A stretch of DNA of 64,000 bases from Myxococcaceae bacterium (lineage in GTDB: Bacteria; Myxococcota; Myxococcia; Myxococcales; Myxococcaceae): NCBI GenBank assembly GCA_016793095.1, contig JAEUJQ010000052.1, positions 124,001 to 188,000 of the forward strand. The letters run 5' to 3'. Within the stretch, counting starts at the first letter, position 1. Every line of letters begins with the position of its first letter. Below, piece by piece: positions 1-64,000 of this stretch. The translations under genes and the position numbers were made by a program. The notes beneath the pieces were generated by a model that saw nothing but the letters and a program-made list of their open reading frames with translations, had not been told where the DNA came from and did no database searches.

Positions 1-32
1 AGGCGCAGCGGCATCGGTGGTATGAGCGCGGC

Positions 33-896
33 ATGAGCGACTGGTTCCTCAAGGACGCCCGCGGCAACGAGCTTGGACCGCTGCAGCGTGAGGTCGCGGT
101 GGATCTCATCCGCGCCCAGCCAGGCGTCTTCGTCCAGGCGTCGCGCGATCGGGTGACCTGGCAGGCGGTGCGCAGCACGGCGGTGCAGTCGATGGTGACG
201 GCTGAGGCGCCCGACGCCCGGAGCGCGCGCGAGAAGCAGGAAGCCGAGCGGGTGCTCTTCGAGCTCGATCGGTTCCGTGAGCTCGACGCGCACGTGCTCT
301 TCGGAGTGCCTCGGACGGCCTCGGTGAAGGACTACCGGCACGGCTTCCTGAACCTCGCCAAGCGCTTCCACCCCGGCCGCCTGCCACGCGACGCCTCCAG
401 CGAGCTCGTGAAGGCGCACATGGCCGTGTACCAGCACCTGACCGAGGTGATGCAGCAGGTCGAGAAGCGCCTGGCCAACCAGGTGTTCGACACGCGGCCG
501 TCGTCGCCTCCGCCAGCGCCCCCGCCCGGCGCTCGCCTGCCCACCTGGCAGCTCGACGTGCTGCGCCTGCGGCAGGGACCGCACCAGCTCGCGGCCCACT
601 TCTCCGTCACCCGGCAGACGGCCTTCGTCTTCACGGCGCACCGGCTGATGAACCTCACCACCAGCTCGGTCTTCTTTCCCTGCCTGCCGCCCCTGCCGCT
701 GGGGACGAAGCTGGGCCTGACGTTCGACTTCGAGGAGGCGCGGCGCACCATCACCAGCCGCGGCGCGGTGGCCTATGAGTCGGCGGGGCCCGATCAGACG
801 CTGCGGGGCTTCGGAGTCCGTCTCGAGCTCGCGACCGAGGACCGCGGCTTCATGGTGCGGGAGAGCAGCCGGCTGAGCGCTCCTGCCGCGCGCTGA
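33..896 (+). CDS. GYF-like / J-like / PilZ-like multidomain protein
   Basis: 287 residues from ATG 33; an ATG at 22 hits a stop after four codons. Residues 1-50 (WFLKDARGNELGPLQ, then a hydrophobic/basic stretch) resemble a GYF_2-type domain. Residues about 85-145 resemble a J domain, but the loop reads HPG, not HPD, so Hsp70 stimulation is doubtful. A Pro-rich linker near residues 155-165 precedes a C-terminal domain (about 170-280) resembling the PilZ-like domains common in myxobacteria; I do not see an obvious RxxxR motif. A signalling or scaffold role is inference. It converges with the minus-strand J-domain gene, leaving only a 4-base gap. Domain assignments are by eye. Confidence 0.7.
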   Translation: MSDWFLKDARGNELGPLQREVAVDLIRAQPGVFVQASRDRVTWQAVRSTAVQSMVTAEAPDARSAREKQEAERVLFELDRFRELDAHVLFGVPRTASVKDYRHGFLNLAKRFHPGRLPRDASSELVKAHMAVYQHLTEVMQQVEKRLANQVFDTRPSSPPPAPPPGARLPTWQLDVLRLRQGPHQLAAHFSVTRQTAFVFTAHRLMNLTTSSVFFPCLPPLPLGTKLGLTFDFEEARRTITSRGAVAYESAGPDQTLRGFGVRLELATEDRGFMVRESSRLSAPAAR

Positions 897-900
897 CGCT

Positions 901-1383
901 TCACCCGATCGAGGGCACGAGCGGCGCGCGACGAATGGCCCAGGGCGCCTGAGCGCGGCGCTCGATCACGATCGCCTCCCAGGCCTCGTTCAACGCGCGC
1001 ATGGTGGCCTCGTCGCCCCCGGCATCGGGGTGGTGCTTGCGTGCGAGCGCGCGGTACCGCTCCCTGATGGCCTCGTCGCTGTCACGCTCGTCACAGCCCA
1101 GGACCCGGTACGGGTTCCTCGCGTCGAGGCTGCGGAGCCATGCCTCGAGCCGCTCCTTCACGCCGTTCGAAGGAGCCGTCTGCGCCTGGCTGGCCGCGCG
1201 GGTGCGCACCTTCACGTCGGCCCCGAAGACCTCCGTGTACATGCTGGACACCCAGCGCTGGCACTTCGGGCACTGGAAGTACCTGATGGTGCCGCCGCCC
1301 CCCGTGGAAGACGTCATGGTGACGCCACACGCCGTGCACTCGACGTCCACGTTCTCGAGGGCCACCGACTTCGCCGATCGCAT
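901..1383 (-). CDS. Zinc-ribbon plus DnaJ-domain protein
   Basis: 160 residues. The N-terminus has two CxxC pairs (Cys17/Cys20 and Cys38/Cys41) forming a likely zinc ribbon. A canonical J domain follows (about 89-150, NPYRVLGC start) with an intact HPD at 118-120, so it should be able to stimulate Hsp70 ATPase. The Gly-rich and CxxCxGxG regions of true DnaJ are absent, so it is a type III-like J protein. ATG 1383 was chosen because it begins the conserved part and has a GGAG-like ribosome site about 10 bases upstream; the reading frame stays open well upstream but without protein-like content. Client unknown. Confidence 0.75.
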   Translation of the reverse strand: MRSAKSVALENVDVECTACGVTMTSSTGGGGTIRYFQCPKCQRWVSSMYTEVFGADVKVRTRAASQAQTAPSNGVKERLEAWLRSLDARNPYRVLGCDERDSDEAIRERYRALARKHHPDAGGDEATMRALNEAWEAIVIERRAQAPWAIRRAPLVPSIG

Positions 1384-1569
1384 CAAGGGCTCGCTCCGCG
1401 GTGCTACAGGTCTGTGCCCGGTTGTACCCCCGTGCGATCCGGGGGCAATTTTCTGGCCGGGCGAACGGTTCCACCGGGCATGTGCCGCACCCGGCGCCCT
1501 CGAGCCCTCCCACCCGTCGCGGCGGTGATGCCGCTCACCTCCCGGTGGCGGTGGGCTATGAGGGCTCCC

Positions 1570-2118
1570 ATGCGCCGCTCCGTCTGCTGCCTGCTGCTCC
1601 TCCTGGCCGTGCCAGCCCTCGCCCAGGGCAAGCCCTCGGTCCTCGGCAACACCAAGGACGACGAGGAGGAGGTGCAGAAGAAGCCGCCACCCGCCGCGCT
1701 CGCCGGACCTGACGTCGCCCTGTTGCGGGGGCTGTTGTTCGCGACCGAGCCCAACCCGCTCGAGGTGCGGACCCAGGCCATCGAGGATCTCGGGCTCCTG
1801 GGCGACGCCCGCGCGCTCAACCCGCTCGCGCAGCTCATCTTCGACCCGAACCCGGCGATCTGGAGCGCGGCCCTGCGGGCCATCGGCGCCATCCGGAACC
1901 CACGGGCCGAGGAGATCCTCTCGAACATCATCCGCCACCCGTCGCTGTCCGAGGCCCACAAACTCAAGGCGCTCGAGTACCTGCCGTTCCAGAACACGCC
2001 GTCGGCCATCCGCTTCATCGCGCTGGTGCCCCGCACCACGAGCCTGCCCTCGGGGGTCCAGAACCTCGGCCGCCGCATCATGCTGGAGCTGCCGCTCGCG
2101 CGCGGAGGCACGCAGTGA
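1570..2118 (+). CDS. Secreted HEAT-repeat protein
   Basis: 182 residues. The N-terminus (MRRSVCC, then a Leu-rich core ending ALAQ) is a signal peptide. An acidic segment (KDDEEEV) and then two or three HEAT-like helical repeats (about residues 50-165) follow, with the ALxAIGAIRNPRAEEIL pattern typical of bacterial HEAT/PBS repeats. ATG 1558 is an alternative start four codons earlier. Its stop overlaps the proC GTG start (bases GTGA at 2115-2118), so translation is probably coupled. A periplasmic or surface scaffold role is inference. Confidence 0.7.
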   Translation: MRRSVCCLLLLLAVPALAQGKPSVLGNTKDDEEEVQKKPPPAALAGPDVALLRGLLFATEPNPLEVRTQAIEDLGLLGDARALNPLAQLIFDPNPAIWSAALRAIGAIRNPRAEEILSNIIRHPSLSEAHKLKALEYLPFQNTPSAIRFIALVPRTTSLPSGVQNLGRRIMLELPLARGGTQ

Positions 2119-2939
2119 TCGGCCAGCGCATCACCTTCCTGGGCGCGGGGAACATGGCGAACGCGCTGATCCGCGGGATCATCCGCTCGGGGGAGCAGGC
2201 GTCGAACATCACCGCCACCGTCAAGCGCGACGAGCGCAAGGGCGAGCTGGAGAAGACGCACGGCATCCGGGTGGGCTTCGACAACGTCGCCGCGGCCCGC
2301 GACGCCGAGGTGGTGGTGCTGTCGGTGAAGCCGCAGGCGATGGACAAGCTGCTCGCGCAGATCGCTCCCGTCATCGACGCGAAGAAGCTCGTCATCTCGG
2401 TCGCCGCCGGTGTGCCGATCGCCGCCATCGAGCGCCGCTTCGGGACCGGCGCGCGGGTGGTGCGGGCGATGCCGAACACTCCCGCGCTGGTGGGCCTCGG
2501 GGCGACCGCGGTCTCGGGTGGAGAGCACGCCACCCCGCAGGATCTCGAGCTGGCGAAGAAGCTCTTCGACGCGGTCGGCAGCACGTGGGTGCTCGACGAG
2601 GTGCTGCTCGACGCCGTCACCGGGCTGTCGGGCAGCGGCCCCGCGTACATCTTCCTCATCATCGAGGCCCTCTCGGACGCGGGCGTGAAGGTGGGGTTGT
2701 CGCGGCACGTGGCGCTCAAGCTCGCCGCGCAGACCGTCTACGGCTCGGCCCGCCTGCTGCTCGAGACCGGCGAACACCCGGGCACCCTGAAGGATCAGGT
2801 GACGAGCCCGGGCGGCACCGCCATCGCTGGCCTGCACACGCTCGAGGCGGGCGGCCTGCGCACCACCCTCATCGACGCGGTGGAGTCTGCGACCCGCCGC
2901 GCCCGTGAGCTCGGCGACGCGTTTCTGGAAAAACCCTGA
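2115..2939 (+). CDS. proC: Pyrroline-5-carboxylate reductase
   Basis: 274 residues, standard length. It catalyses NAD(P)H-dependent reduction of 1-pyrroline-5-carboxylate to proline, the last step of proline synthesis, in the cytoplasm. The N-terminal Rossmann motif FLGAGNMANALI (residues 8-19) binds NAD(P)H; VRAMPNTPALVGLGAT and the C-terminal TGLSGSGPAYIF and VTSPGGTAIAGL signatures are intact. It starts at GTG 2115, overlapping the upstream stop. The order proC, divIVA, yggU is a common arrangement in bacteria. A proline-catabolic pruA lies about 19 kb away on the other strand. Confidence 0.95.
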   Translation: MIGQRITFLGAGNMANALIRGIIRSGEQASNITATVKRDERKGELEKTHGIRVGFDNVAAARDAEVVVLSVKPQAMDKLLAQIAPVIDAKKLVISVAAGVPIAAIERRFGTGARVVRAMPNTPALVGLGATAVSGGEHATPQDLELAKKLFDAVGSTWVLDEVLLDAVTGLSGSGPAYIFLIIEALSDAGVKVGLSRHVALKLAAQTVYGSARLLLETGEHPGTLKDQVTSPGGTAIAGLHTLEAGGLRTTLIDAVESATRRARELGDAFLEKP

Positions 2940-2987
2940 GGCCGGGGCAGGCTCTGGCCACACGCACTCGCGAAGAGGAACGCCGCC

Positions 2988-3482
2988 ATGAAGATGACCC
3001 CGCTCGACATCCGGCAGAAGCGCTTCGAGCTCTCCTTCCGTGGCTACTCGCGCAAGGAGGTCGAAGGCTTCCTCGAGCTCACCGCCAGCGAGTTCGAAGA
3101 GGTGGTGCGCGAGAACATCTCGCTCAAGGAAGAGCTCAAGCGCACCCAGGCCCGCCTCGAGACTCACCTCGAGCGGGAGAAGACGCTGCAGGAGACGATG
3201 GTGACGGCGCAGCGCATCTCGGAGGACGTGAAGGCCCAGGCGCGCAAGGAGGCCGAGGTGAAGCTGGCCGAGGCTGACCTGCAGGCCGAGAAGATCGTCG
3301 CCACCGCGAACAACCGCATCGTCGAGCTGAAGGGCGAGATCGCCGAGCTGCGCCGCCAGAAGGTGCAGTTCGAGAGCCAGCTCGAGCAGACGATCGAGTC
3401 GCACCGGAAGCTGCTCGACACCTTCAAGACGAACCAGGCAGGCAACGAGGTCGCGTACCTGGTGAAGAAGACCGGCGAGTGA
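2988..3482 (+). CDS. DivIVA-domain coiled-coil protein
   Basis: 164 residues. Residues 1-35 ([20 protein letters not shown]) carry the DivIVA N-terminal signature, which senses curved membranes at poles and septa in this family. The rest (about 36-150) is a continuous Glu/Lys/Ala coiled coil. The start is ATG 2988 with an AGAGGA-type ribosome site 8-12 bases upstream. Its stop overlaps the GTG start of the next gene. A role in cell division or polar organisation is inferred from the family. It is shorter than Bacillus DivIVA-type proteins in the tail but has the same layout. Confidence 0.85.
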
Positions 3483-3781
3483 GCTGGCTGAAGGCGGTGG
3501 CGGGCGGCGTCGAGCTGAGCGTGCTCGTGCAGCCCCGCGCGTCGCGCACGAAGATCGTCGGGGAACACGACGGCCGGCTCAAGATCGCGCTCTCGGCGCC
3601 GCCGGTGGACGGCGAAGCCAACGCCGCGCTGGTGGAGTTCCTCAGCGACGCGCTCCGGGTGAGGAAGGCGGCGGTCGCGCTCGTGGAGGGCGAGACCTCG
3701 CGGCGCAAGCGGGTGCGCGTGACGGGGGTTGGGCCTGACGTCGCACGCCTGCTGATCCCCTCCGAGCCTGGGCCACGGTGA
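3479..3781 (+). CDS. YggU/DUF167 family protein
   Basis: 100 residues. The pattern [20 protein letters not shown] followed by [18 protein letters not shown] is diagnostic of the YggU/DUF167 family, a small alpha/beta fold of unknown biochemical function. The GTG start at 3479 overlaps the divIVA stop, so translational coupling is likely. The YggU family is widely found next to proC and divIVA-type genes, as here. No signal peptide; cytoplasmic. Confidence 0.85.
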
Positions 3782-3969
3782 CTGCCTCCGACCGCCGGGC
3801 GCGCGCCGGGCCCCGGGTCAGCCACCGGCCCCTCCCCGAGGTGAGCGGGCCTGTTCAGCGGCGGCGCGGGTGACAACGAGACCCCGCACGAGGCTGGCAG
3901 GCGGCGGGCCTCAGCCGTTCGGTGGGGGGCTGGTCGACAAGCCCCGATCGCCGTTTGATGGTGGAGCCC

Positions 3970-5016
3970 ATGCTCGCGGCGATGCTGACAGCCCTCCTTG
4001 CGTCCTCGCCCCCGCCCCAGGAGGGCCCGCTCGAGACGCCGGTGGTGCCGCTGGCCGGGCCGGTCACCACCGTCTCGTTCGACACCGCGCGCTTTCACGT
4101 CGTCGCCTCCACGAGGGCGGAGCAGCCGGCCCGCGCGCTGGGCCCCGAGCTCGAGACGCTCCGTGACGAGGTGGTGCAGCTGATCGGCCGCGACTGGCCG
4201 GGGCACACCGAGGTGCGCGTGGCGCTGGGCCGCGAGGAGTACGAGGCCATGGCGCTGCCCGGCACGCGTCCTCCGGGCTGGGCGGTGGCGCTGGCGTGGC
4301 CCGACGCAAACGTGGTGCTGGTCGACGCGCGCACCATCGCCACCCCCGAGGGCAAGACGACGCTGCGGCACGAGCTCGTGCACGTGGCCCTGGGGCGCTT
4401 CGGGCGCGGCTGGCCGCGCTGGTTCCAGGAGGGCGTCGCGCAGATGGTGACGCGCGAGCGGCAGTTCCAGAGCGGGCACTACTCGACGATGGCCATCGCG
4501 ATCGCCACCGACCGGCTCTACGACTTCGACATGCTGCGCGACGGCTTCCCCGAGCGCCCGGCCGACGTCGAGGTCGCCTATGCGCAGAGCGTCGAGTTCG
4601 CGAACTTCCTCTTCTCGCGGCACGGCCCCGAGCAGTTCGGCGAGCTGTTCGAGCTGATGGGCCAGGGTGTGGGCTTCGAGCAGGCCTTCGCGCGGGCGTT
4701 CCACACGTCCGTCGATCTCGAGCAGGCGGAGTTCAGGCGACACGTGGCGCTGCGGTACCCGTGGTGGCCGGTGCTGTTCATGAGCGGCAGCCTGCTCTGG
4801 GCGGGCTCCGCGGTGCTGATGGTGATCGCCTTCGTGCGGCGACGGCGTGCGGTCAAAGCGTACCGGGCAAACCAGCGGCGCCTCGAGCACCTCGAGGACA
4901 CGGCGGTGCTGCTGCTCGGCACCCTGCCCCACGCAGCCAACCAGGACGGCGGCGCTCACGTCGATCCCTTCCCCGGCATGCCATGGCGCATCACCTCGGT
5001 TCGAACGGGCTCCTGA
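3970..5016 (+). CDS. MA-type zinc metallopeptidase with C-terminal membrane anchor
   Basis: 348 residues from ATG 3970; ATG 3958 (four codons earlier) is equally possible. The N-terminus (LAAMLTALLASS) is a short signal peptide. The central domain has LRHELVHVAL, an HExxH zinc site, followed by WFQEGVAQ, whose Glu fits the third ligand of gluzincins of the peptidase MA group. A single transmembrane helix follows (WPVLFMSGSLLWAGSAVLMVIAF), then a basic cytoplasmic tail of about 70 residues. So it is probably an inner-membrane protein with a periplasmic protease domain. Substrate unknown. The next gene starts 18 bases downstream. Confidence 0.75.
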   Translation: MLAAMLTALLASSPPPQEGPLETPVVPLAGPVTTVSFDTARFHVVASTRAEQPARALGPELETLRDEVVQLIGRDWPGHTEVRVALGREEYEAMALPGTRPPGWAVALAWPDANVVLVDARTIATPEGKTTLRHELVHVALGRFGRGWPRWFQEGVAQMVTRERQFQSGHYSTMAIAIATDRLYDFDMLRDGFPERPADVEVAYAQSVEFANFLFSRHGPEQFGELFELMGQGVGFEQAFARAFHTSVDLEQAEFRRHVALRYPWWPVLFMSGSLLWAGSAVLMVIAFVRRRRAVKAYRANQRRLEHLEDTAVLLLGTLPHAANQDGGAHVDPFPGMPWRITSVRTGS

Positions 5017-5034
5017 CCGGCCTGGGCTCGGGCC

Positions 5035-5814
5035 ATGAACCTGCACCAGTTGTTGAAGGCGATGATCGATCAGCGCGCGGAGTCGCTCCACGTCACCTCC
5101 GGCGCCCCGCCCCTCCTGAAGATCGGGGGCGAGTGGGTGCCGCTGAAGGCGCCTCCGCTGACGCCGGTGGAGACGAAGACGCTGCTCTCCTGCGTGCTGA
5201 CGGACGCCCAGCAGGCCGGGTTCGAGCAGGAAGGCGTGGTGCACTTCTCCTTCGGGGTGAAGGAGCTCTCGCGCTTCCTCGCGACGGGCTACGGCCAGCG
5301 AGGCGCGTGCGCGGCGGTCTTCTCGCCCGTCCCCTTCCGGGTTCCCGACCCGCCAGCGTGGGTCGCCAACACCGTGTCCCAGCTCGGCCCGGGCCCGGGC
5401 CTGCTGCTCGCCGCCGGGCCGAGGCTTCACGCCTCGGCGGTGTTGGCCTGGTGGGTCGATCACCTCAACCGCACCCGCGCGGCGCGGATCGTCACCGTGG
5501 AGGAGCCGATCACCGTGCTCCATCCGCACAAGCAGGCGGTCGTCGATCAGGTCGAGGTCGGCGCGGACTGCCAGCCCCAACAGGCCCGCGCGCTGGTGCG
5601 GTGCTCGGGCGCCGACGTCGTGGCCATCGATCTGATCGATGGGCTCGGCGCCGCCCTCGACGCGCTCGCGGGCGGCGCGCTGGTGCTCTGCGCTCTGCGC
5701 GCTGCCTCCACTGACGCCGCGCACGCGGTGAAGGCCAGCCTCCCTGCGCACGTCGGCCCGCTCGTGCGGAGCCTCGTCTTCGTGGACGTGCACGACGAGG
5801 CCACGCTGCTCTGA
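5035..5814 (+). CDS. PilT/PilU-like protein without a Walker A motif
   Basis: 259 residues against about 350-370 for PilT. The N-terminal half follows the PilT pattern closely (LHQLLKAMIDQRAESLHVTSG, FSFGVKELSRF). Of the C-terminal RecA-like half, VTVEEPITVLHPHK (Asp-box equivalent) and VEVGAD are recognisable. The Walker A position reads LLLAAGPRLHASAVLAW instead of VTGPTGSGKSTT, and the His-box (ATLHTN in PilT) has become CALRAA, so ATP hydrolysis is unlikely. It may be a regulatory subunit of a retraction motor; that is inference. It converges on the downstream methyltransferase with no gap. Confidence 0.75.
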   Translation: MNLHQLLKAMIDQRAESLHVTSGAPPLLKIGGEWVPLKAPPLTPVETKTLLSCVLTDAQQAGFEQEGVVHFSFGVKELSRFLATGYGQRGACAAVFSPVPFRVPDPPAWVANTVSQLGPGPGLLLAAGPRLHASAVLAWWVDHLNRTRAARIVTVEEPITVLHPHKQAVVDQVEVGADCQPQQARALVRCSGADVVAIDLIDGLGAALDALAGGALVLCALRAASTDAAHAVKASLPAHVGPLVRSLVFVDVHDEATLL

Positions 5815-6750
5815 TCAGCCCAGCTCGTGCACCAGGCACTTGAGGGCCGAGGGCTGGGCGAAGTCGACGTCGCTCGCGCCGAACGAACGCACCAGCGTGC
5901 TGCGGCGGGCGGCGAGCCCCCGCTGCACCTGGCCCTCCAGCTCCTTCGCCGTCATCGCCTCGACGTTGCACATCGAGAGCAGCAGGCCCCGCGACGCCAC
6001 GACGGGCTCGGCCGCCGCGACGAGCTGGTGGTAGTCGCGCGCAGCGGTGAAGCGGCTCACCTTCGTCGTCGCGAACCCGGGCGGATCGAGCACCACGAGA
6101 TCGAACTGCTCGCCCTTCTTTCCGAGCCTCGCCAGCCAGTCGAACGCGTCACCCGCGATGAAGTCGTACCGCTCGGGCGTGAAGCCGTTCGTCACGAGGT
6201 TCTCCTCGCCCCAGTCGAGCACCTTGCGCGAGGCGTCGACGTTCGCTGCCCGGCTGGCGCCGCCCACCCGCGCGGCCACCCCGAAGCCGCAGGTGTAGGC
6301 GAAGAGGTTGAGCACCCGCCGGCCCCTCGCGTGCGCGCGCACCCACGCTCTCGCGTCGCGGGCGTCGAGGTACAGGCCCACTGACAGGCCGTTGGCCGGG
6401 CGGATGACGAAGGAGAGCCCACCCTCCTGCACGATGAGGGACTCCACTGCCCGCCCTGCGATCGGCGCTGGAGGGGCCACCGCCGCCGCGTCCACCGTGG
6501 CCGTCCGGCGGGCCTCCTTCGGCCGGTGCTTCACGTAGACGCCTGCGAGCGCGCCCGCCCCGAGCACCGCCGTCCCCAACCGACCCGGCTCGTCGGGGCC
6601 GGCATCCCGGTAGAAGGACAGCACGCCGACCTCGCCGAACACGTCCACGGTCACGCCGGGCAGCTCGCCGTCCACCCACCGGAAACACGTCGTCTCCGCC
6701 GGCAGCCGCTGGCGCCGCGCGACGAGCAGCTCTCTCAGGCGCGCTTCCAC
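5815..6750 (-). CDS. Class I SAM-dependent methyltransferase, RlmI-like
   Basis: 311 residues from GTG 6750, the start I prefer: it overlaps the upstream gene stop by 16 bases, whereas the longer frame lies inside that gene. The core has RVLNLFAYTCGFGVAA (SAM motif I) and VVLDPPGFA (catalytic DPPxF-type motif IV), as in RlmI-type 23S rRNA m5C methyltransferases (COG1092). The N-terminal PUA-like part is short (FRWVDGELPGVTVDVFG). RNA methylation is a family inference; the exact target base is not predictable. Confidence 0.8.
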   Translation of the reverse strand: MEARLRELLVARRQRLPAETTCFRWVDGELPGVTVDVFGEVGVLSFYRDAGPDEPGRLGTAVLGAGALAGVYVKHRPKEARRTATVDAAAVAPPAPIAGRAVESLIVQEGGLSFVIRPANGLSVGLYLDARDARAWVRAHARGRRVLNLFAYTCGFGVAARVGGASRAANVDASRKVLDWGEENLVTNGFTPERYDFIAGDAFDWLARLGKKGEQFDLVVLDPPGFATTKVSRFTAARDYHQLVAAAEPVVASRGLLLSMCNVEAMTAKELEGQVQRGLAARRSTLVRSFGASDVDFAQPSALKCLVHELG

Positions 6751-8051
6751 ACCGCCTCGACGGCCCTCGCCGCGTCGTGCTCGAGCCCGAGCTGCGGCGT
6801 CGCGAGCAGCTGGCCTTCCCGCACCACGACCTGCCCCTGAACGATCGTCCACAGGGCCCGCGTCTGGCTGAGCTGCATCAGCAGGTGCGGCGTGTAGTTG
6901 CTGGACTCCTGCGCCGGCACGAAGTCATGCACCACGAGGTCCGCGAGCGCGCCCACGTCGATGCCCCCGGACGGCTGGCCGAACACCATGGTGCACAGCT
7001 CGGCCGGGCCACTCACGAGGAAGGTGGCCATCAGGTTGTCCGGGTCGAGCATGCGGCCCGATCGCGCCAGCGTCATCACGCCGGTGAAGCTCGCCGCCAG
7101 CTCTTCCCACAGCGTCCCCGCGCCTCCGGTGCCCAGTCCCACCAGGTTCTGGCCGAGGAGCACCGCCTCCATGCCCAGCGCGCTGCCGCCCTCGAGGGTA
7201 TGCGTGAGGCGGGGGCTGAGCGCGACCAGCGTCCGGGTGCGGGCCAGTCGCTCGGCCTCGGTGCGGTCGATGGCACGCGCGTGCGCGCCGATGGAGGCCC
7301 CGCCGAGGATCCCGAAGGTCTCGAAGCGGTTGGCGATCCGGGTGTGGTGGCGCGCCCAGGTGAGCGCGAGGTCTTCGTCGCTCTCTGCGAGGCGGAAGTG
7401 GCAGCCGACCCCCAGCTCCTCCTTGAGCCGCCCCACGACGCGGAGCAGCTCGTCGTCAGCCGCGAAGGACGCCGCCACGCCGAGGGAGGCTCGCACCAGC
7501 GGATCCTGGTGGGTGCTGGCGACGTAGCGGGCGTTCGCCTCGACCTGCGCCGGGCCTGGTCGGCTGTCGGTGGTGCTGCTCGAGGCGTGGCTGTTCAGCA
7601 GACGGGCGCCGAGACGACGCGCGACCCGGGCCTGCGCCGAGAGGCCCTCCTCGACGCACGCCGGCGCGTGCAGGTGCTCGACGAACATGGTGGTGCCGCG
7701 CAAGAGCCCCCGGCCGATGGCCGCGGCGGTCAGCGCCTCCACCTCGGAAACCGTCAGCCGCGCGTCGAGCACCGCTTCGGCGCGATACCGCTCTTCGAGG
7801 GGCAGCAGCAGATGGTGGCCCGCCCAGGGCGCGAGCTGCGCGTTGACGAGGCGCGTGTGACAGTCCACGAACCCCGGCGTCACCAGTCGCCCGCCGCACC
7901 GAACGGCCCAGTCACCCGGGCGCGGCGGCAGCGCTGCGTCATCGCTGACCTGAGAGATCGCGCCGCCCTCGATCAGCACGGACATGCCGGTGCGGACGCG
8001 GCCGTCGGCCCGGAAGAGGCTGCAGTCCTTGAGGAGGAGACGGCCGTCCAC
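6735..8051 (-). CDS. Amidohydrolase-fold protein with degenerate metal site
   Basis: 438 residues, normal length for the SsnA/Atz/guanine-deaminase group of cyclic amidohydrolases. The fold markers are present: VTPGFVDCHT, GTTMFVEHLH, LGVGCHFRLAES and LGTGGAGT near the expected strands. Metal ligands are mostly missing: the HxH after strand 1 is HTR, the strand-5 His position is Arg (CHFRLAE), and the strand-8 Asp (GTDG) is Gly; only the strand-6 His (GAHARAID) is kept. It is therefore probably a non-hydrolytic paralogue, although the frame is intact. It overlaps the methyltransferase downstream by 16 bases, so the two are co-transcribed. Confidence 0.75.
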   Translation of the reverse strand: MDGRLLLKDCSLFRADGRVRTGMSVLIEGGAISQVSDDAALPPRPGDWAVRCGGRLVTPGFVDCHTRLVNAQLAPWAGHHLLLPLEERYRAEAVLDARLTVSEVEALTAAAIGRGLLRGTTMFVEHLHAPACVEEGLSAQARVARRLGARLLNSHASSSTTDSRPGPAQVEANARYVASTHQDPLVRASLGVAASFAADDELLRVVGRLKEELGVGCHFRLAESDEDLALTWARHHTRIANRFETFGILGGASIGAHARAIDRTEAERLARTRTLVALSPRLTHTLEGGSALGMEAVLLGQNLVGLGTGGAGTLWEELAASFTGVMTLARSGRMLDPDNLMATFLVSGPAELCTMVFGQPSGGIDVGALADLVVHDFVPAQESSNYTPHLLMQLSQTRALWTIVQGQVVVREGQLLATPQLGLEHDAARAVEAVWKRA

Positions 8052-8117
8052 GACGCGCGCCAGCCTACCCCACGCACCCCTCGAGTCGATCTCGTCGCCG
8101 GTCTCGACCAGGCGAGG

Positions 8118-8288
8118 TCAGGCGTTCTTCGTCGGCGAGTGCGGCGTCGCCGGCTGCTGCTTCACCGGGGCCTCCCGGCACTTGCACCGCTGATCGCGCG
8201 GCACATGACCCAGCACCGACTCGACGTGGGCTCCACAGCCCCGCCAATCAGGCCTTCCGCACTTCGGACAACTCACTGCCATGCACAT
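8118..8288 (-). CDS. Small cysteine-rich protein
   Basis: 56 residues (MCMAVSCPKCGRPDWRGCGA, then HVESVLGHVP, a CKC motif and a polar tail). Six cysteines after residue 1 are arranged as CPKC, then C, then CKC, suggesting a small metal-binding fold. It resembles, from memory, short CPxCGK-W-GCG-H proteins seen in bacteria and eukaryotes. ATG 8288 has a GGAG ribosome site 7 bases upstream; ATG 8282 is an alternative. It lies between the kinase and the amidohydrolase, all on the same strand. Function unknown. Confidence 0.6.
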   Translation of the reverse strand: MCMAVSCPKCGRPDWRGCGAHVESVLGHVPRDQRCKCREAPVKQQPATPHSPTKNA

Positions 8289-8344
8289 GGAGGAACTCCG
8301 CGAGAAAGAGACGGCAGTGGGAGTCAGCGCCGCGGGCCGAGGGT

Positions 8345-10327
8345 TCAGTTCACCGGCCGGGTGGGCCGCGGCATGGGCTTGCCCCGCACCATGAGGTTCG
8401 AGAACCGGCACTGCAGGTTGCGACACCCGACGGCGACCTTGCCCGTCCGCAGGCCCAGCGCCGGCAGCTCCTTGTGGAGCACCTCGGTGCCGTTGACGAG
8501 CCCCTTCACCGCCACGCTCCCGGACGGCAGCGCCTTGAGCTTGAGGCCCATGCGGAAGCGGCCCCGGGGCACCGTCACCTGATCCTGCACCAGGCCGTCG
8601 TTCGAGCTGTTGCCCACCTCTTCCTTGCCGCTCGGGAGGAAGTAGCGCCACATCAGCCGCATCTCGTTCACCGGCGGCACGCCCGGGACGTCGGGGATCG
8701 CGAAGAGGCTGACCTGCGTCTCCTTGATGCGGAACGAGAGCTCGATGAAGCGCTGCGCCTCGGGGTCGAGCGGCGGGAACTCGGGCGAGAGCGCCTCGTA
8801 CATGACGTCCACCTCGGCGTGGTAGTCCTCGGTCGAGTAGTAGCGGGCGCCCAGGTAGGCGCGGGGCACCACCGTCACCGGCCCCTCGGGATCCGTCACC
8901 TCTCCGAACTGAATGGCGGTGAGCGCCCCGTCATCGAGCGCCCAGTGCCCTGCGTGCGCGCTGATCTCTTCGCCGCCGTCAGCCGTCGCGGGCTCGAAAG
9001 ACACCGTCAACACCCGCCCCTCCTCGCGCTGCGCCGCGAAGAAGCTGTCGTCGGTGTCCTGGTACCAGGCGGGGGCTCGGGTCGGGGGCGGCGGCGGTCG
9101 GTCTTCCTTCACGGGAAGCAGGCGCGCGCCGATCGCGACGAGCAGCAGGCCGCCCAGCACGAAGACCGCCAGGCGCCAGCCCCCACCGGGCTCCTGCACG
9201 AAGGAGGACACCCGGGCCGGGACGGTGGTGTTCCGACGGGGCGGGGCCACCGAGCCGGCCGTCTCGATCAGCGGCTCCAGCACCCTGGCGACCTCGAGGG
9301 CTCGCGCGGGCCGGTGCTCTGGATCGGTGTCGAGCAGCCGGCCCACCACGTCGTCGATGGCGGGCGAGAGGCCGGGCACCTTCTCGCTGGGCAGCTTGAA
9401 CCGCCCGAGCGGGAGCTCGCCCGTGAGCAGCTCGTAGAGCAACACGCCCAGCGAGTAGAGATCGGCGCGGTGATCGACGTTCTTGGCGTCACGACGCTGC
9501 TCGGGCGCCATGTAGTTGACCGTGCCCATGGCCACCGCCGTCGCCGTCAGCGCGATGTTCTTCTCGCTGTCCTTCATGCCCGCGAGGCCGAAGTCGGCGA
9601 TCTTCACGTGGCCCCGCGGGTCGATCAGCACGTTCTCGGGCTTGAGATCGCGATGCACCACCTTCTGCTCGTGCGCGTAGTCGATGGCCTTCGCGACCTC
9701 GACGATGATGCGCAGCGCGTCCTTCGGCGGCAGGCGCTTGCCGGTGAGCAGCTCGCGCAGGTTGACGCCCCCGACGAGCTCCATCACGAAGTAGTAGTGG
9801 GTGCCGGCCTGCCCGCGGTCGATGATCTGCACGACGTTCGGGTGACTGAGCGACGCGAGCGCCGTCGCCTCCTTCTCGAAGCGCGCGACGAACTCGCGAT
9901 CGCTGGCGAACTTCGAGGGCAGCAGCTTCACCGCCACCTGCCGATCGAGCGACGTCTGCCGCGCGCGCCACACCTCGCCCATGCCGCCGCGCCCCAGCAG
10001 CTCGAGCAGCTCATAGCCCTGCACCTTCGGGGTGGGCTCGGCGATCGTGGTGTCGGAGGACGTGCTGGGCTGGCTCGCCCCGAGCTCGACCTCGACGTGC
10101 GAGGGCAGCGGCGGAGGCGGCGGTGCGGGATCGGCCCTGTCGTCGCGCGGCGGCCTGGCTGGCGACGTGCGCCCGTCATTCGAGACCCGCACGTCCGTGC
10201 GGCGGACCTCGAACCGGATGCCGCACGAGCAGGTGATGTACTGGCCGCTCACGTACACCGAGGTGTCGTGAACGCGAGCGCAGTTGGGGCAGGGCTGCGT
10301 GACGGCCTGGCGGGTTGACCGCGTCAC
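8345..10327 (-). CDS. Transmembrane Ser/Thr protein kinase with zinc ribbon
   Basis: 660 residues. The N-terminal zinc ribbon has Cys13, Cys16, Cys33 and Cys35. A Pro-rich linker leads to a Hanks-type kinase (about 105-350) with all key motifs: GRGGMGEVW, Lys134, HRDLKPEN (225-232), DFG (245-247) and APE (274-276). A transmembrane helix at about 385-404 is followed by an extracytoplasmic domain (about 430-655) rich in beta strands, LamG/DUF1080-like in appearance. It should phosphorylate Ser/Thr targets in response to an outside ligand; the ligand is unknown. It lies 16 bases downstream of the FHA-cyclase gene, whose FHA domain is a plausible phospho-Thr reader. Confidence 0.9.
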   Translation of the reverse strand: MTRSTRQAVTQPCPNCARVHDTSVYVSGQYITCSCGIRFEVRRTDVRVSNDGRTSPARPPRDDRADPAPPPPPLPSHVEVELGASQPSTSSDTTIAEPTPKVQGYELLELLGRGGMGEVWRARQTSLDRQVAVKLLPSKFASDREFVARFEKEATALASLSHPNVVQIIDRGQAGTHYYFVMELVGGVNLRELLTGKRLPPKDALRIIVEVAKAIDYAHEQKVVHRDLKPENVLIDPRGHVKIADFGLAGMKDSEKNIALTATAVAMGTVNYMAPEQRRDAKNVDHRADLYSLGVLLYELLTGELPLGRFKLPSEKVPGLSPAIDDVVGRLLDTDPEHRPARALEVARVLEPLIETAGSVAPPRRNTTVPARVSSFVQEPGGGWRLAVFVLGGLLLVAIGARLLPVKEDRPPPPPTRAPAWYQDTDDSFFAAQREEGRVLTVSFEPATADGGEEISAHAGHWALDDGALTAIQFGEVTDPEGPVTVVPRAYLGARYYSTEDYHAEVDVMYEALSPEFPPLDPEAQRFIELSFRIKETQVSLFAIPDVPGVPPVNEMRLMWRYFLPSGKEEVGNSSNDGLVQDQVTVPRGRFRMGLKLKALPSGSVAVKGLVNGTEVLHKELPALGLRTGKVAVGCRNLQCRFSNLMVRGKPMPRPTRPVN

Positions 10328-10343
10328 GGATACCCGCCTTCGG

Positions 10344-12020
10344 TCATTCCTTGAAGCTGAGGATCCGGAAGGTGGGCACGCCCTTCTCCTTGCCCTTCAC
10401 CTGCAGCACCGAAACGGGCTCGACCACGAAGCCGGCCCCTGCGCGACGGACCGTCGTCTCGCTCGCGAGCACCTCCGCGCCCTTGGCGAGCCCACAGAGG
10501 CGCGACGCGGTGTTCACGGAGTCTCCGATGGCGGTGAACTCATGCCGCTCCGTCGAGCCGATGTAGCCGACGACCGCCGGCCCGGTGTTGACGCCGATGC
10601 CGACCTCGATGGGCTTCTTGCCGGCCTCTTCCCGCTGCCGGTTCATCTCGTGGATCTCGTCGAGCATCTCGAGCGCGCAGCGCAGCGCGCGTGACGCGTC
10701 GTCCGTGTGGGTGATGGGCGGGCCCCAGGTGGCCATCACGCAGTCACCGATGAACTTGTCGAGGTTGCCCTCGTGCCGGAAGATCACGTGCGCCATCGCG
10801 GTGAAGAACGTGTTCAGCATCGCGACGGTTTCCTGCGGGCTGTCGGCTTCGGCCATCGAGGTGAAGCCGCGGATGTCGGCGAAGATGACGCTCACCTCGG
10901 CGAGCCGGCCGACCCGCAGCAGCTCGACCTTGCCCGACACCACCGCCTCGGCGACGGCGGGCGCGAGGAAGCGTGAGAGCTCGGCGCGCGTGAGGGCTTC
11001 CTTCTCGATCTTCTGGGCGAGCTCTGCGTTCTCGAGCGCGATGGCGGCCTGCGAGGCGATGCCCGAGAGCACCTTGAGGTCCTTCTCCGAGAAGGCGTTG
11101 GTGCGCTCACGCGTGTCGCAGAAGAGGATCCCGCGCAGCACCCCCTTCGACAGCAGCGGCACCGCCATGGCTGACCGGATGCCCTGCGCGACGATGGACT
11201 CCGACGACGAGAACCGCGAGTCGAGGATCGCGTCGGCCGTCAGCACCGCGCTCCGGGTCTCCGACACGCGCTTGAGCACCGTCTCCGAGACCGTCACCTC
11301 GCCCGCGTCCGCCTTGCGGCGCTTGATCGCCTGCGGGTTCAGGTTGCCGTCGTCGTCCGCGAGGAAGATGACGGCGTTGTCCGCCGCGAGCAGCTCGAAC
11401 GCGACCTGGAGGATCTTGTCGAGCAGCGAGTGCAGATCGCGCTCCATGCCGACGAGGCGATGGAACTCGTTGGCGATGCGCAGCTTCTCGTAGTCCTGCC
11501 GGAGCGTCTCGAGATCCGACAGCTTGTCCGCGGGGCGGAACTCCGCCGACTCCATCTGCGCCACGGTGGCGAGGAAGGCCGGCATCGAGTGCGCCGACTG
11601 CACCACGGTGACGCCGGCGTTCGCCGTGGGCGTCGCCCCTGCGTGATCGACCCCCGACATGAAGACGAGGCGGCTGTTCCCCAGCGCGATCTCGTCCCCG
11701 TCACGCAGGCGCAGCTCGCGCACCTTGCGGCCGTTCACGAAGGTGCCGTTCGACGAGTTCAGATCGCGGAGCAGGAAGGTCGCCCCGACCCGCTCGATGA
11801 TGCAGTGCTCTTTCGAGACCTCGCGATCGACGAGGCGCAGGGTGTTGTTGGGGTGCCGGCCCAGGGACGTCTTGTCAGCGAGGGGAAACTCCCCCTGCTT
11901 GCCGTCCGCGAACTTCCCCGCCAGCCGTGGCCCCTTCAGCTGACCCGGCGCATAGACCTGGGCCGGCTTCTGCTCGCCTGCCGGCGCGACGTTCGTCAAC
12001 GGAATCGGTTGAGGAGCCAA
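10344..12020 (-). CDS. FHA-GAF-class III adenylate/guanylate cyclase
   Basis: 558 residues. The FHA domain (about 46-120) has the phosphothreonine-binding pattern SLGRHPNNTL, SKEHC and NSSNGTFVN. A GAF domain (about 190-335) follows, then a class III cyclase (about 372-555) with both metal-binding Asp (ADIRGFT Asp382, IGDCVMA Asp426), and Lys422 and Asp500 in the usual purine-specifying positions, which favours ATP. It is thus probably a soluble, active adenylate cyclase controlled by phosphorylation and a GAF ligand. It is upstream of and co-oriented with the kinase gene (16-base gap). Confidence 0.9.
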   Translation of the reverse strand: MAPQPIPLTNVAPAGEQKPAQVYAPGQLKGPRLAGKFADGKQGEFPLADKTSLGRHPNNTLRLVDREVSKEHCIIERVGATFLLRDLNSSNGTFVNGRKVRELRLRDGDEIALGNSRLVFMSGVDHAGATPTANAGVTVVQSAHSMPAFLATVAQMESAEFRPADKLSDLETLRQDYEKLRIANEFHRLVGMERDLHSLLDKILQVAFELLAADNAVIFLADDDGNLNPQAIKRRKADAGEVTVSETVLKRVSETRSAVLTADAILDSRFSSSESIVAQGIRSAMAVPLLSKGVLRGILFCDTRERTNAFSEKDLKVLSGIASQAAIALENAELAQKIEKEALTRAELSRFLAPAVAEAVVSGKVELLRVGRLAEVSVIFADIRGFTSMAEADSPQETVAMLNTFFTAMAHVIFRHEGNLDKFIGDCVMATWGPPITHTDDASRALRCALEMLDEIHEMNRQREEAGKKPIEVGIGVNTGPAVVGYIGSTERHEFTAIGDSVNTASRLCGLAKGAEVLASETTVRRAGAGFVVEPVSVLQVKGKEKGVPTFRILSFKE

Positions 12021-12139
12021 GCGCCCAAGACCCTAGCAAGAGGAACGTCTCTGACAAAACGAACGCTGCGGGTCGCGCATCGATCTTCTCCCTCCCGCCC
12101 GAAGCGAAACGGCCGGTCCCCTGCTACGAAGCGCCCACC
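12021..12139. promoter_or_regulatory. Divergent intergenic region, cyclase/kinase and SUFU-like/truD units
   Basis: 119 bases separate two head-to-head transcription units, so promoters in both directions must lie here. I cannot identify a convincing -35/-10 pair or palindrome on either strand. Confidence 0.4.
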
Positions 12140-13243
12140 ATGCCGAAGGCGACGTCGCGCAAGCGCAGGCCAACAACAACCCCTCGGACTCGCTCAAAAA
12201 AACGCCAGACGAAGGGGGCGCGCCGAAAAAAGGCCTCTCCCTCCCCTCGCCCAGCCCAGCCGATCGGCCTGGCTGAACGTCGAGGCCTCGTCGCAGCTGC
12301 AATGACCGCGGCCGAGGCGGGCCGATGGGCCGGGGCGCCGGTGACCGTGTCGCCGCTGGAGGGTGTCGAGCTGCGCGTCGGCGCAGTGGCGACCCCGGGC
12401 AGACCGCTCTGGTGGGCCGTGACGCGGGGGCTCTTCGCCCAGAGCGGGCTCGAGCTCTCGCTGCGGTTGCCGCGCGGCAAGGACGAGCTGACGCCGCCTC
12501 CCTTCCTGGCGCCGGTGATGACGAAGCTGATCGGCTTCGCGCGTGAGGGCCGCCTCACCGAGGGACAGGTGGTCGAGTGGCCGCGCCCCTTCGGCCCGGG
12601 CGTCGAGACGGATCTCGGCGTCTTCGCCCTCACCATCGACCCCGCCTTCGGCACGATCCGCACCGCCCACGACGCCGTACCGGTGCTGCTCGCGGTGGGC
12701 CTCACGGCTGACGAGGCCCGGCTGGTGCGGGAGTGGAGCCCGCAAGGCCTGCTGGAGGTGCTCGCCAGGCTCGACCCGACGCTGTCCACCTCGGTCGAGC
12801 GGGCCTCGCTCTTGTCCTCGCCACGCGCGCGACAGGCCATCGAGCAGCGCGTCGAGCGGGAGGGCTCGTCGATGGGGGTGCTGGTCGCCGAGCGGAGCGA
12901 GCTGTCCGGCAAAGACAAGGCGACCTGGACCCTCGACACCCGCAGCTGCGACGCGCTGGTGAGCCTGCTCAAGGGCCGGCTCGGGCACCAACGACCGTTC
13001 ACCGTGCGATCGGCGACCAGCTCCGTCGAGGTCGTGCCCGCCGACAGCGACGCCTTCACCGCGAGCGGCAACCAGGCGACGCTGAAGCTCACCCAGCCCA
13101 CGTCCCGGGCGCTGCGCGCGAACCTCAAGCCGCTACCGGGTCGCTACCGCTGGGACGACCTGCCGAACCTCACCATCGAGGTGAAGCCGGGGACCGAATT
13201 GCGACCCCCGCCGTCCACGCCCGCAGTAAACGTGCCGTCATGA
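12140..13243 (+). CDS. Suppressor-of-fused (SUFU)-like protein with basic tail
   Basis: 367 residues from ATG 12140. Residues 1-40 are a Lys/Arg/Thr/Ser/Pro-rich basic tail (KATSRKRRPTTTPRTRSKKR) of the kind that binds nucleic acid. The rest resembles a SUFU domain: GRPLWWAVTRGLF, VMTKLIGFAREGR, then PVLLAVGLTADEARLVREW and GLLEVLARLDP match the spacing of the bacterial SUFU pattern. Bacterial SUFU domains are often toxin-immunity proteins, but no toxin gene is adjacent. The stop overlaps the truD ATG (ATGA at 13240-13243), so the two are translationally coupled. The family call is by pattern only. Confidence 0.6.
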   Translation: MPKATSRKRRPTTTPRTRSKKRQTKGARRKKASPSPRPAQPIGLAERRGLVAAAMTAAEAGRWAGAPVTVSPLEGVELRVGAVATPGRPLWWAVTRGLFAQSGLELSLRLPRGKDELTPPPFLAPVMTKLIGFAREGRLTEGQVVEWPRPFGPGVETDLGVFALTIDPAFGTIRTAHDAVPVLLAVGLTADEARLVREWSPQGLLEVLARLDPTLSTSVERASLLSSPRARQAIEQRVEREGSSMGVLVAERSELSGKDKATWTLDTRSCDALVSLLKGRLGHQRPFTVRSATSSVEVVPADSDAFTASGNQATLKLTQPTSRALRANLKPLPGRYRWDDLPNLTIEVKPGTELRPPPSTPAVNVPS

Positions 13244-14595
13244 AGCTCAAGCAGCGTCCCGAAGACTTCTCGGTCAAGGAGTCGTACCGCTTCGAGGAGG
13301 ATCGTGACGGGCGCTACCGCGTGTACCTGATGGACAAGCAGAAGCTGTCCACCTTCGACGCGGTCAACCGCATCACGAAGAAGTTCGGGCTCAAGCCCGG
13401 CGCGATCAGCTTCTGCGGGCTGAAGGACAAGCAGGGCCGCACCGAGCAGCTCATCGCCGTCGAGGGCGTGGACGTCGATCTGCAGGATCCCGATCTGCGC
13501 CTCAAGTTCCTCGGGCGGGCCGCCGAGCCCCTCACCGCCGCCAACACCACCTCGAACCGCTTCGCCGTCACCGTGCGACAGCTCCGCGAGCAGGAGCTCA
13601 AGGACGTCACCCTCGCGGTCGCCGAGGTCAACCGGCTCGGCGTGGTGAACTACTTCGACAACCAGCGCTTCGGCTCCCTCAAGCACGGGCAGGGCTTCAT
13701 CGCGAAGGACCTGCTCCGCGGGGACTTCGAGACGGCCCTCAAGAACTACATGGCGGTGCCCTCACCGCTCGATCGCACCGACGACGCGAAGGTGAAGGCG
13801 TTCTGGGCCGAGCGCTGGGGCGACTGGAAGGCGCACTGCCCGTTCGACGCCGCGAACAAGAAGTACGGCCGCGTGCTCCACGTGCTGCGCAAGTCGCCGC
13901 GCGACTTCGTCAACGCCTTCCTGCAGATCGACGCCCAGTACCGCGCGATGCTGCTCTTCACCTGGCAGTCGTACGTGTGGAACGAGTCCGCCCGGCGGCT
14001 GTTGCAGCTCGTGCTCCCCCGCGAGTCGCTCTTCGTGATGCCGTACCAGGCGGGCAGCCTGCTCCATCACCGCGACGCGCCGACGGAGCTGCTGGCGTGG
14101 ATGCGCCAGGCGATGGTGCCCCTGGTGGGGCCGACGACGACGTTCACCGATCGCCGGGTCGAGGAGGCCGTCACCTGGGCCCTTGGCAAAGAGAAGCTGA
14201 CGCTCGAGCAGCTGGTGGTGAAGGAAGCGCCGCGCCTGCTCTTCTTCAAACACGAAGAGCGGCCCCTGCTCATCCAGCCCCAGAAGCTCGTCATCGGCCG
14301 CGCTGGCCGCGATGAGCTCAACCGTGGCTTCATGAAGGTGAACGTCGCCTTCACGCTCCCGCCCGGCAGCTACGCCACCCTCACCGTCAAGCGCCTCTTC
14401 CACTTCGGCGTCGAGCAGCTCGAGCGCGAGTCGCGGGAGCGGCCGAAGCCCCGCGAGGAGCTGCCGCCCCCCGAGGCCAGGCCCACGCGTCAGCCGCCCC
14501 GCCCGTCGAGCGACACCCCGTCGGGCTTCCGGGCGCGCCAGAAGCACAAGAAGGCCGCCAGGGCCGCCGCGCGCCAGGCCCAACCGGCGAAGTAG
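13240..14595 (+). CDS. truD: tRNA pseudouridine synthase TruD-like
   Basis: 451 residues, longer than E. coli TruD (about 350). TruD converts U13 of tRNA-Glu to pseudouridine. The catalytic motif ISFCGLKDKQGRTEQ (catalytic Asp in GLKDK) and NYFDNQRFGS are intact, as is the family N-terminus MKLKQRPEDFSVKE. The last 55 residues are a Pro/Arg/Lys-rich tail ending KHKKAARAAARQAQPAK, absent from typical TruD and perhaps RNA-binding. It overlaps the SUFU-like gene by four bases. Confidence 0.9.
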   Translation: MKLKQRPEDFSVKESYRFEEDRDGRYRVYLMDKQKLSTFDAVNRITKKFGLKPGAISFCGLKDKQGRTEQLIAVEGVDVDLQDPDLRLKFLGRAAEPLTAANTTSNRFAVTVRQLREQELKDVTLAVAEVNRLGVVNYFDNQRFGSLKHGQGFIAKDLLRGDFETALKNYMAVPSPLDRTDDAKVKAFWAERWGDWKAHCPFDAANKKYGRVLHVLRKSPRDFVNAFLQIDAQYRAMLLFTWQSYVWNESARRLLQLVLPRESLFVMPYQAGSLLHHRDAPTELLAWMRQAMVPLVGPTTTFTDRRVEEAVTWALGKEKLTLEQLVVKEAPRLLFFKHEERPLLIQPQKLVIGRAGRDELNRGFMKVNVAFTLPPGSYATLTVKRLFHFGVEQLERESRERPKPREELPPPEARPTRQPPRPSSDTPSGFRARQKHKKAARAAARQAQPAK

Positions 14596-14677
14596 GCACC
14601 CAACCGACTGATTCTCCTCGCGTTGTTCGAGGCGGCGGGGGGCGCAATGAGAGGGTGCTCCACCCGTACTGCGTGAC

Positions 14678-15298
14678 GTGAACGCACTTGCTGAGATGGC
14701 TGGCTCGCTGTCGTTGTCGCTGGGGATGATGAGCGCCGAAGCCACCCAACCCTGGGTCGAGGAGGTGCGCCGGGCGAGGCGTGGCGACGCGTCTGCGTTC
14801 GCGGCCCTCGTGCGCGGCATGCAGCGGCCCGTGTTCGGCCTCTGCCTGCGGCTGTTGCGCAACGAGGCCGAGGCGACCGAGGTGGCCCAGGAGACGTTCC
14901 TGCGCGCCTACCAGAACCTCGAGCGCTTCGACGAGGCGCGGCCGTTCGATCTCTGGGTCCTCACCATCGCGCGCAACCTGTGCCTCGACATCCTCCGGCG
15001 ACGCCAGAAGGTGAAGACGGAAGACGTCGAGCCGCACGCGCCCACGCTGGCGTCGCACGAGCCCACCAGCGAGGACCGGGCGATCGAGAAGCAGCAGCGC
15101 CAGTCGCTCGAGGAGGCGATGAGCACGCTGTCCTCCGACGACCGTGAAGTGCTCGCGCTCTATTACGTGCAGAAGCGCACCACGAAGGAGATCGGCACCA
15201 TCATGGGGGTGGCGCCGGGCACCATCATGGCCCGGCTCTTCCGCGCCCGTGAGAAGCTGCGCGTGCGCATGATGGCGACCGAGCGAGGTGCCGCATGA
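14678..15298 (+). CDS. ECF-type RNA polymerase sigma factor
   Basis: 206 residues from GTG 14678; ATG 14696, 14726 or 14729 are alternatives and would trim the non-conserved N-terminus. Region 2 (EVAQETFLRAYQNLERFDE, then FDLWVLTIARNLCLDILRR) and region 4 (LPSDDREVLAL-like STLSSDDREVLALYYVQKRT, KEIGTIMGVAPGTIMARLFRARE) are clear. Its stop overlaps the ATG of the next gene, a two-helix membrane protein that is a likely anti-sigma factor. Target promoter unknown. Confidence 0.9.
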   Translation: MNALAEMAGSLSLSLGMMSAEATQPWVEEVRRARRGDASAFAALVRGMQRPVFGLCLRLLRNEAEATEVAQETFLRAYQNLERFDEARPFDLWVLTIARNLCLDILRRRQKVKTEDVEPHAPTLASHEPTSEDRAIEKQQRQSLEEAMSTLSSDDREVLALYYVQKRTTKEIGTIMGVAPGTIMARLFRAREKLRVRMMATERGAA

Positions 15299-15780
15299 CG
15301 ACCCCGATGAACGACGAGGAGCTCGAGCTGGAGCGGCTCCTGGCCGAGAGCGCGCCGGACGAGAGAGACCGCGAGACCCTGCGCGAGGCCCACCGGCAGC
15401 TCGAGAAGGATCTGCTGCGCCTGGCCGACCCGTTGCCGCCGCCCGACTTCCTCACCCAGGTGATGGCGAAGGTCGAGGCCGAGCCGCGCCGCATGTCCGC
15501 GTCGGAGATCAGGAGCGCGATCGTGATCGCCCTGAGCGCGCTGGCCGCGTCGGCGGCGGCCTTCGTGTCGTCGGGCGCGTCGGCCGACGGCCTGGCGGTG
15601 TCGTTCGCGCAGACCTTCGTGGCCGCGCGCGAGCTGCTGGTCGGCTTCGGCAGCGGGCTGGCCGCGGTGTGGCGCACGGCAGGCCTGCCGCTCTCGGTGA
15701 TGCTCGCGGTGGTGGTGATGGTGACGCTGATGGGCTTCCGCCGGTTGGTCGCCCCGGTGAACGCAAAGGTGGTGTCGTGA
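15295..15780 (+). CDS. Putative anti-sigma factor, membrane protein
   Basis: 161 residues starting at ATG 15295, inside the sigma gene stop. The N-terminal 60 residues are acidic and helical (MNDEELELERLLAESAPDER), a plausible sigma-binding region but without a recognisable HxxxCxxC zinc motif. Two hydrophobic segments follow (about 68-88 and 132-152). Position and topology suggest an anti-sigma factor; there is no sequence proof. Its stop overlaps the start of the next gene. Confidence 0.7.
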   Translation: MTTPMNDEELELERLLAESAPDERDRETLREAHRQLEKDLLRLADPLPPPDFLTQVMAKVEAEPRRMSASEIRSAIVIALSALAASAAAFVSSGASADGLAVSFAQTFVAARELLVGFGSGLAAVWRTAGLPLSVMLAVVVMVTLMGFRRLVAPVNAKVVS

Positions 15781-17156
15781 TGCTCCCGTCTCTCCTCGCG
15801 CTCGCGCTGGCCGCGGGCCCGGTCTCGGTGCAGTTCGAAGGGCCGCTCAAGCAGGGGCTGTCGGCCATCGCCGAGAAGGGCGGCCTCAACGTCATCGTCG
15901 TCGGCGAGCTGGCCGAGCCCGCGCAGATTCACCTCACCGACGTGACGGCCGAAGAGGCGCTCGAGACGGTCGCGAAGGTGTACCAGCTCGAGGTGACGAA
16001 GCAGGGCAAGCTGTACGTGCTGCGCCGCGCGACCGCGAACGCCCAGGCGGCGCCTGCTCCTGCGGCCGCGGCCCCTTCCCCACCACCGGTCGCGCCGTCC
16101 CTCGTCATCAACACCACCCCCGGCAAGGACCAGACGTCGCCCGAGGTGAAGCAACTGCTCACCGAGGTCGAGAAGCTCGAGGCCGAGCAGCGCCGGTTGG
16201 AGCACGAGACCGAGCGGCTCGCCGACGAGGCCGAGCGCCGTGAGGAGCTGGCCGCCGAGCGCGACGAGAAGCTGAACGAGCTGGTCGAGAAGAAGGTGGA
16301 GCACGACAAGGTGCTGGGCCGGGTGAAGGGTGAGGCCGTCTCCGCGGGCAGTCCGGTCGTGATCGCCGCGGGCGAGGCCGTGAAGGACGCCGTGGCCTAC
16401 GGTGGACCGGTGGTGGTGGAGTCGGGCGCTCGGGTGACGGGCGACGCCGTGGCCTTCGGCGGCGACGTGGTGCTCAAGGACCGCGCGATCGTCGAGGGTG
16501 ACGCGGTGTCCTTCGGCGGGCGGGTGGTGCGCGAGGGCAACGCGACGGTGAAGGGCGAAGAGGTGTCGTTCGGCGGGTCGGGCATCGTCTCGTCGATGGC
16601 GGCCCACGCTGCGAAGGCGTCGAACGCGACCAGCGCGCATGAAGACGACAAGTCGGGCGGGCTGTCGATCGCGGCGTTCCTGGTGCAGTTCGTGGTCTTC
16701 TTCGTCTTCGGGTTCCTGCTGATGGTGTTCGCGCCGCAGCGCATGAAGGGGCTCGAGTCGGCGGTGCGCAGCCAGCCGGTGCTGTCGGGCGTCGTTGGCT
16801 TCCTCGCGCTGGTGGTAGCGCTGCCGCTCACCGTCTTCCTGCTCATCACGCTGATCGGCATTCCGGTGGCGGCGCTCTTGTGGCTCGCCCTGGCCTTCGT
16901 CGTGCCGATGGGCCTCGCGGCGATCGCCAACGCGGTGGGGACGGCGATGCCGCTCGGTCGGGTGCGCCGTACGCAGGCGATGGTGCTGGCCGTCGGCCTC
17001 TTCGCGTTGCTCCTCGTCGCGCAGGTGCCGGTGATGGGGCCGCTGGTGCTGTCGCTGGCGGTGTGCGTCTCGCTGGGCGCGGTGCTGCGGACGCGGCTGG
17101 GCGCGACACCGAAGGGGCTCCCCGTCACCGAGTCGGTCGAGCGGCTGCACGGCTGA
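15780..17156 (+). CDS. STN-like / coiled-coil / bactofilin-like membrane protein
   Basis: 458 residues from ATG 15780; GTG 15777 is an alternative. Layout: signal peptide (1-13), secretin/TonB N-domain-like fold (about 20-80), Ala/Pro linker (85-107), coiled coil (120-180), then three to four beta-helix turns of about 19 residues (DAVAYGGPVVVESG, DAVAFGGDVVLKDR, DAVSFGGRVVREG) as in polymer-forming bactofilin-type domains, and four or so membrane helices (295-445). It looks like an inner-membrane protein with a periplasmic solenoid. It is the third gene of the sigma/anti-sigma operon and may be its sensor or target. Confidence 0.75.
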   Translation: MLPSLLALALAAGPVSVQFEGPLKQGLSAIAEKGGLNVIVVGELAEPAQIHLTDVTAEEALETVAKVYQLEVTKQGKLYVLRRATANAQAAPAPAAAAPSPPPVAPSLVINTTPGKDQTSPEVKQLLTEVEKLEAEQRRLEHETERLADEAERREELAAERDEKLNELVEKKVEHDKVLGRVKGEAVSAGSPVVIAAGEAVKDAVAYGGPVVVESGARVTGDAVAFGGDVVLKDRAIVEGDAVSFGGRVVREGNATVKGEEVSFGGSGIVSSMAAHAAKASNATSAHEDDKSGGLSIAAFLVQFVVFFVFGFLLMVFAPQRMKGLESAVRSQPVLSGVVGFLALVVALPLTVFLLITLIGIPVAALLWLALAFVVPMGLAAIANAVGTAMPLGRVRRTQAMVLAVGLFALLLVAQVPVMGPLVLSLAVCVSLGAVLRTRLGATPKGLPVTESVERLHG

Positions 17157-17371
17157 GTGGCTGCACGGCTCCACGTCCACGGGGCACGAGCGAGCGCGCG
17201 GGCGAGGTGTACGAGGCGCTGCGCGGCGAGTGGCTCAAGGGCGGTCCGGGCCGCAGGCTGAGCGACGCCGCTACGGCGATGCGGATGAGTCGCTGAGCTC
17301 AGCAGTCGCGGCGAGGAGTCCTTCAAGACGTTTTCGCTGCACTCGGGGACGAGGCGGTGGGTCAGCGACTC

Positions 17372-17950
17372 ATGACGCTCCGAACCCTCGCGCAGGCTGC
17401 GGTTCTCATCACCTCGCTCGGTGGCTGCAAGGCCATGCTCAACGCGATGGCGGAGAGCGGCCCCTGGGGAACCATGTTCCGCTCCGCTGCGGCGATTCCG
17501 AATCCGGCGGTACACGGCGTCACGTCCCCAGTCACCGTGCGCGATCAGGTGGGGCGCGTCGCGTACCGGCTGACCACCTTCGAGTCGAGCAAGCTGTGTT
17601 TCGAGTTCACCGCGCCGTACTCGGGCGACAGCGTGGCGAAGATCCCCTTCGCGATCGAAGCAGCAGTGTCGTCCGCGGACGATCGTCCGGGCTTTGGCGG
17701 CAGGGAGGAGCTGCGAGCGCGCGACGGGAAGGTGCGCATCATTCACACGAGCTCGAAGGTCGAGATCATCGAGAAGTACGACAGCCGGCTCAACGCGATG
17801 GTGAAGAACCCCGAGACGCTTCACACGACCGTCGCTGAGGTGTGCTTCGCCGATCCGAAGATCCCCCGGCCGGAGTCGAAGTACCTGCTGCTCTACCCCG
17901 ACACGCCGGTCGGCGGCCTCGATGGCTACGCGGCGTGGCGGCTCGACTGA
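17372..17950 (+). CDS. Hypothetical lipoprotein
   Basis: 192 residues from ATG 17372; GTG 17357 is possible. The N-terminus MTLRTLAQAAVLITSLGGCK is a lipoprotein signal with lipobox LGGC, so the mature protein starts at that Cys. The remainder (VRDQVGRVAYRLTTFESSKL, SKVEIIEKYDSR) is a soluble beta-rich domain I do not recognise. It is followed by the repeat array and has no obvious operon partner. Confidence 0.65.
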   Translation: MTLRTLAQAAVLITSLGGCKAMLNAMAESGPWGTMFRSAAAIPNPAVHGVTSPVTVRDQVGRVAYRLTTFESSKLCFEFTAPYSGDSVAKIPFAIEAAVSSADDRPGFGGREELRARDGKVRIIHTSSKVEIIEKYDSRLNAMVKNPETLHTTVAEVCFADPKIPRPESKYLLLYPDTPVGGLDGYAAWRLD

Positions 17951-18024
17951 CGCCACTCAGGGCGAGGGAATCTCGCTGGACGGGGCCGAGCCTTCGCGTC
18001 GCAGCTCGAGTGCTCAAGCGGTGT

Positions 18025-18895
18025 GCCGTGGCTTGGCTCGCTCGGCGCAAATGACGACATGAGGTGTCGCCACGCGGTGGTGTGTCCCGTGGCCTGACTC
18101 GCCCGGCACGACGACGACATCGGGTGTCGCGCCTGTGCCACGCGGTGCGTGCCGTGGCTCGCTCGCTCCGCAAGACGACGTCATTGCGTGTCGCCCTCGT
18201 GCCAGGAGATAGGCGCCGCGACCTGGCTCGCTCGGCATGCGACACGCGATGTGCTCGTCCCACGAAGAAGGGCGCCATGGCCTGGCTCGCTCGGCGCAAC
18301 GACGACATGAGGTGTCGAGCTCGCGCCACGCGATGCGTTCTGTGGCCTGGCTCGCTCGGCGCAATGACGACATGAGGTGTCGCCACACGGTGTGCCCCGT
18401 GGCCTGACTCGCCCGGCACGACGACGACATCGGGTGTCGCGCCTGTGCCACGCGGTGCGTGCCGTGGCTGGCTCGCTCCGCAAGACGACGTCATTGCGTG
18501 TCGCCCTCGTGCCAGGAGATAGGCGCCGCGACCTGGCTCGCTCGGCACGACGGCGACGTCGCGTGTCGCGCTCATCCCACGAAGAAGGGCCGTGGCCTGG
18601 CTCGCTCGGCACAACGGTGACATCGCCTGTCGCGCTCGTGCCGCGAAGAAGGGCGCTGTGGCCTGGCTCGCTCGGCGCAACGACGACATGAGGTGTCGAG
18701 CTTGCGCCGCGCGATGCGTTCTGTGGCCTGGCTCGCTCGGCGCAACGACATGAGGTGTCGAGCTTGCGCCACGCGGTGCGTGCCGTGGCCTGACTCGCTC
18801 GGCACGACGACGACATGAGGTGTCGCGCTCGTGCCACGCGGTGCGCCCCGTGGGCTGGCTCGTTCGGCACGACGACGGCTGTCGCGTCGATCGCC
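18025..18895. repeat. Imperfect tandem array, about 14 units of 58-66 bases
   Basis: Units share the core GTGGCCTGGCTCGCTCGGC, then a CGACGACAT-like segment, GGTGTCG and a variable end (CCACGCGGTGCGT, CGAAGAAGGGC or AGGAGATAGGC). Starts are near 18025, 18087, 18149, 18212, 18276, 18340, 18398, 18461, 18525, 18589, 18654, 18719, 18781 and 18846. The three units at 18087-18270 recur almost unchanged at 18398-18580, so a block of about 310 bases was itself duplicated. Unit length is not a multiple of three, and no frame gives a credible protein. It fills the space between the lipoprotein and PAP2 genes (18-bp to 1-kb gap otherwise gene-free). Confidence 0.85.
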
Positions 18896-18907
18896 GCCCG
18901 CAGCGCG

Positions 18908-19531
18908 TCAGGCTGGGCGGTCGGGCTGCTGGGCCTCGGCCTGTGGCTGCGTCGCCGGAAGCGCTGAGCCCCTGACGCGCTTGAGGAGCGCCCGCGAGAC
19001 GAACACGACGCCGGCGCCGACCGCGGCCCCATACACCGCTCCCACGAGGACGTCGGAAGGCCAGTGCACGCCCACGCCGACGCGGCTCACGGCGATCAGC
19101 GTCGCCAGCGGCAGCGCCACGAGACCGGCCCGCGGCACCGCGAGCGTCACCACCGTCGCCAGGGCAAACGCGTTCGCGCTGTGGAGCGACGGCATCGAGC
19201 CGACGTTCGCCGCGGGGCTGATGACGCGGACGACGTGCTCGGGCAACGCGAAGCTGGGCCGCATGCGCCCGATGGTGGGCTTGAGCAGCCGCGAGCCGAT
19301 GGAATCGGCGAGCCCGACCGCGGCGGCCGCCTGCGCGAGCGCCAGCACCGACCCCCGTTTGTGCACCGCGACGATCCACCCCAGCATCGCGAGCGCCGCG
19401 AGCAGCCCGAGCGGCCTCGAGGACGCCGCCGCGAACAAGGCGTCGAGCCAGTCCCACCCCAGCCCATTGATCGCGCGGAAGATCTCCTCGTCCCACCCCC
19501 AGCGGAAATCGACGAGCGCGTCTGAGCTCAT
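18908..19531 (-). CDS. PAP2-family phosphatase
   Basis: 207 residues, integral membrane. The phosphatase motifs are KPTIGRMRP (KxxxxxxRP), MPSLHSAN (PSGH variant) and [12 protein letters not shown] (SRxxxxxHxxxD), all intact, with five or six membrane helices. It dephosphorylates lipid phosphates such as undecaprenyl pyrophosphate or phosphatidic acid; the substrate is not predictable. ATG 19531 overlaps the dmeF stop. The last 20 residues (Ala/Gln/Pro-rich) are non-conserved and run up to the repeat array. Confidence 0.85.
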
Positions 19532-20994
19532 GCGACGGTGGCCGGCGTCTTCGGCGCGATCTCGATCGTGAGGTGATCGACCGGCACTGCCGCCAACACC
19601 GCGCGCTTGTATTGCTCGAGCGGCGTGCTCCCGGTCGTCACAACCGACGCCACGCAGACCAACTGGGTCGGCCCGACGTGCCAGAGATGAAGGTCACGCA
19701 CCCGCGTGTCGCCGACGGCTTCCAGCGCCTCCTGCACCTTGTCGCGGAGCGCCGTGGACGGGCCGAGGTCGATCAACTGCCGCGCGCAGTCGCTGATCAG
19801 GCGCCACGCCCACCGGAGGATCACGAGCGCAGCGACGATCGCCACGACGGCGTCGAGCCAGATCAGCGAAAGGTAACGCCCCGCGAGCAGCGCGCCGATG
19901 GCCAGCAAGCTCGTCAGCGCGTCGGCGATGACGTGAAGGTACGCGGCGCGCAGGTTGTGATCGTGCCCCGTCTCGTGCAACGCGCGGCGAAGGGCCTCAC
20001 TCTGTTCCACCTCGGCGCCCGGCCGATGGACGTGCTCCCGAGGCGTATCGCCGTGTGCGGGACCGTGAGCGTCGTGTGCGTGCCCGTGAGCGTCGTGACC
20101 GTGACGGTGAGCGTCGTGTGCGTGCCCGTGAGCATCGTGGCCGTGAGCGTCGTGTGCGTGCCCGTGAGCATCGTGGCCGTGAGCGTCGTGCGCGTGGCCG
20201 TGAGCGTCGTGCGCGTGACCGTGAGCGTCGCGCGGATGACCGTGAGCGTCGTGCGCGTGACCGTGAGCGTCGTGACCGTGACGGTGAGCGTCGTGTGCGT
20301 GCCCGTGAGCATCGTGGCCGCGAGCGTCGTGCGCGTGACCGTGAGCGTCGTGTGCGTGCCCGTGAGCGTCGTGCGCGTGACCGTGAGCGTCGCGCGGATG
20401 ACCGTGAGCGTCGTGCGCGTGACCGTGAGCGTGATCGTGGCCGCGCCCGTGATCATGGTGCTCGTGCCCTTGGCCCGCGTGTCCATGCTCGGCGGCCCCG
20501 TGACCATGCCCGGCATGATCGTGACTGGCGCCGAGGAGCAGCGCCGAGACGACGTTGACGCCCAGGCCGATGATCGCGACGGGCAAGGCGTCGACGAAGT
20601 CCACTGCCTCGGGAGAGATCAGCCGCTGCACTCCGCTGGTCACCATCTCGAACGAGACCAGCACCAGCAGCGTCGAGCTGGTGAAGCCGGCGAGGGCGTA
20701 CACCTTGCCTGTCCCGAACGCGAAGCGCGTCTCCGAGGCGCGGGTGCGCGCATACCAGTACGCCAACGCAGAGAGGCCCAGCGCGCCCACGTGGGTGGCC
20801 ATGTGCCAGCCGTCGGCCGTCAGCGCGAGGGATCGGGTCAGGTAGCCGGCGACGAGCTCGGCGACCATCATGAACGCGGTGAGGGCGACCACCCAGCGGG
20901 TCCGCACCTCGCCCGCGCTGACCGTGGGAGCGACCCGCGCCGAACAGGTCGGGTCAACGCCGGCGTCAGCGGTGGATGGCTCGGCCGCGTTCAC
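19528..20994 (-). CDS. dmeF: Co/Ni efflux transporter DmeF-like (CDF family) with giant His-rich loop
   Basis: 488 residues from GTG 20994, which overlaps the fur-family stop. CDF transporters exchange divalent metal for protons at the inner membrane. The motifs [33 protein letters not shown] and [14 protein letters not shown] match DmeF-type members, with metal-site Asp/His pairs in helices 2 and 5 (Asp61/His64 region and His354/Asp358). Residues 158-322, between helices 4 and 5, are a His-rich cytoplasmic loop with about 60 His, built of seven-residue DAHGHAH-type repeats and clearly longer than usual. Regulation by the upstream Fur-family gene is likely. Confidence 0.85.
20029..20523 (-). 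repeat. 21-base coding repeat encoding the DmeF His-rich loop
   Basis: The tract encodes DAHGHAH (7 residues, 21 bases) repeated with five-residue DAHGH variants. A longer block ([20 protein letters not shown]) occurs twice, about 60 residues apart, so the tract grew by nested duplication. The frame is preserved throughout. Confidence 0.9.
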
Positions 20995-21443
20995 GCGCTC
21001 TCCGCGCACGCGTCGCACCGGCCGCGTAGCTGGATCTCGACCTGCTGTGCCTTCAGCGCCTTCGGCACTCCACGACCGTGCTTCACCTTGAGCGTCACCT
21101 CGGGCAGGCACGAGACCGCGCCGCAGTCGGAGCACGTGAAGTGCGGGTGCCGCGCGTCGTCGCCGTTGGCCCGCGTGCGCTTCAGCTCGAAGCGCCACAC
21201 GTGGTCGCCGAGATCGGTGCGCGACACCAGCCCCACCTCGGTGAGATCCACCAGGTTCCGGTACACGGTCGTGCGGTCCATGCCATCGCTCGCGAGCACC
21301 TCGACGAGCTCACCGTGCGAGATGGGCGTGCTCGCGACCGAGAGCCGACGGAGCACGGCGATGCGCGGGGCCGTGCTGCGCAGGCCCGCCTTGCGAATCG
21401 TCGTCTTGAGCTCGTCGAGCGAAGGCGTGAGGTCGTAGGCCAT
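20991..21443 (-). CDS. Fur-family metalloregulator
   Basis: 150 residues. The winged helix has [16 protein letters not shown] and [15 protein letters not shown] (recognition helix). The metal-binding C-terminal domain has [15 protein letters not shown] with CxxC, and a second CDAC pair at the C-terminus, the structural Zn site of Fur/Zur/PerR proteins. It is the first gene of an operon with dmeF and the PAP2 gene (four-base overlaps), so it probably represses it in response to Co, Ni or Zn; the metal is not predictable from sequence. Confidence 0.9.
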
Positions 21444-21447
21444 GGCT

Positions 21448-21461
21448 GTTGCACTTGTAAC
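21448..21461. promoter_or_regulatory. Imperfect palindrome upstream of the Fur-family gene
   Basis: GTTGCACTTGTAAC, 10 of 14 bases symmetric, ending 4 bases before the start codon. Fur-family operators are palindromic A/T-rich inverted repeats; this is the only A/T-rich palindrome near the gene and would block the ribosome site or early transcription. Assignment as operator is inference. Confidence 0.4.
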
Positions 21462-21463
21462 TG

Positions 21464-21486
21464 AGCCGGTGGACCCGCGCCACCGG

Positions 21487-21488
<2 letters not shown>
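21464..21488 (-). terminator. Hairpin at the end of pruA
   Basis: A perfect 9-base inverted repeat, AGCCGGTGG and CCACCGGCT with a 7-base loop, overlaps the pruA stop codon and precedes the Fur-family gene on the same strand. No U-run follows, so it is either an attenuating hairpin or a weak/Rho-assisted terminator. Confidence 0.45.
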
Positions 21489-23121
<1,633 letters not shown>

Positions 23122-23188
23122 GCGCGACTGCTTGCCCCAGCCCCGCGGGCTTTTCCACCAGGGAACGAGCCGGAGAGCCCGCGCTGCG

Positions 23189-24493
<1,305 letters not shown>

Positions 24494-24813
24494 GCAGCGG
24501 AAGGTAGCCTTTCCGCCGAGCCCAGCCACTTTGCGACAGCCGGGACGTCCGGGCGTCGCGCGTCGGGCGCCGGGGCCCCGCAGGCCTGCCTGGCCGCAGC
24601 TCGCAGTCCTCGTCGTTGACCCTTCGGAGGGCGGGCTCCAACCACTGGACGTCGCGGCCCTGCGAGCGCACTGGCGCAGGCCCCGGTCGCCGTCGGCGCC
24701 ACCGTCATGCAGCCTGGCCGTTGGACCGGCAGGTCAGGCCGCACGTCCCCGGCAGCACCGGCAACGGCCTCTCCCACAGCCACCGTCGAACCGGGTCTCG
24801 GACTGACTCGCCC
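24494..24813. other. Gene-free stretch between the giant ATPase gene and deoA
   Basis: 320 bases, GC-rich, between two genes on the same strand. It must hold the deoA promoter. Short open frames here have no protein-like pattern. I see no RNA gene, clear promoter or repeat. Confidence 0.4.
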
Positions 24814-27800
24814 TCACTGGCGACGGCGTGAACGACCGCTCAGGCGATCCTCGAGCGCGCGCACCAGCTGGATCGCCTCGTTGATCTGCTGCCACACCAC
24901 CACGGCCTTCATCGCCCCGTCGGAGTCCACCTGCAGCACGCTGCGTGCAGCGGCCGCGAGCGGCGACAGCGTGTCCGACAAGGTGGCGAGCTGGCGACGC
25001 ACCTCGTCAGAGATCGGCGGTGAGGCAGACTTCTGGGCCGGCGGCGACGCCAGCTTCTCGAGCAGGGGCGTGAGATCGGGCTGCGGTGACGGAGGAGGTC
25101 GCTCGATCATCAGCTTCGTGAGCTCGGTGAGCTGCGTCAGCACCGGTGAGAGGTCGATCTGCTGGGCCTGAGCGCGCGCCGCCATCGCCTCGGCGACGTG
25201 CGCGAGCTGGTTGAGCGCCGGCGTGAGATCGACGGGCGGGCGCGCGTTCGCGGCGGCCAGCGACTGGAGCACGGGGCGGAGATCGGGGGCCGGGGCGCTC
25301 TTCATCGCCTGCCCTGCCGCCACCACCGCCTCGCGCAGCTCGTCGAGCTTCGGGCCCAGATCGCTCTGGCGTGGACGCGCAGCGCTGCTGGCGATCGTCT
25401 TCGTGAGCGCCTCGAGGTGCGGGCCGAGCGGCGCCTCCGCGGGGCGCTTCGCCACGTCGGCGGCCGCCTCCCGAATCCGCGACAGCTCCTCGCCCAGGGC
25501 GGCCAGGGTGCCCGTGACGCGCACCACCGGATCGTCGTCCTTCCCGCCCTGCGTCTGCACCCGCTTGTACCCGCGCTTGATCTCGTCCCAACGCGCCTTC
25601 TGCTCGGCCGTCTGCCGCCGCCTCAGCTCGGCGAGCTTGAGCAGGTTCTGCTCGGCCGAGGTCGTCAGGGTCTGCGACTCGCCCGCGTAGTGGGCATCGA
25701 CGAGCGCCTCGAGCTCATCGTTCGTCATCGCCGACACGATCTTCTCGGCGAGCTTGTTCATGTTGCGGTAGCTGCCCTGCAGCTTGAACGGCGGCTCGGT
25801 GCGGAACCGGTCGTCTTGCGAGGCCGACGCGATGTACTCCTGGTTCACCCGCAGGAGCACCTTCTGCACGAAGAACAGCCGCTTCAGCACCTCGACGATC
25901 TCGTTCAGCTCCGCCGCCGAGTAGCCGTGCTCGAGCTCGGTGGTCGCGACAGGCTCGCCAGCGGCCATCTTCAAGAAGCGGGGAATGTCGTCGGGCGGCC
26001 GCGTCGTGAGCGGCGCGGTCACCGGGTTCGCCGTCAGCGAGTTCTCGAGGTAGCTGAGCGCGAACAGCTCGTCCTTCCCGGCGAGGATGTCACCCAGGTT
26101 GTAGGTGTCGGCGCGGTTCGCGAGCATGTCGGGGATCTTGAAGACCTCGCCCGACTCCGTGTACGGGTTGCCGGCCATCACCACGCAGAAGCGCTTGCCG
26201 CGCAGATCGTACGTGCGGGTGACGCCGTTCCACACGCCCTCGATCTTCCGCTGCGCGTCGCAGAGCGAGATGAACTTCTGCAGCAGCTCGGGGTTCGTGT
26301 GCTGAATGTCGTCGAGGTACAGCATCACGTTGTTGCCCAGCTCGAACGCGAAGTTGAGGCGCTCGACCTCGAGGCGCGCGGTGCTGTTCGGCGCGTCGGC
26401 GGGATCGACGCTGACGACCTCGTGGCCGAGCGCGGGGCCGTTCACCTTGACGAAGGTGAGCCCCAGCCTGCTCGCGACGTACTCCATGAGCGTCGTCTTG
26501 CCGTAGCCGGGCGGCGAGACGAGCAGCAGCAGGCCGTTGCGATCGGTGCGCTTGTTCTCGCCAGCGGTGCCGAGCTGCTTGGCCAGGTTCGCGCCGATGA
26601 GCGGCAGGTAGACCTCGCCGATGAGCCGGTTGCGGACGAAGCTCGAGAGCACCTTCGGCTTGAGCTCGTCGATGCGAAGCCGCCGGCGCTCGTGCTCGAT
26701 GACCTCCCGCACCTTCGCGCGGAAGGCCTGCCAGGCGGGCAGCCGCTCACGGACGAAGCGGGCGAGCCGACGTTCGAACTCGTCGAGGCGCAGCGCCAGC
26801 TTCTGCCCCTGAATGCGGGGGTGATTGCCGAGCAGCCCCGAGAGCTCGGTCATCACCAGCGCGGCTGACGGCTCGCGTCCGATCTCGCGCTCCTCGACGG
26901 CGAACAACGCGGCCGCTTCGAGCACAGGCCCCGACGGCGCCCCAGCCTTCGCTGACGCCTCGAGCCACGCGCGGGACAACCGGAACCGCTCGGCCGGCTC
27001 CGTGAGGGTGCGCAGATCGTCGTCGAAGGCACGCCGTTGACCAGACAGCTCGAGCGAGGCGAGCAGCGACTCCTTGAGGGACAACGCTTCCTGGCTGATG
27101 ACGAAGCGCATCGGCTCGCGGCCGAGCTCCTCGGCGAGGTAGCGGCCGGCCAGCACGAGATCGCCGACGGTGGCGTCGAGCTGCGCCGACTTGACCCAGG
27201 CGCCGATGCGGGCGGTCAGCTCGTCGGCCAGGCGCGCGAGCTCTGGCGCGTGACCGTACTGGGCGCGGAGCCGGGCGAGGCTCTGCGCACGCCGCGCCAG
27301 GATCTTCTCGAGGGCCGGCTCCTTCAGGCTCGCCCACGCCAGCGTGGCCAGCACGCGCGGCCAGGCGTCGAAGCGGAGCAGCCCCGCGGACTCGTGCAGC
27401 GTGAGCAGCGCCTCGAGGATCCGGGCGGCGTCGACGTCGTGCACGCCGCGTTCGTAGCCCTCGTCGTAGCGGCGCTGCGCGGCCTCCCGGGTGATGCCCC
27501 CCAGCCCCTTCCCCTCCCGAATGAGCTCGTGCAGCCGCGCGAACGTCAGGCCCTCGGCGCCCGCCTCGGCGGCCGCGAACAACGAGTACGCCAGGTACTC
27601 CGCCCGGCACACGTCGGGCGACTCCGACGGCAGCGCCTGATCCCAGTACGCCTTCGCCGCCTCGACCGCCGGGTCCGAGACCCGCTGGAAGTAGTCCGAG
27701 CCGGTGAGGTGCAGGAACAGCCCGTCGTCCTTCGGCAGCACGGTGGCCTCGAGCGGCTGCGTGCTGACGTTGAAGCGGTGCGGGCCGAAGCGCACCACCG

Positions 27801-30378
27801 CCGTGCCACCCTCGAACAGATCCTTCTTGTCGCGCAGCGCGCGCAGCGCCTCCTGCTTCGCCGTCTTGAAGCGCGAGTCGAGCTCGTCGGCCTTCACCGG
27901 GTCCTTCAGCTCGATGAGCTGCTCGATGAGCTGGCGCAGCTTCTGGGCGGTCGGGTCGGAGGCGAAGTAGGTGTTGAGCTCGTCGTCGGTGGAGAAGCTG
28001 GCGGCGCGGCGCGTGATGCCCTGCAGCACCCGCTCGGCGGCGCCGAAGAGGTTGGCGGCCTTGCGCTGCCGCTCGTCGATCAGCACCTGGCGGCGGCGGG
28101 CGAAGGCGTCGAACAGCTCCTCGCGGCGCTGCGCCAGCTCGACGGCGAACTCGTCGACGTCCGAGAAGCGGCTCTCGAGCTCCTCGAGCTGCACGGACAG
28201 CTTCGCCAGCTGCTCATCGACCTTCTCGGGCGTGTCGGCGAGCGAGAGCGCGCTGTCGATGCTCTGCGCGAACAGCTTGAACTGCGAGGTGAACTCGGCG
28301 CGGGTCTCCTGGCCCAGCAGCTCCTTGCGCCGACCCTGCACGGTGGCGCGCACCCGGTTGAGCTTCGAGAAGACCTCGCTGATGTCCTCGAGGATCTTCG
28401 CCTTCTGCACCGCGTCGCCCGAGGTGAGCCCGCCCACCACCTCGCCGAGCACCGTGAGGCCGGTGCCGAGCCGTTCGACCTCGTCGAGCTGGCCCTTGAG
28501 CTCGAGCGTCTTCGTGGCCTTCGCGATCTCGACGTCGAGCCGCGCGACGGCCTCGTGCAGGGGCTGAAACGCGGCCGGGGTGAGCAGGAACTCGACCGTC
28601 CACGCGCTGACCTGCTCGAAGGCCTTCACCGCGTCGGCCTCGAGGGCGTTGACGCGGGCGAGATCGATGTAGCGGATCTCCTTCAGGGTGATCAGGTGAC
28701 CGCGCTGCTTGCGGAGCGACGCGAGCGCCGTCATCAGCGCGTCGGTCGAGCGAAGGTCGTCCTGCGTCAGCCCGCGGAGCAGCACGTCCTGTTGCTCGAG
28801 GGCCTTCGCCAGCTCTTCGCTGGCGCGCTTCTGCATCGCCAGCACCTTCTCGAACTCGTCGACGATCAGCTCGGCCGACTTCCGAAGCTCCTGCACGCTG
28901 GCGAGCAGCTCGATGTCCTTCTGCCCGAGCCAGTGGAAGGCGTCGGTGACCCGCTGGCAGCCAGAGATGAGGGCTTCGTAGGTGCGCCGCGTGGGCTTGT
29001 CTGCCTCGGCCACGCGCTTGAGGGTGAGGACCTCGGAGATGCCTCGCACGAGCTCGGCGTTGCCCAACTTGCCGAGCGCGCTGTGGGGTGTCGGCTGCGC
29101 GGCCGCGTGCTCCGCGGAGACGAACGGCGTCTGCCAGACCTGCATCGGGTGCACCCGCGTCGGCTCGTCAGACGTCGAGCGGAACACCACCATCTGCCCG
29201 TCGGGGAAGATCGAGTACCCGTGGCAGTGAATGGGCGACGCCACGTCCTTGCGCACGAGGTTGTACGGCAGGAGCACGTAGCGACCGCCCGCGCGCTCAT
29301 AGAAGACGTACAGCACGTCTTCGCCGTTCGGAGACTTCACCGAGCGCTTGAACTCGAGGCCCTGCACGTCGGCGTCGAAGATCTTCACCTCACCCGTCTG
29401 CAGCGCGTAGCCGCCGGGGAAGATGACGCCCTGGTCCTCTGGCAGCTGCACGCACGAGACCCCGATGGGATCGACGCGCGCGACCGTGCTCGAGCGGGTG
29501 TTGAAGACGAGGTAGCGGTACTTCTCCTCACGGAACGGCCGCACCTTCAGGAGAATGAGGGCGCCGAGCCTGGCGTAGTGGAACTCGGCGTCGTCGAGCG
29601 ACTGGGTCGGCTCCTCCACCGGCTCCGAGTAGATGCCCTGCCCCGACTCGGTGTTGTTCTCGACCTTCACGGTGAGGTCGCCCCCCACCGTCTCGATGAA
29701 GACCTCGTCGAGCACGTTGACGTGCGGGTGGCGACCCGACACGAAGTTCTCGCGGGTCGCCTGGGTCCACGTGAAGTCGTGCGAGGGCGCGCGGGGCACG
29801 TCCGTCTCGCCGCGGTTGTCCACGTAGGTGAGGCGGCCTGAGACGTCGACCGAGAAGCGCAGCACCTTGATGTCGCGGGCCGTCTGGCCCGTGCGGAACA
29901 CCGCGAGCAGGCGTGACTCCGTCCTGGTCAGGAGCTCGAGGCGCGCGTCCTTGTAGAACTTGAAGAGCTCCTCGAAGTCCTTCACGAAGCGGCGGTCTTC
30001 GAGGAAGCCGCCGGCAGCCCCCGGCGGCAAGAGGGAGAAGTCGAAGCCCCCCTCGGGCGTGCGGGCGAAGGTGTGCAGCGAGAAGACGTCGCCGACGGCG
30101 CGCTCCTGCTTGAGGCCCATGAAGACGTTGAAGCCGAGCAGCAGTGCGTTGCCGACGGGCACGATGTTGCGCGGCACGCAGTTGTTCTCGGTGCGCACGC
30201 GCTCGGTGCCGCTGACGGTGAGCTCCTGGCCGCCGAACTCCTTGCGCCGTCGCTCGTTGAGCGCCTCGACCTGCGTCCCCAGCGCCTTCGCCTGGGCGAG
30301 GAGCCGGCCGCGGATCACCTCATAGCTGCCCCCCTCGAGCGTGGACTCGCCCGAGGGGGTCTTCACGTCGGTGGCCAT
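24814..30378 (-). CDS. Giant DUF3686/AAA+ ATPase, DNA repair ATPase family
   Basis: 1854 residues. The N-terminal part (about 15-480) fits the DUF3686 family, annotated in Pfam as an ATPase involved in DNA repair although direct proof of that role is lacking. A long helical/coiled-coil section (about 480-860) and a further helical region lead to an AAA+ module with Walker A SPPGYGKT (1288-1295) and Walker B MLYLDD (1352-1357, acidic DD), both intact, plus an NP/sensor segment MAGNPYTE. The C-terminus (about 1645-1775) is a Pro/Ala-rich repeat region (DLxPxLxxL). It is the last gene of the YqiJ-like/flotillin operon, 16 bases after the flotillin stop. A membrane-linked motor or remodelling role is inference. 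Confidence 0.85.
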   Translation of the reverse strand: MATDVKTPSGESTLEGGSYEVIRGRLLAQAKALGTQVEALNERRRKEFGGQELTVSGTERVRTENNCVPRNIVPVGNALLLGFNVFMGLKQERAVGDVFSLHTFARTPEGGFDFSLLPPGAAGGFLEDRRFVKDFEELFKFYKDARLELLTRTESRLLAVFRTGQTARDIKVLRFSVDVSGRLTYVDNRGETDVPRAPSHDFTWTQATRENFVSGRHPHVNVLDEVFIETVGGDLTVKVENNTESGQGIYSEPVEEPTQSLDDAEFHYARLGALILLKVRPFREEKYRYLVFNTRSSTVARVDPIGVSCVQLPEDQGVIFPGGYALQTGEVKIFDADVQGLEFKRSVKSPNGEDVLYVFYERAGGRYVLLPYNLVRKDVASPIHCHGYSIFPDGQMVVFRSTSDEPTRVHPMQVWQTPFVSAEHAAAQPTPHSALGKLGNAELVRGISEVLTLKRVAEADKPTRRTYEALISGCQRVTDAFHWLGQKDIELLASVQELRKSAELIVDEFEKVLAMQKRASEELAKALEQQDVLLRGLTQDDLRSTDALMTALASLRKQRGHLITLKEIRYIDLARVNALEADAVKAFEQVSAWTVEFLLTPAAFQPLHEAVARLDVEIAKATKTLELKGQLDEVERLGTGLTVLGEVVGGLTSGDAVQKAKILEDISEVFSKLNRVRATVQGRRKELLGQETRAEFTSQFKLFAQSIDSALSLADTPEKVDEQLAKLSVQLEELESRFSDVDEFAVELAQRREELFDAFARRRQVLIDERQRKAANLFGAAERVLQGITRRAASFSTDDELNTYFASDPTAQKLRQLIEQLIELKDPVKADELDSRFKTAKQEALRALRDKKDLFEGGTAVVRFGPHRFNVSTQPLEATVLPKDDGLFLHLTGSDYFQRVSDPAVEAAKAYWDQALPSESPDVCRAEYLAYSLFAAAEAGAEGLTFARLHELIREGKGLGGITREAAQRRYDEGYERGVHDVDAARILEALLTLHESAGLLRFDAWPRVLATLAWASLKEPALEKILARRAQSLARLRAQYGHAPELARLADELTARIGAWVKSAQLDATVGDLVLAGRYLAEELGREPMRFVISQEALSLKESLLASLELSGQRRAFDDDLRTLTEPAERFRLSRAWLEASAKAGAPSGPVLEAAALFAVEEREIGREPSAALVMTELSGLLGNHPRIQGQKLALRLDEFERRLARFVRERLPAWQAFRAKVREVIEHERRRLRIDELKPKVLSSFVRNRLIGEVYLPLIGANLAKQLGTAGENKRTDRNGLLLLVSPPGYGKTTLMEYVASRLGLTFVKVNGPALGHEVVSVDPADAPNSTARLEVERLNFAFELGNNVMLYLDDIQHTNPELLQKFISLCDAQRKIEGVWNGVTRTYDLRGKRFCVVMAGNPYTESGEVFKIPDMLANRADTYNLGDILAGKDELFALSYLENSLTANPVTAPLTTRPPDDIPRFLKMAAGEPVATTELEHGYSAAELNEIVEVLKRLFFVQKVLLRVNQEYIASASQDDRFRTEPPFKLQGSYRNMNKLAEKIVSAMTNDELEALVDAHYAGESQTLTTSAEQNLLKLAELRRRQTAEQKARWDEIKRGYKRVQTQGGKDDDPVVRVTGTLAALGEELSRIREAAADVAKRPAEAPLGPHLEALTKTIASSAARPRQSDLGPKLDELREAVVAAGQAMKSAPAPDLRPVLQSLAAANARPPVDLTPALNQLAHVAEAMAARAQAQQIDLSPVLTQLTELTKLMIERPPPSPQPDLTPLLEKLASPPAQKSASPPISDEVRRQLATLSDTLSPLAAAARSVLQVDSDGAMKAVVVWQQINEAIQLVRALEDRLSGRSRRRQ
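25054..25446 (-). repeat. C-terminal DLxPxLxxL repeats of the giant ATPase
   Basis: Six copies of a degenerate 18-26-residue unit: PLGPHLEAL, SDLGPKLDEL, PDLRPVLQSL, VDLTPALNQL, IDLSPVLTQL, PDLTPLLEKL, each followed by an Ala/Lys/Pro spacer. The unit resembles a short amphipathic helix repeated as a docking tail. Function unknown. Confidence 0.7.
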
Positions 30379-30394
30379 GGCGACAGGGCCCTCG

Positions 30395-32506
30395 TCACTT
30401 CGACGGCTTCTTGTCCTCGTCGCGCACCAGGCGGCTCATCAGCGCCGCCGAGGCGAGGTTCTGCACGTCCTGGCTGGCGCCCGGCTTCGACAAGATCGCC
30501 TTCAGATCGTCCGGCAGCGAGCGACCGCCCTTGAGGTACTCCTTCAGCAGCACCTGCAGCTGGTCGGAGTTGTTCACCGCGCCGTCGACGGACTGGCCGA
30601 GGGTGACGGCCTTGACGAACTGGTCGAAGAAGGCGCCGTCTCCGCCGACGATGTTGATCTTCGCGTTGGCCATGGCCTGGGCGAGCACCTGGGCCTGCGC
30701 TGCGGCGATGTCCTTCTTGACGTGCAGGGCCTCGAGCTCGACCTGCTTGTCCTTGTCGAGGCGCAGGCGGAACTCCTCGTGCTCGCGGGTGACGCCCTCG
30801 AGCTGCTTCATGGCCTCGGCCTTCTCGGTGAGGCCGCGCGCTTCGGCGAGCAGCTTCTCCTGAACGCCCAGGGCCTCGGCCTGCACCTTCGCCTTGACCG
30901 CCTCGGCCTCGGCGAGCCCGCGGCGCTGCACCACGTCGGCCTCGCCCTGCTCCACCGTGATGCGGGCCATGCCCTTCTTCTCTTCGCCCTCGGCCTCGGC
31001 CAGCAGCTTCACCTTGAGCGCGTGGGCGTTGGCCGACCCCTGCTTCTCGATGGCCTGCGCCTCGGCTTCCTTCACGCGCACCAGCGCCAGGCCCCGCTTC
31101 TCTTCGGCGATGGCCTGGGCCTCGAGGACGCGCGCCTTCGCGAGCCCCTCGGCGGCCTGCTCGGCCTGCACACCCTCGGCGAGGCGCATCTTCGCGCGGG
31201 CCTCCTTGTCGGCGGCCTCGAGATCGGCCTCGGCCTCGATGAGGCGCTGCTTGGCGGTGTGGCGGGAGACCTCCTCAGCGGCCTCGGCGGCCTTCACCTG
31301 CGCGACCACGCTCTGCTGGGCCTGCGCCTCGGCGTCGATGATGGTGGCCTCCTTGTTGCGCTGGGCCTCGGCCACCTTGCGGAGCTGCTTGATCGCCTCT
31401 TCCTCGGCGGCGACCTTCTTCTCGACGGCGATGCGCGTCGAGACGACGTCGGCGATGGCCTTGCGCTCCTGCTCGAGCGCCTTCTCCTTGGTGATGCGCT
31501 GCAGCTCGACCTCGCGCTCGCGGGCGATGGCCTCGAGGTCGCGGTCCTTCTGCACGCGCTCGGTCTCGATGCCGACGACGCGCTCGCGGTTCTTCTGGGC
31601 CACCTCGACCTGCCGCGACTTGTTCTGCTCGTTGATGAGGATCTCTTCGTCGGCCTTGATGCGGGCGACCTCGGCCTTCGTCTTCTCCTCCTGCTGCACG
31701 CGCTGCGTCTCGGCGAGCTCTCGCGCCTGGATCGTGTCGATCTCGCGCTTCTGCTTCGCCGCGGCCTCGGCGCGCTGCCGCTCGAGCGCAAAGACGGCCT
31801 CGTCGGCCTCGACGTTCTGCTTGGTGATCTGCTTGCGCTCGGTCTGGCGGAAGTCGTTGGTGAGCACGTTCTGCTGGGTCGTCAGCTCGGTGATCTTCCG
31901 GATGCCCGCCGCGTCGAGGATGTTCTCGCGGTCGAGCAGGTCGAGCGGCGTCTGCTCGAGGAAGTCGATGGCGGCGTCTTCGAGGTTGTAGCCGTTCAGA
32001 TCCTTGCCGATGACCTGCACGATCTGATCCTTGAAGGCCTCGCGCTCCTTGTAGAGATCTTCGAAGTTGAGGCGCTTGCCGACGGTCTTGAGGGCCTCCG
32101 AGAACTTCGCCTCGAAGAGCTCCTGCAGGGTGCGCTCCTCGGACGCACGGGCGCAGCCGACCGACTGGGCGACCTTGAGCACGTCTTCGACGGTCTTGTT
32201 GACGCGCACGAAGAAGCTCACCTTGATGTCCGCGCGGATGTTGTCGGCGCAGATCAGGCCTTCCTTGCCGCGGCGGTCGATCTCGATGGTCTTCAGCGAG
32301 ATGTCCATCACCTCGGCGCGATTGATGATCGGGAGCACCACCGAGCCGGTGAAGGCGACCTTCGGTTCCTTGCCCATCGTGTTCACGATGAGGACCTGGC
32401 CCTGGCTCACCTGCCGGTAGAAGCGGCTGATCACGACGCCGACGAACAGCACGAGTACGAACCCGGCGACGACGACGCCGCCGACGATCCACGCAGTCTC
32501 TGACAT
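30395..32506 (-). CDS. Flotillin-family protein (YqiK-like)
   Basis: 703 residues. One N-terminal membrane segment (about 7-27, VGGVVVAGFVLVLFVGVVI), then a band-7/PHB domain (about 28-210; QGQVLIVNTMGKEPKV, IEIDRRGKEGLICADNI), a very long Ala/Glu/Lys coiled coil (about 220-560) and a C-terminal region (LARAMANAKINIVGGDG-like LAQAMANAKINIVGGDGAFF) typical of flotillins. Flotillins scaffold membrane microdomains. It sits between the YqiJ-like gene and the giant ATPase in one operon, as flotillin yqiK sits next to yqiJ in E. coli. Confidence 0.9.
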   Translation of the reverse strand: MSETAWIVGGVVVAGFVLVLFVGVVISRFYRQVSQGQVLIVNTMGKEPKVAFTGSVVLPIINRAEVMDISLKTIEIDRRGKEGLICADNIRADIKVSFFVRVNKTVEDVLKVAQSVGCARASEERTLQELFEAKFSEALKTVGKRLNFEDLYKEREAFKDQIVQVIGKDLNGYNLEDAAIDFLEQTPLDLLDRENILDAAGIRKITELTTQQNVLTNDFRQTERKQITKQNVEADEAVFALERQRAEAAAKQKREIDTIQARELAETQRVQQEEKTKAEVARIKADEEILINEQNKSRQVEVAQKNRERVVGIETERVQKDRDLEAIAREREVELQRITKEKALEQERKAIADVVSTRIAVEKKVAAEEEAIKQLRKVAEAQRNKEATIIDAEAQAQQSVVAQVKAAEAAEEVSRHTAKQRLIEAEADLEAADKEARAKMRLAEGVQAEQAAEGLAKARVLEAQAIAEEKRGLALVRVKEAEAQAIEKQGSANAHALKVKLLAEAEGEEKKGMARITVEQGEADVVQRRGLAEAEAVKAKVQAEALGVQEKLLAEARGLTEKAEAMKQLEGVTREHEEFRLRLDKDKQVELEALHVKKDIAAAQAQVLAQAMANAKINIVGGDGAFFDQFVKAVTLGQSVDGAVNNSDQLQVLLKEYLKGGRSLPDDLKAILSKPGASQDVQNLASAALMSRLVRDEDKKPSK

Positions 32507-32676
32507 GTCCCATCCTCCCCAGGAAGAAGCCTGGTCACCTTATGCTGCGCCGCGCCCCGGGTCGTCGGGTTTCGGCGCAGAGTTGAAGAACACACGCTGC
32601 GGCCCGAGGGCGATTTCCAGCCTTCGGAACCCCTTGAACGGTCGTTTTCAGGTTGATCTCCGTCGACAGGCCAGGC

Positions 32677-33606
32677 TCAGCCCCGCAGCCGCACCCGGGA
32701 AGAGATCACCTGGTGCGCGCGCGCCGGATCGTTGAGGGCGTCGAGCTCTTGCGGCTCGAGCCAGTCGATGGGCTCGATCTCCCAGGTCTCGGTCTTCTCG
32801 TCGAAGTCGATGATGAGGGCCTTGTCGCCCTTCTTGAGCTGGTTGGCCTTCGCGCAGACGACGTGCAGGTTGAGGCCCGCGCCGCCGTCGTTGACCGTGG
32901 CGGTGCCGAAGCCTCCATCGACGCGCCCCGAGCTCACCTCGCAGACCTTGCCGATGAAGTGGTGGCGCCGCGCGGGGGGCGCCGACGTGAACGCCTTCAC
33001 CAGGGGCCTGATGGCGACCGACGTGGCGAGGAGCGAGAGCACCATGGCGCCCAGCAGCACGCCGCCCTTCGCCGGCAGGCCCGCGTCCGCGCCCAGCCAC
33101 GAGGAGCCGAACATCGAGAAGACCCACGAGAAGAAGACGAGGAAGCTGCCCGAGATGGTGGAGGGCACCTTGCCGAAGCCCAGCACCGACAGCACGCCGT
33201 CTCCGGTGCCCGCGGCGCCTTCGCCCGCCGTCTTCACGGCCTCGCCCGCCGCCTTGGCGCCGCCCGTGACCGCGTCGCCCGCGGCCTTCACACCTCCCGT
33301 CACCGCGTCGCCCGCGGCCTTCACGCCCCCCGCGACTGCATCGCCCGCCGCCTTCACCCCGCCAGCGACCGCGTCCCCCGCCGCCTCCGCGGCCCCCTTG
33401 AGGCCCCCCGTCACCGCGTCGCCCGCCGCCTTCACGCCGCCAGACAGCGCATCGCCCGCGGCCTTGACGCCGCCCTCGACGGCCCCGTCGCCGTCGAAGG
33501 CCACGACGCCCAGCAACACGAAGATCCAGTAGAGGAACGCGATGCCGAGCAGCACCGTGAACGGCACCGCCGGGAACGTCAGCAGCGTGCGCAGGAAGGC
33601 TTCCAT
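32677..33606 (-). CDS. YqiJ-like OB-fold membrane protein with 11-residue repeats
   Basis: 309 residues. Membrane helices at about 10-35, 147-165 and 178-197 bracket a hydrophilic insert (45-125) of seven units of GGVKAAGDAVT (11 residues). The C-terminal part (about 205-305; HHFIGKVCEVSSGRVDGGFG, LKKGDKALIIDFDE) is an OB-fold like that of NfeD/YqiJ partners of flotillins. First gene of the operon, followed by the flotillin gene (170-base gap) and the giant ATPase. It probably partners the flotillin in membrane domain assembly. The insert has no counterpart in E. coli YqiJ as I recall it. Confidence 0.8.
   Translation of the reverse strand: MEAFLRTLLTFPAVPFTVLLGIAFLYWIFVLLGVVAFDGDGAVEGGVKAAGDALSGGVKAAGDAVTGGLKGAAEAAGDAVAGGVKAAGDAVAGGVKAAGDAVTGGVKAAGDAVTGGAKAAGEAVKTAGEGAAGTGDGVLSVLGFGKVPSTISGSFLVFFSWVFSMFGSSWLGADAGLPAKGGVLLGAMVLSLLATSVAIRPLVKAFTSAPPARRHHFIGKVCEVSSGRVDGGFGTATVNDGGAGLNLHVVCAKANQLKKGDKALIIDFDEKTETWEIEPIDWLEPQELDALNDPARAHQVISSRVRLRG
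33232..33474 (-). repeat. 33-base coding repeat (11-residue units) in the YqiJ-like gene
   Basis: Seven in-frame units GGVKAAGDA(L/V)(S/T/A), the third one extended by four residues, the last altered to GGAKAAGEAVK. An 11-residue period with small residues, Lys and Asp recalls the helical 11-mers of alpha-synuclein and LEA proteins. Confidence 0.85.
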
Positions 33607-33625
33607 CGGCGTGACGAGACCACGA

Positions 33626-33641
33626 GTCGGCGCCCGCCGAC
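33626..33641. promoter_or_regulatory. Perfect inverted repeat upstream of the YqiJ-like gene
   Basis: GTCGGCGCCCGCCGAC, 6-base arms around a 4-base centre, lies 20-35 bases before the start codon of the first gene of the flotillin operon. It may be an operator or a leader hairpin; in GC-rich DNA such short repeats can arise by chance. Confidence 0.3.
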
Positions 33642-33687
33642 AGAGGAATAGGTGCGGTGGAGACGCGCTGTGGCGTGCGGCATTGCC

Positions 33688-34563
33688 TCAGGCGCGCGCG
33701 CGCAGGCCGAGAATCGTCCGGGCCTCGGCTGGCGTCGCGATCGTGCGACCGGCGGCGAGGGCCGTCTTCGCGAGCGCGTCGATCAGCTGCCCGTTGCTCG
33801 AGGCCTTCGTGCCGTCGGGCAGGTAGAAGGTGTCCTCCAGCCCGGTGCGAAGGTCGCCGCCCAGCTCGGCGCAGCGCTGATGCAGCGCCCAGACCTCCTG
33901 GCGCCCGATGCCGATCACCTGCCAGTGCGTGCCGGGCAGCATCTCCTCGAGCAGCAGCGGCAGCCACGCGGGCTTGTTCGGCATGCCCGACTCGACGCCC
34001 ATCACGAGCGAGACGTGCGGCGGCGTCGGCACCGTGCCCCGCCTGGCGAACATCGCCACGCTGCGGAGGATGCCGGTGTCGAAGCACTCACACTCGGGCA
34101 CCACGCCGTTGGCCTTCATCACCTTCTCAAAGGCCTCGATCTTCTCGACCGGGTTGTCGAAGAGCATCGGTGGCCAGGCCCAGTCGTTGTTGGAGCGCAG
34201 CTTCAGGTAGTTGAGCGAGCCCGCGTTGAGGGCCGCCAGCTCGGGCTTCACCGCCTCGAGGCACGAGGCCGGCCCGCTGATGTCGTCGCCGACGACGCCG
34301 GTGGACAGGTTGATGAGAAGGTCCGGGCACTCGGCGCGGATAGCGTCGCACACCTTCTTCGCGTCAGCGGGATCCCAGCTCGGCAGCCGGCCCATGCCGG
34401 GCGCCTGGTTGCGCACGTGCACGTGGACGATCGACGCGCCGGCGTCGCGCGCGCGTCGCGCCTCTCGCGCCATCTCTTCCGGCGTGACCGGCACGCCGTG
34501 CTGCGCAGGATCCGTGAGCACGCCCGTCAACGCACACGTCAGCACTGCCTTGTTCGTCGCCAT
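33688..34563 (-). CDS. BKACE-family beta-keto acid cleavage enzyme
   Basis: 291 residues, standard for the BKACE/DUF849 (Kce-type) family, Zn-dependent enzymes that condense a beta-keto acid with acetyl-CoA. TCALTGVLTDP and the metal-binding HVHVR (His47, His49) are present, and the C-terminal GIGRQEVW and GLEDTFYL segments fit. Substrate cannot be predicted. A palindrome with a candidate -35 element lies 22-37 bases upstream of ATG 34563. Confidence 0.85.
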   Translation of the reverse strand: MATNKAVLTCALTGVLTDPAQHGVPVTPEEMAREARRARDAGASIVHVHVRNQAPGMGRLPSWDPADAKKVCDAIRAECPDLLINLSTGVVGDDISGPASCLEAVKPELAALNAGSLNYLKLRSNNDWAWPPMLFDNPVEKIEAFEKVMKANGVVPECECFDTGILRSVAMFARRGTVPTPPHVSLVMGVESGMPNKPAWLPLLLEEMLPGTHWQVIGIGRQEVWALHQRCAELGGDLRTGLEDTFYLPDGTKASSNGQLIDALAKTALAAGRTIATPAEARTILGLRARA

Positions 34564-34584
34564 GGGCTCAACGTATGGCGACGA

Positions 34585-34600
34585 TTGACTCGTGAGTCAA
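34585..34600. promoter_or_regulatory. Palindromic operator-like site overlapping a candidate -35, BKACE gene
   Basis: TTGACTCGTGAGTCAA, 14 of 16 bases symmetric. On the minus strand it supplies -35 TTGACT; 17 bases later CATACG is a weak -10 candidate (34562-34567 side), 8 bases before the ATG, so the transcript could be almost leaderless. The same TTGAC-N6-GTCAA form occurs upstream of fadI (53216-53233). Confidence 0.5.
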
Positions 34601-34608
34601 CGAGGCAG

Positions 34609-36045
34609 CTACCAGCTCTGCCGCAGCGGCTTGCCCTCGTCGAAGCCCGCCGCGCCCTGCACGCCCACCAGCGCGTTCTGGTGCAGCTCCTCGAGCGTCG
34701 AGGCGCCCGCGTAGGTGCACGCGCTCTTCACGCCCGCGACGATGTGATCGATCAGATCCTCGACGCCGGGCCGCTGCGGGTCGAGGTACATGCGCGAGGT
34801 GCTGATCCCCTCCTCGAAGAGCTCCTTGCGGGCGCGCTCGAAGAGGGAGTCCTTCGCGGTGCGGGCCTTCACCGCCCGCTGCGAGGCCATGCCGAAGTTC
34901 TCCTTGTAGAGTCGGCCGTCGCCGTCCTGGCGGATGTCGGCGGCGCTCTCGTAGGTCCCGGCGAACCAGGAGCCGATCATCACCGTGCCGGCGCCGGCGG
35001 CGAGGGCGAGGGCGACGTCCCGTGGGTGGCGAATGCCACCGTCGGCGCAGATCGAGCGGCCCCGCTTGCGCGCCTCGGCTGCGCAGTCGAGCACGGCCGA
35101 GAACTGCGGTCTGCCGACGCCCGTCATCATGCGCGTGGTGCACATCGCGCCCGGGCCCACGCCGACCTTCACCAGATCGGCGCCGGCGGAGATGAGATCG
35201 GCGGTGCCCTCGCGCGTCACCACGTTCCCCGCCATCACCGGCACCTTCGGCGAGAGCGCCCGCACGGCCTCGACGGCCTCGAGCATCTTCCGCTGGTGGC
35301 CGTGGGCCGCGTCGATGACGACGAGATCGATGCCCCACTCGAGCAGCGCCTTCGCGCGCCCCACCACGTCGCCCGAGATGCCGACCGCGCCGGCGACGAC
35401 CAGCCGGCCGCTCGCGTCCAGCGCTGGTTGATAGAGCGTCGATCGCAGCGCGCCCTTTCGCGTCACCACGCCGACGAGCGTCTTCCCGCGCAGCACGGGC
35501 GCGCACGACAAGCGCTTCACGGCGAGGCGCTCGTAGATCGTCTCGAGCGGCGTGCCCTCCTCGAAGGACAGCAGCTCGGTGGACATCACCCGGTGCAGCT
35601 GGGTGAAGCGATCGTGCCCCTCGGCGTCGTGCTCGGTGAAGACCCCGACCGGCTCCTTCGCGTCGTTCACCACGATCACCACGCCGTGCGAGCGCTTGTG
35701 GATGAGGTTGAGCGCGACCTGCAGCGTCTCGGTGGGCTCGAGGGTGATGGGCGTCTCGTAGACGGGGTGGCGCGACTTCACGTACGCGATGTTCTGCTGG
35801 ACGATGTCGAGCGGGATGTCCTGCGGCAGCACGGCGATGCCGCCGCGGCGCGCCACGGACTCGGCCATGCGACGGCCCGCGACCGCCGTCATGTTCGCGA
35901 CGACGATCGGCGTGGTGAGACCCAGCCCGGGCGGCGGCCGCAGATCGACCTCGTGCCGCGACCCGATCTCCGAGCGCGTCGGGGCCATGAAGACGTCGGC
36001 GTAGGTCAGCTCGTACGGCGGGGCCTGGTCGTCGAGGAATCGCAT
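34609..36045 (-). CDS. guaB1: IMP dehydrogenase-like GuaB1 family protein with CBS domains
   Basis: 478 residues. The TIM-barrel of the IMPDH/GMP reductase family has the catalytic-Cys loop GVGPGAMCTTRMMTGVG and the phosphate-binding ADGGIRHPRD. A CBS pair (about 90-215; VMSTELLSFEEGTPL) is inserted. The N-terminus (FLDDQAPPYELTYADVFMAP) is typical of the GuaB1 group, whose studied actinobacterial members act as GMP reductases, so purine salvage is more likely than IMP oxidation. It stands 45 bases upstream of the BKACE gene end-region on the same strand. Confidence 0.85.
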   Translation of the reverse strand: MRFLDDQAPPYELTYADVFMAPTRSEIGSRHEVDLRPPPGLGLTTPIVVANMTAVAGRRMAESVARRGGIAVLPQDIPLDIVQQNIAYVKSRHPVYETPITLEPTETLQVALNLIHKRSHGVVIVVNDAKEPVGVFTEHDAEGHDRFTQLHRVMSTELLSFEEGTPLETIYERLAVKRLSCAPVLRGKTLVGVVTRKGALRSTLYQPALDASGRLVVAGAVGISGDVVGRAKALLEWGIDLVVIDAAHGHQRKMLEAVEAVRALSPKVPVMAGNVVTREGTADLISAGADLVKVGVGPGAMCTTRMMTGVGRPQFSAVLDCAAEARKRGRSICADGGIRHPRDVALALAAGAGTVMIGSWFAGTYESAADIRQDGDGRLYKENFGMASQRAVKARTAKDSLFERARKELFEEGISTSRMYLDPQRPGVEDLIDHIVAGVKSACTYAGASTLEELHQNALVGVQGAAGFDEGKPLRQSW

Positions 36046-36287
36046 CGCGAGCTCACGCTACCGCACCGCGCGAAGGCCGCGACCTGCAGAACACCGGGCG
36101 GGCCCGGATCGTCCAGGTGCGGCGGACGCCGATGTTCCGTGCGGTCGCCACGGCGGGGGAGATCGAAGGAGCGGGCCCGCGCCGTCGAAGCTCCTGCACC
36201 GCGTGCTCGCCGGGGCCGAGCCTGCGGCGGGTTCGAGTCATCGCAGCCGCCGAGCCCACGCGGCCTGGTTGGGTGTATGAGCCGGCC

Positions 36288-37613
36288 GTGGACCTGTTCG
36301 ACCATGCCGCCGGCGCCGAGGCCGCCACGCGCGCGCCGCTCGCAGAGCGCATGCGCCCGCGCTCCCTCGACGAGTACGTCGGCCAGGAGCACCTCACCGG
36401 GCCCGGCAAGCTGTTGCGCCGCGCCATCGAGACCGATCAGGTGCCGTCGATGATCTTCTGGGGCCCGCCGGGCACCGGCAAGACGACGCTCGCGCGGATC
36501 ATCGCGAACGCGACCGGCGCGCACTTCGAGGCGGTGTCTGCGGTGCTCTCGGGCGTGAAGGAGCTCCGCGAGGCCGTCGCGCGGGCCAACGAGCGGTGGA
36601 AGCTCAACCGCAAGCGCACGATCCTCTTCGTCGACGAGATCCACCGCTTCAACAAGGGCCAGCAGGACGCCCTGCTGCCCCACGTCGAGAAGGGCACCAT
36701 CACGCTCCTCGGCGCCACCACCGAGAACCCGTCGTTCGAGGTGAACGCGGCGCTCCTCTCGCGGATGCGCGTGCTGACGCTGCGCGGGCTCGAGGAGGAC
36801 GAGCTGCGGGGGGTGCTGAGGCGCGCCCTCGCCGATCCGCGCGGCCTCGAGGGCAAGGTCGAGGTGGACGACGACGCGCTGGCCTTCATCTCGCTGATGG
36901 CCGCGGGCGACGCGCGGCGGGCCCTGACGGCGCTCGAGGTCGCGGCCCAGTACGGCGGCGCGCGGGTGACGAAGCAGAGCGCCGAAGAGGCGATGCAGCA
37001 GCGCACGCTGCTCTACGACAAGAGCGGCGAGGAGCACTTCAACGTCATCTCGGCGTTCATCAAGTCGATGCGCGCGTCCGACCCCGACGCCGCGGTCTAC
37101 TGGCTCGCGCGCATGGTGGAGTCAGGTGAAGACGTGCGCTTCATCGTGCGGCGCATGGTGATCTTCGCGAGCGAAGACGTGGGGAACGCCGACCCCCGCG
37201 CGCTGCAGGTCGCGGTCGCGGCGCTGCACGCGGTCGAGCTGATGGGCCTGCCCGAAGGCACCCTCCCCCTCACCCAGGCGGTGACGTACCTGGCGATGGC
37301 GCCCAAGTCGAACACCGCGCTGACGACGTACGCGAAGGCCCGCGAGGCGGTCGCCCAGCAGGGCCCGCTGCCGGTGCCGCTGCACCTGCGGAACGCCCCC
37401 ACGAAGCTGATGAAGTCCCTCGGCTATGGGTCGGGCTACCAGTACCCGCACGACTTCGAGGGCCACTTCGCGCCCGATGACGGGCTGCCCGAGGGCCTGC
37501 GCGGCCAGCGCTTCTTCGAGCCGTCGGACAGCGGCGAAGAGAGCGCCCAGAAGACGCGCCTCGCCGAGCTTCGCGCGCGGCGCGCCCCCAGAGAGCCCGG
37601 CAGTGACGGCTGA
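36288..37613 (+). CDS. rarA: Replication-associated recombination protein RarA (MgsA)
   Basis: 441 residues from GTG 36288; GTG 36273 is another option. RarA is a clamp-loader-like AAA+ ATPase acting at stalled replication forks. The motifs [16 protein letters not shown], Walker [13 protein letters not shown], Walker [21 protein letters not shown] and [14 protein letters not shown] are diagnostic, and the C-terminal tetramerisation region ([15 protein letters not shown]) is complete. Divergent from guaB1 across about 240 bases. Confidence 0.9.
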
Positions 37614-37637
37614 ACCCTTCCCACCAACGGAGACGAC

Positions 37638-38408
37638 ATGACGACCCCGCTCATCCACCTCGCCGATCAGGTCGCCCTCATCACCGGCGCTTCCCGCGGC
37701 ATCGGCGAGGCGATCGCGCGCGCCTTCGCGAAGGCCGGCGCGAAGGTGGTGCTCGCGGCCCGCAAGCCCGACGCCCTCGAGGCGGTCGCGGCGTCGATCG
37801 TGAAGGACGGCGGTCAGGCGCTCGCGATCGCCGCGCACACCGGCAAGCCGGAGGACGTGAAGCGTCTCGTGGCGGAGGCGGTGGCGACGTTCGGCCGGGT
37901 GGACGTGCTGGTGAACAACGCCGCCACCAACCCCTACTTCGGCCCGATGCTGGACATCGAGGACAGCGCCTTCGACAAGACGTTCGAGGTGAACGTGAAG
38001 GGCTACTTCTGGCTGACGCGTGAGGTGGCGCAGCATCTGCAGCAGCGGAGCGCGAAGGGCTCGATCATCAACGTCGCCAGCGTCGCGGGCCTCGGGGCAG
38101 CGCCGATGCAGGGCGTGTACGGCATGACGAAGGCGGCGGTGATCTCGATGACGAAGACCTTCGCCGCCGAGCTGGGCGCCTCGGGCATTCGCGTGAACGC
38201 GATCGCACCGGGGCTCGTGGAGACGAAGTTCGCCCAGGCGCTGACCTCGAACGAAGACATCCTCAAGCTGGTGACCAACCGCACGCCGTTGGGGCGTCAC
38301 GCCCAGCCCGAGGAGATCGCCGGGGCCGCGCTCTACCTCGCGTCCGCGGCCGCCGGCTTCGTGACCGGCCAGACGCTCGTGGTGGACGGCGGCTTCACCC
38401 TCGGGTGA
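37638..38408 (+). CDS. SDR-family oxidoreductase
   Basis: 256 residues. Classical short-chain dehydrogenase: cofactor motif TGASRGIGEAIA, LVNNAATNPYFGP, catalytic Ser (INVASVAG) and YGMTK (YxxxK), with NAIAPGLVETKF near the end. It starts at ATG 37638 behind a GGAG site, 24 bases after rarA, so the two are probably co-transcribed. The substrate, perhaps an acyl or sugar hydroxyl, is not predictable. It converges on the response-regulator gene. Confidence 0.85.
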   Translation: MTTPLIHLADQVALITGASRGIGEAIARAFAKAGAKVVLAARKPDALEAVAASIVKDGGQALAIAAHTGKPEDVKRLVAEAVATFGRVDVLVNNAATNPYFGPMLDIEDSAFDKTFEVNVKGYFWLTREVAQHLQQRSAKGSIINVASVAGLGAAPMQGVYGMTKAAVISMTKTFAAELGASGIRVNAIAPGLVETKFAQALTSNEDILKLVTNRTPLGRHAQPEEIAGAALYLASAAAGFVTGQTLVVDGGFTLG

Positions 38409-38414
38409 GCGGCG

Positions 38415-39901
<1,487 letters not shown>

Positions 39902-39905
<4 letters not shown>

Positions 39906-41449
39906 GAGGCCCCTCCGGGCTGGACGGCGAACATCACGGTGAAGGTCGTGCCCGCGCCGGGCGACGACTCGACGACGAAGTGGCCCCCGTGGTCCTCGAC
40001 GATGCGGTAGGCGATCGCGAGGCCCAGGCCGGTGCCTTCACCCGGGGGCTTGGTGGTGAAGTGCGGCTCGAAGATGTGGGACAGGTTCTCCTCGGGAATG
40101 CCGCACCCGTTGTCGATCACCTTGAAGTAGCAGTGCGCGTCGGCGGTGCCCGTCTCGACGGTGATGCGGCCTTCGCCGTTCGGCAGGGCGTGCAGGCTGT
40201 TCTGGAGCAGGTTGAGCGCCACCTGGCCCACCTGCGAGGGATCGCCGTAGAGCTGCGGCAGCCCCTGCGCCAGCTTCAGCTCGACGACGAGCCGCGGGTA
40301 CTTCTTCGCCTGCGCCCGGAACAACACCACGGTGTCGTCCATGCAGCGCGAGAGGTCGAAGTTGCGCCGATCTTCGGCCTTCGAGCGGCGGCTGAACTTG
40401 AGCAGGCTCTCGACGATGCGCTTGCAGCGCAGGGCGCTCTCTTCGATCAGCTGCAGCGACTCGCGATCGTTGGGCGTGCGGGTGTTGTCGCGCTGCATCA
40501 GCTGCGCGAACGCGAGGATGCCGCCGAGCGGGTTGTTGATCTCGTGCGCCACGCCGCCCGCGAGGTTGCCGATGGCGATCATCTTCTCGCTCTCGACCAT
40601 GCGGCGGGTGAGGCTCCGTTCGTCGGTCACGTCGCGGAAGCTGCAGACCGCGACCGGCTCGTCTTCCATCGGGAAGAGCTGGCCCACGTACGTGCGCCCG
40701 TCGTGCTGCACCTCGGCGGCGTGCGGCTCCTTCATGCCGGTGGTGATCTGACAACCGGGGCACGGCGTGTCGCGGCCGAAGAGGAAGGCGTGGCAGGTCG
40801 GCTTGTCTCCGATGGCCACCATCTCGCGCTTCGCCACCGTCGCGGCGGCCCGGTTTCCACGGCGCACCTTCAGCTCGCCGAACTCCACGACGAGCAACGG
40901 GTGATCGATGGTGTCGAAGGTGAGCTCCCAGTCCCGCTTGGCCTTCGAGAGCAGGTTCGTGCGCTGGGCCACGCGCTGCTCGAGCTCGGCGTTGAGCTCG
41001 CGCAGCTCGTGGTTCTGGTTCTGCGTCAGCGTGAAGAGCCGCTCGTTCTCGGCCAGCAACGCGTGCTGCTCGAACGCGCTGCGCACCGTGAGGACGAGCT
41101 GCGCGTCGTTCCAGGGCTTCGAGATGAAGCGGAACACCTCGGAGCGGTTGATCGCCTCTTCGATCGCCTGCTGGTCCGCCTGCCCGGTCAGCATGATCCG
41201 CTGGGTGAGGGGCGAGAGCGTCTTCACCCGCGTCAGCAGCTCGACGCCGTTCATGCCCGGCATGCGGAAGTCGCTCAGCACCACCTCTGGCTTGAAGGTG
41301 CTCAGCACCTCGAGCGCCGACTCGGCGTCGTGGGCGGTCTCCACCAGCCAGTCGCTCTGCCGCAGCACCCGCTTCAGCGACCGGAGGATGTTCTCCTCGT
41401 CGTCCACCAGCAACAGCCGTCCCTGTCTGGACTGTTCCGGTTTCGTCAT
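39902..41449 (-). CDS. Hybrid histidine kinase with N-terminal receiver and Cys-containing PAS
   Basis: 515 residues from ATG 41449, the start of the conserved receiver; the frame stays open 36 codons further but over non-coding sequence. Layout: receiver (about 10-130, phospho-Asp in VVLSDFRMP), coiled coil, PAS-like domain with a [15 protein letters not shown] cysteine motif (metal or redox type), then HisKA ([15 protein letters not shown], phospho-His) and HATPase ([19 protein letters not shown]). It should phosphorylate the adjacent NtrC-type regulator; the signal is possibly redox or metal, from the PAS cysteines. Confidence 0.85.
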
Positions 41450-41543
41450 GGCTTGGGCGGGCTCCACGGGCCTGCTCCTGAGCAAGGGAGCGGCCACACC
41501 TGAGTCATGGACAACCCATTGATCTTCGGATTCGGACGAGCTC

Positions 41544-41577
41544 ACCCACGGGGTCAAGCATGACCCACGGGTGTCAA
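41544..41577 (-). promoter_or_regulatory. Tandem direct repeat upstream of the histidine kinase gene
   Basis: Minus strand: TTGACACCCGTGGGT and TTGACCCCGTGGGT, start-to-start about 20 bases (two helical turns), 95-130 bases before the kinase ATG. It could be a regulator-binding pair; no -10 element fits with confidence. Confidence 0.35.
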
Positions 41578-41605
41578 AGAGGTCAACTCCGACCCATGTG
41601 GGGAG

Positions 41606-42544
41606 TCAGGCGTTGCGGGGGACGAAGAGCGAAGCCTGGAAGAGGCTGATCTTGTTCCGGCCCTCGCGTTTGGAGCGATAGAGGGCGTCGTCGGCGCTGC
41701 GGAGGAGGGTCTCGGTGGTGGTGATGCCGCGACCCGGGAACCCAGACACCCCGAAGCTGGCGGTGACCCGCACGGCGCCTTCCGGCCCCGCTCGCACGCG
41801 GCCCAGCTCGTGGGTCATCCGCTCGGCGACGGTCAGGGCGCCGGCGAGGTGGGTCTTCGGGAGGATGACGGCGAACTCCTCGCCGCCATACCGCGCGACG
41901 AAGTCGGTCTCGCGAACGGCCGCGCTGATCGCGCCCGCGACGCCCTTCAGCACCTCGTCGCCGACCAGGTGTCCGTGCGCGTCGTTCACGGCCTTGAAGT
42001 GATCGACGTCCATCAGGATGAGCGCGATGGGATCGTCATAGCGCTGCGCACGACGAAACTCCCCGCGCAGGCGCTCCTGGAAGGCGCGGTGGTTCGCGAC
42101 CTGGGTCAGCCCGTCGGTCGTCGAGAGGGCTCGCAGCTCGTCCCGCTCCGTGAGCATCTCGGCGTGGCGGCGCGACCACGCCAGGCACCGCTCGAGCCGT
42201 GCCAGCAGCTCGCGCTTCGACAGCGGCGGGGAGATCACGTCGTCGGCGCCTTGCCCCAGCGCGTCGGCGACGGCCTCGGGATCCACCGCCGAGAGCAGCA
42301 TCATCACGGGGACATGCTGGTCGTCGCCCCGAAGGTGCCGGAGCAACGCCAACCCGCTCTCGCCAGGCAGGCCCTGCTCGACGAGCGCCGCGTCGAAGCG
42401 GGTGTCCATGGTGAGCTGAACGGCCTCCATCACCGAGCCGGCGTGCATGCTCTGGTAGCCCGACTCGTCCAGCGCCCGCCGCGCGTCCTGCGCGAGCGTC
42501 GATCCACTCGACACCACCAGCACCGTGGCCCTGGGCGCGTTCAT
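41606..42544 (-). CDS. Diguanylate cyclase with pseudo-receiver domain
   Basis: 312 residues. The N-terminal receiver-like fold (about 6-130) lacks phosphorylation residues: the acid pair is SSGS, the phospho-Asp is Glu (ALVEQGLPG) and the conserved Lys is Pro (ISPPLS). The GGDEF domain (about 145-305) is intact: active-site YGGEEF, TTDGLTQVANHRAF and ILMDVDHFKAVND metal Asp. The protein should make cyclic-di-GMP under a phosphorylation-independent control. PilZ proteins elsewhere in the window could be effectors. Confidence 0.85.
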   Translation of the reverse strand: MNAPRATVLVVSSGSTLAQDARRALDESGYQSMHAGSVMEAVQLTMDTRFDAALVEQGLPGESGLALLRHLRGDDQHVPVMMLLSAVDPEAVADALGQGADDVISPPLSKRELLARLERCLAWSRRHAEMLTERDELRALSTTDGLTQVANHRAFQERLRGEFRRAQRYDDPIALILMDVDHFKAVNDAHGHLVGDEVLKGVAGAISAAVRETDFVARYGGEEFAVILPKTHLAGALTVAERMTHELGRVRAGPEGAVRVTASFGVSGFPGRGITTTETLLRSADDALYRSKREGRNKISLFQASLFVPRNA

Positions 42545-42686
42545 CGCCGGGCGCTCATACTCATCGCCTCCGCCGCTGCACAGCCCCTTCAGGCGGTTCT
42601 CCCACGCCTGCAATGCTCCACCCCCGCTTCACCGGCCGCATCGTGCCGGTGGACCTGGACCGCGCCTCGCGGGTAAAGCGGCCGGC

Positions 42687-43466
42687 ATGTCGAGACCCTC
42701 CATCAGCCTGTTCCTGCCCGCCTGGAACGAAGAGGACTACGTCGAGCGCGCCGTGAGCCGGGCCGTCACCGTGCTCGAGCGGCTGAGCGACGACTTCGAG
42801 GTGCTGGTGATCAACGACGCCTCGACGGATCGCACGAAGGAGCTCGCCGAGGCCATCGCCGCCCGTGATCCGCGCGTGCGCTGCATCACCCATGAGGTGA
42901 ACCAGAAGCTGGGCGGCGCCATGAAGACGGGCTTCTCGTCGTCCACCAAGGACATCGTGGTCTACTCGGACATGGATCTGCCGTTCGACCTCAACGAGAT
43001 CGGGCGTGCGCTCCACCTCATGGAGTACCTCGAGGCGGACATGATCAGCGCGTTCCGCCACGATCGCACCAGCGAGGGGCCCAGGCGCATTCTCTACTCG
43101 TTCGTCTACAACGCGCTCATCACCTCGTTGTTCGGCACGAACATGAAGGACATCAACTTCAGCTTCAAGGTGGTCCACCGCCGCGTGCTCGAGGCCATCG
43201 AGCTCAAGTCACAGGGCAGCTTCATCGACGCGGAGCTGGTCGTGAAGGCCATCAAGAAGGGCTTCAAGGTGTTCCAGATGGGCGTCGACTACTTCCCACG
43301 CACCCGCGGCGTCTCGACGCTCGCCTCGCCCTCGGTGATCGTGAAGATGGTGAAGGAGCTCACGGAGCTGTACGGCGAGGTGAAGCACCCGACCGATCCG
43401 GTGCGGCCGGTGCGCCTGCCCGAGTCCGTGAAGCCGCTCAAGCGCTCGCGCAAGAAGACCGCCTGA
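42687..43466 (+). CDS. Glycosyltransferase family 2
   Basis: 259 residues. GT2 fold: LFLPAWNEEDYVERAV, VINDASTDRTKEL and VVYSDMDLPF (DxD-like metal site), with a short C-terminal tail rich in Lys/Arg and no C-terminal membrane helices, so it is soluble or peripheral. It resembles polyprenol-phosphate-mannose-type synthases. The next gene, a ChbG/HpnK deacetylase, starts 1 base after its stop, so the pair probably modifies a lipid or surface glycan. Confidence 0.85.
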   Translation: MSRPSISLFLPAWNEEDYVERAVSRAVTVLERLSDDFEVLVINDASTDRTKELAEAIAARDPRVRCITHEVNQKLGGAMKTGFSSSTKDIVVYSDMDLPFDLNEIGRALHLMEYLEADMISAFRHDRTSEGPRRILYSFVYNALITSLFGTNMKDINFSFKVVHRRVLEAIELKSQGSFIDAELVVKAIKKGFKVFQMGVDYFPRTRGVSTLASPSVIVKMVKELTELYGEVKHPTDPVRPVRLPESVKPLKRSRKKTA

Positions 43467-43467
43467 C

Positions 43468-44289
43468 ATGGTGCGCGTCGTCTTCAACGCCGACGATCTG
43501 GGGCTGCACCCCCGCATCGACGAGGGCATCTTCCGGGCGCGCGAAGAGGGCGTGCTCACCAGCACGACCGTGCTCGTCACCGGCAAGACGGCGCGCTTCG
43601 CGATCGGCCGCGCGAGAGAGCTGGGCCTCGGCATCGGCGTGCACCTCTGCCTCACGACGCACCTGCCCCCGGCCGCCGAAGCGAAGGCCGTTCGGTGGCT
43701 CGCGCCCGGAGGCCGCTTCCGCAGAGACTGGGCCGAGCTCTCGGTGGCCTGGCTGAGCGGGCTGATCCCGCGCGAAGAGGTCGAGCTCGAGTTCGAGGCG
43801 CAGCTCGCGCGCGCCCGCTCGTTCGGCGCGGAGATCGACCACCTCGACACGCACCAGCACCTGCACCTGCTCCCTGGCGTCGCGCCGATCGTCGAGGCGC
43901 TGGCCGCGAGAGAGAAGCTGCCGATGCGCTGGCCTCGGGAGCGCCCGCACGTTCGCTGGCTCGCCCACCCCACCAGCGCGATGAAGGCCACCCTGCTCTC
44001 CGGCCTCGCCCGCACCCGGCCGCAGCAGGAAGCCCGGCGCGTGAATGCCTGGGGCGTCTTCGAGTCGGGCCGGCTGAACGCCAGGCGACTGACCCGCCTG
44101 CTCGAGCGCCTGCCCGACGGCGAGCACGAGATCGTGATGCACCCGGGCCTCGCCCCGGGAGTGGTGAGCGAAGATCCCTCCTGGCGCTACGACTGGGAGG
44201 CCGAGCTCGAGGCCCTCACCAGCCCCGCCGTGCAGGACGTGATCGCCCGTCGGAACATCGAGGTCGTCTCGTACCGCCAGCTCGGCTGA
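43468..44289 (+). CDS. ChbG/HpnK-type carbohydrate deacetylase
   Basis: 273 residues. The pattern VVFNADDLGLHPRIDEGIF and EIDHLDTHQHLHLL (metal-binding Asp and His residues) is that of YdjC/ChbG/HpnK deacetylases, which remove acetyl groups from sugars (chitooligosaccharides, hopanoid sugars). It starts one base after the GT2 stop; the pairing of GT2 and HpnK-type genes is frequent in hopanoid or lipid-glycan loci. Substrate unknown. Confidence 0.85.
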   Translation: MVRVVFNADDLGLHPRIDEGIFRAREEGVLTSTTVLVTGKTARFAIGRARELGLGIGVHLCLTTHLPPAAEAKAVRWLAPGGRFRRDWAELSVAWLSGLIPREEVELEFEAQLARARSFGAEIDHLDTHQHLHLLPGVAPIVEALAAREKLPMRWPRERPHVRWLAHPTSAMKATLLSGLARTRPQQEARRVNAWGVFESGRLNARRLTRLLERLPDGEHEIVMHPGLAPGVVSEDPSWRYDWEAELEALTSPAVQDVIARRNIEVVSYRQLG

Positions 44290-44357
44290 CGTTCCCGCCT
44301 GCGGTGGAGCGAAGGGACGCGCGGCGGGACATGCCGGCCTTCGGTTTGCCCGAGGGC

Positions 44358-45083
44358 TCACCACAGGGCGTGGCGGCCGGCGATGCCCTGGGGGTCTCCA
44401 GCCGATGCGTCGCCGGAGTCGGCGGGCGGCCGGACCGGGGTGACGTCCACCCAGCCAGGCCCCAGACTCGCCCGGTAGCCCAGGGTCGCTACGGGGGCCG
44501 GTTGCCCCACGTCGCAGCCGGGGTTCGGCGTGAACTCCAACCTCGTCCGCAGCGGCACGATGACGCGGCACGCGCGGTCGGGCTCGGCTTCGGCCACGCA
44601 GAACGCGGCGACGGTGCTGTCGGAGGCGTGGGAGCCACACATGGCTCCGCCCCCGACGGAGCTGCTCAGGCGGTACTCCAGTCGGAGGACGTGCTTGTCG
44701 CCGAGGACCCGCTCCTCGGCCCCCAGGAGGGAGAACGACTCGGCCCGGTAGTACTTCGCGCTCTCTCCCAGCGTCGCGAGGTGCGCTGCGCGAACGAGCT
44801 CGCCCTTCGAGGCGCGGTAGAGCCACACCTGCCCGCGCGGCTCGGTCGAGGTCGCGCCTTCGGGTCCTCCCTGTTCGCAGAGGAAGAGCTGGTACCCGAG
44901 CCTGGCCAGGCCGCGGCCGCTGACGTCGTGCAGCTCGGTCTCGCAGCCCCGCCGGAGGCAGGCCGTCACCTCCTCCGTGGTTCCACGGACACACGGCCTG
45001 GTTGCCTCACCCGAGTCGTGGGCGTGCGCCGCGCCGGGAATCCAGACGGTTAATACGAGGAGAACGGTCGTTGCCGGGGGCAT
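44358..45083 (-). CDS. Secreted hypothetical protein
   Basis: 241 residues from ATG 45083. Residues 1-22 (MPPATTVLLVLTVWIPGAAH) form a signal peptide. The mature protein has at least eight cysteines spread evenly, consistent with a disulfide-bonded periplasmic or secreted protein (CETELHDVSG, AFCVAEAEPDRACRV). I do not recognise the family. The frame is open further upstream, but without a better start. Confidence 0.6.
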   Translation of the reverse strand: MPPATTVLLVLTVWIPGAAHAHDSGEATRPCVRGTTEEVTACLRRGCETELHDVSGRGLARLGYQLFLCEQGGPEGATSTEPRGQVWLYRASKGELVRAAHLATLGESAKYYRAESFSLLGAEERVLGDKHVLRLEYRLSSSVGGGAMCGSHASDSTVAAFCVAEAEPDRACRVIVPLRTRLEFTPNPGCDVGQPAPVATLGYRASLGPGWVDVTPVRPPADSGDASAGDPQGIAGRHALW

Positions 45084-45434
45084 GACCCCGCGGGAAGCAC
45101 GCGGCGGGCCGGGGCGAAGGGGCGACGGCAAGCGCCGCGACCGCGACTTCATCACGCTGCTCGGCGAGCACCCGCTGCTCATCAAGTCGGCGTGCGCGAA
45201 GTTCTCGGCGCTGCGCAAGGCGGTCGGCGCTGCTGCCGTTCGAGACGACCGCCGGCCTCGTGGCTGGGAGATCGCGAAGCACGCTCGCAACGGCGTCGTG
45301 CCTGGCGTCGAGAGCGTCCGCGACTTCAGGACATCGGCGTCTGATCAGCCGCCCGGATCGGGCGCATCTCGCGACATCGGCGCCAGAGCTCAGACGACGA
45401 TCCTGCTGGCCTGTGCCTTGCTGGTCGCCACCGC
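45084..45434. other. Gene-free stretch between two secreted-protein genes
   Basis: 351 bases. It contains a plus-strand segment (about 45110-45230) with strongly coding-like third-position GC and protein-like sequence (DFITLLGEHPLLIKSACAKF), without a start or end; it may be a gene remnant. Otherwise divergent promoters of both neighbours are expected here, though none is recognisable. Confidence 0.35.
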
Positions 45435-46178
45435 ATGACCAGACCACTGGTGGTGGGAGTCGTTCTGCTGTTCGGTGGCGCGTGCGGTGGGACGTCCGCC
45501 CTGCCGCCGGAGCGGAGCAGCGACGCGCTCCTGATGCTCGCCGATGTGTACTTCACCCCCTGCATGACGAGCTTCGGGCCCATCGCCCGGGGGAAGCGCT
45601 TCAGCGCCATGGTTGGCCGCATCGACGCAACCGCCAGCCTGGAGGCGGTCGACGTGTCCTTCAGCCTCCGCGATGCCGCTGGGAATCTGGTCGCGCTCGA
45701 GCTCCCGCGGGCGGGGACCTTCACGACGCGCTTCGAGCATGCGGGCCGCTATGAGCTCACCGCCACCCTCGCCGACGGCACCGCGCTGCGCCAGGACCTC
45801 GAGGTCGTCGAGCAGGCTGGCCTTCGCCTCTCACCGCTGTTCCGACGCGTCACCACCCACGCCGCGACCGGCGCTTGCGCCGAAACCCACAACACCGTGC
45901 AGTTCGCTGGGCATGGGCCGGTCGCGCTCGCGCTCAACCAGGTGCTGGAGACCTCGGTGGTGCCCATCGACGCCGACGGCTTGCCGCTCCTCGGCAAGCT
46001 CGAGGCCGAGCTCTCGGGTGACCTCGAGATCAGCAAGAGCACGACCTGGCTGGGCTACCGCTTCGAGCCCACGCGGCCGGGGCGGGCCTTGGTGCGCGTC
46101 ACCGACACGGAGCTCCTGCAGCGCGCCGAGCTCGAGTTCGACGTGACGCCAGCGGCGCCCGCCTGCGACGCCCGGTAA
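45435..46178 (+). CDS. Hypothetical lipoprotein
   Basis: 247 residues. Lipobox GGAC after a hydrophobic stretch (VVGVVLLFGGAC) marks a lipoprotein. The rest is beta-sandwich-like (SLRDAAGNLVALELPRAGTF, ATLADGTALRQDLEV) and ends with a segment (about 210-246) whose DNA is duplicated immediately downstream. No family recognised. Confidence 0.65.
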   Translation: MTRPLVVGVVLLFGGACGGTSALPPERSSDALLMLADVYFTPCMTSFGPIARGKRFSAMVGRIDATASLEAVDVSFSLRDAAGNLVALELPRAGTFTTRFEHAGRYELTATLADGTALRQDLEVVEQAGLRLSPLFRRVTTHAATGACAETHNTVQFAGHGPVALALNQVLETSVVPIDADGLPLLGKLEAELSGDLEISKSTTWLGYRFEPTRPGRALVRVTDTELLQRAELEFDVTPAAPACDAR

Positions 46179-46300
46179 GAGCACGCTCGGTCAGCGACCG
46201 CTTCGAGCCCCCGCGGCCGGGGCGGGGGCGTGGTGCGCGTCACCGACACGGACCTCCTGCAGCGCGCCGGGCTCGGGTCCGACGTCACGCCTGCGACGCC
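46059..46300 (+). repeat. Duplication of a gene's 3' end
   Basis: Copy 1 (46059-46172, inside the lipoprotein gene) and copy 2 (46199-46300, non-coding) begin CGCTTCGAGCCC and end CTGCGACGCC; copy 2 has lost about a dozen bases near its end and several substitutions. Copy 2 abuts the stop codon of the next gene on the other strand. Confidence 0.85.
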
Positions 46301-48852
46301 TATTGAATGCTCGGCTCGCAGGTGCAGGTGGCCTGCTTGCACGACAGCCCGGCACCGCAGGTGTTGCCGCAGTTCGGCGCGCAGACGCACGACCGGCTGT
46401 TCGGATCGCACACGAACGGCGCGACGCACGTGGCGCCGCACGGGTCGCCGTTCGCGTCGGGGCTGTTGTCGATCCAGTACCGGTACGAGACCGCCACCTT
46501 CGCGCCCATCATCGGCCGACAGGTGCCGTAGAAGACGATGCGCCGGGTGGCCGAGTCGATGTCCCAGCCGTTCTGGCGGCTGCGCGGCACGTCGGACGTG
46601 TTGCACATGCCCGCGGTGCGCCCGGCCTCGATCGCCACCTTGATCGTCGGGGAGATCGGCGGGCGGTTGAGCTGCCGGCCCGTACCGCCGATCGCCGCGC
46701 TCAGGATCGCGTCGATCACCGCCTCCTGCCGGGCGCGCTGGGTCGCGTTGGGGTTGGGCACGTTGAACTCTTCGATGCTGCCGCTCACCCCGCCCAGCAG
46801 CTGCACCACCGTGGCGTAGGTCGGCGGGTTGGTCTCGGGGGTGCCGTCGCCGCAGTCACGCCCGGCAGGACAGGTGATGCCGTGCGCGATCACCTGGCGC
46901 CCCGAGAAGGTGGCCTGGAGCGATGAGGCGAACTGCTGCGGCGTCGTGGACGACTGATCGCTCGTGTCGGACAGGAAGATCAGGTTCACGTTGGCGTCGG
47001 CGCGGAACGGCCCGCGCTGCTGAGAGCCGGTGCGGTCGATGAAGGCGCGCGCCGAGGGGAACCCGCGCTCGAAGCCGTTGCCGCCCGTGCCGAACCAGTT
47101 CGCGCCGGTGCTCTGATCGAACCAGCTCGCCATGGTGGCCGACATCGTCGTCCACTCACGCGTCGAGCCGGCGTAGCTGCTCGGGTAGTAGCCCGTCGTC
47201 ACCGCCGCGGCGCGCCAGTCGAGCCCGGCCTGGTTCAGCTTGTTGCCGAACAGCGAGCCGGCGTTGCGCACGGCGTCCTGCGACGAGGCCATCGAGCAGC
47301 TGTCGTCCACGACCCACAGGAAGTCCACCTTCGCGTTGGCGGTCGCGGTGAAGGCCTCACACTGGGTCGCCGTCAGATCGCCCGCCTGCGCCACCGCCGT
47401 GCCGCCGCCCACGTCGTCGAGCTGGAAGAGCGCGCCACCCGAGTAGAGCGACGCGGGGATCACGGCGATCACCGTCACTGCTCTCGTCGCGGTGCGGCGC
47501 ACGTACACGGCCTGCACCTTGAACGGACCATTGGTGCCGCCAGCGCCCATGAGCAGCCCACCGGCGTTCATCCCGAGGAAGCGGCGGGCCAGCTCGTTGA
47601 CGGCCTCCTTCACGTCACGGGTCGAGGCGAGATCGTAGCTCGCGCGCACGGCGCCGAAGCCGTCCCACGTGGTGTACGTCTGCGTCAGCGGGAGGCCGAC
47701 GGAGCCAAGGCCGCCCAGGATCGCGCGCGCCGATGTCTCTTCGGCCGACGCGCTCGCGCCCACGCCCATCGTCTTCGAGATGGCGATGCCACCCACCTTC
47801 GCGCTCGGGTTGTAGAAGGCGATGCCGCGCTCGTCGGTGCCCAGGGTCAGCTTCGAGATCTCGGTGAACTCGGGCACCGCGGCGAGCTGCACGTCGGCCG
47901 AGCCCGAGGTGTGGAATGAGACCGGCCTCAGGTTCGCGGTCGAGCACGCCTGCTGCGCGGGGCCCATCGCGTCCATGGAGTCGTTGGGGTTGAGCTCGCC
48001 CATGTCGATGCGGCCGTTGGAGTTCGTGTCTTCGGCCCCGTCGGCGATGCCGTCGCCATCGGTGTCGGCTCCGCAGGCATTGCTGCCGGTCGCCGTGTCG
48101 GCGTCGAACGTCGTCGCGGCGTAGCTGCAGCCGCGGGGGTCGGCGCCTGGCGGCACCAGCTTGCCCTCGACGCCGTCGCTCAGGCCATCACCGTCGGTGT
48201 CCTTCAGGGTCGGGTTGGTCATGCAGCCGGCGGCGCCCATCACCTCCTGCCCGTCGGAGTAGCCGTCGCAGTCGGAGTCCACCCGCAGCGGGTTGGGCTC
48301 GTTCGCCTGCCGGCGCCCGTCCTGATCCGCGTCCTCCTGGCCGTCTCTCAGGCCGTCGCCGTCGGTGTCCGCGTTGGTGGGGTTCGTCTTGCTCGCCGGG
48401 TCGGCGTCGGGGAGGAAGGTCGCGCCACAGGTCGCGTTGGGCGTCATCGTCTTGCCCATCTCGAGCCCATCGGGCAGGCCGTCGGCGTCGGAGTCGCTGT
48501 TGCACGGATCGGTGCGCGCGTTGTTGCCGTAGTCGGTGCCGTACTCCTCGAGATCCGACAGGCCGTCGCAGTCGGTGTCGCGAGAGCCGTTGTCAGCCGC
48601 CATCGGATCGCAGCCGGTCACCATGCGCGGTCCGCCGCCAGCCGAGCCACCGCCGGTGCCAGTACCGCCGGCGCTGTTGGCGCCACCGCCAGCGCCGCTG
48701 ATGCCGCCGCCAGTGCCGGTGCCAGCGCGACACTGCCCGGCGATGCAGCTCTGGCCAGCGCCACACTCAGCAGTGCTGGTGCAGGTGCGGACGGGGGGAC
48801 TGCACGAGATGACGCCAGCGCTGAGCAGCGCGACGAGCGAGAGACGCGTCAT
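46300..48852 (-). CDS. TSP3-repeat / VWA surface lipoprotein
   Basis: 850 residues from ATG 48852, behind a GGAGGAG site. Lipobox VISC near residue 17. Cys- and Gly-rich linker (about 30-75), then thrombospondin type 3 calcium-binding repeats (about 90-290; DTDGDGLRDGQED-type DxDGDG). A later VWA-like domain has MIDAS motif WVVDDSCSM (DxSxS). Cys-rich C-terminus (VCAPNCGNTCGAG). Likely an outer-surface adhesive or calcium-dependent protein. Its 3' end meets the duplicated tail of the previous lipoprotein gene. Confidence 0.85.
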   Translation of the reverse strand: MTRLSLVALLSAGVISCSPPVRTCTSTAECGAGQSCIAGQCRAGTGTGGGISGAGGGANSAGGTGTGGGSAGGGPRMVTGCDPMAADNGSRDTDCDGLSDLEEYGTDYGNNARTDPCNSDSDADGLPDGLEMGKTMTPNATCGATFLPDADPASKTNPTNADTDGDGLRDGQEDADQDGRRQANEPNPLRVDSDCDGYSDGQEVMGAAGCMTNPTLKDTDGDGLSDGVEGKLVPPGADPRGCSYAATTFDADTATGSNACGADTDGDGIADGAEDTNSNGRIDMGELNPNDSMDAMGPAQQACSTANLRPVSFHTSGSADVQLAAVPEFTEISKLTLGTDERGIAFYNPSAKVGGIAISKTMGVGASASAEETSARAILGGLGSVGLPLTQTYTTWDGFGAVRASYDLASTRDVKEAVNELARRFLGMNAGGLLMGAGGTNGPFKVQAVYVRRTATRAVTVIAVIPASLYSGGALFQLDDVGGGTAVAQAGDLTATQCEAFTATANAKVDFLWVVDDSCSMASSQDAVRNAGSLFGNKLNQAGLDWRAAAVTTGYYPSSYAGSTREWTTMSATMASWFDQSTGANWFGTGGNGFERGFPSARAFIDRTGSQQRGPFRADANVNLIFLSDTSDQSSTTPQQFASSLQATFSGRQVIAHGITCPAGRDCGDGTPETNPPTYATVVQLLGGVSGSIEEFNVPNPNATQRARQEAVIDAILSAAIGGTGRQLNRPPISPTIKVAIEAGRTAGMCNTSDVPRSRQNGWDIDSATRRIVFYGTCRPMMGAKVAVSYRYWIDNSPDANGDPCGATCVAPFVCDPNSRSCVCAPNCGNTCGAGLSCKQATCTCEPSIQ

Positions 48853-48922
48853 GGTTGAGAACTCCTCCAAAGTTGCTGCCTGCCGCGACTTCGAGCGGCG
48901 GCCCCTTTTGACGAGGCGGACT

Positions 48923-49579
48923 CTACGCACACTCCGCGACGAAAAGTACATGGGGGGTGGTGTATCCGCGGTGCATCGACGCGCTCTCGCGAACTGAGAA
49001 ACCTGTCTTCTCCAGTTCACGGTGCAGCGTCTCGCGCGGCTCGAAGCCGAGGGCGCCACTCTCGCGGGTGCGCCGGAGCAGCCGCACCATCACCTGCTCC
49101 TGCCAGAGGGCCGTCTTCGCGCGCCACGAGCCGTCGTTCTCGGCCTCCTTGATCACCAGGCGCCCCCCGGGGACGAGCAGGGCGCGACACGCGGCGAGGA
49201 AGGCGCCCCACTCGAACGGCGGGAGCAGGTAGAGCACGTCGGCGACGAAGAGGCAGTCGAAGCGGCCGGGCTCCTTCGCGGCGAGCTCGTGCACGGTGCC
49301 GACCTCGAGGCGCACGTTGGGGAAGCGGCCGACGGAGCGCCGCGCCCAGTCGATCTTCCGCGCGTCGGGATCGAGCCCGACCACCTCGCGCTCGGGGAAC
49401 CCCACGGCGAGGAGCGCGGTCAGCACCCCGTGGCCACAGCCGAGATCGGCCAGGCGCCTGCCCTTCGCGCGGGCAGCCAGCGCTTCCAGCGGCGCTGAGA
49501 AGAGCCGCGCGTGCACGAAGAGGCGCTCCTGAACGGGCAGCGGCTCGAAGGCGGCCAGTGAGGGGTGGAAGCCGCGCAC
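48923..49579 (-). CDS. SAM-dependent methyltransferase
   Basis: 218 residues from GTG 49579. Class I fold: ADLGCGHGVLTALLA (SAM motif I), VVGLDPDARKIDWA and FDCLFVADVLYLLPP. Small-molecule or lipid methyltransferase; substrate unknown. It starts 2 bases after the fadJ stop and so is probably the third gene of the fad operon. Confidence 0.8.
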   Translation of the reverse strand: MRGFHPSLAAFEPLPVQERLFVHARLFSAPLEALAARAKGRRLADLGCGHGVLTALLAVGFPEREVVGLDPDARKIDWARRSVGRFPNVRLEVGTVHELAAKEPGRFDCLFVADVLYLLPPFEWGAFLAACRALLVPGGRLVIKEAENDGSWRAKTALWQEQVMVRLLRRTRESGALGFEPRETLHRELEKTGFSVRESASMHRGYTTPHVLFVAECA

Positions 49580-49581
49580 GA

Positions 49582-51774
49582 TCAGTAGAAGCGCTTGCCG
49601 TTCTTCACCAGCTCACCGAGCAGGGGGGCGGGCGCGAAGCGGGGCCCGAGGCGCTCCTGGTAGTGCTCGATGCGCTGCAGCGTGCGGCCGAGGCCCTGCG
49701 CCTCGACGTGGCGGAAGGGGCCGCCCAGGAACGGCGGGAAGCCGAGGCCGAAGATCGCGCCGATGTCGCCGTCGCGGGGGCTGCGCAGAATGCCCTCGCC
49801 CAGGCACCGCACCGCTTCGTTCACCATCTGCAGCACGCAGCGCTCGGCCATCTCGGCGCGATCGACGCGCTTGCGCTCCTTGTGCGGCAGCAGCGCGTAG
49901 ATCGTCTCATCGACCTCTTTCTTCTTCCCCTCGGCGTACGTGTAGAAGCCCTTCTTCGCCTTCCGGCCCAGGCGCCCGTCGGCCACCAGGGCGTCGGTGG
50001 TGCTCGGGGCCAGCATGCGATCGCCGTACGCCTCGTGCATGATCTTCGCGACCTTCGCGGCCACGTCGATGCCGACCTCGTCGAGCAGGGTGATGGGCCC
50101 CACCGGGAAGCCGAAGTCGATCAGCGCGCGATCGAGCTCGGCGATGTCGGCGCCCTCCGCGAGCAGGAACGCGGCCTCGTTCAGGTACGGCGCGAGGATG
50201 CGTGAGGTGTAGAAGCCCACGCCGTCGTTCACCACGATCACCGTCTTGCCCTGCTTCTTGCCGACCTCGACGCAGGTGGCCGTCACCCAATCCGCGGTGC
50301 CCGGGTGCGTGATGATCTCGAGCAGCGGCATTTTGTGCACCGGGCTGAAGTAGTGCATGCCGATGACGGTCTCGGGGTGGCGCGACGCCTCGGCGATCTT
50401 CGAGATCGGCAGGCTGCTGGTGTTCGACGCGAAGATCACGTCAGGCCGGCCGACGGCCTCGATGTCCTTCACGACCTGGTGCTTGAGCTTGAGGTCCTCG
50501 AACACCGCCTCGATGACGAGCTCGGCGTTCTTGAAGCCCGAGTAGTCGGTGGTCGCGGTGACGAGCGCGAGCTGGCGATCACGCTCGCGCCAGGTGATCG
50601 ACTTGCGCCGCACCCGCTCGTCGTAGAGGCCCCGCACCAGGGCGAGCGCGCGACCCGCGCCGGCGTCGTCCCTGTCCTTGATGCGCACGGGGACGCCCTG
50701 CAGCGCCGAGGTGACGTAGGCGATGCCGCCGCCCATCAGCCCGCCGCCCACCATCCCCACCTTCTTCACCTCGCGCGCCCTGACCGCGGGGTTCCTGGTG
50801 CCGTTGTCCTTCTTGAGCGCGGTGGTGGCGAAGAAGATCTCGACGAGGCGGCGCGACACGTCGGACACCACCAGCTCGCTGAACGCCTGGGCTTCGGCCT
50901 CGAGCCCTGCCTGGAAGCCCTTGTCGAGCCCCACGCGGATGACCTCCAGCGCGCGCTCCGGCGCCGGGTACTTCCCGCGCGTCTTCTTGAGCAGCTGCTT
51001 CTTCGCCTGATCGAAGAGCACCTTGCGACCGACCGGGTTGTCCTCGAGGGCCAGCTCTGCCCACGCCTTCTGATCGGCGAGCCCGCGGAGGATCTCCTTG
51101 AACGAACGGCTGCGCGCTACGTGCTGCAGCCCTCGGGAGCGATCGAGCACCAGCTTGCCGCTCGCCAGCTCGAGCGCGCGCCGCTTCGCGACCTCCTCGA
51201 GGATCGGCGCCGGCACCACCTCGTCCACCACGCCGAGCTTGAGGGCCTTCTTCGCCTTGAGCGACTTGCCGGTGAGGATGAGATCGAGCGCTGCCTGCGC
51301 GCCGATGAGCCGGGGCAGCCGCTGCGTCCCGCCCGCGCCGGGGATCAGGCCGAGCTGCACCTCGGGCAGGCCGAGCGACGTCTTCGGGTTGTCGGTCGCG
51401 ACGCGGTAGTCACAGGCGAGCGCCCACTCGAGGCCGCCGCCCAGGCACGCCCCGTTGATCGCCGCCACCACCGGCTTCTCGAACGCGTCCAGGCGATCGA
51501 AGCCGGCGTGGCCCTGCTTCACGATGCTGAGCGCGTCGGCGGGCGTCTTGATGGTCGAGAGGAAGTCGATCTTCGCCCCGGCGATGAAGCTGTCCTTCTT
51601 GCCCGAGATGAAGACGATCGCCTTCGCCCCCGGGTCGGAGGCCGCCCTGGTCATCAGCGCCTCGAACTCCTGGCTGATGGCGGGCGAGAGCGTGTTCACC
51701 GCCTCGCCCTCGATGTCGAAGGTGATGACGGCGACCTGATCCTCGAGGGCGTACGCGAAGCTGGGAGTGCTCAT
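49582..51774 (-). CDS. fadJ: Fatty-acid oxidation complex alpha subunit
   Basis: 730 residues. The N-terminal crotonase domain has GGGLEWALACDYRVA and LPEVQLGLIPGAGGTQRLPR; the central and C-terminal 3-hydroxyacyl-CoA dehydrogenase has the NAD motif VGGGLMGGGIAY and HADH-C. It carries out enoyl-CoA hydratase and 3-hydroxyacyl-CoA dehydrogenase steps of beta-oxidation. The gene follows fadI with a 2-base gap. Length and layout match FadJ/FadB. Confidence 0.9.
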   Translation of the reverse strand: MSTPSFAYALEDQVAVITFDIEGEAVNTLSPAISQEFEALMTRAASDPGAKAIVFISGKKDSFIAGAKIDFLSTIKTPADALSIVKQGHAGFDRLDAFEKPVVAAINGACLGGGLEWALACDYRVATDNPKTSLGLPEVQLGLIPGAGGTQRLPRLIGAQAALDLILTGKSLKAKKALKLGVVDEVVPAPILEEVAKRRALELASGKLVLDRSRGLQHVARSRSFKEILRGLADQKAWAELALEDNPVGRKVLFDQAKKQLLKKTRGKYPAPERALEVIRVGLDKGFQAGLEAEAQAFSELVVSDVSRRLVEIFFATTALKKDNGTRNPAVRAREVKKVGMVGGGLMGGGIAYVTSALQGVPVRIKDRDDAGAGRALALVRGLYDERVRRKSITWRERDRQLALVTATTDYSGFKNAELVIEAVFEDLKLKHQVVKDIEAVGRPDVIFASNTSSLPISKIAEASRHPETVIGMHYFSPVHKMPLLEIITHPGTADWVTATCVEVGKKQGKTVIVVNDGVGFYTSRILAPYLNEAAFLLAEGADIAELDRALIDFGFPVGPITLLDEVGIDVAAKVAKIMHEAYGDRMLAPSTTDALVADGRLGRKAKKGFYTYAEGKKKEVDETIYALLPHKERKRVDRAEMAERCVLQMVNEAVRCLGEGILRSPRDGDIGAIFGLGFPPFLGGPFRHVEAQGLGRTLQRIEHYQERLGPRFAPAPLLGELVKNGKRFY

Positions 51775-51776
51775 GA

Positions 51777-53078
51777 TCAGGCTCGCTCCAGGACGACTGC
51801 GGCGCCCAGACCACCCTGGGCGCAGACGGTGACGAGGGCCGTGCCGAGGTCGCGGCGCTTCAGCTCACGCAGCACCTGGTGGACGATGCGCGCGCCGGTG
51901 GCGGCGAACGGGTGCCCCAACGCGATCGAGCCGCCGTTCACGTTCAGCTTCGCGCGATCGACCTCGCCCACCGGCGCCTTGCGGCCCAGCTTCTCGGCGA
52001 AGGTCTTCGAGGCGAGCGCCTGAAGGTTCGACGCGACCTGCGCCGCGAAGGCCTCGTGCATGTCCACGAGATCGATGTCCTTCAGCGTCATGCCCGCGCG
52101 ATCGAGGGCGATGGGCGCCGCGTAGGCGGGGCCCTGGAGCAGCTGATCGGCAGGATCGGTGGCGGCGAACGCGTGCGCGCGCAGGTAGCCGAGCGGCGTG
52201 TAGCCGAGGGCCTTCGCCTTCTCCTCGCTCATCACCAGCAGCGCCGCCGCGCCGTCGGTCAAGGGCGAGGCGTTGCCGGCCGTCACCGAGCCGTACTTGC
52301 GATCGAACACCGGCTTGAGCGCGCCGAGGGCGTCGAGCGAGGTGTCTTCGCGCACGATGTTGTCCTTGTCGGCGATGGTCGAGTACTTCGGCGGCACCGG
52401 GACGTGCATCACCTCGGCGTCGAACACGCCGGCCTTCCACGCGCGCGCGGCGTTCTGATGCGAGGCCAGGGCGATCTCGTCCTGCTCCTTGCGGGTGATG
52501 CCGTTCTCCTTCGCCATCTTCTCGGCAGACTCACCCATGGTGAGCCCGGTCGAGTACTCGGCGATGGCCGGCGGCACGGGGATGAGGTCCTTCGGCGACA
52601 GCTTCTGGAACGGCTTCACGCGCGCAGCGAGCGTGCGGGCGCGCGACGACTCGGCGAGGGCGTGCGCGAGCGGACGGCTGGTGAAGATCGGCGGGTCGCT
52701 CATCGACTCGGTGCCGCCGGCGATGGCCACGTCGGACTGGCCGAGCGCGATCGCGTTGCCGGCGTTCACCAGCGCCTGCACGCTGGTCGCGCACGCGCGG
52801 GCCACGGTGTACGCCTCGATCTTCCTGGGAAGCCCGGCCGCGAGCACCACCTCGCGCGCGATGCTGGCGGCGGTGAGCCCGGGGATCACCTGGCCGAAGA
52901 CGACGCTGTCGATCTCTGCCGGGTCGAGCTCGCTGCGCTGCAGGAGCTCCTGCACGACGATGCGACCGAGATCGAGCGCGGTCAGCTCGGCGAACACGCT
53001 CGCCGCCTTCACGAACGGCGTGCGCAGCCCGTTCACGATCGCCACGCGACGGTGGCCATTGGGTGTTGCCTTCGCCAT
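51777..53078 (-). CDS. fadI: Acetyl-CoA acyltransferase (thiolase), beta-oxidation beta subunit
   Basis: 433 residues from ATG 53078, behind a GGAGG site. Thiolase active-site Cys in ARACATSVQALVNAG, then GGTESMSD, NVNGGSIALGHPFAATG and CAQGGLGAAVVLE near the end (second catalytic Cys). It cleaves 3-ketoacyl-CoA in the last beta-oxidation step and pairs with fadJ. Its promoter region carries a palindrome (53216-53233) overlapping the -35. Confidence 0.9.
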   Translation of the reverse strand: MAKATPNGHRRVAIVNGLRTPFVKAASVFAELTALDLGRIVVQELLQRSELDPAEIDSVVFGQVIPGLTAASIAREVVLAAGLPRKIEAYTVARACATSVQALVNAGNAIALGQSDVAIAGGTESMSDPPIFTSRPLAHALAESSRARTLAARVKPFQKLSPKDLIPVPPAIAEYSTGLTMGESAEKMAKENGITRKEQDEIALASHQNAARAWKAGVFDAEVMHVPVPPKYSTIADKDNIVREDTSLDALGALKPVFDRKYGSVTAGNASPLTDGAAALLVMSEEKAKALGYTPLGYLRAHAFAATDPADQLLQGPAYAAPIALDRAGMTLKDIDLVDMHEAFAAQVASNLQALASKTFAEKLGRKAPVGEVDRAKLNVNGGSIALGHPFAATGARIVHQVLRELKRRDLGTALVTVCAQGGLGAAVVLERA

Positions 53079-53203
53079 GCAGCCTCCAGTGCTGATGCGA
53101 CGACGAGAAGCGGGCATGAAGCCGCCCACTCGGGGGGGCCGTCGGCCGCGAGGGCCGTTGAGGGCCATCGCGGAGGGAACGAAGACTCCGCTCGAGCGCC
53201 GCG

Positions 53204-53232
53204 GTCATAGGGACCGTTGACTGGCCGGTCAA
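53204..53232 (-). promoter_or_regulatory. fadI promoter
   Basis: Minus strand: -35 TTGACC (53227-53232), 17-base spacer, -10 TATGAC (53204-53209). Transcription would start near 53197, giving a leader of about 120 bases before the fadI ATG. Confidence 0.55.
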
Positions 53233-53233
53233 C
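53216..53233. promoter_or_regulatory. Palindromic operator-like site over the fadI -35
   Basis: GTTGACTGGCCGGTCAAC, 16 of 18 bases symmetric, centred in the promoter so that binding would block the -35. It shares the TTGAC-N6-GTCAA form with the site upstream of the BKACE gene (34585-34600). TetR-type fatty-acid regulators often bind such palindromes; the regulator gene is not in the window. Confidence 0.5.
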
Positions 53234-53264
53234 GAAATTGACGCAGCGCGGCGGGCGCATGGGC

Positions 53265-53790
53265 GCGCGCGGAACCACTCCACGACGCGGTCGCAGCGCT
53301 CGTCATCCTCGGCGGCGCGGAGTCACTCCACGACGCCGTCGGAGCGCTCGTCGTCCTCACGGCGACGCCGTCGGAGCGCTCGTCGTCCTCACGGCGGCGC
53401 GGAACCACTCCACGACGCGGTCGCAGCTCTCGTCATCCTCACGGGGGACGCGGAATCACTCCACGACGCCGTCGGAGCGCTCGTCGTCCTCACGGCGGCG
53501 CGGAGTCACTCCACGACGCCGTCGGAGCGCTCGTCGTCCTCACCGGCGGCGCGGAATCACTCCACGACGCCGTCGGAGCGCTCGTCGTCCGCACGGGCGG
53601 CGCGCAATCACTCCACGACGCCGTGGGAGCGCTCGTCGTCCGCACGGGCGGCGCGGAATCACTCCACGACGCCGTCGGAGCGCTCGTCGTCCTCACGGCG
53701 GCGCGCAATCACTCCACGACGCCGTCGGAGCGCTCGTCGTCCTCCTGGGCGGCGCGGAATCACTCCACGACGCCGTCGTAGCGCTCGTCA
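53265..53790 (-). repeat. Tandem repeats of the WGR-gene 3' end (about 51-base units)
   Basis: About ten units with the core CACTCCACGACGCCGTCGGA then GCGCTCGTCGTCCTC, mostly 49-52 bases, the last lying in the 3' end of the WGR gene (53752-53790). Read on the minus strand each encodes EDDERSDGVVE followed in most copies by TGA. Copies drift in the few bases around the stop (GGAATC, GGAGTC, GGAACC), the last of which turns TGA into TGG. Confidence 0.85.
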
Positions 53791-55088
53791 TCCTCATCGG
53801 CGCGGCGGGCGGCGCGTTCGGCGCGCGCGGCCTTCGCCTTCTTCTTCCGCTCGACGACCTCCTCGCTCGGGCCCTCCGCGGTGAGCCCGAGCTGTTGCAG
53901 GGCCCGGGCCAGCGCGCCGCTCTCAGGACACTCGAAGACGACGTTCTTCAGGGTTCCGCGCAAGGGGCCCAGGTGGTGTGCCTCGGAGGCGGGCGTGCCG
54001 ATCAGCTCGACGCGCTCGAGCTTCCCTGCGAGATCGTCGAGGAGCACGAGCAGCGCGGCGCCCTCGCGCATGCGCCGCAGCTCGAGGCGGGTGATGCCGG
54101 GGTGCGAGAGGAACCGGCGAATGGCGCTGGCCCAAGCAGCGAGCGTCACGCCCACCACGCCCTCCTGGGTGAACGACAACGTCTTCAGCTTCGGCACCTC
54201 GAAGGACTGGAGATCGGTGAGCAGCCGCGCGTCGAGTCGCCACGGCTTGAGCACCAGCCGCTCGAGGTTCGGAAGCGCGAGCCCCCGGCCCAGGGTGTTG
54301 AGCGCGGCGCGGACCTCGAGCGTCGTGAGGCGCGAGCCGACCGGCTGCAGCGCGAGCAGCGAGTCGATGCGTGGCCACGCGCTCTCGTTCTTGAAGGCCT
54401 CGGCGACGTCGAACTCGCCGAGCGCGAGCGTGGCGAGGTGGGCTGGCCACTCGAGCGAGGCGAGCCGCTTCAGCGCGACGTCGTAGCGGCCCTCGGTGCC
54501 TGGGGACCCGAACTCGAGCCGCTCGAGGAACCGCGACGCCGGGCTGTTGAGGGCGGCCTCGAGCACCTCCCCGATGGGCGCCGTGTACGGGCCGGACCAG
54601 ATGCGCAGGGTGCGCGCGTAGCCGAAGCGCCACTCGACGGTGACCTGCGTGTGGAAGCCGGCGAGCTCGGCGCCGATCAGCGCGTCGTAGTGCTCCTTGA
54701 CGAAGGCCTTCGCCTGGCCGATCGAGCCGCGCGCGCGCTTCGCCGCCTTCACCTGGAGGCCGATCAGCTCGCCGCGCACCGGATCACCCGTCTCGAGCAA
54801 CGAGTCGGCGAAGACGAGCCAGCGCTCGGGGTCGTCCTTCAGCAGCTCGCGCTCGGCCTCGACGGACAGGGTGGACGGCGCCTGCGCCTCGTCCATGAAG
54901 CCGTCCTTCAGGCGCTGCGCGACGAGGCCGTCGAACGTCTTCTGCGCGGCCTCTTCGGACTTGCAGGGAATGCGGTTGACCGTGCCAGGCGTGCCCGCGG
55001 CTCCGCTGCGGATGACGAGCTCAGAGCCCGCCCGGCTGATGCGCCAGAAGCGCGGCTGCGGCTGAGTGGCGTGCAGCCGGCGCTCCAT
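53760..55088 (-). CDS. WGR and TIGR02996-type domain protein
   Basis: 442 residues. N-terminal WGR-like domain (about 5-65; FWRISRAGSELVIRSGAAGT), TIGR02996-type segment (LKDDPERWLVFADSLLETGD, RGELIGLQ, about 85-115), then LRR-like helix-sheet repeats (about 150-400; LTTLEVRAALNTLGRGLALP) and a charged tail (KKKAKAARAERAARRAD, DDERYDGVVE). Such proteins are frequent in myxobacteria; function unknown. It starts four bases after the amylase gene. Its last codons and stop are repeated downstream. Confidence 0.75.
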   Translation of the reverse strand: MERRLHATQPQPRFWRISRAGSELVIRSGAAGTPGTVNRIPCKSEEAAQKTFDGLVAQRLKDGFMDEAQAPSTLSVEAERELLKDDPERWLVFADSLLETGDPVRGELIGLQVKAAKRARGSIGQAKAFVKEHYDALIGAELAGFHTQVTVEWRFGYARTLRIWSGPYTAPIGEVLEAALNSPASRFLERLEFGSPGTEGRYDVALKRLASLEWPAHLATLALGEFDVAEAFKNESAWPRIDSLLALQPVGSRLTTLEVRAALNTLGRGLALPNLERLVLKPWRLDARLLTDLQSFEVPKLKTLSFTQEGVVGVTLAAWASAIRRFLSHPGITRLELRRMREGAALLVLLDDLAGKLERVELIGTPASEAHHLGPLRGTLKNVVFECPESGALARALQQLGLTAEGPSEEVVERKKKAKAARAERAARRADEDDERYDGVVE

Positions 55089-55092
55089 GTCG

Positions 55093-57412
55093 TCACCTCG
55101 GGTAGACGGGCTTGAGCACCACCCGGTCGCGGCCGGGCTCGCCCACGAGGAGCGCGCCGTTGGGGCCCGAGTCCCAGATCACGCGATCGCCGTCCCGCCG
55201 GATCGCCTTGAACTCGAACGCGCCCGACACGGGCAGCTCGACGGTCGCCGGGAGCTTGAGGGCCTTCGCCGGGGCCCAGTCACCCAGCTCCGGGCCGCTG
55301 CCCACCACGAAGGACCCGGCCGGCCCCTCGAACGTCACCGTTCGTTTCTTCGCACCGGTGCGCCACTGGGCCTGCGCCTCGGCGAACAGGGCGTCGTACC
55401 GGTTCGGCTCCACGCGCGACACCACCACCCAGACGGACATCGGCGTGGCGGTGCCGACGTTGGCGCTGCCGGGGGGCACCAGCTCACGGAACTCGGGCCC
55501 GTTGAGGGCAGTGCCAGGCACGGTCGGCCGCACTCCGTCCTTGCCGACGAGGATGATCGCGAGCTGCGAGCCCGTCACCCGCATCACCGCGAGCCCGTCA
55601 GCGCCCGCCTTGAGCACCACCGGAACGCCCTCTGACAACGCAGGGTTCTGCTTGCGGGCCTTCAGCCAGAAGGCGATCTCGTCCTTCAGGGGATGCGCGC
55701 GGAAGACCATCGACTTCCGATTCTCGGGCTCCTTCGCGCCGTCGAAGCCCACCTCGGTGCCCCAGGCGAGGGACGGCACGCCACGCGCGGTGAGCAGGAA
55801 GGCCAGCGCGCCGCGAACCCGGCTCAGCTCGCTGTTGCAGATGCTCATGAGGCGCGGCAGGTCGTGGTTGTCCACCAGCGTCACCAGGCGCGACGGATCG
55901 GGGTAGCGCCGATCGTTCGTCAGCACCGCCCCCAGCTTCGCCGGCGCGTCGCCGCGACAGAACACGTCGCCGATCGCGAAGCCGAGCGGGAAGTCGAACA
56001 TCGACGTGAAGCCGCCCTGCGCCCAGGCGGTGGCCACCACCGAAGGATCGCCGTCGAGCTGCTCGCCCAGGAGCGTCACGCCCGGCGCCGCCTTCTTCAT
56101 CTCGGCGTTCCAGGTGGCCCAGAAGTCGAGCGGCACGTGCTTCACCGCGTCGAGCCGGTAGCCGTCAGGTCGAACCCGCTCGAAGCCACCTCCGCGAGGC
56201 GTCTGTCAGGTACTTCACGACGTCGGCGCGCTCGGTGGCGAGATCGGGCAGGCCGTGCACGTCCCAGGTGGTGAGCTGCACCGGATCGTTCCAGTCGGTC
56301 ACCCCGCCCTTGCGATGAAACCACTCTGGCCTCTGCGTGAGCAGCGGCGCGTCAGGGCCCACGTGGTTCAACACCAGGTCGAGCACGAGCTTCATGCCCC
56401 GGCGATGCAGCTCGTCCGACACCTTCACGAGCAGCGCCTCGTCACCGAAGCGTGGCTCGATGGTCGTCAGATCCCAGGTCCAGTAGCCGTGGAACGCGCC
56501 GTAGCCGTGCCACTTCGTGGTCCGCATGCCGAACACCGGCGAGAGCCACACGGTGTCCACGCCGAGCTCTTCGAGCCAGTCGAGCTTCGACAAGAGCCCC
56601 TTGAGGTCACCGCCGTGGAAGCCGTGCGGATCTCTCGGGTCTGCGTCGCCGTCGTTGGCGCGGTCGCCGTTCGCGAACCGATCGACCATGACGAAGTAGA
56701 TCGAGCGCGGAGAGAGGCGCTGGCCCGTCGGCGTCGGAGCGTCCTTCGGAGCGTCCTTCGGGGCCTCTCTCGGAGCCTCTTTCGGAGCCTCCTTCGGCTT
56801 CGACTTCGTGGGAACGAGCTGGCCCGGCATGAGGGGCTGCTGGAACGACGCCGGGGCGCCCTGGTCGGCAGCGCCTTTCTCACCACCGACGAGCAGGCCG
56901 TCCATGAGGCTCGCGAGCCGAATGGCGATGTCCTGGGACGCGGCGTTCATCGCGGCCCGCTGCTTCTCGTGGTCGTAGACGAGAACGACCGGCACCTCGA
57001 ACGCGTCCTTCGTGGTGACGCCGCCACGCCTGGCGGCGGTGAGCGCGGCGCCGACCTCCCACCGGTAGCGGCCGTCGAGCTGAGAGAAGAAGTGCACCCG
57101 CAGCTCGACGAGGAGGACGTAGGGCGCGTCGGGCTGCGAGGCCTCGAGGGCGGCCCGGCGGGTGTCGGTGATGCGCTGGTCCTTGAGCACCTCGAGCGGA
57201 GCCTCGACCACCGAGAGGTTTCGCTCCTCGAGCGTGCGGGCGATCGCCTCCTTCAGCGTGTCGGGCGCGGTGGTGGGCGCGCCGGAGTAGGTGGGATCGA
57301 CGATGTAGCCTACGAGAATGGGCGTCGCGTTCTCGAGGCGCTGGCGGGGCACCTTCGGCATGCACGACAGCGCGAGCGAGCAGAGGAGCAGGAGGGCGAG
57401 GCGGGAGCGCAT
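55093..57412 (-). pseudogene. Lipoprotein-amylase (GH13), frameshifted
   Basis: Two frames together form one protein. Frame 1 starts at ATG 57412 (overlapping the outer-membrane gene stop): signal peptide and lipobox (SLALSC), a domain of about 200 residues resembling lipoproteins of unknown function, a KEAPKEAPREAPKDAPKDAP linker, then the first half of an alpha-amylase barrel (YFVMVDRFANGD, DLVLNHVGPD region I), ending at the stop at 56165. Frame 2 (to 55093) holds the rest: GYRLDAVKH (region II, nucleophile Asp), GEQLDGD (III) and VTLVDNHDLPR (IV). One extra base near 56165-56180 would explain the break. Otherwise complete. Sequencing error cannot be excluded. Confidence 0.75.
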
Positions 57413-58902
57413 CAGAACCACCCTTCCGACTCGAGCGACAGCAGGTGGTGCCACGCGAGCGTCTGTGAGGGGGTGAAGACGTTGAACTGGTCGAGCCGCT
57501 CGGCGAAGGCGTTGCCGAACGCGGCGTGCATGGTGCTGTACTGGAAGCCGTAGAGCAGGCGGATTGACGGGCGTGTGTAGATGCCGCGGCCGGTCGGGTT
57601 CAGCACGATGCCCGTCTTCACCTGGACGGTGTTCCTCACGTTCTGATCACCGAACTCGAGGCCACGCGCGTCGGGCAGCCCCTGCGACGAGCGGAAGAAG
57701 GAGTCGTACTGCCCTCGGAACAGGTTGCCGTTGAGCGAGCGCTCGTGCGCCACCGAGCCCTCGAGCAGCACGTGCACCACGCGGGTGAGGTAGAGCTGGA
57801 AGCGGGCGACGGTGGACATGTACACGCGGTTCGCCTCGCTCGCGGTGATGGCGTCGGCGAGGTCGCGATCGCTGCCGTAGACTCCCGCCAGCACGAGGTC
57901 GAGGCGGTCGGGCAGCAGGCCGAGCTGCATCTCGTCGCCGAGCAGCAGCGCGTACCGGTCCCTCGTGAGGTCGGCCGAGTAGATCGTGACCGACTGCCCG
58001 TTCCAGGTGTCCGAGTAGAAGTTCTGCGGGTGCAGCCGCTGGTAGCGCGCGAAGAAGTTGTTCCATCGCAGCGGGCCGAAGCCCCCGAAGCCCACGTACC
58101 CGACCCCACGCCACGAGACGTTCAGCGCGCCGGCCTGCTGTGGCTGCGGGAACCGATCGAACATGCCCGGGTTCTCTTCCAGGAAGCGGCGCAGCACTTC
58201 GCGGCGGGCGAAGTCCTCGTACCTCACGCTCGGGGTCACGTACGACGAGAAGCGGTTCCCGGCGATGAAGGGCTCGACGCCCACCTGGCCTCCACCACCG
58301 AACTCGAAGTGATCGTTCACGTGGACCCGGGCGGCCGCGCCCGCCGTCAGCACCGGCACGTACTGCGCGCCCCGCAGGGTGAAGCCCGAGTCGCCGACCG
58401 TCACCAGCAGATCGAGGTGGTCGGAGATGTAGCGACCCGAGAGGCCAATGGTGTCTTCGAAGAGCTGCGCGGGCCGGAAGTCGTAGAGCCCCAGATCGCC
58501 GAAGAAGAACTGCTGCGTGCCGAGCTGCCAGATCAGGTTCGGCGCGAGGATGTTGCCGGCCCGTGCGTAGAGCTGGGAGAGCCGGAAGCTGCTCAAGAAG
58601 CCGTTGATCGGGTCGGCCGTCGAGACGGTGCCGCCCTCGATGCGCGCGTGCAGGCTGGCCCAGATGTCGGTCGTGCCGGGCGGCGCCTGGAGCAGGTCGA
58701 GCTTCATCTCGAGCGCCGCGTAGGTGCCCTCGTTGAGCAGTCGCCCGTACAGGTTCCAGAAGCCGAGCCGGCCGTTGCCGCCCTGGAAGTCCGGGCGGGC
58801 GCTGATGCGGTAGTAGCCGCCCGCGCTGAAGCGGCTATCAGGCGCCTGGGCGAGCGCGGCCGAAGAGACGACGAGGAGCGCTGCGAAGAAAGATCGGTTC
58901 AC
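57412..58902 (-). CDS. Outer-membrane beta-barrel protein
   Basis: 496 residues. Signal peptide (FFAALLVVSSAALAQ), then amphipathic beta strands with abundant Tyr/Phe/Trp/Gly (FWNLYGRLLNEGTYAALEMK) and a C-terminal aromatic residue (SEGWF) as expected for BAM-inserted porin-type barrels. In a maltodextrin locus it may be a sugar-specific porin (maltoporin role), but the sequence does not show LamB motifs. Its stop overlaps the amylase start (TGATG). Confidence 0.7.
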   Translation of the reverse strand: MNRSFFAALLVVSSAALAQAPDSRFSAGGYYRISARPDFQGGNGRLGFWNLYGRLLNEGTYAALEMKLDLLQAPPGTTDIWASLHARIEGGTVSTADPINGFLSSFRLSQLYARAGNILAPNLIWQLGTQQFFFGDLGLYDFRPAQLFEDTIGLSGRYISDHLDLLVTVGDSGFTLRGAQYVPVLTAGAAARVHVNDHFEFGGGGQVGVEPFIAGNRFSSYVTPSVRYEDFARREVLRRFLEENPGMFDRFPQPQQAGALNVSWRGVGYVGFGGFGPLRWNNFFARYQRLHPQNFYSDTWNGQSVTIYSADLTRDRYALLLGDEMQLGLLPDRLDLVLAGVYGSDRDLADAITASEANRVYMSTVARFQLYLTRVVHVLLEGSVAHERSLNGNLFRGQYDSFFRSSQGLPDARGLEFGDQNVRNTVQVKTGIVLNPTGRGIYTRPSIRLLYGFQYSTMHAAFGNAFAERLDQFNVFTPSQTLAWHHLLSLESEGWF

Positions 58903-58950
58903 GCGGGCGGTGCTGATAGCCCACTCGCGACGCCGTTCGAAGGCTCGTTT

Positions 58951-59295
58951 TCAGATCCGGTCGAGCGCGGCCTGCATGCGGCCCACCGAGTCCAGCAGGC
59001 GCACGTCAGGCTGCTCGAAGCGCAGGCCCATCGCGTCGGCCGACGCCCACATGACCCGGCTCAGGATCTCGATCGGCTCGCGCTGCGTGGGCAGCTCGAG
59101 GCGCACCGGCACCAGCGTCATCGGCGGCAGCGGGTGTCTGGTCAACACCCCGACTCCGCTCTCGCTCACGTCGCGTGCCTCGTCCGCGAGCCGCAGCCCG
59201 TCGCACACGATGCGAACGGGGAACGACACTGGCACCCGGGTGTGCCGTCTCGCTTGTGAATAGCCCGGCCGCTTGCTCACGAAGATCTCGACCAT
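58951..59295 (-). CDS. PilZ-domain protein
   Basis: 114 residues from ATG 59295, behind a GGGGGAG site; a longer frame from 59400 lacks such a site. The PilZ cyclic-di-GMP motifs are present: RRHTR (RxxxR) near residue 17 and DVSESGVG (D/NxSxxG) near residue 41. A single-domain effector that could link cyclic-di-GMP to the sugar locus or to motility. It lies between the debranching-enzyme and outer-membrane genes on the same strand. Confidence 0.85.
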   Translation of the reverse strand: MVEIFVSKRPGYSQARRHTRVPVSFPVRIVCDGLRLADEARDVSESGVGVLTRHPLPPMTLVPVRLELPTQREPIEILSRVMWASADAMGLRFEQPDVRLLDSVGRMQAALDRI

Positions 59296-59403
59296 CTCGC
59301 GCTCCCCCAGACCGACGCCGGGGTTGTCGCGCAGCGCGATCGGTTTCGCAACGGCAGCCAGGCGGAAAGTGCGAACTCCAGGCTGGCTGGAGTTTTCCAC
59401 TCG

Positions 59404-61881
59404 TCACTTCGACTCGAGGATCACCATGGTGCGCGGCTTGAGCGTGTACTGCCCGGACACCGCGGTGGGGCTCTCGAGCCAGATGTTGTTCGACTGCCGC
59501 GCGGGCAGGGTCATGGTGGTCAACGTCGAGGGCTCGTCCCAGTAAGACTGGGTGTCGAGCACCCGCGTCCAGGTCCGGCCGCCTGGGAGCGTGAAGGGCA
59601 CGTCGAAGGTCTCTCCGTTGATGAGGATGGCGAGCTCGGGGCCCCTCGTCCGGTCCCAGTAGTGCAGCATGAGCTGCTTGGAGCCCCAGTCGACGGTGTC
59701 AGCGTTGGCGGCGCTCTTCCACGAGAACGGCGCGGCGGTGCCCGGGTCGGTGGGGCCGCCGTACTCCAGAGGCGCGAACGCGTACGCGTGCGCCTTGCGG
59801 AAGGCGATCATCTTCTTCACGAAGTCGTGCATGCGGTGCCGCTCGTCCTTCGACTGGAAGGTGCCCCAGTCCATCCAGTTCTCAGCGACGTCGGCGCGCG
59901 TCGAGTAGGCGTTGTTGTTGCCCAGCTGCGTGCGCATCCACTCGTCGCCAGCCCACAGCAGCGGCGTGCCGTGGCTCACCATCATCGCGACGAACATGTT
60001 GCGCATGAGCTGCCGCTTCATGCCCTCGTTGTTGCCCCAGTTCCGCGAGCGGTTGTTGTTCTCGCCGGAGTCCTTCTCACACCACGACGAGTTGGGCTCG
60101 GTGCAGCAGATGGGGTTGAGCGGCCCGCAGCCGTTCTGCTTGTTGTCGTACGAGAACAGGTCGTACATCGTGAAGCCGTCGTGCACCGTGACGAAGTTGT
60201 ACGAGTGGTACGGCTTGCGGTTGTTCCAGCGGAACCAGTCGGTCGAGCCGGTGAGGAAGAAGCCGCCGTCTTTCACCTCGCGGCTGTTGAGCTTGAACTC
60301 GTCGCGGTTCCAGAAGGCGCGCCACCAGTCGCGGAACCGGCCGTTCCATTCACCCCACCCGAACCCGGGCTTCGACGTGGACGCGGGGAAGAGGCCGATG
60401 CGCGTGCCGAAGCCGTTGGACAGCTCGTTGTTGTTGGGCCCGTTGAACGACTTGCTGAGATCGTACCCGCCGGCGGCCCACGGCTCGGCCACGATGCGCG
60501 TGTTGTACTTCTGCAGCGTCGCATCATCGACCACGTCCTGGAGCACGGTGTTCTTCGGCTCGTCCCAGGCCCAGTACTCCTGATCGCGCTCGCCGAGCAC
60601 CGGCGCGAGATCGAACCGGAAGCCATCGACGTGCATCTCCTCGACCCAGTACCGCAGCGAGTCCATGATCAAGCGGCGGAAGGGCTTGTGGTTCGGCCGC
60701 GTCTGATTGCCGACGCCCGAGTTGTTCCAGTAGCGGCGGCGGTTGTTCGGATCGAGGCCGTAGTACGCGTTGTTGTCGAACCCGCGCATGGTGAAGAGCC
60801 CCACCACCTCTTCGGGATCGACGTTGGTGAGCGAGGTCTGCGTCACCCAGGGATCCGGGTTGAAGTCGAACTCCAGCTTCTGGCGCCAGAAGCCGCCCTC
60901 GCCGGTGTGGTTGTAGACGACGTCGAGCATCACCTCGATGCCGTTCTGGTGGAGCTGATCGACCATCCACTTGAACTCGTCGATGATCTCCGCGTTCGCC
61001 GCGTCGCGCTTCCACGAGTACGTGTTCTCGGCGATGAAGAACGACAGCGTCGAGTAGCCCCAGTAGCCCCCGTCGATGGGCTTCTCGAAGGGCGGCATGA
61101 TGTGGATGGTGGTGACGCCGAGATCCTTCAGGTACGCGGCCTTCTCGCCCAGGCCACGCCAGGTGCCCGGGTGATCCACGCCAGAGGCCGGGCTCGCGGT
61201 GAAGCCCTTCGGGTGCAGCTCGTAGACGATCATGTCGTTCCACCGCCGGCCCGGCGCTTCGCCTTTGATGCGCTGGTCGCGCCACGCCGCCTCGTTCTCG
61301 CTCCAGGTGTACCGGCTCTTCACGACGATGGACTTCGCGGCGGCCGCGTACGTCGACTCGGTGCGCTTGGGGCCCGTCGCCACGCTGCCCTTCGACCAAT
61401 CGTGATCGCGGTGAATCGCCTTGCCGTACGGATCGAACAGCAGCTTGTTCGGGTTCATCCGGTTGCCGTCGGCGTCCACGTCCGCCTTGAAGCCCGTGAT
61501 GGTGCCGGGGACGAACTCCTTGTCGTAGACCCAGTTGGGGCCGAAGACGATGAACCCGTAGTGCTGGCCGATGCCGACGCCCTCGACGTACAGGTTCCAC
61601 ACGTCGCCGTAGCGCTTCATGGGGAACTGGCGGGTCGGCGTGTTCGACTCGGTCTTGTCGGAGTCGAAGAGCAGCAGCTCGACGCGCTCCGCCCGCTCCG
61701 AGAAGACGGCGAAGTTCACGCCCTTGTCGATGATCGTCGGGCCCATGTGATCGAGGTTCTCGATCTTCTGGGCATCGAGGGACGGCGCCTTGTCCTGGGT
61801 CTGGTACAGGCGCGCGCCCGTCGTGGGTCCGCACGAGAGGACGGCGGCGGCGAGGCAGAGAAATTGGATGAGACGGATCAT
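59404..61881 (-). CDS. Secreted glycogen/maltodextrin debranching-type GH13 enzyme
   Basis: 825 residues. Lipobox AVLSC at the N-terminus (residues about 12-17). CBM48/isoamylase N-domain (about 45-180), then a GH13 barrel with all catalytic regions: DVVYNHTGEG (I), GFRFDLAPV (II, nucleophile), AEPWAAGGYD (III, acid/base) and VTVHDG (IV). The order resembles GlgX/isoamylase-type debranching enzymes, which cut alpha-1,6 links, but a lipoprotein form points to extracellular starch or glycogen breakdown. Divergent to malK. Confidence 0.85.
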   Translation of the reverse strand: MIRLIQFLCLAAAVLSCGPTTGARLYQTQDKAPSLDAQKIENLDHMGPTIIDKGVNFAVFSERAERVELLLFDSDKTESNTPTRQFPMKRYGDVWNLYVEGVGIGQHYGFIVFGPNWVYDKEFVPGTITGFKADVDADGNRMNPNKLLFDPYGKAIHRDHDWSKGSVATGPKRTESTYAAAAKSIVVKSRYTWSENEAAWRDQRIKGEAPGRRWNDMIVYELHPKGFTASPASGVDHPGTWRGLGEKAAYLKDLGVTTIHIMPPFEKPIDGGYWGYSTLSFFIAENTYSWKRDAANAEIIDEFKWMVDQLHQNGIEVMLDVVYNHTGEGGFWRQKLEFDFNPDPWVTQTSLTNVDPEEVVGLFTMRGFDNNAYYGLDPNNRRRYWNNSGVGNQTRPNHKPFRRLIMDSLRYWVEEMHVDGFRFDLAPVLGERDQEYWAWDEPKNTVLQDVVDDATLQKYNTRIVAEPWAAGGYDLSKSFNGPNNNELSNGFGTRIGLFPASTSKPGFGWGEWNGRFRDWWRAFWNRDEFKLNSREVKDGGFFLTGSTDWFRWNNRKPYHSYNFVTVHDGFTMYDLFSYDNKQNGCGPLNPICCTEPNSSWCEKDSGENNNRSRNWGNNEGMKRQLMRNMFVAMMVSHGTPLLWAGDEWMRTQLGNNNAYSTRADVAENWMDWGTFQSKDERHRMHDFVKKMIAFRKAHAYAFAPLEYGGPTDPGTAAPFSWKSAANADTVDWGSKQLMLHYWDRTRGPELAILINGETFDVPFTLPGGRTWTRVLDTQSYWDEPSTLTTMTLPARQSNNIWLESPTAVSGQYTLKPRTMVILESK

Positions 61882-62160
61882 GAGCTTGAAGGGGTCGAGG
61901 CGGCCGGCAGATCGCTGTACCAGAAGACCCGGGCGCGCGCACAGAGGGTCGCCGGCCGCTCGCCCGCGTCAGCCAGCGCCCGATCGAACGATGCGCTCGA
62001 CGGCGCGGCCCACTCCGACCTCCTCGCGAGGCGGTCTGCGAGGGCGGGGGGAGCGAGGATGACGGTCCTGGCCACACCGTCCGCGGTGAACCGCGGGCTG
62101 GAGCGCCGTGTCAGAAGGAAAGGCACGCCAGCCGAGACGGGCTCCTGTACCCTGCCGCGC
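61882..62160. promoter_or_regulatory. Divergent intergenic region of the maltodextrin locus
   Basis: 279 bases between the debranching-enzyme gene (minus) and malK (plus). Promoters for both should lie here. I see no clear operator palindrome or -35/-10 pair. Confidence 0.4.
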
Positions 62161-63222
62161 GTGTCTGGACTGCGACTGGTCGGAATCAAGAAGAGCTACG
62201 GCGACAACCCGGTGGTGAAGGGCGTCGATCTCGACGTCGCGCCGGGCGAGTTCCTGGTGATGGTGGGCCCCTCGGGCTGCGGCAAGACGACGCTGCTCAG
62301 GGTGATCGCCGGCCTCGAGCAGGTGGACGCGGGTCAGGTGCTGATGGACGGCCAGGACCTCACGCCCCTGCCGCCGCGTGATCGGGACGTGGGCATGGTG
62401 TTCCAGAGCTACGCGCTCTACCCGCACATGTCGGTGAAGCAGAACCTCGCGTTCGGGCTCGAGCTGCGCCAGGTGCCGCCCGCCGAGATCGACGCGCGGG
62501 TCGCCGAGGCCGCGAAGATGCTCGAGCTGTCGCACCTGCTCGATCGGAAGCCGAAGGCGCTCTCGGGCGGCCAGCGGCAGCGCGTCGCCATGGGCCGGGT
62601 GATCGTGCGCCGCCCGCGCCTCTTCCTCTTCGACGAGCCGCTCTCGAACCTCGACACCGCCCTGCGCGTGCAGATGCGGGGCGAGCTGGCGCGCCTGCAC
62701 CGGCAGCTCGGCGTGACGATGATCTACGTCACCCACGATCAGGTCGAGGCGATGACGCTCGCGACGCGCGTGGCGGTCTTCAACAAGGGAGTGCTCCAGC
62801 AGGTCGGCCCGCCGCTCGAGCTCTACCACCGGCCGGCGAACACCTTCGTCGCCACCTTCCTCGGGTCGCCGTCGATGAACCTCTTCGAGGCCCGGCGCGA
62901 TGGCTCCCGGTTCGTGGGCCAGGGCTTCGCGCTCGAAGCGCGTGGTGAGGTCACTGGAGAGGTGAAGCTGGGCCTGCGCCCGCAGGATCTCAGCGTCGCG
63001 GCCGACGGACCCTTCTCGGGTGAGGTCGAGGCCGTCGAGCGCCTGGGCTTCGACGGCTACGCGTTCCTCAAGACCGCCGCGGGTCCGCTCGCGGCCCGCT
63101 TCGACGGCTCCGTGCCGGTGGACGTCGGCCAGCAGGTGAAGGTGAAGCCGCTGGGAGACGTGGTGCACCTCTTCTCCGCCGACGGCGCGAAGGCGCTCTG
63201 GCACCCCGAGGCCCGGCGGTGA
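62161..63222 (+). CDS. malK: Sugar ABC transporter ATP-binding protein, MalK/UgpC-type
   Basis: 353 residues from GTG 62161. Walker A VGPSGCGKTTLLR, Q-loop FQSYALYPHM, signature LSGGQRQRVAMGR, Walker B LFLFDEPLSNLD and H-loop VTHDQVEAMT are intact. The C-terminal regulatory domain (about 240-350, TOBE-like) is typical of maltose/sugar importers. It precedes the binding-protein gene, whose GTG overlaps its stop. Confidence 0.85.
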   Translation: MSGLRLVGIKKSYGDNPVVKGVDLDVAPGEFLVMVGPSGCGKTTLLRVIAGLEQVDAGQVLMDGQDLTPLPPRDRDVGMVFQSYALYPHMSVKQNLAFGLELRQVPPAEIDARVAEAAKMLELSHLLDRKPKALSGGQRQRVAMGRVIVRRPRLFLFDEPLSNLDTALRVQMRGELARLHRQLGVTMIYVTHDQVEAMTLATRVAVFNKGVLQQVGPPLELYHRPANTFVATFLGSPSMNLFEARRDGSRFVGQGFALEARGEVTGEVKLGLRPQDLSVAADGPFSGEVEAVERLGFDGYAFLKTAAGPLAARFDGSVPVDVGQQVKVKPLGDVVHLFSADGAKALWHPEARR

Positions 63223-64000
63223 CGCGGCTGTCGGTGCTCGCGCTGCTGATGGCGACCGACGGGCTGGCGGCCGAGCCGCTCAAGCTCTGGCACGCGTACC
63301 GGGGCGGCGAGGAGCAGGCGATCGAAGCCGCGGTGAAGAGGTACACCGACAAGACCGGAGTCCAGGTCGAGCTGCTCTCGGTGCCCTACGACGCGTTCTC
63401 GTCGAAGCTCACCAGCGCCATTCCCCACGACGCGGGGCCCGACGTCTTCATCTTCGCCCACGAGCGGCTGCGGCAGTTCCACCGGCTCAAGGTGATCGCG
63501 CCCTCCACCGGCCGCCTCGATCGCTCGAAGTACATCAAGAGCACCGTCGACGCCCTCGAGGTGGACGGCGAGCTGTACGGCTACCCGCTGTCGCTGAAGA
63601 CGCTGGCGCTGTTCCTCAACACCGAGCTGGTGCCCGACGCCCCTACCACCACCGACGACTGGCTGAAGGCCCTCGAGCGCACGACCGATCCCTCGAAGCC
63701 GCGCTTCGGGCTCGCCTATGCCGCGGGTGACTTCTACCTGCACGCGCCGTTCGTGTTCGGGTTCGGCGCGAAGCTCTTCGACGACACCACCGGCCGCGCC
63801 ACCTTCGACACGCCGGGCATGGCGAAGTCGCTCGCCTTCGTGAAGGGCCTGCAGGATCGGGGCTTCCTGCCGCAGGAGGTCTCGGGCGCGCTGGTGAAGT
63901 CCCTCTTCAACGAGGGCCGCGCGGCGATGGTGATCTCAGGGCCCTGGTTCACCGGTGAGATCGACCAGGCCGTGAAGTACCGCATCGTGCCGTTGCCGAC
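63219..64000 (+). CDS. Sugar ABC transporter substrate-binding protein (partial at window end)
   Basis: The frame starts at GTG 63219, overlapping the malK stop, and runs off the window after 260 codons. Short signal peptide (VTRLSVLALLMATDGLAA). Mature part follows the MalE pattern: LKLWHAYRGGEEQAIEAAVK, GVQVELLSVPYDAF, GPDVFIFAHERL and YGYPLSLKTLALFLNTELV. Periplasmic binding protein for maltose-like oligosaccharides; permease genes presumably follow. Confidence 0.8.
   Translation, partial: MTRLSVLALLMATDGLAAEPLKLWHAYRGGEEQAIEAAVKRYTDKTGVQVELLSVPYDAFSSKLTSAIPHDAGPDVFIFAHERLRQFHRLKVIAPSTGRLDRSKYIKSTVDALEVDGELYGYPLSLKTLALFLNTELVPDAPTTTDDWLKALERTTDPSKPRFGLAYAAGDFYLHAPFVFGFGAKLFDDTTGRATFDTPGMAKSLAFVKGLQDRGFLPQEVSGALVKSLFNEGRAAMVISGPWFTGEIDQAVKYRIVPLP

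Follow-up and report, generated by a model that had tools for sequence, protein, structure and literature searches.

The locus considered here raises the question of whether a small YqiJ/NfeD-like membrane protein, a flotillin, and a giant ATPase constitute a single unit and, if so, what the ATPase would act upon. The three genes lie in the window, i.e., the whole 64,000-nucleotide stretch of a Myxococcaceae genome that was analyzed, as intact open reading frames (ORFs) on the minus strand, in the order YqiJ-like, flotillin, ATPase (Table 1). The ORF calls bear out the single-strand order and the gaps of 170 and 16 bases that had been claimed in a preliminary description. No match to a sigma-70-type promoter was found across positions 24600 to 33800, the larger gap included, and terminator-like sites were about as frequent there as chance predicts (4 versus 4.8 expected).

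Table 1. Features of the three-gene unit (positions in the window; residue numbers refer to the respective protein)
Feature	Position	Strand	Evidence
YqiJ/NfeD-like small membrane protein gene, 309 aa, first in unit	32677..33606	-	ORF; hhalign
11-residue repeats (GGVKAAGDAVx), residues 44-131, TM1-TM2 loop	33214..33477	-	tandem repeat; helical moment
Intergenic gap YqiJ-like/flotillin, 170 bases	32507..32676	-	ORF borders
Flotillin gene, 703 aa; one N-terminal TM, SPFH/Band_7, long coiled-coil-like region	30395..32506	-	Band_7, 60 bits
SPFH/Band_7 domain, flotillin residues 32-176	31979..32413	-	N-terminal piece scan; genome search agrees
Intergenic gap flotillin/ATPase, 16 bases	30379..30394	-	ORF borders
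Giant ATPase gene, 1854 aa	24814..30378	-	PF12458, DUF7902, and AAA matches
DUF3686, ATPase residues 33-482; modelled beta-propeller at about residues 52-418	28933..30282	-	Pfam; predicted structure
AAA+ core, ATPase residues about 1241-1588; predicted fold closest to NorQ/CbbQ	25615..26658	-	structure alignment
C-terminal extension, ATPase residues 1641-1854, recurring DLxPxLxxL-type segments	24817..25458	-	sequence

Co-occurrence of the three genes

Among 195 genomes of the window's phylum, the ATPase occurs in 93, a matching flotillin in 95, and both in 92; hence, all but one of the ATPase genomes have both, and this neighborhood survey supports the real unit that had been proposed. The same 8 of 299 genomes carry the two genes, adjacent to each other, in a pseudomonadotal set, as do the same 8 of 198 in an actinobacterial set; these sets were drawn around genomes reached via a Cellvibrio locus (L035) and a Streptomyces locus (L042), respectively, and the phylum labels of all three sets are presumptive. 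A homolog of the small protein is present in the fetched DNA of 68 of 70 loci, and in the window and the surveyed loci its gene adjoins the SPFH2/flotillin gene. Two actinobacterial genomes have two ATPase copies, each beside its own flotillin, with some frames broken or short, and one family of the window's phylum (f25) keeps both genes on different contigs (genomes G183 and G185; loci L112 to L115). The distance matrices of the ATPases and flotillins are correlated (r = 0.93 over 74 loci, a value that still contains shared species history). These counts support the view that the three genes form one conserved unit, far beyond chance, in a near-obligate partnership.

The distribution also bears on the possibility that the trio is an antiphage or conflict system. 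It is found in 12 plasmid-collection records, six of them over 1.6 Mb, and the best PADLOC match of the ATPase is LmuB (E = 9e-6; residues 484 to 854). However, the LmuB match lies in a helical, coiled-coil-like region, and the other PADLOC matches, all weak, lie in the P-loop. Moreover, in the family to which the window belongs (f1), 84 genomes carry the ATPase gene and 12 are listed as lacking it, a pattern more core-like than that of a sporadic defense island. We regard such a role as highly improbable.

Domain composition of the three proteins

The flotillin domain claimed in the preliminary description was upheld, in that the N-terminal 230 residues match Band_7 with 60 bits against a cutoff of 23.6, and all 20 aligned members match this domain at E <= 0.001. 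A Pfam scan of the whole 703-aa protein recovered no family, probably because its coiled-coil composition trips the filter. Hydropathy places the N-terminal membrane segment at residues 7 to 25. The protein is 29% identical to Escherichia coli YqiK over 463 columns; in sequence searches of solved structures, it recovered QmcA weakly (E = 0.008), and its SPFH part by itself recovered no match. In the pseudomonadotal sample, ATPase-linked flotillins score 693 to 869 bits, against 124 to 207 for the best matches of the other 28 genomes. The trio's flotillin belongs to a subfamily of its own, separate from YqiK and linked to the ATPase. In the YqiJ-YqiK pair of E. coli, the flotillin gene likewise comes after that for the small protein, but no ATPase gene stands beside the pair in strain K-12. 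As the subfamily is almost never without one giant ATPase in the sampled genomes, what might be called a scaffold becomes half of an assayable machine.

At a strict threshold, two hydrophobic regions were recognized in the small protein (residues 4 to 43 and 176 to 199); a third, seen by eye, lies near residues 149 to 167. Its YqiJ-like identity is probable, though less firm than that of the flotillin: an hhalign comparison of 38 aligned small-protein sequences with E. coli YqiJ gave a probability of 93.5, whereas curated models are weak, with no Pfam match near a cutoff for the window protein and YqiJ_N matched by 3 of the 38 members (best E = 0.0026). Pairwise BLAST with YqiJ gave only 18 bits, and a sequence search of solved structures gave nothing convincing. 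The profile comparison nonetheless supports a probable kinship with YqiJ.

In the ATPase, Pfam searches recovered PF12458/DUF3686 at residues 33 to 482 (E = 7e-199; 661 bits against a curated cutoff of 25), DUF7902 at residues 603 to 686, and AAA at residues 1284 to 1363. Walker A (SPPGYGKT, residues 1288 to 1295) and Walker B (LYLDDIQH, residues 1353 to 1360) are both present, as the preliminary description had it; the latter ends in Asp-Asp instead of the usual Asp-Glu, so that hydrolysis could be slow or absent. Both motifs, the sensor-1 Asn1404, and Arg1422 are identical in 85 or 86 of 86 aligned ATPases, except for Leu1355 of Walker B (kept in 62 of 86), the conservation of the motifs being partly due to selection, as both scan patterns that picked the sequences lie within them. 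Pfam scans recovered neither a peptidase family (E <= 1) nor a DNA-binding domain above the cutoff, hydropathy gave no transmembrane (TM) segment, and no domain scored above the cutoff in the C-terminal extension. This extension spans 127 to 265 residues in 13 listed myxobacterial ATPases and has a median of 99 (0 to 397) in 69 others, overlapping lengths that make it no clean myxobacterial marker.

DUF3686 models as a beta-propeller (Z = 10.2, rmsd 6.4, 219 aligned residues with the WD40 domain of DCAF1). The predicted AAA+ core, which has a beta-hairpin preceding the sensor-1 strand, aligns best with NorQ (Z = 17.0, rmsd 3.6, 240 aligned residues); among the matches listed, NorQ/CbbQ take ranks 1 to 10 (Z = 14.3 to 17.0; 15 to 17% identity over these ten best), followed by dynein as the next kind (Z = 13.5) and, lower still, by proteasomal AAA and Cdc48 chains (Z = 12.3 to 13.1). 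The signals from sequence are mixed. The AAA_3 (MoxR) profile reaches 12.2 bits (E = 0.17) against a cutoff of 27 and is outscored by AAA and AAA_5; searches of solved structures gave only P-loop-region matches (RuvB, NVL, Rix7, and Cdc48 type), and the overlap of the AAA+ profile with NVL, Rix7, and Cdc48 extends little beyond the Walker A region. As the match to classical AAA proteins barely exceeds that region, placement of the core as MoxR type, nearest to NorQ/CbbQ, rests on the predicted fold.

Pfam and NCBI annotation name the family a DNA repair ATPase, and RuvB, which touches the P-loop in the sequence searches, tops the Foldseek list by E value. Yet RuvB is not among the 50 matches of a second structure alignment (an absence that is not conclusive), and the protein combines near-obligate membrane protein partners and the lack of a DNA-binding domain above the cutoff with a propeller, a long helical part, and a NorQ/CbbQ-like core. 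The label is thus without support, and we consider a DNA repair function very improbable.

Possible action of the ATPase at the membrane

That the unit was an undescribed system, as initially surmised, did not survive a literature search: Ravi et al. (2024; PMC11237479) report the same three-protein operon in a comparative-genomic account of phage shock (PspA) neighborhoods. Their CesT/Tir-PspA/band-7 operons, as described there, have the same YqiJ/YuaF-like 3TM protein, band-7 plus flotillin protein, and AAA+ ATPase with a beta-propeller and coiled coil, and abbreviated versions without PspA are also described. The window locus differs in having no PspA gene beside it, and the long repeat loop of its small protein is not mentioned in the operon description of that paper. 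What we add are the NorQ/CbbQ-like fold, the counted co-occurrence, the flotillin subfamily, the DUF3686 propeller model, and the expanded myxobacterial loop.

Genomics backs the partnership of the trio; its mechanism we infer, and with it the topology, cage, docking, clients, use of ATP, membrane contact, and physiological role. The reading that we favor, at about even confidence, is that quality control of the membrane or its proteins is the task of a flotillin/NfeD-type assembly, located at the cytoplasmic membrane face and served by a remodelling ATPase of MoxR-like kind. The TM segment of the flotillin is followed by SRFYRQ, and the stretch after TM3 of the small protein contains 4 Lys/Arg but lacks Asp/Glu; on this basis, both soluble parts are predicted to be cytoplasmic, as is the ATPase. 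The flotillin would have its N terminus outside and its SPFH and coiled-coil regions in the cytoplasm and may form a cage or corral with its YqiJ/NfeD-like partner, like other SPFH-NfeD pairs; the E. coli YbbK-YbbJ cage, as reported, comprises 26 heterodimers and protrudes into the cytoplasm (PMC13086221). The propeller and coiled coil of the ATPase would dock it on this cage, where the AAA+ ring would spend ATP to remodel or release proteins, or lipid-bound assemblies such as PspA filaments, held in the flotillin domain, thereby serving quality control at the inner membrane. A Bacillus subtilis SPFH protein is reported to bring PspA to the membrane (PMC8581546). The flotillin of Staphylococcus aureus is reported to hold unfolded proteins, and FloA-NfeD is also named in that report; according to its authors, that flotillin works without ATP (PMC11222466), and an energy-using partner is thus not implied by flotillin biology. 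HflK/HflC-FtsH is likewise an SPFH assembly paired with a membrane AAA+ enzyme, but the trio ATPase lacks a recognizable peptidase domain and TM segment, and the HflK/C-FtsH complex is described as extending into the periplasm (PMC12048511). Should the ATPase prove to act on clients held by the flotillin, it would be a further energy-driven partner, besides FtsH, for the flotillin domains of bacteria, and annotation of the family as DNA repair ATPases would be misleading.

Alternatively, the ATPase would be a Vps4-like motor of PspA/ESCRT-III-type remodelling, with the flotillin and the YqiJ-like protein only recruiting PspA. For associations of PspA with AAA+ proteins, Ravi et al. suggest that membranes are remodelled by PspA in an ATP-dependent way (PMC11237479), and the Walker A region resembles that of classical AAA proteins. 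Of 70 loci, 23 have a PspA gene within the fetched DNA, as do the Hymenobacter and plasmid pQBR103 loci, but none was found in that of the other 47 or in any named myxobacterial locus surveyed; the only PspA_IM30 match of the window's genome is on another contig (C15, against C79 for the window). The predicted fold, too, is nearest to NorQ/CbbQ rather than to proteasomal AAA or Cdc48; Vps4 is not among the matches listed for the AAA+ core, which is no evidence of absence. On balance, we deem a Vps4-like motor possible though rather unlikely.

NorQ and CbbQ each serve single enzymes, and the titles of their structure matches name Rubisco activase and NorQD. With these as the closest folds, the ATPase might be a MoxR-type maturation chaperone for one membrane complex (assembly or cofactor insertion), with the flotillin as a platform. 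It shares with them the AAA+ fold and the hairpin before the sensor-1 strand but is fused to an N-terminal propeller and a long helical part and has a flotillin as its partner; adjacent VWA partners are usual for MoxR. Against a dedicated client, four rearranged loci (L015, L018, L063, and L082) were searched for a shared gene lying between those for the flotillin and the ATPase, and the intervening ORFs scanned from three of them have matches that all differ, two below the cutoff (OmpA, CopD-like, weak lectin-like, hydrolase, NYN, and amidase). This reading appears unlikely.

A membrane or envelope role, as first suggested, stands as the most economical interpretation, with the PspA linkage published and PspA nearby in part of the loci. 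We found no experiments on a flotillin/YqiJ-like/giant-ATPase trio in the literature searched, so its further specification as stress repair remains a guess.

The repeat loop of the myxobacterial small protein

The gene for the small protein contains a 33-bp tandem repeat (positions 33242 to 33386). The helical moment of the encoded loop at 98.2 degrees is 0.318, whereas the highest value among 10,000 shuffles was 0.200; repetition by itself lifts the moment above shuffles, and this value is therefore a sign of periodicity that has a hydrophobic phase and does not demonstrate binding to membranes. Shuffles were beaten at p < 0.01 by 8 of 41 repeat-group loops and not by the remaining 33. Four members of that group (L012, L013, L014, and L020) are of unconfirmed phylum; with these left out, 37 repeat-group loops have a median length of 69, against 32.5 for 58 comparison loops, and at least two G-x-K motifs occur in 23 of the 37 and 0 of the 58, a pattern picked after the loops had been viewed. 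The loops were delimited with a regular expression, which lost 7 of 110 small proteins and set wrong borders for at least two loops (L034 too short and L101 too long). As shown here by comparing these loops, myxobacteria have expanded the YqiJ-like loop into Gly/Ala-rich, often 11-residue repeats.

Perilipin-4 and alpha-synuclein form 11-mer helices described as having 3-11 helix periodicity and weak amphipathicity (PMC5889406). The myxobacterial loop resembles them in all three respects but is bacterial, lies between TM1 and TM2, and is Gly/Ala rich and often net acidic. The likeness is an analogy, not homology; the Perilipin Pfam match of the small protein (E = 0.8) is far below the cutoff. 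With 9 Lys/Arg and 13 Asp/Glu over residues 38 to 147, the loop is net acidic, a charge that favors neither a cytoplasmic location nor an affinity for acidic lipids. On its predicted cytoplasmic side, it may lie on the membrane surface. By a bolder reading, which we hold to be quite unlikely, the myxobacterial trio would be an ATP-driven membrane patch machine guided by this perilipin/synuclein-like repeat helix, which would sense loosely packed membrane or lipid body surfaces and so place the flotillin cage and MoxR-type ATPase, making the unit a convergent bacterial counterpart of coat-plus-AAA remodelling systems. The repeat loop is a removable segment, whose loss should shift where the complex sits.

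Conservation of the ATPase-flotillin pair

The preliminary description had the three genes in one minus-strand order with short gaps, and the open reading frames bear this out, with 170 bases between the YqiJ-like and flotillin genes and 16 bases between the flotillin and ATPase genes. Its further suggestion that the trio is an undescribed multi-gene system falls away, since this kind of operon is already known (Ravi et al.; PMC11237479). The trio belongs to a known kind of operon of putative function, here with a myxobacterial form of the small subunit.

Features of the three genes (positions in the window) and of their products (residues)
Feature	Position	Strand	Basis
YqiJ-like gene	32677-33606	-	ORF
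Flotillin gene	30395-32506	-	ORF
ATPase gene	24814-30378	-	ORF
Small protein, hydrophobic regions	residues 4-43, 176-199		strict window
Small protein, additional hydrophobic region	near residues 149-167		by eye
Small protein, repeat	residues 44-131		between region 4-43 and region near 149-167
Flotillin, TM	residues 7-25		hydropathy
Flotillin, Band_7	residues 32-176		family scan
ATPase, DUF3686	residues 33-482		family match
ATPase, DUF7902	residues 603-686		family match
ATPase, AAA	residues 1284-1363		family match

The ATPase neighborhood was followed in four surveys (plasmids, contigs, the window's phylum, and two further phyla), and these speak against the outcome that would have refuted the preliminary description, an ATPase gene lying beside the other two no more often than by chance. 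In the plasmid collection, an ATPase relative occurs in 12 records, and the same 12 (H1 to H12) carry a close flotillin adjoining it; the remaining 292 of the 304 flotillin records are not among them, and the eight of these that are listed (H13 to H20) are all partial matches (28 to 29%). A contig scan recovered at least 592 stretches with at least 559 ATPase relatives; the 80 best of these were taken further, so this survey is biased toward close relatives. The 70 of these loci with at least 3.5 kb upstream were analyzed, and 10 were left out. At 65 of the 70, a flotillin frame on the same strand ends <700 bases from the ATPase start or overlaps it; at 4, a same-strand flotillin is found farther upstream, at 2.0 to 6.3 kb; and at one (L065), it is absent from the locus and present elsewhere in that genome. 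A YqiJ-like gene was found at 68 of the 70 loci. Among the matches listed, the closest named full-length ATPase relative comes from an Archangiaceae MAG, whose best segment, covering residues 1 to 1854, reaches 84%; a myxobacterium is accordingly the most probable source of the window.

In the window's phylum, with flotillin subfamily membership set at E ≤ 1e-60 and the genome lists compared by eye, the ATPase is found in 93 of 195 genomes, the flotillin in 95, and both in 92 (by genus, 24 and 26 of 90, with 23 in common). The one genome with the ATPase alone (G147) has a contig end at the gene; the three with the flotillin alone comprise a contig end at the gene (G194), a fragment (G017), and a weak match (G144). 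Both genes share a contig in 85 of the 92 genomes. Elsewhere, a contig end inside the flotillin gene splits the pair (G067), both genes lie at contig starts in the orientation expected from a break between them (G012 and G134), or the genes are on different contigs (G183 to G186, four genomes of family f25). For G183 and G185 (loci L112/L113 and L114/L115), no partner lies within the 14 to 16 kb fetched; in this family the ATPase gene stands apart from the flotillin/small-protein pair, yet both are retained. The pseudomonadotal and actinobacterial sets were drawn evenly. In the phylum of Cellvibrio, the ATPase occurs in 8 of 299 genomes and a flotillin match in 36; the same 8 have adjacent flotillins at 693 to 869 bits, and the other 28, at 124 to 207 bits, have no ATPase. 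In the phylum of Streptomyces, both occur in the same 8 of 198 genomes, two of which have two ATPase copies, each with an adjoining flotillin (the G680 flotillin frames are broken, and one G626 ATPase frame is short, at 622 aa).

Over 74 loci, tree distances of the ATPase track those of the flotillin with a correlation of 0.93, a value that still includes common species history (maximum of 0.11 in 500 permutations); those of the small protein correlate with the two at 0.84 and 0.81, likewise with shared history included. This genomic evidence makes the ATPase and flotillin near-obligate partners and the small protein their usual companion.

Fold and possible role of the ATPase

A model of ATPase residues 1 to 880 (pLDDT 86.5, pTM 0.61) has a beta-propeller, whose best alignment is to the DCAF1 WD40 domain (Z 10.2, rmsd 6.4, 219 residues), followed by a long helical part. 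These modeled parts fit the published description of a beta-propeller and a coiled coil (PMC11237479). The model of residues 890 to 1640 (pLDDT 87.0, pTM 0.70) contains the AAA+ core, whose ten best structural matches among those listed are NorQ and CbbQ (Z 14.3 to 17.0, rmsd 3.2 to 3.9), ahead of dynein, at 13.5 or lower, and of chains of the classical AAA or Clp kinds, at about 12 to 13. RuvB tops the Foldseek ranking by E-value, and the sequence profile makes contact with NVL, Rix7, and Cdc48 near the P-loop. The modeled core is likely, though not certainly, of the MoxR type. The family scan gave no peptidase or DNA-binding domain above the cutoff. Flotillin Band_7 was detected with the coiled coil excluded from the scan.

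The best-supported mechanism would be a flotillin/NfeD-type assembly served, at the cytoplasmic face of the membrane, by a MoxR-like remodeling ring. YqiJ-YqiK and YuaF-YuaG have been classed as SPFH2-NfeD2 pairs (PMC2636767, where a figure legend allows that further genes were omitted), and deletion of Shewanella oneidensis SO1377, a band-7 gene adjoining a DUF1449 gene, changed iron metabolism and hydrogen peroxide sensitivity (PMC1468410). Work on SPFH-PspA links, cages, and chaperones forms further background (PMC10936438, PMC13086221, PMC11222466, and PMC8581546), with ATP independence of the flotillin chaperone emphasized by its authors (PMC11222466). Full-text searches of published papers, few of them subscription ones, gave nothing on DUF3686 or joining DNA repair ATPase with flotillin, and none of the 10 flotillin/NfeD papers listed out of 43 mentions MoxR.

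A C-terminal domain is common to the ATPases of L017, L018, L019, and L065 (myxobacterial loci); the window copy gave no match to it. In L017, it matches PilZ slightly under the cutoff (E 0.002, 18.9 versus 22.5 bits), hinting at possible c-di-GMP control.

The small protein and its repeat loop

In the window's small protein, the repeat loop is built from 11-residue units, which correspond to a 33-bp tandem repeat in the DNA, with a helical moment of 0.318 at 98.2 degrees versus a maximum of 0.200 in 10,000 shuffles. We compared 103 loops from 110 small proteins, with four duplicates removed. Median length is 69 residues (47 to 128) in 41 myxobacterial or likely myxobacterial loops and 32.5 (6 to 57) in 58 others. 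The strongest lag is 11 in 19 of the 41, with many of the rest at 4, 8, or 12, and the helical moment reaches P < 0.01 in 8 of the 41 and in none of seven nonmyxobacterial loops of ≥40 residues. Across loops, length and Gly/Ala richness are kept while the sequence drifts. Eleven-residue repeats serve as lipid-dependent helices in perilipin 4 and alpha-synuclein (PMC5889406); the likeness is one of pattern only, and some small-protein loops are strongly acidic.

The stretch that follows TM3 is basic (4 Lys/Arg, 0 Asp/Glu), and the loop linking TM2 to TM3 has no net charge, from which the repeat and C-terminal domain are predicted to be cytoplasmic, although the acidity of the repeat loop itself (9 Lys/Arg, 13 Asp/Glu) does not favor such a placement.

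PspA and flanking genes

Where its gene is present (23 of 70 loci), PspA is a plausible client of the trio. For the trio studied here, PspA could only be encoded elsewhere in the genome, which has one PspA_IM30 match, on another contig (C15). In plasmid pQBR103 (L005), the trio ends an extended gene series that includes YjfI-like, PspA, rhomboid, DUF2491, DUF350, DUF1190, and glutathionylspermidine synthase genes, resembling the third group of PMC11237479 joined to its flotillin group.

G+C content and GC skew around the trio are unremarkable. AT skew is strong (-0.307) at 30001 to 32000, where the flotillin gene encodes its charged coiled coil (other 2-kb steps, -0.12 to +0.12). Upstream on the same strand (33688 to 36045) are genes for a BKACE (beta-keto acid cleavage) protein and for an IMPDH-like protein that has CBS domains; the two proteins were matched in 12 and 6 fetched loci, respectively. 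A 919-aa ORF at 46300 to 49059 has as its sole match a bacterial TSP3 repeat, just under the cutoff. In a Streptomyces plasmid (L003), potassium transport (kdp and trk) and CBS domain genes are found near the flotillin-ATPase pair, and a TerD family gene lies downstream of the ATPase gene at a distance of about 4 kb.
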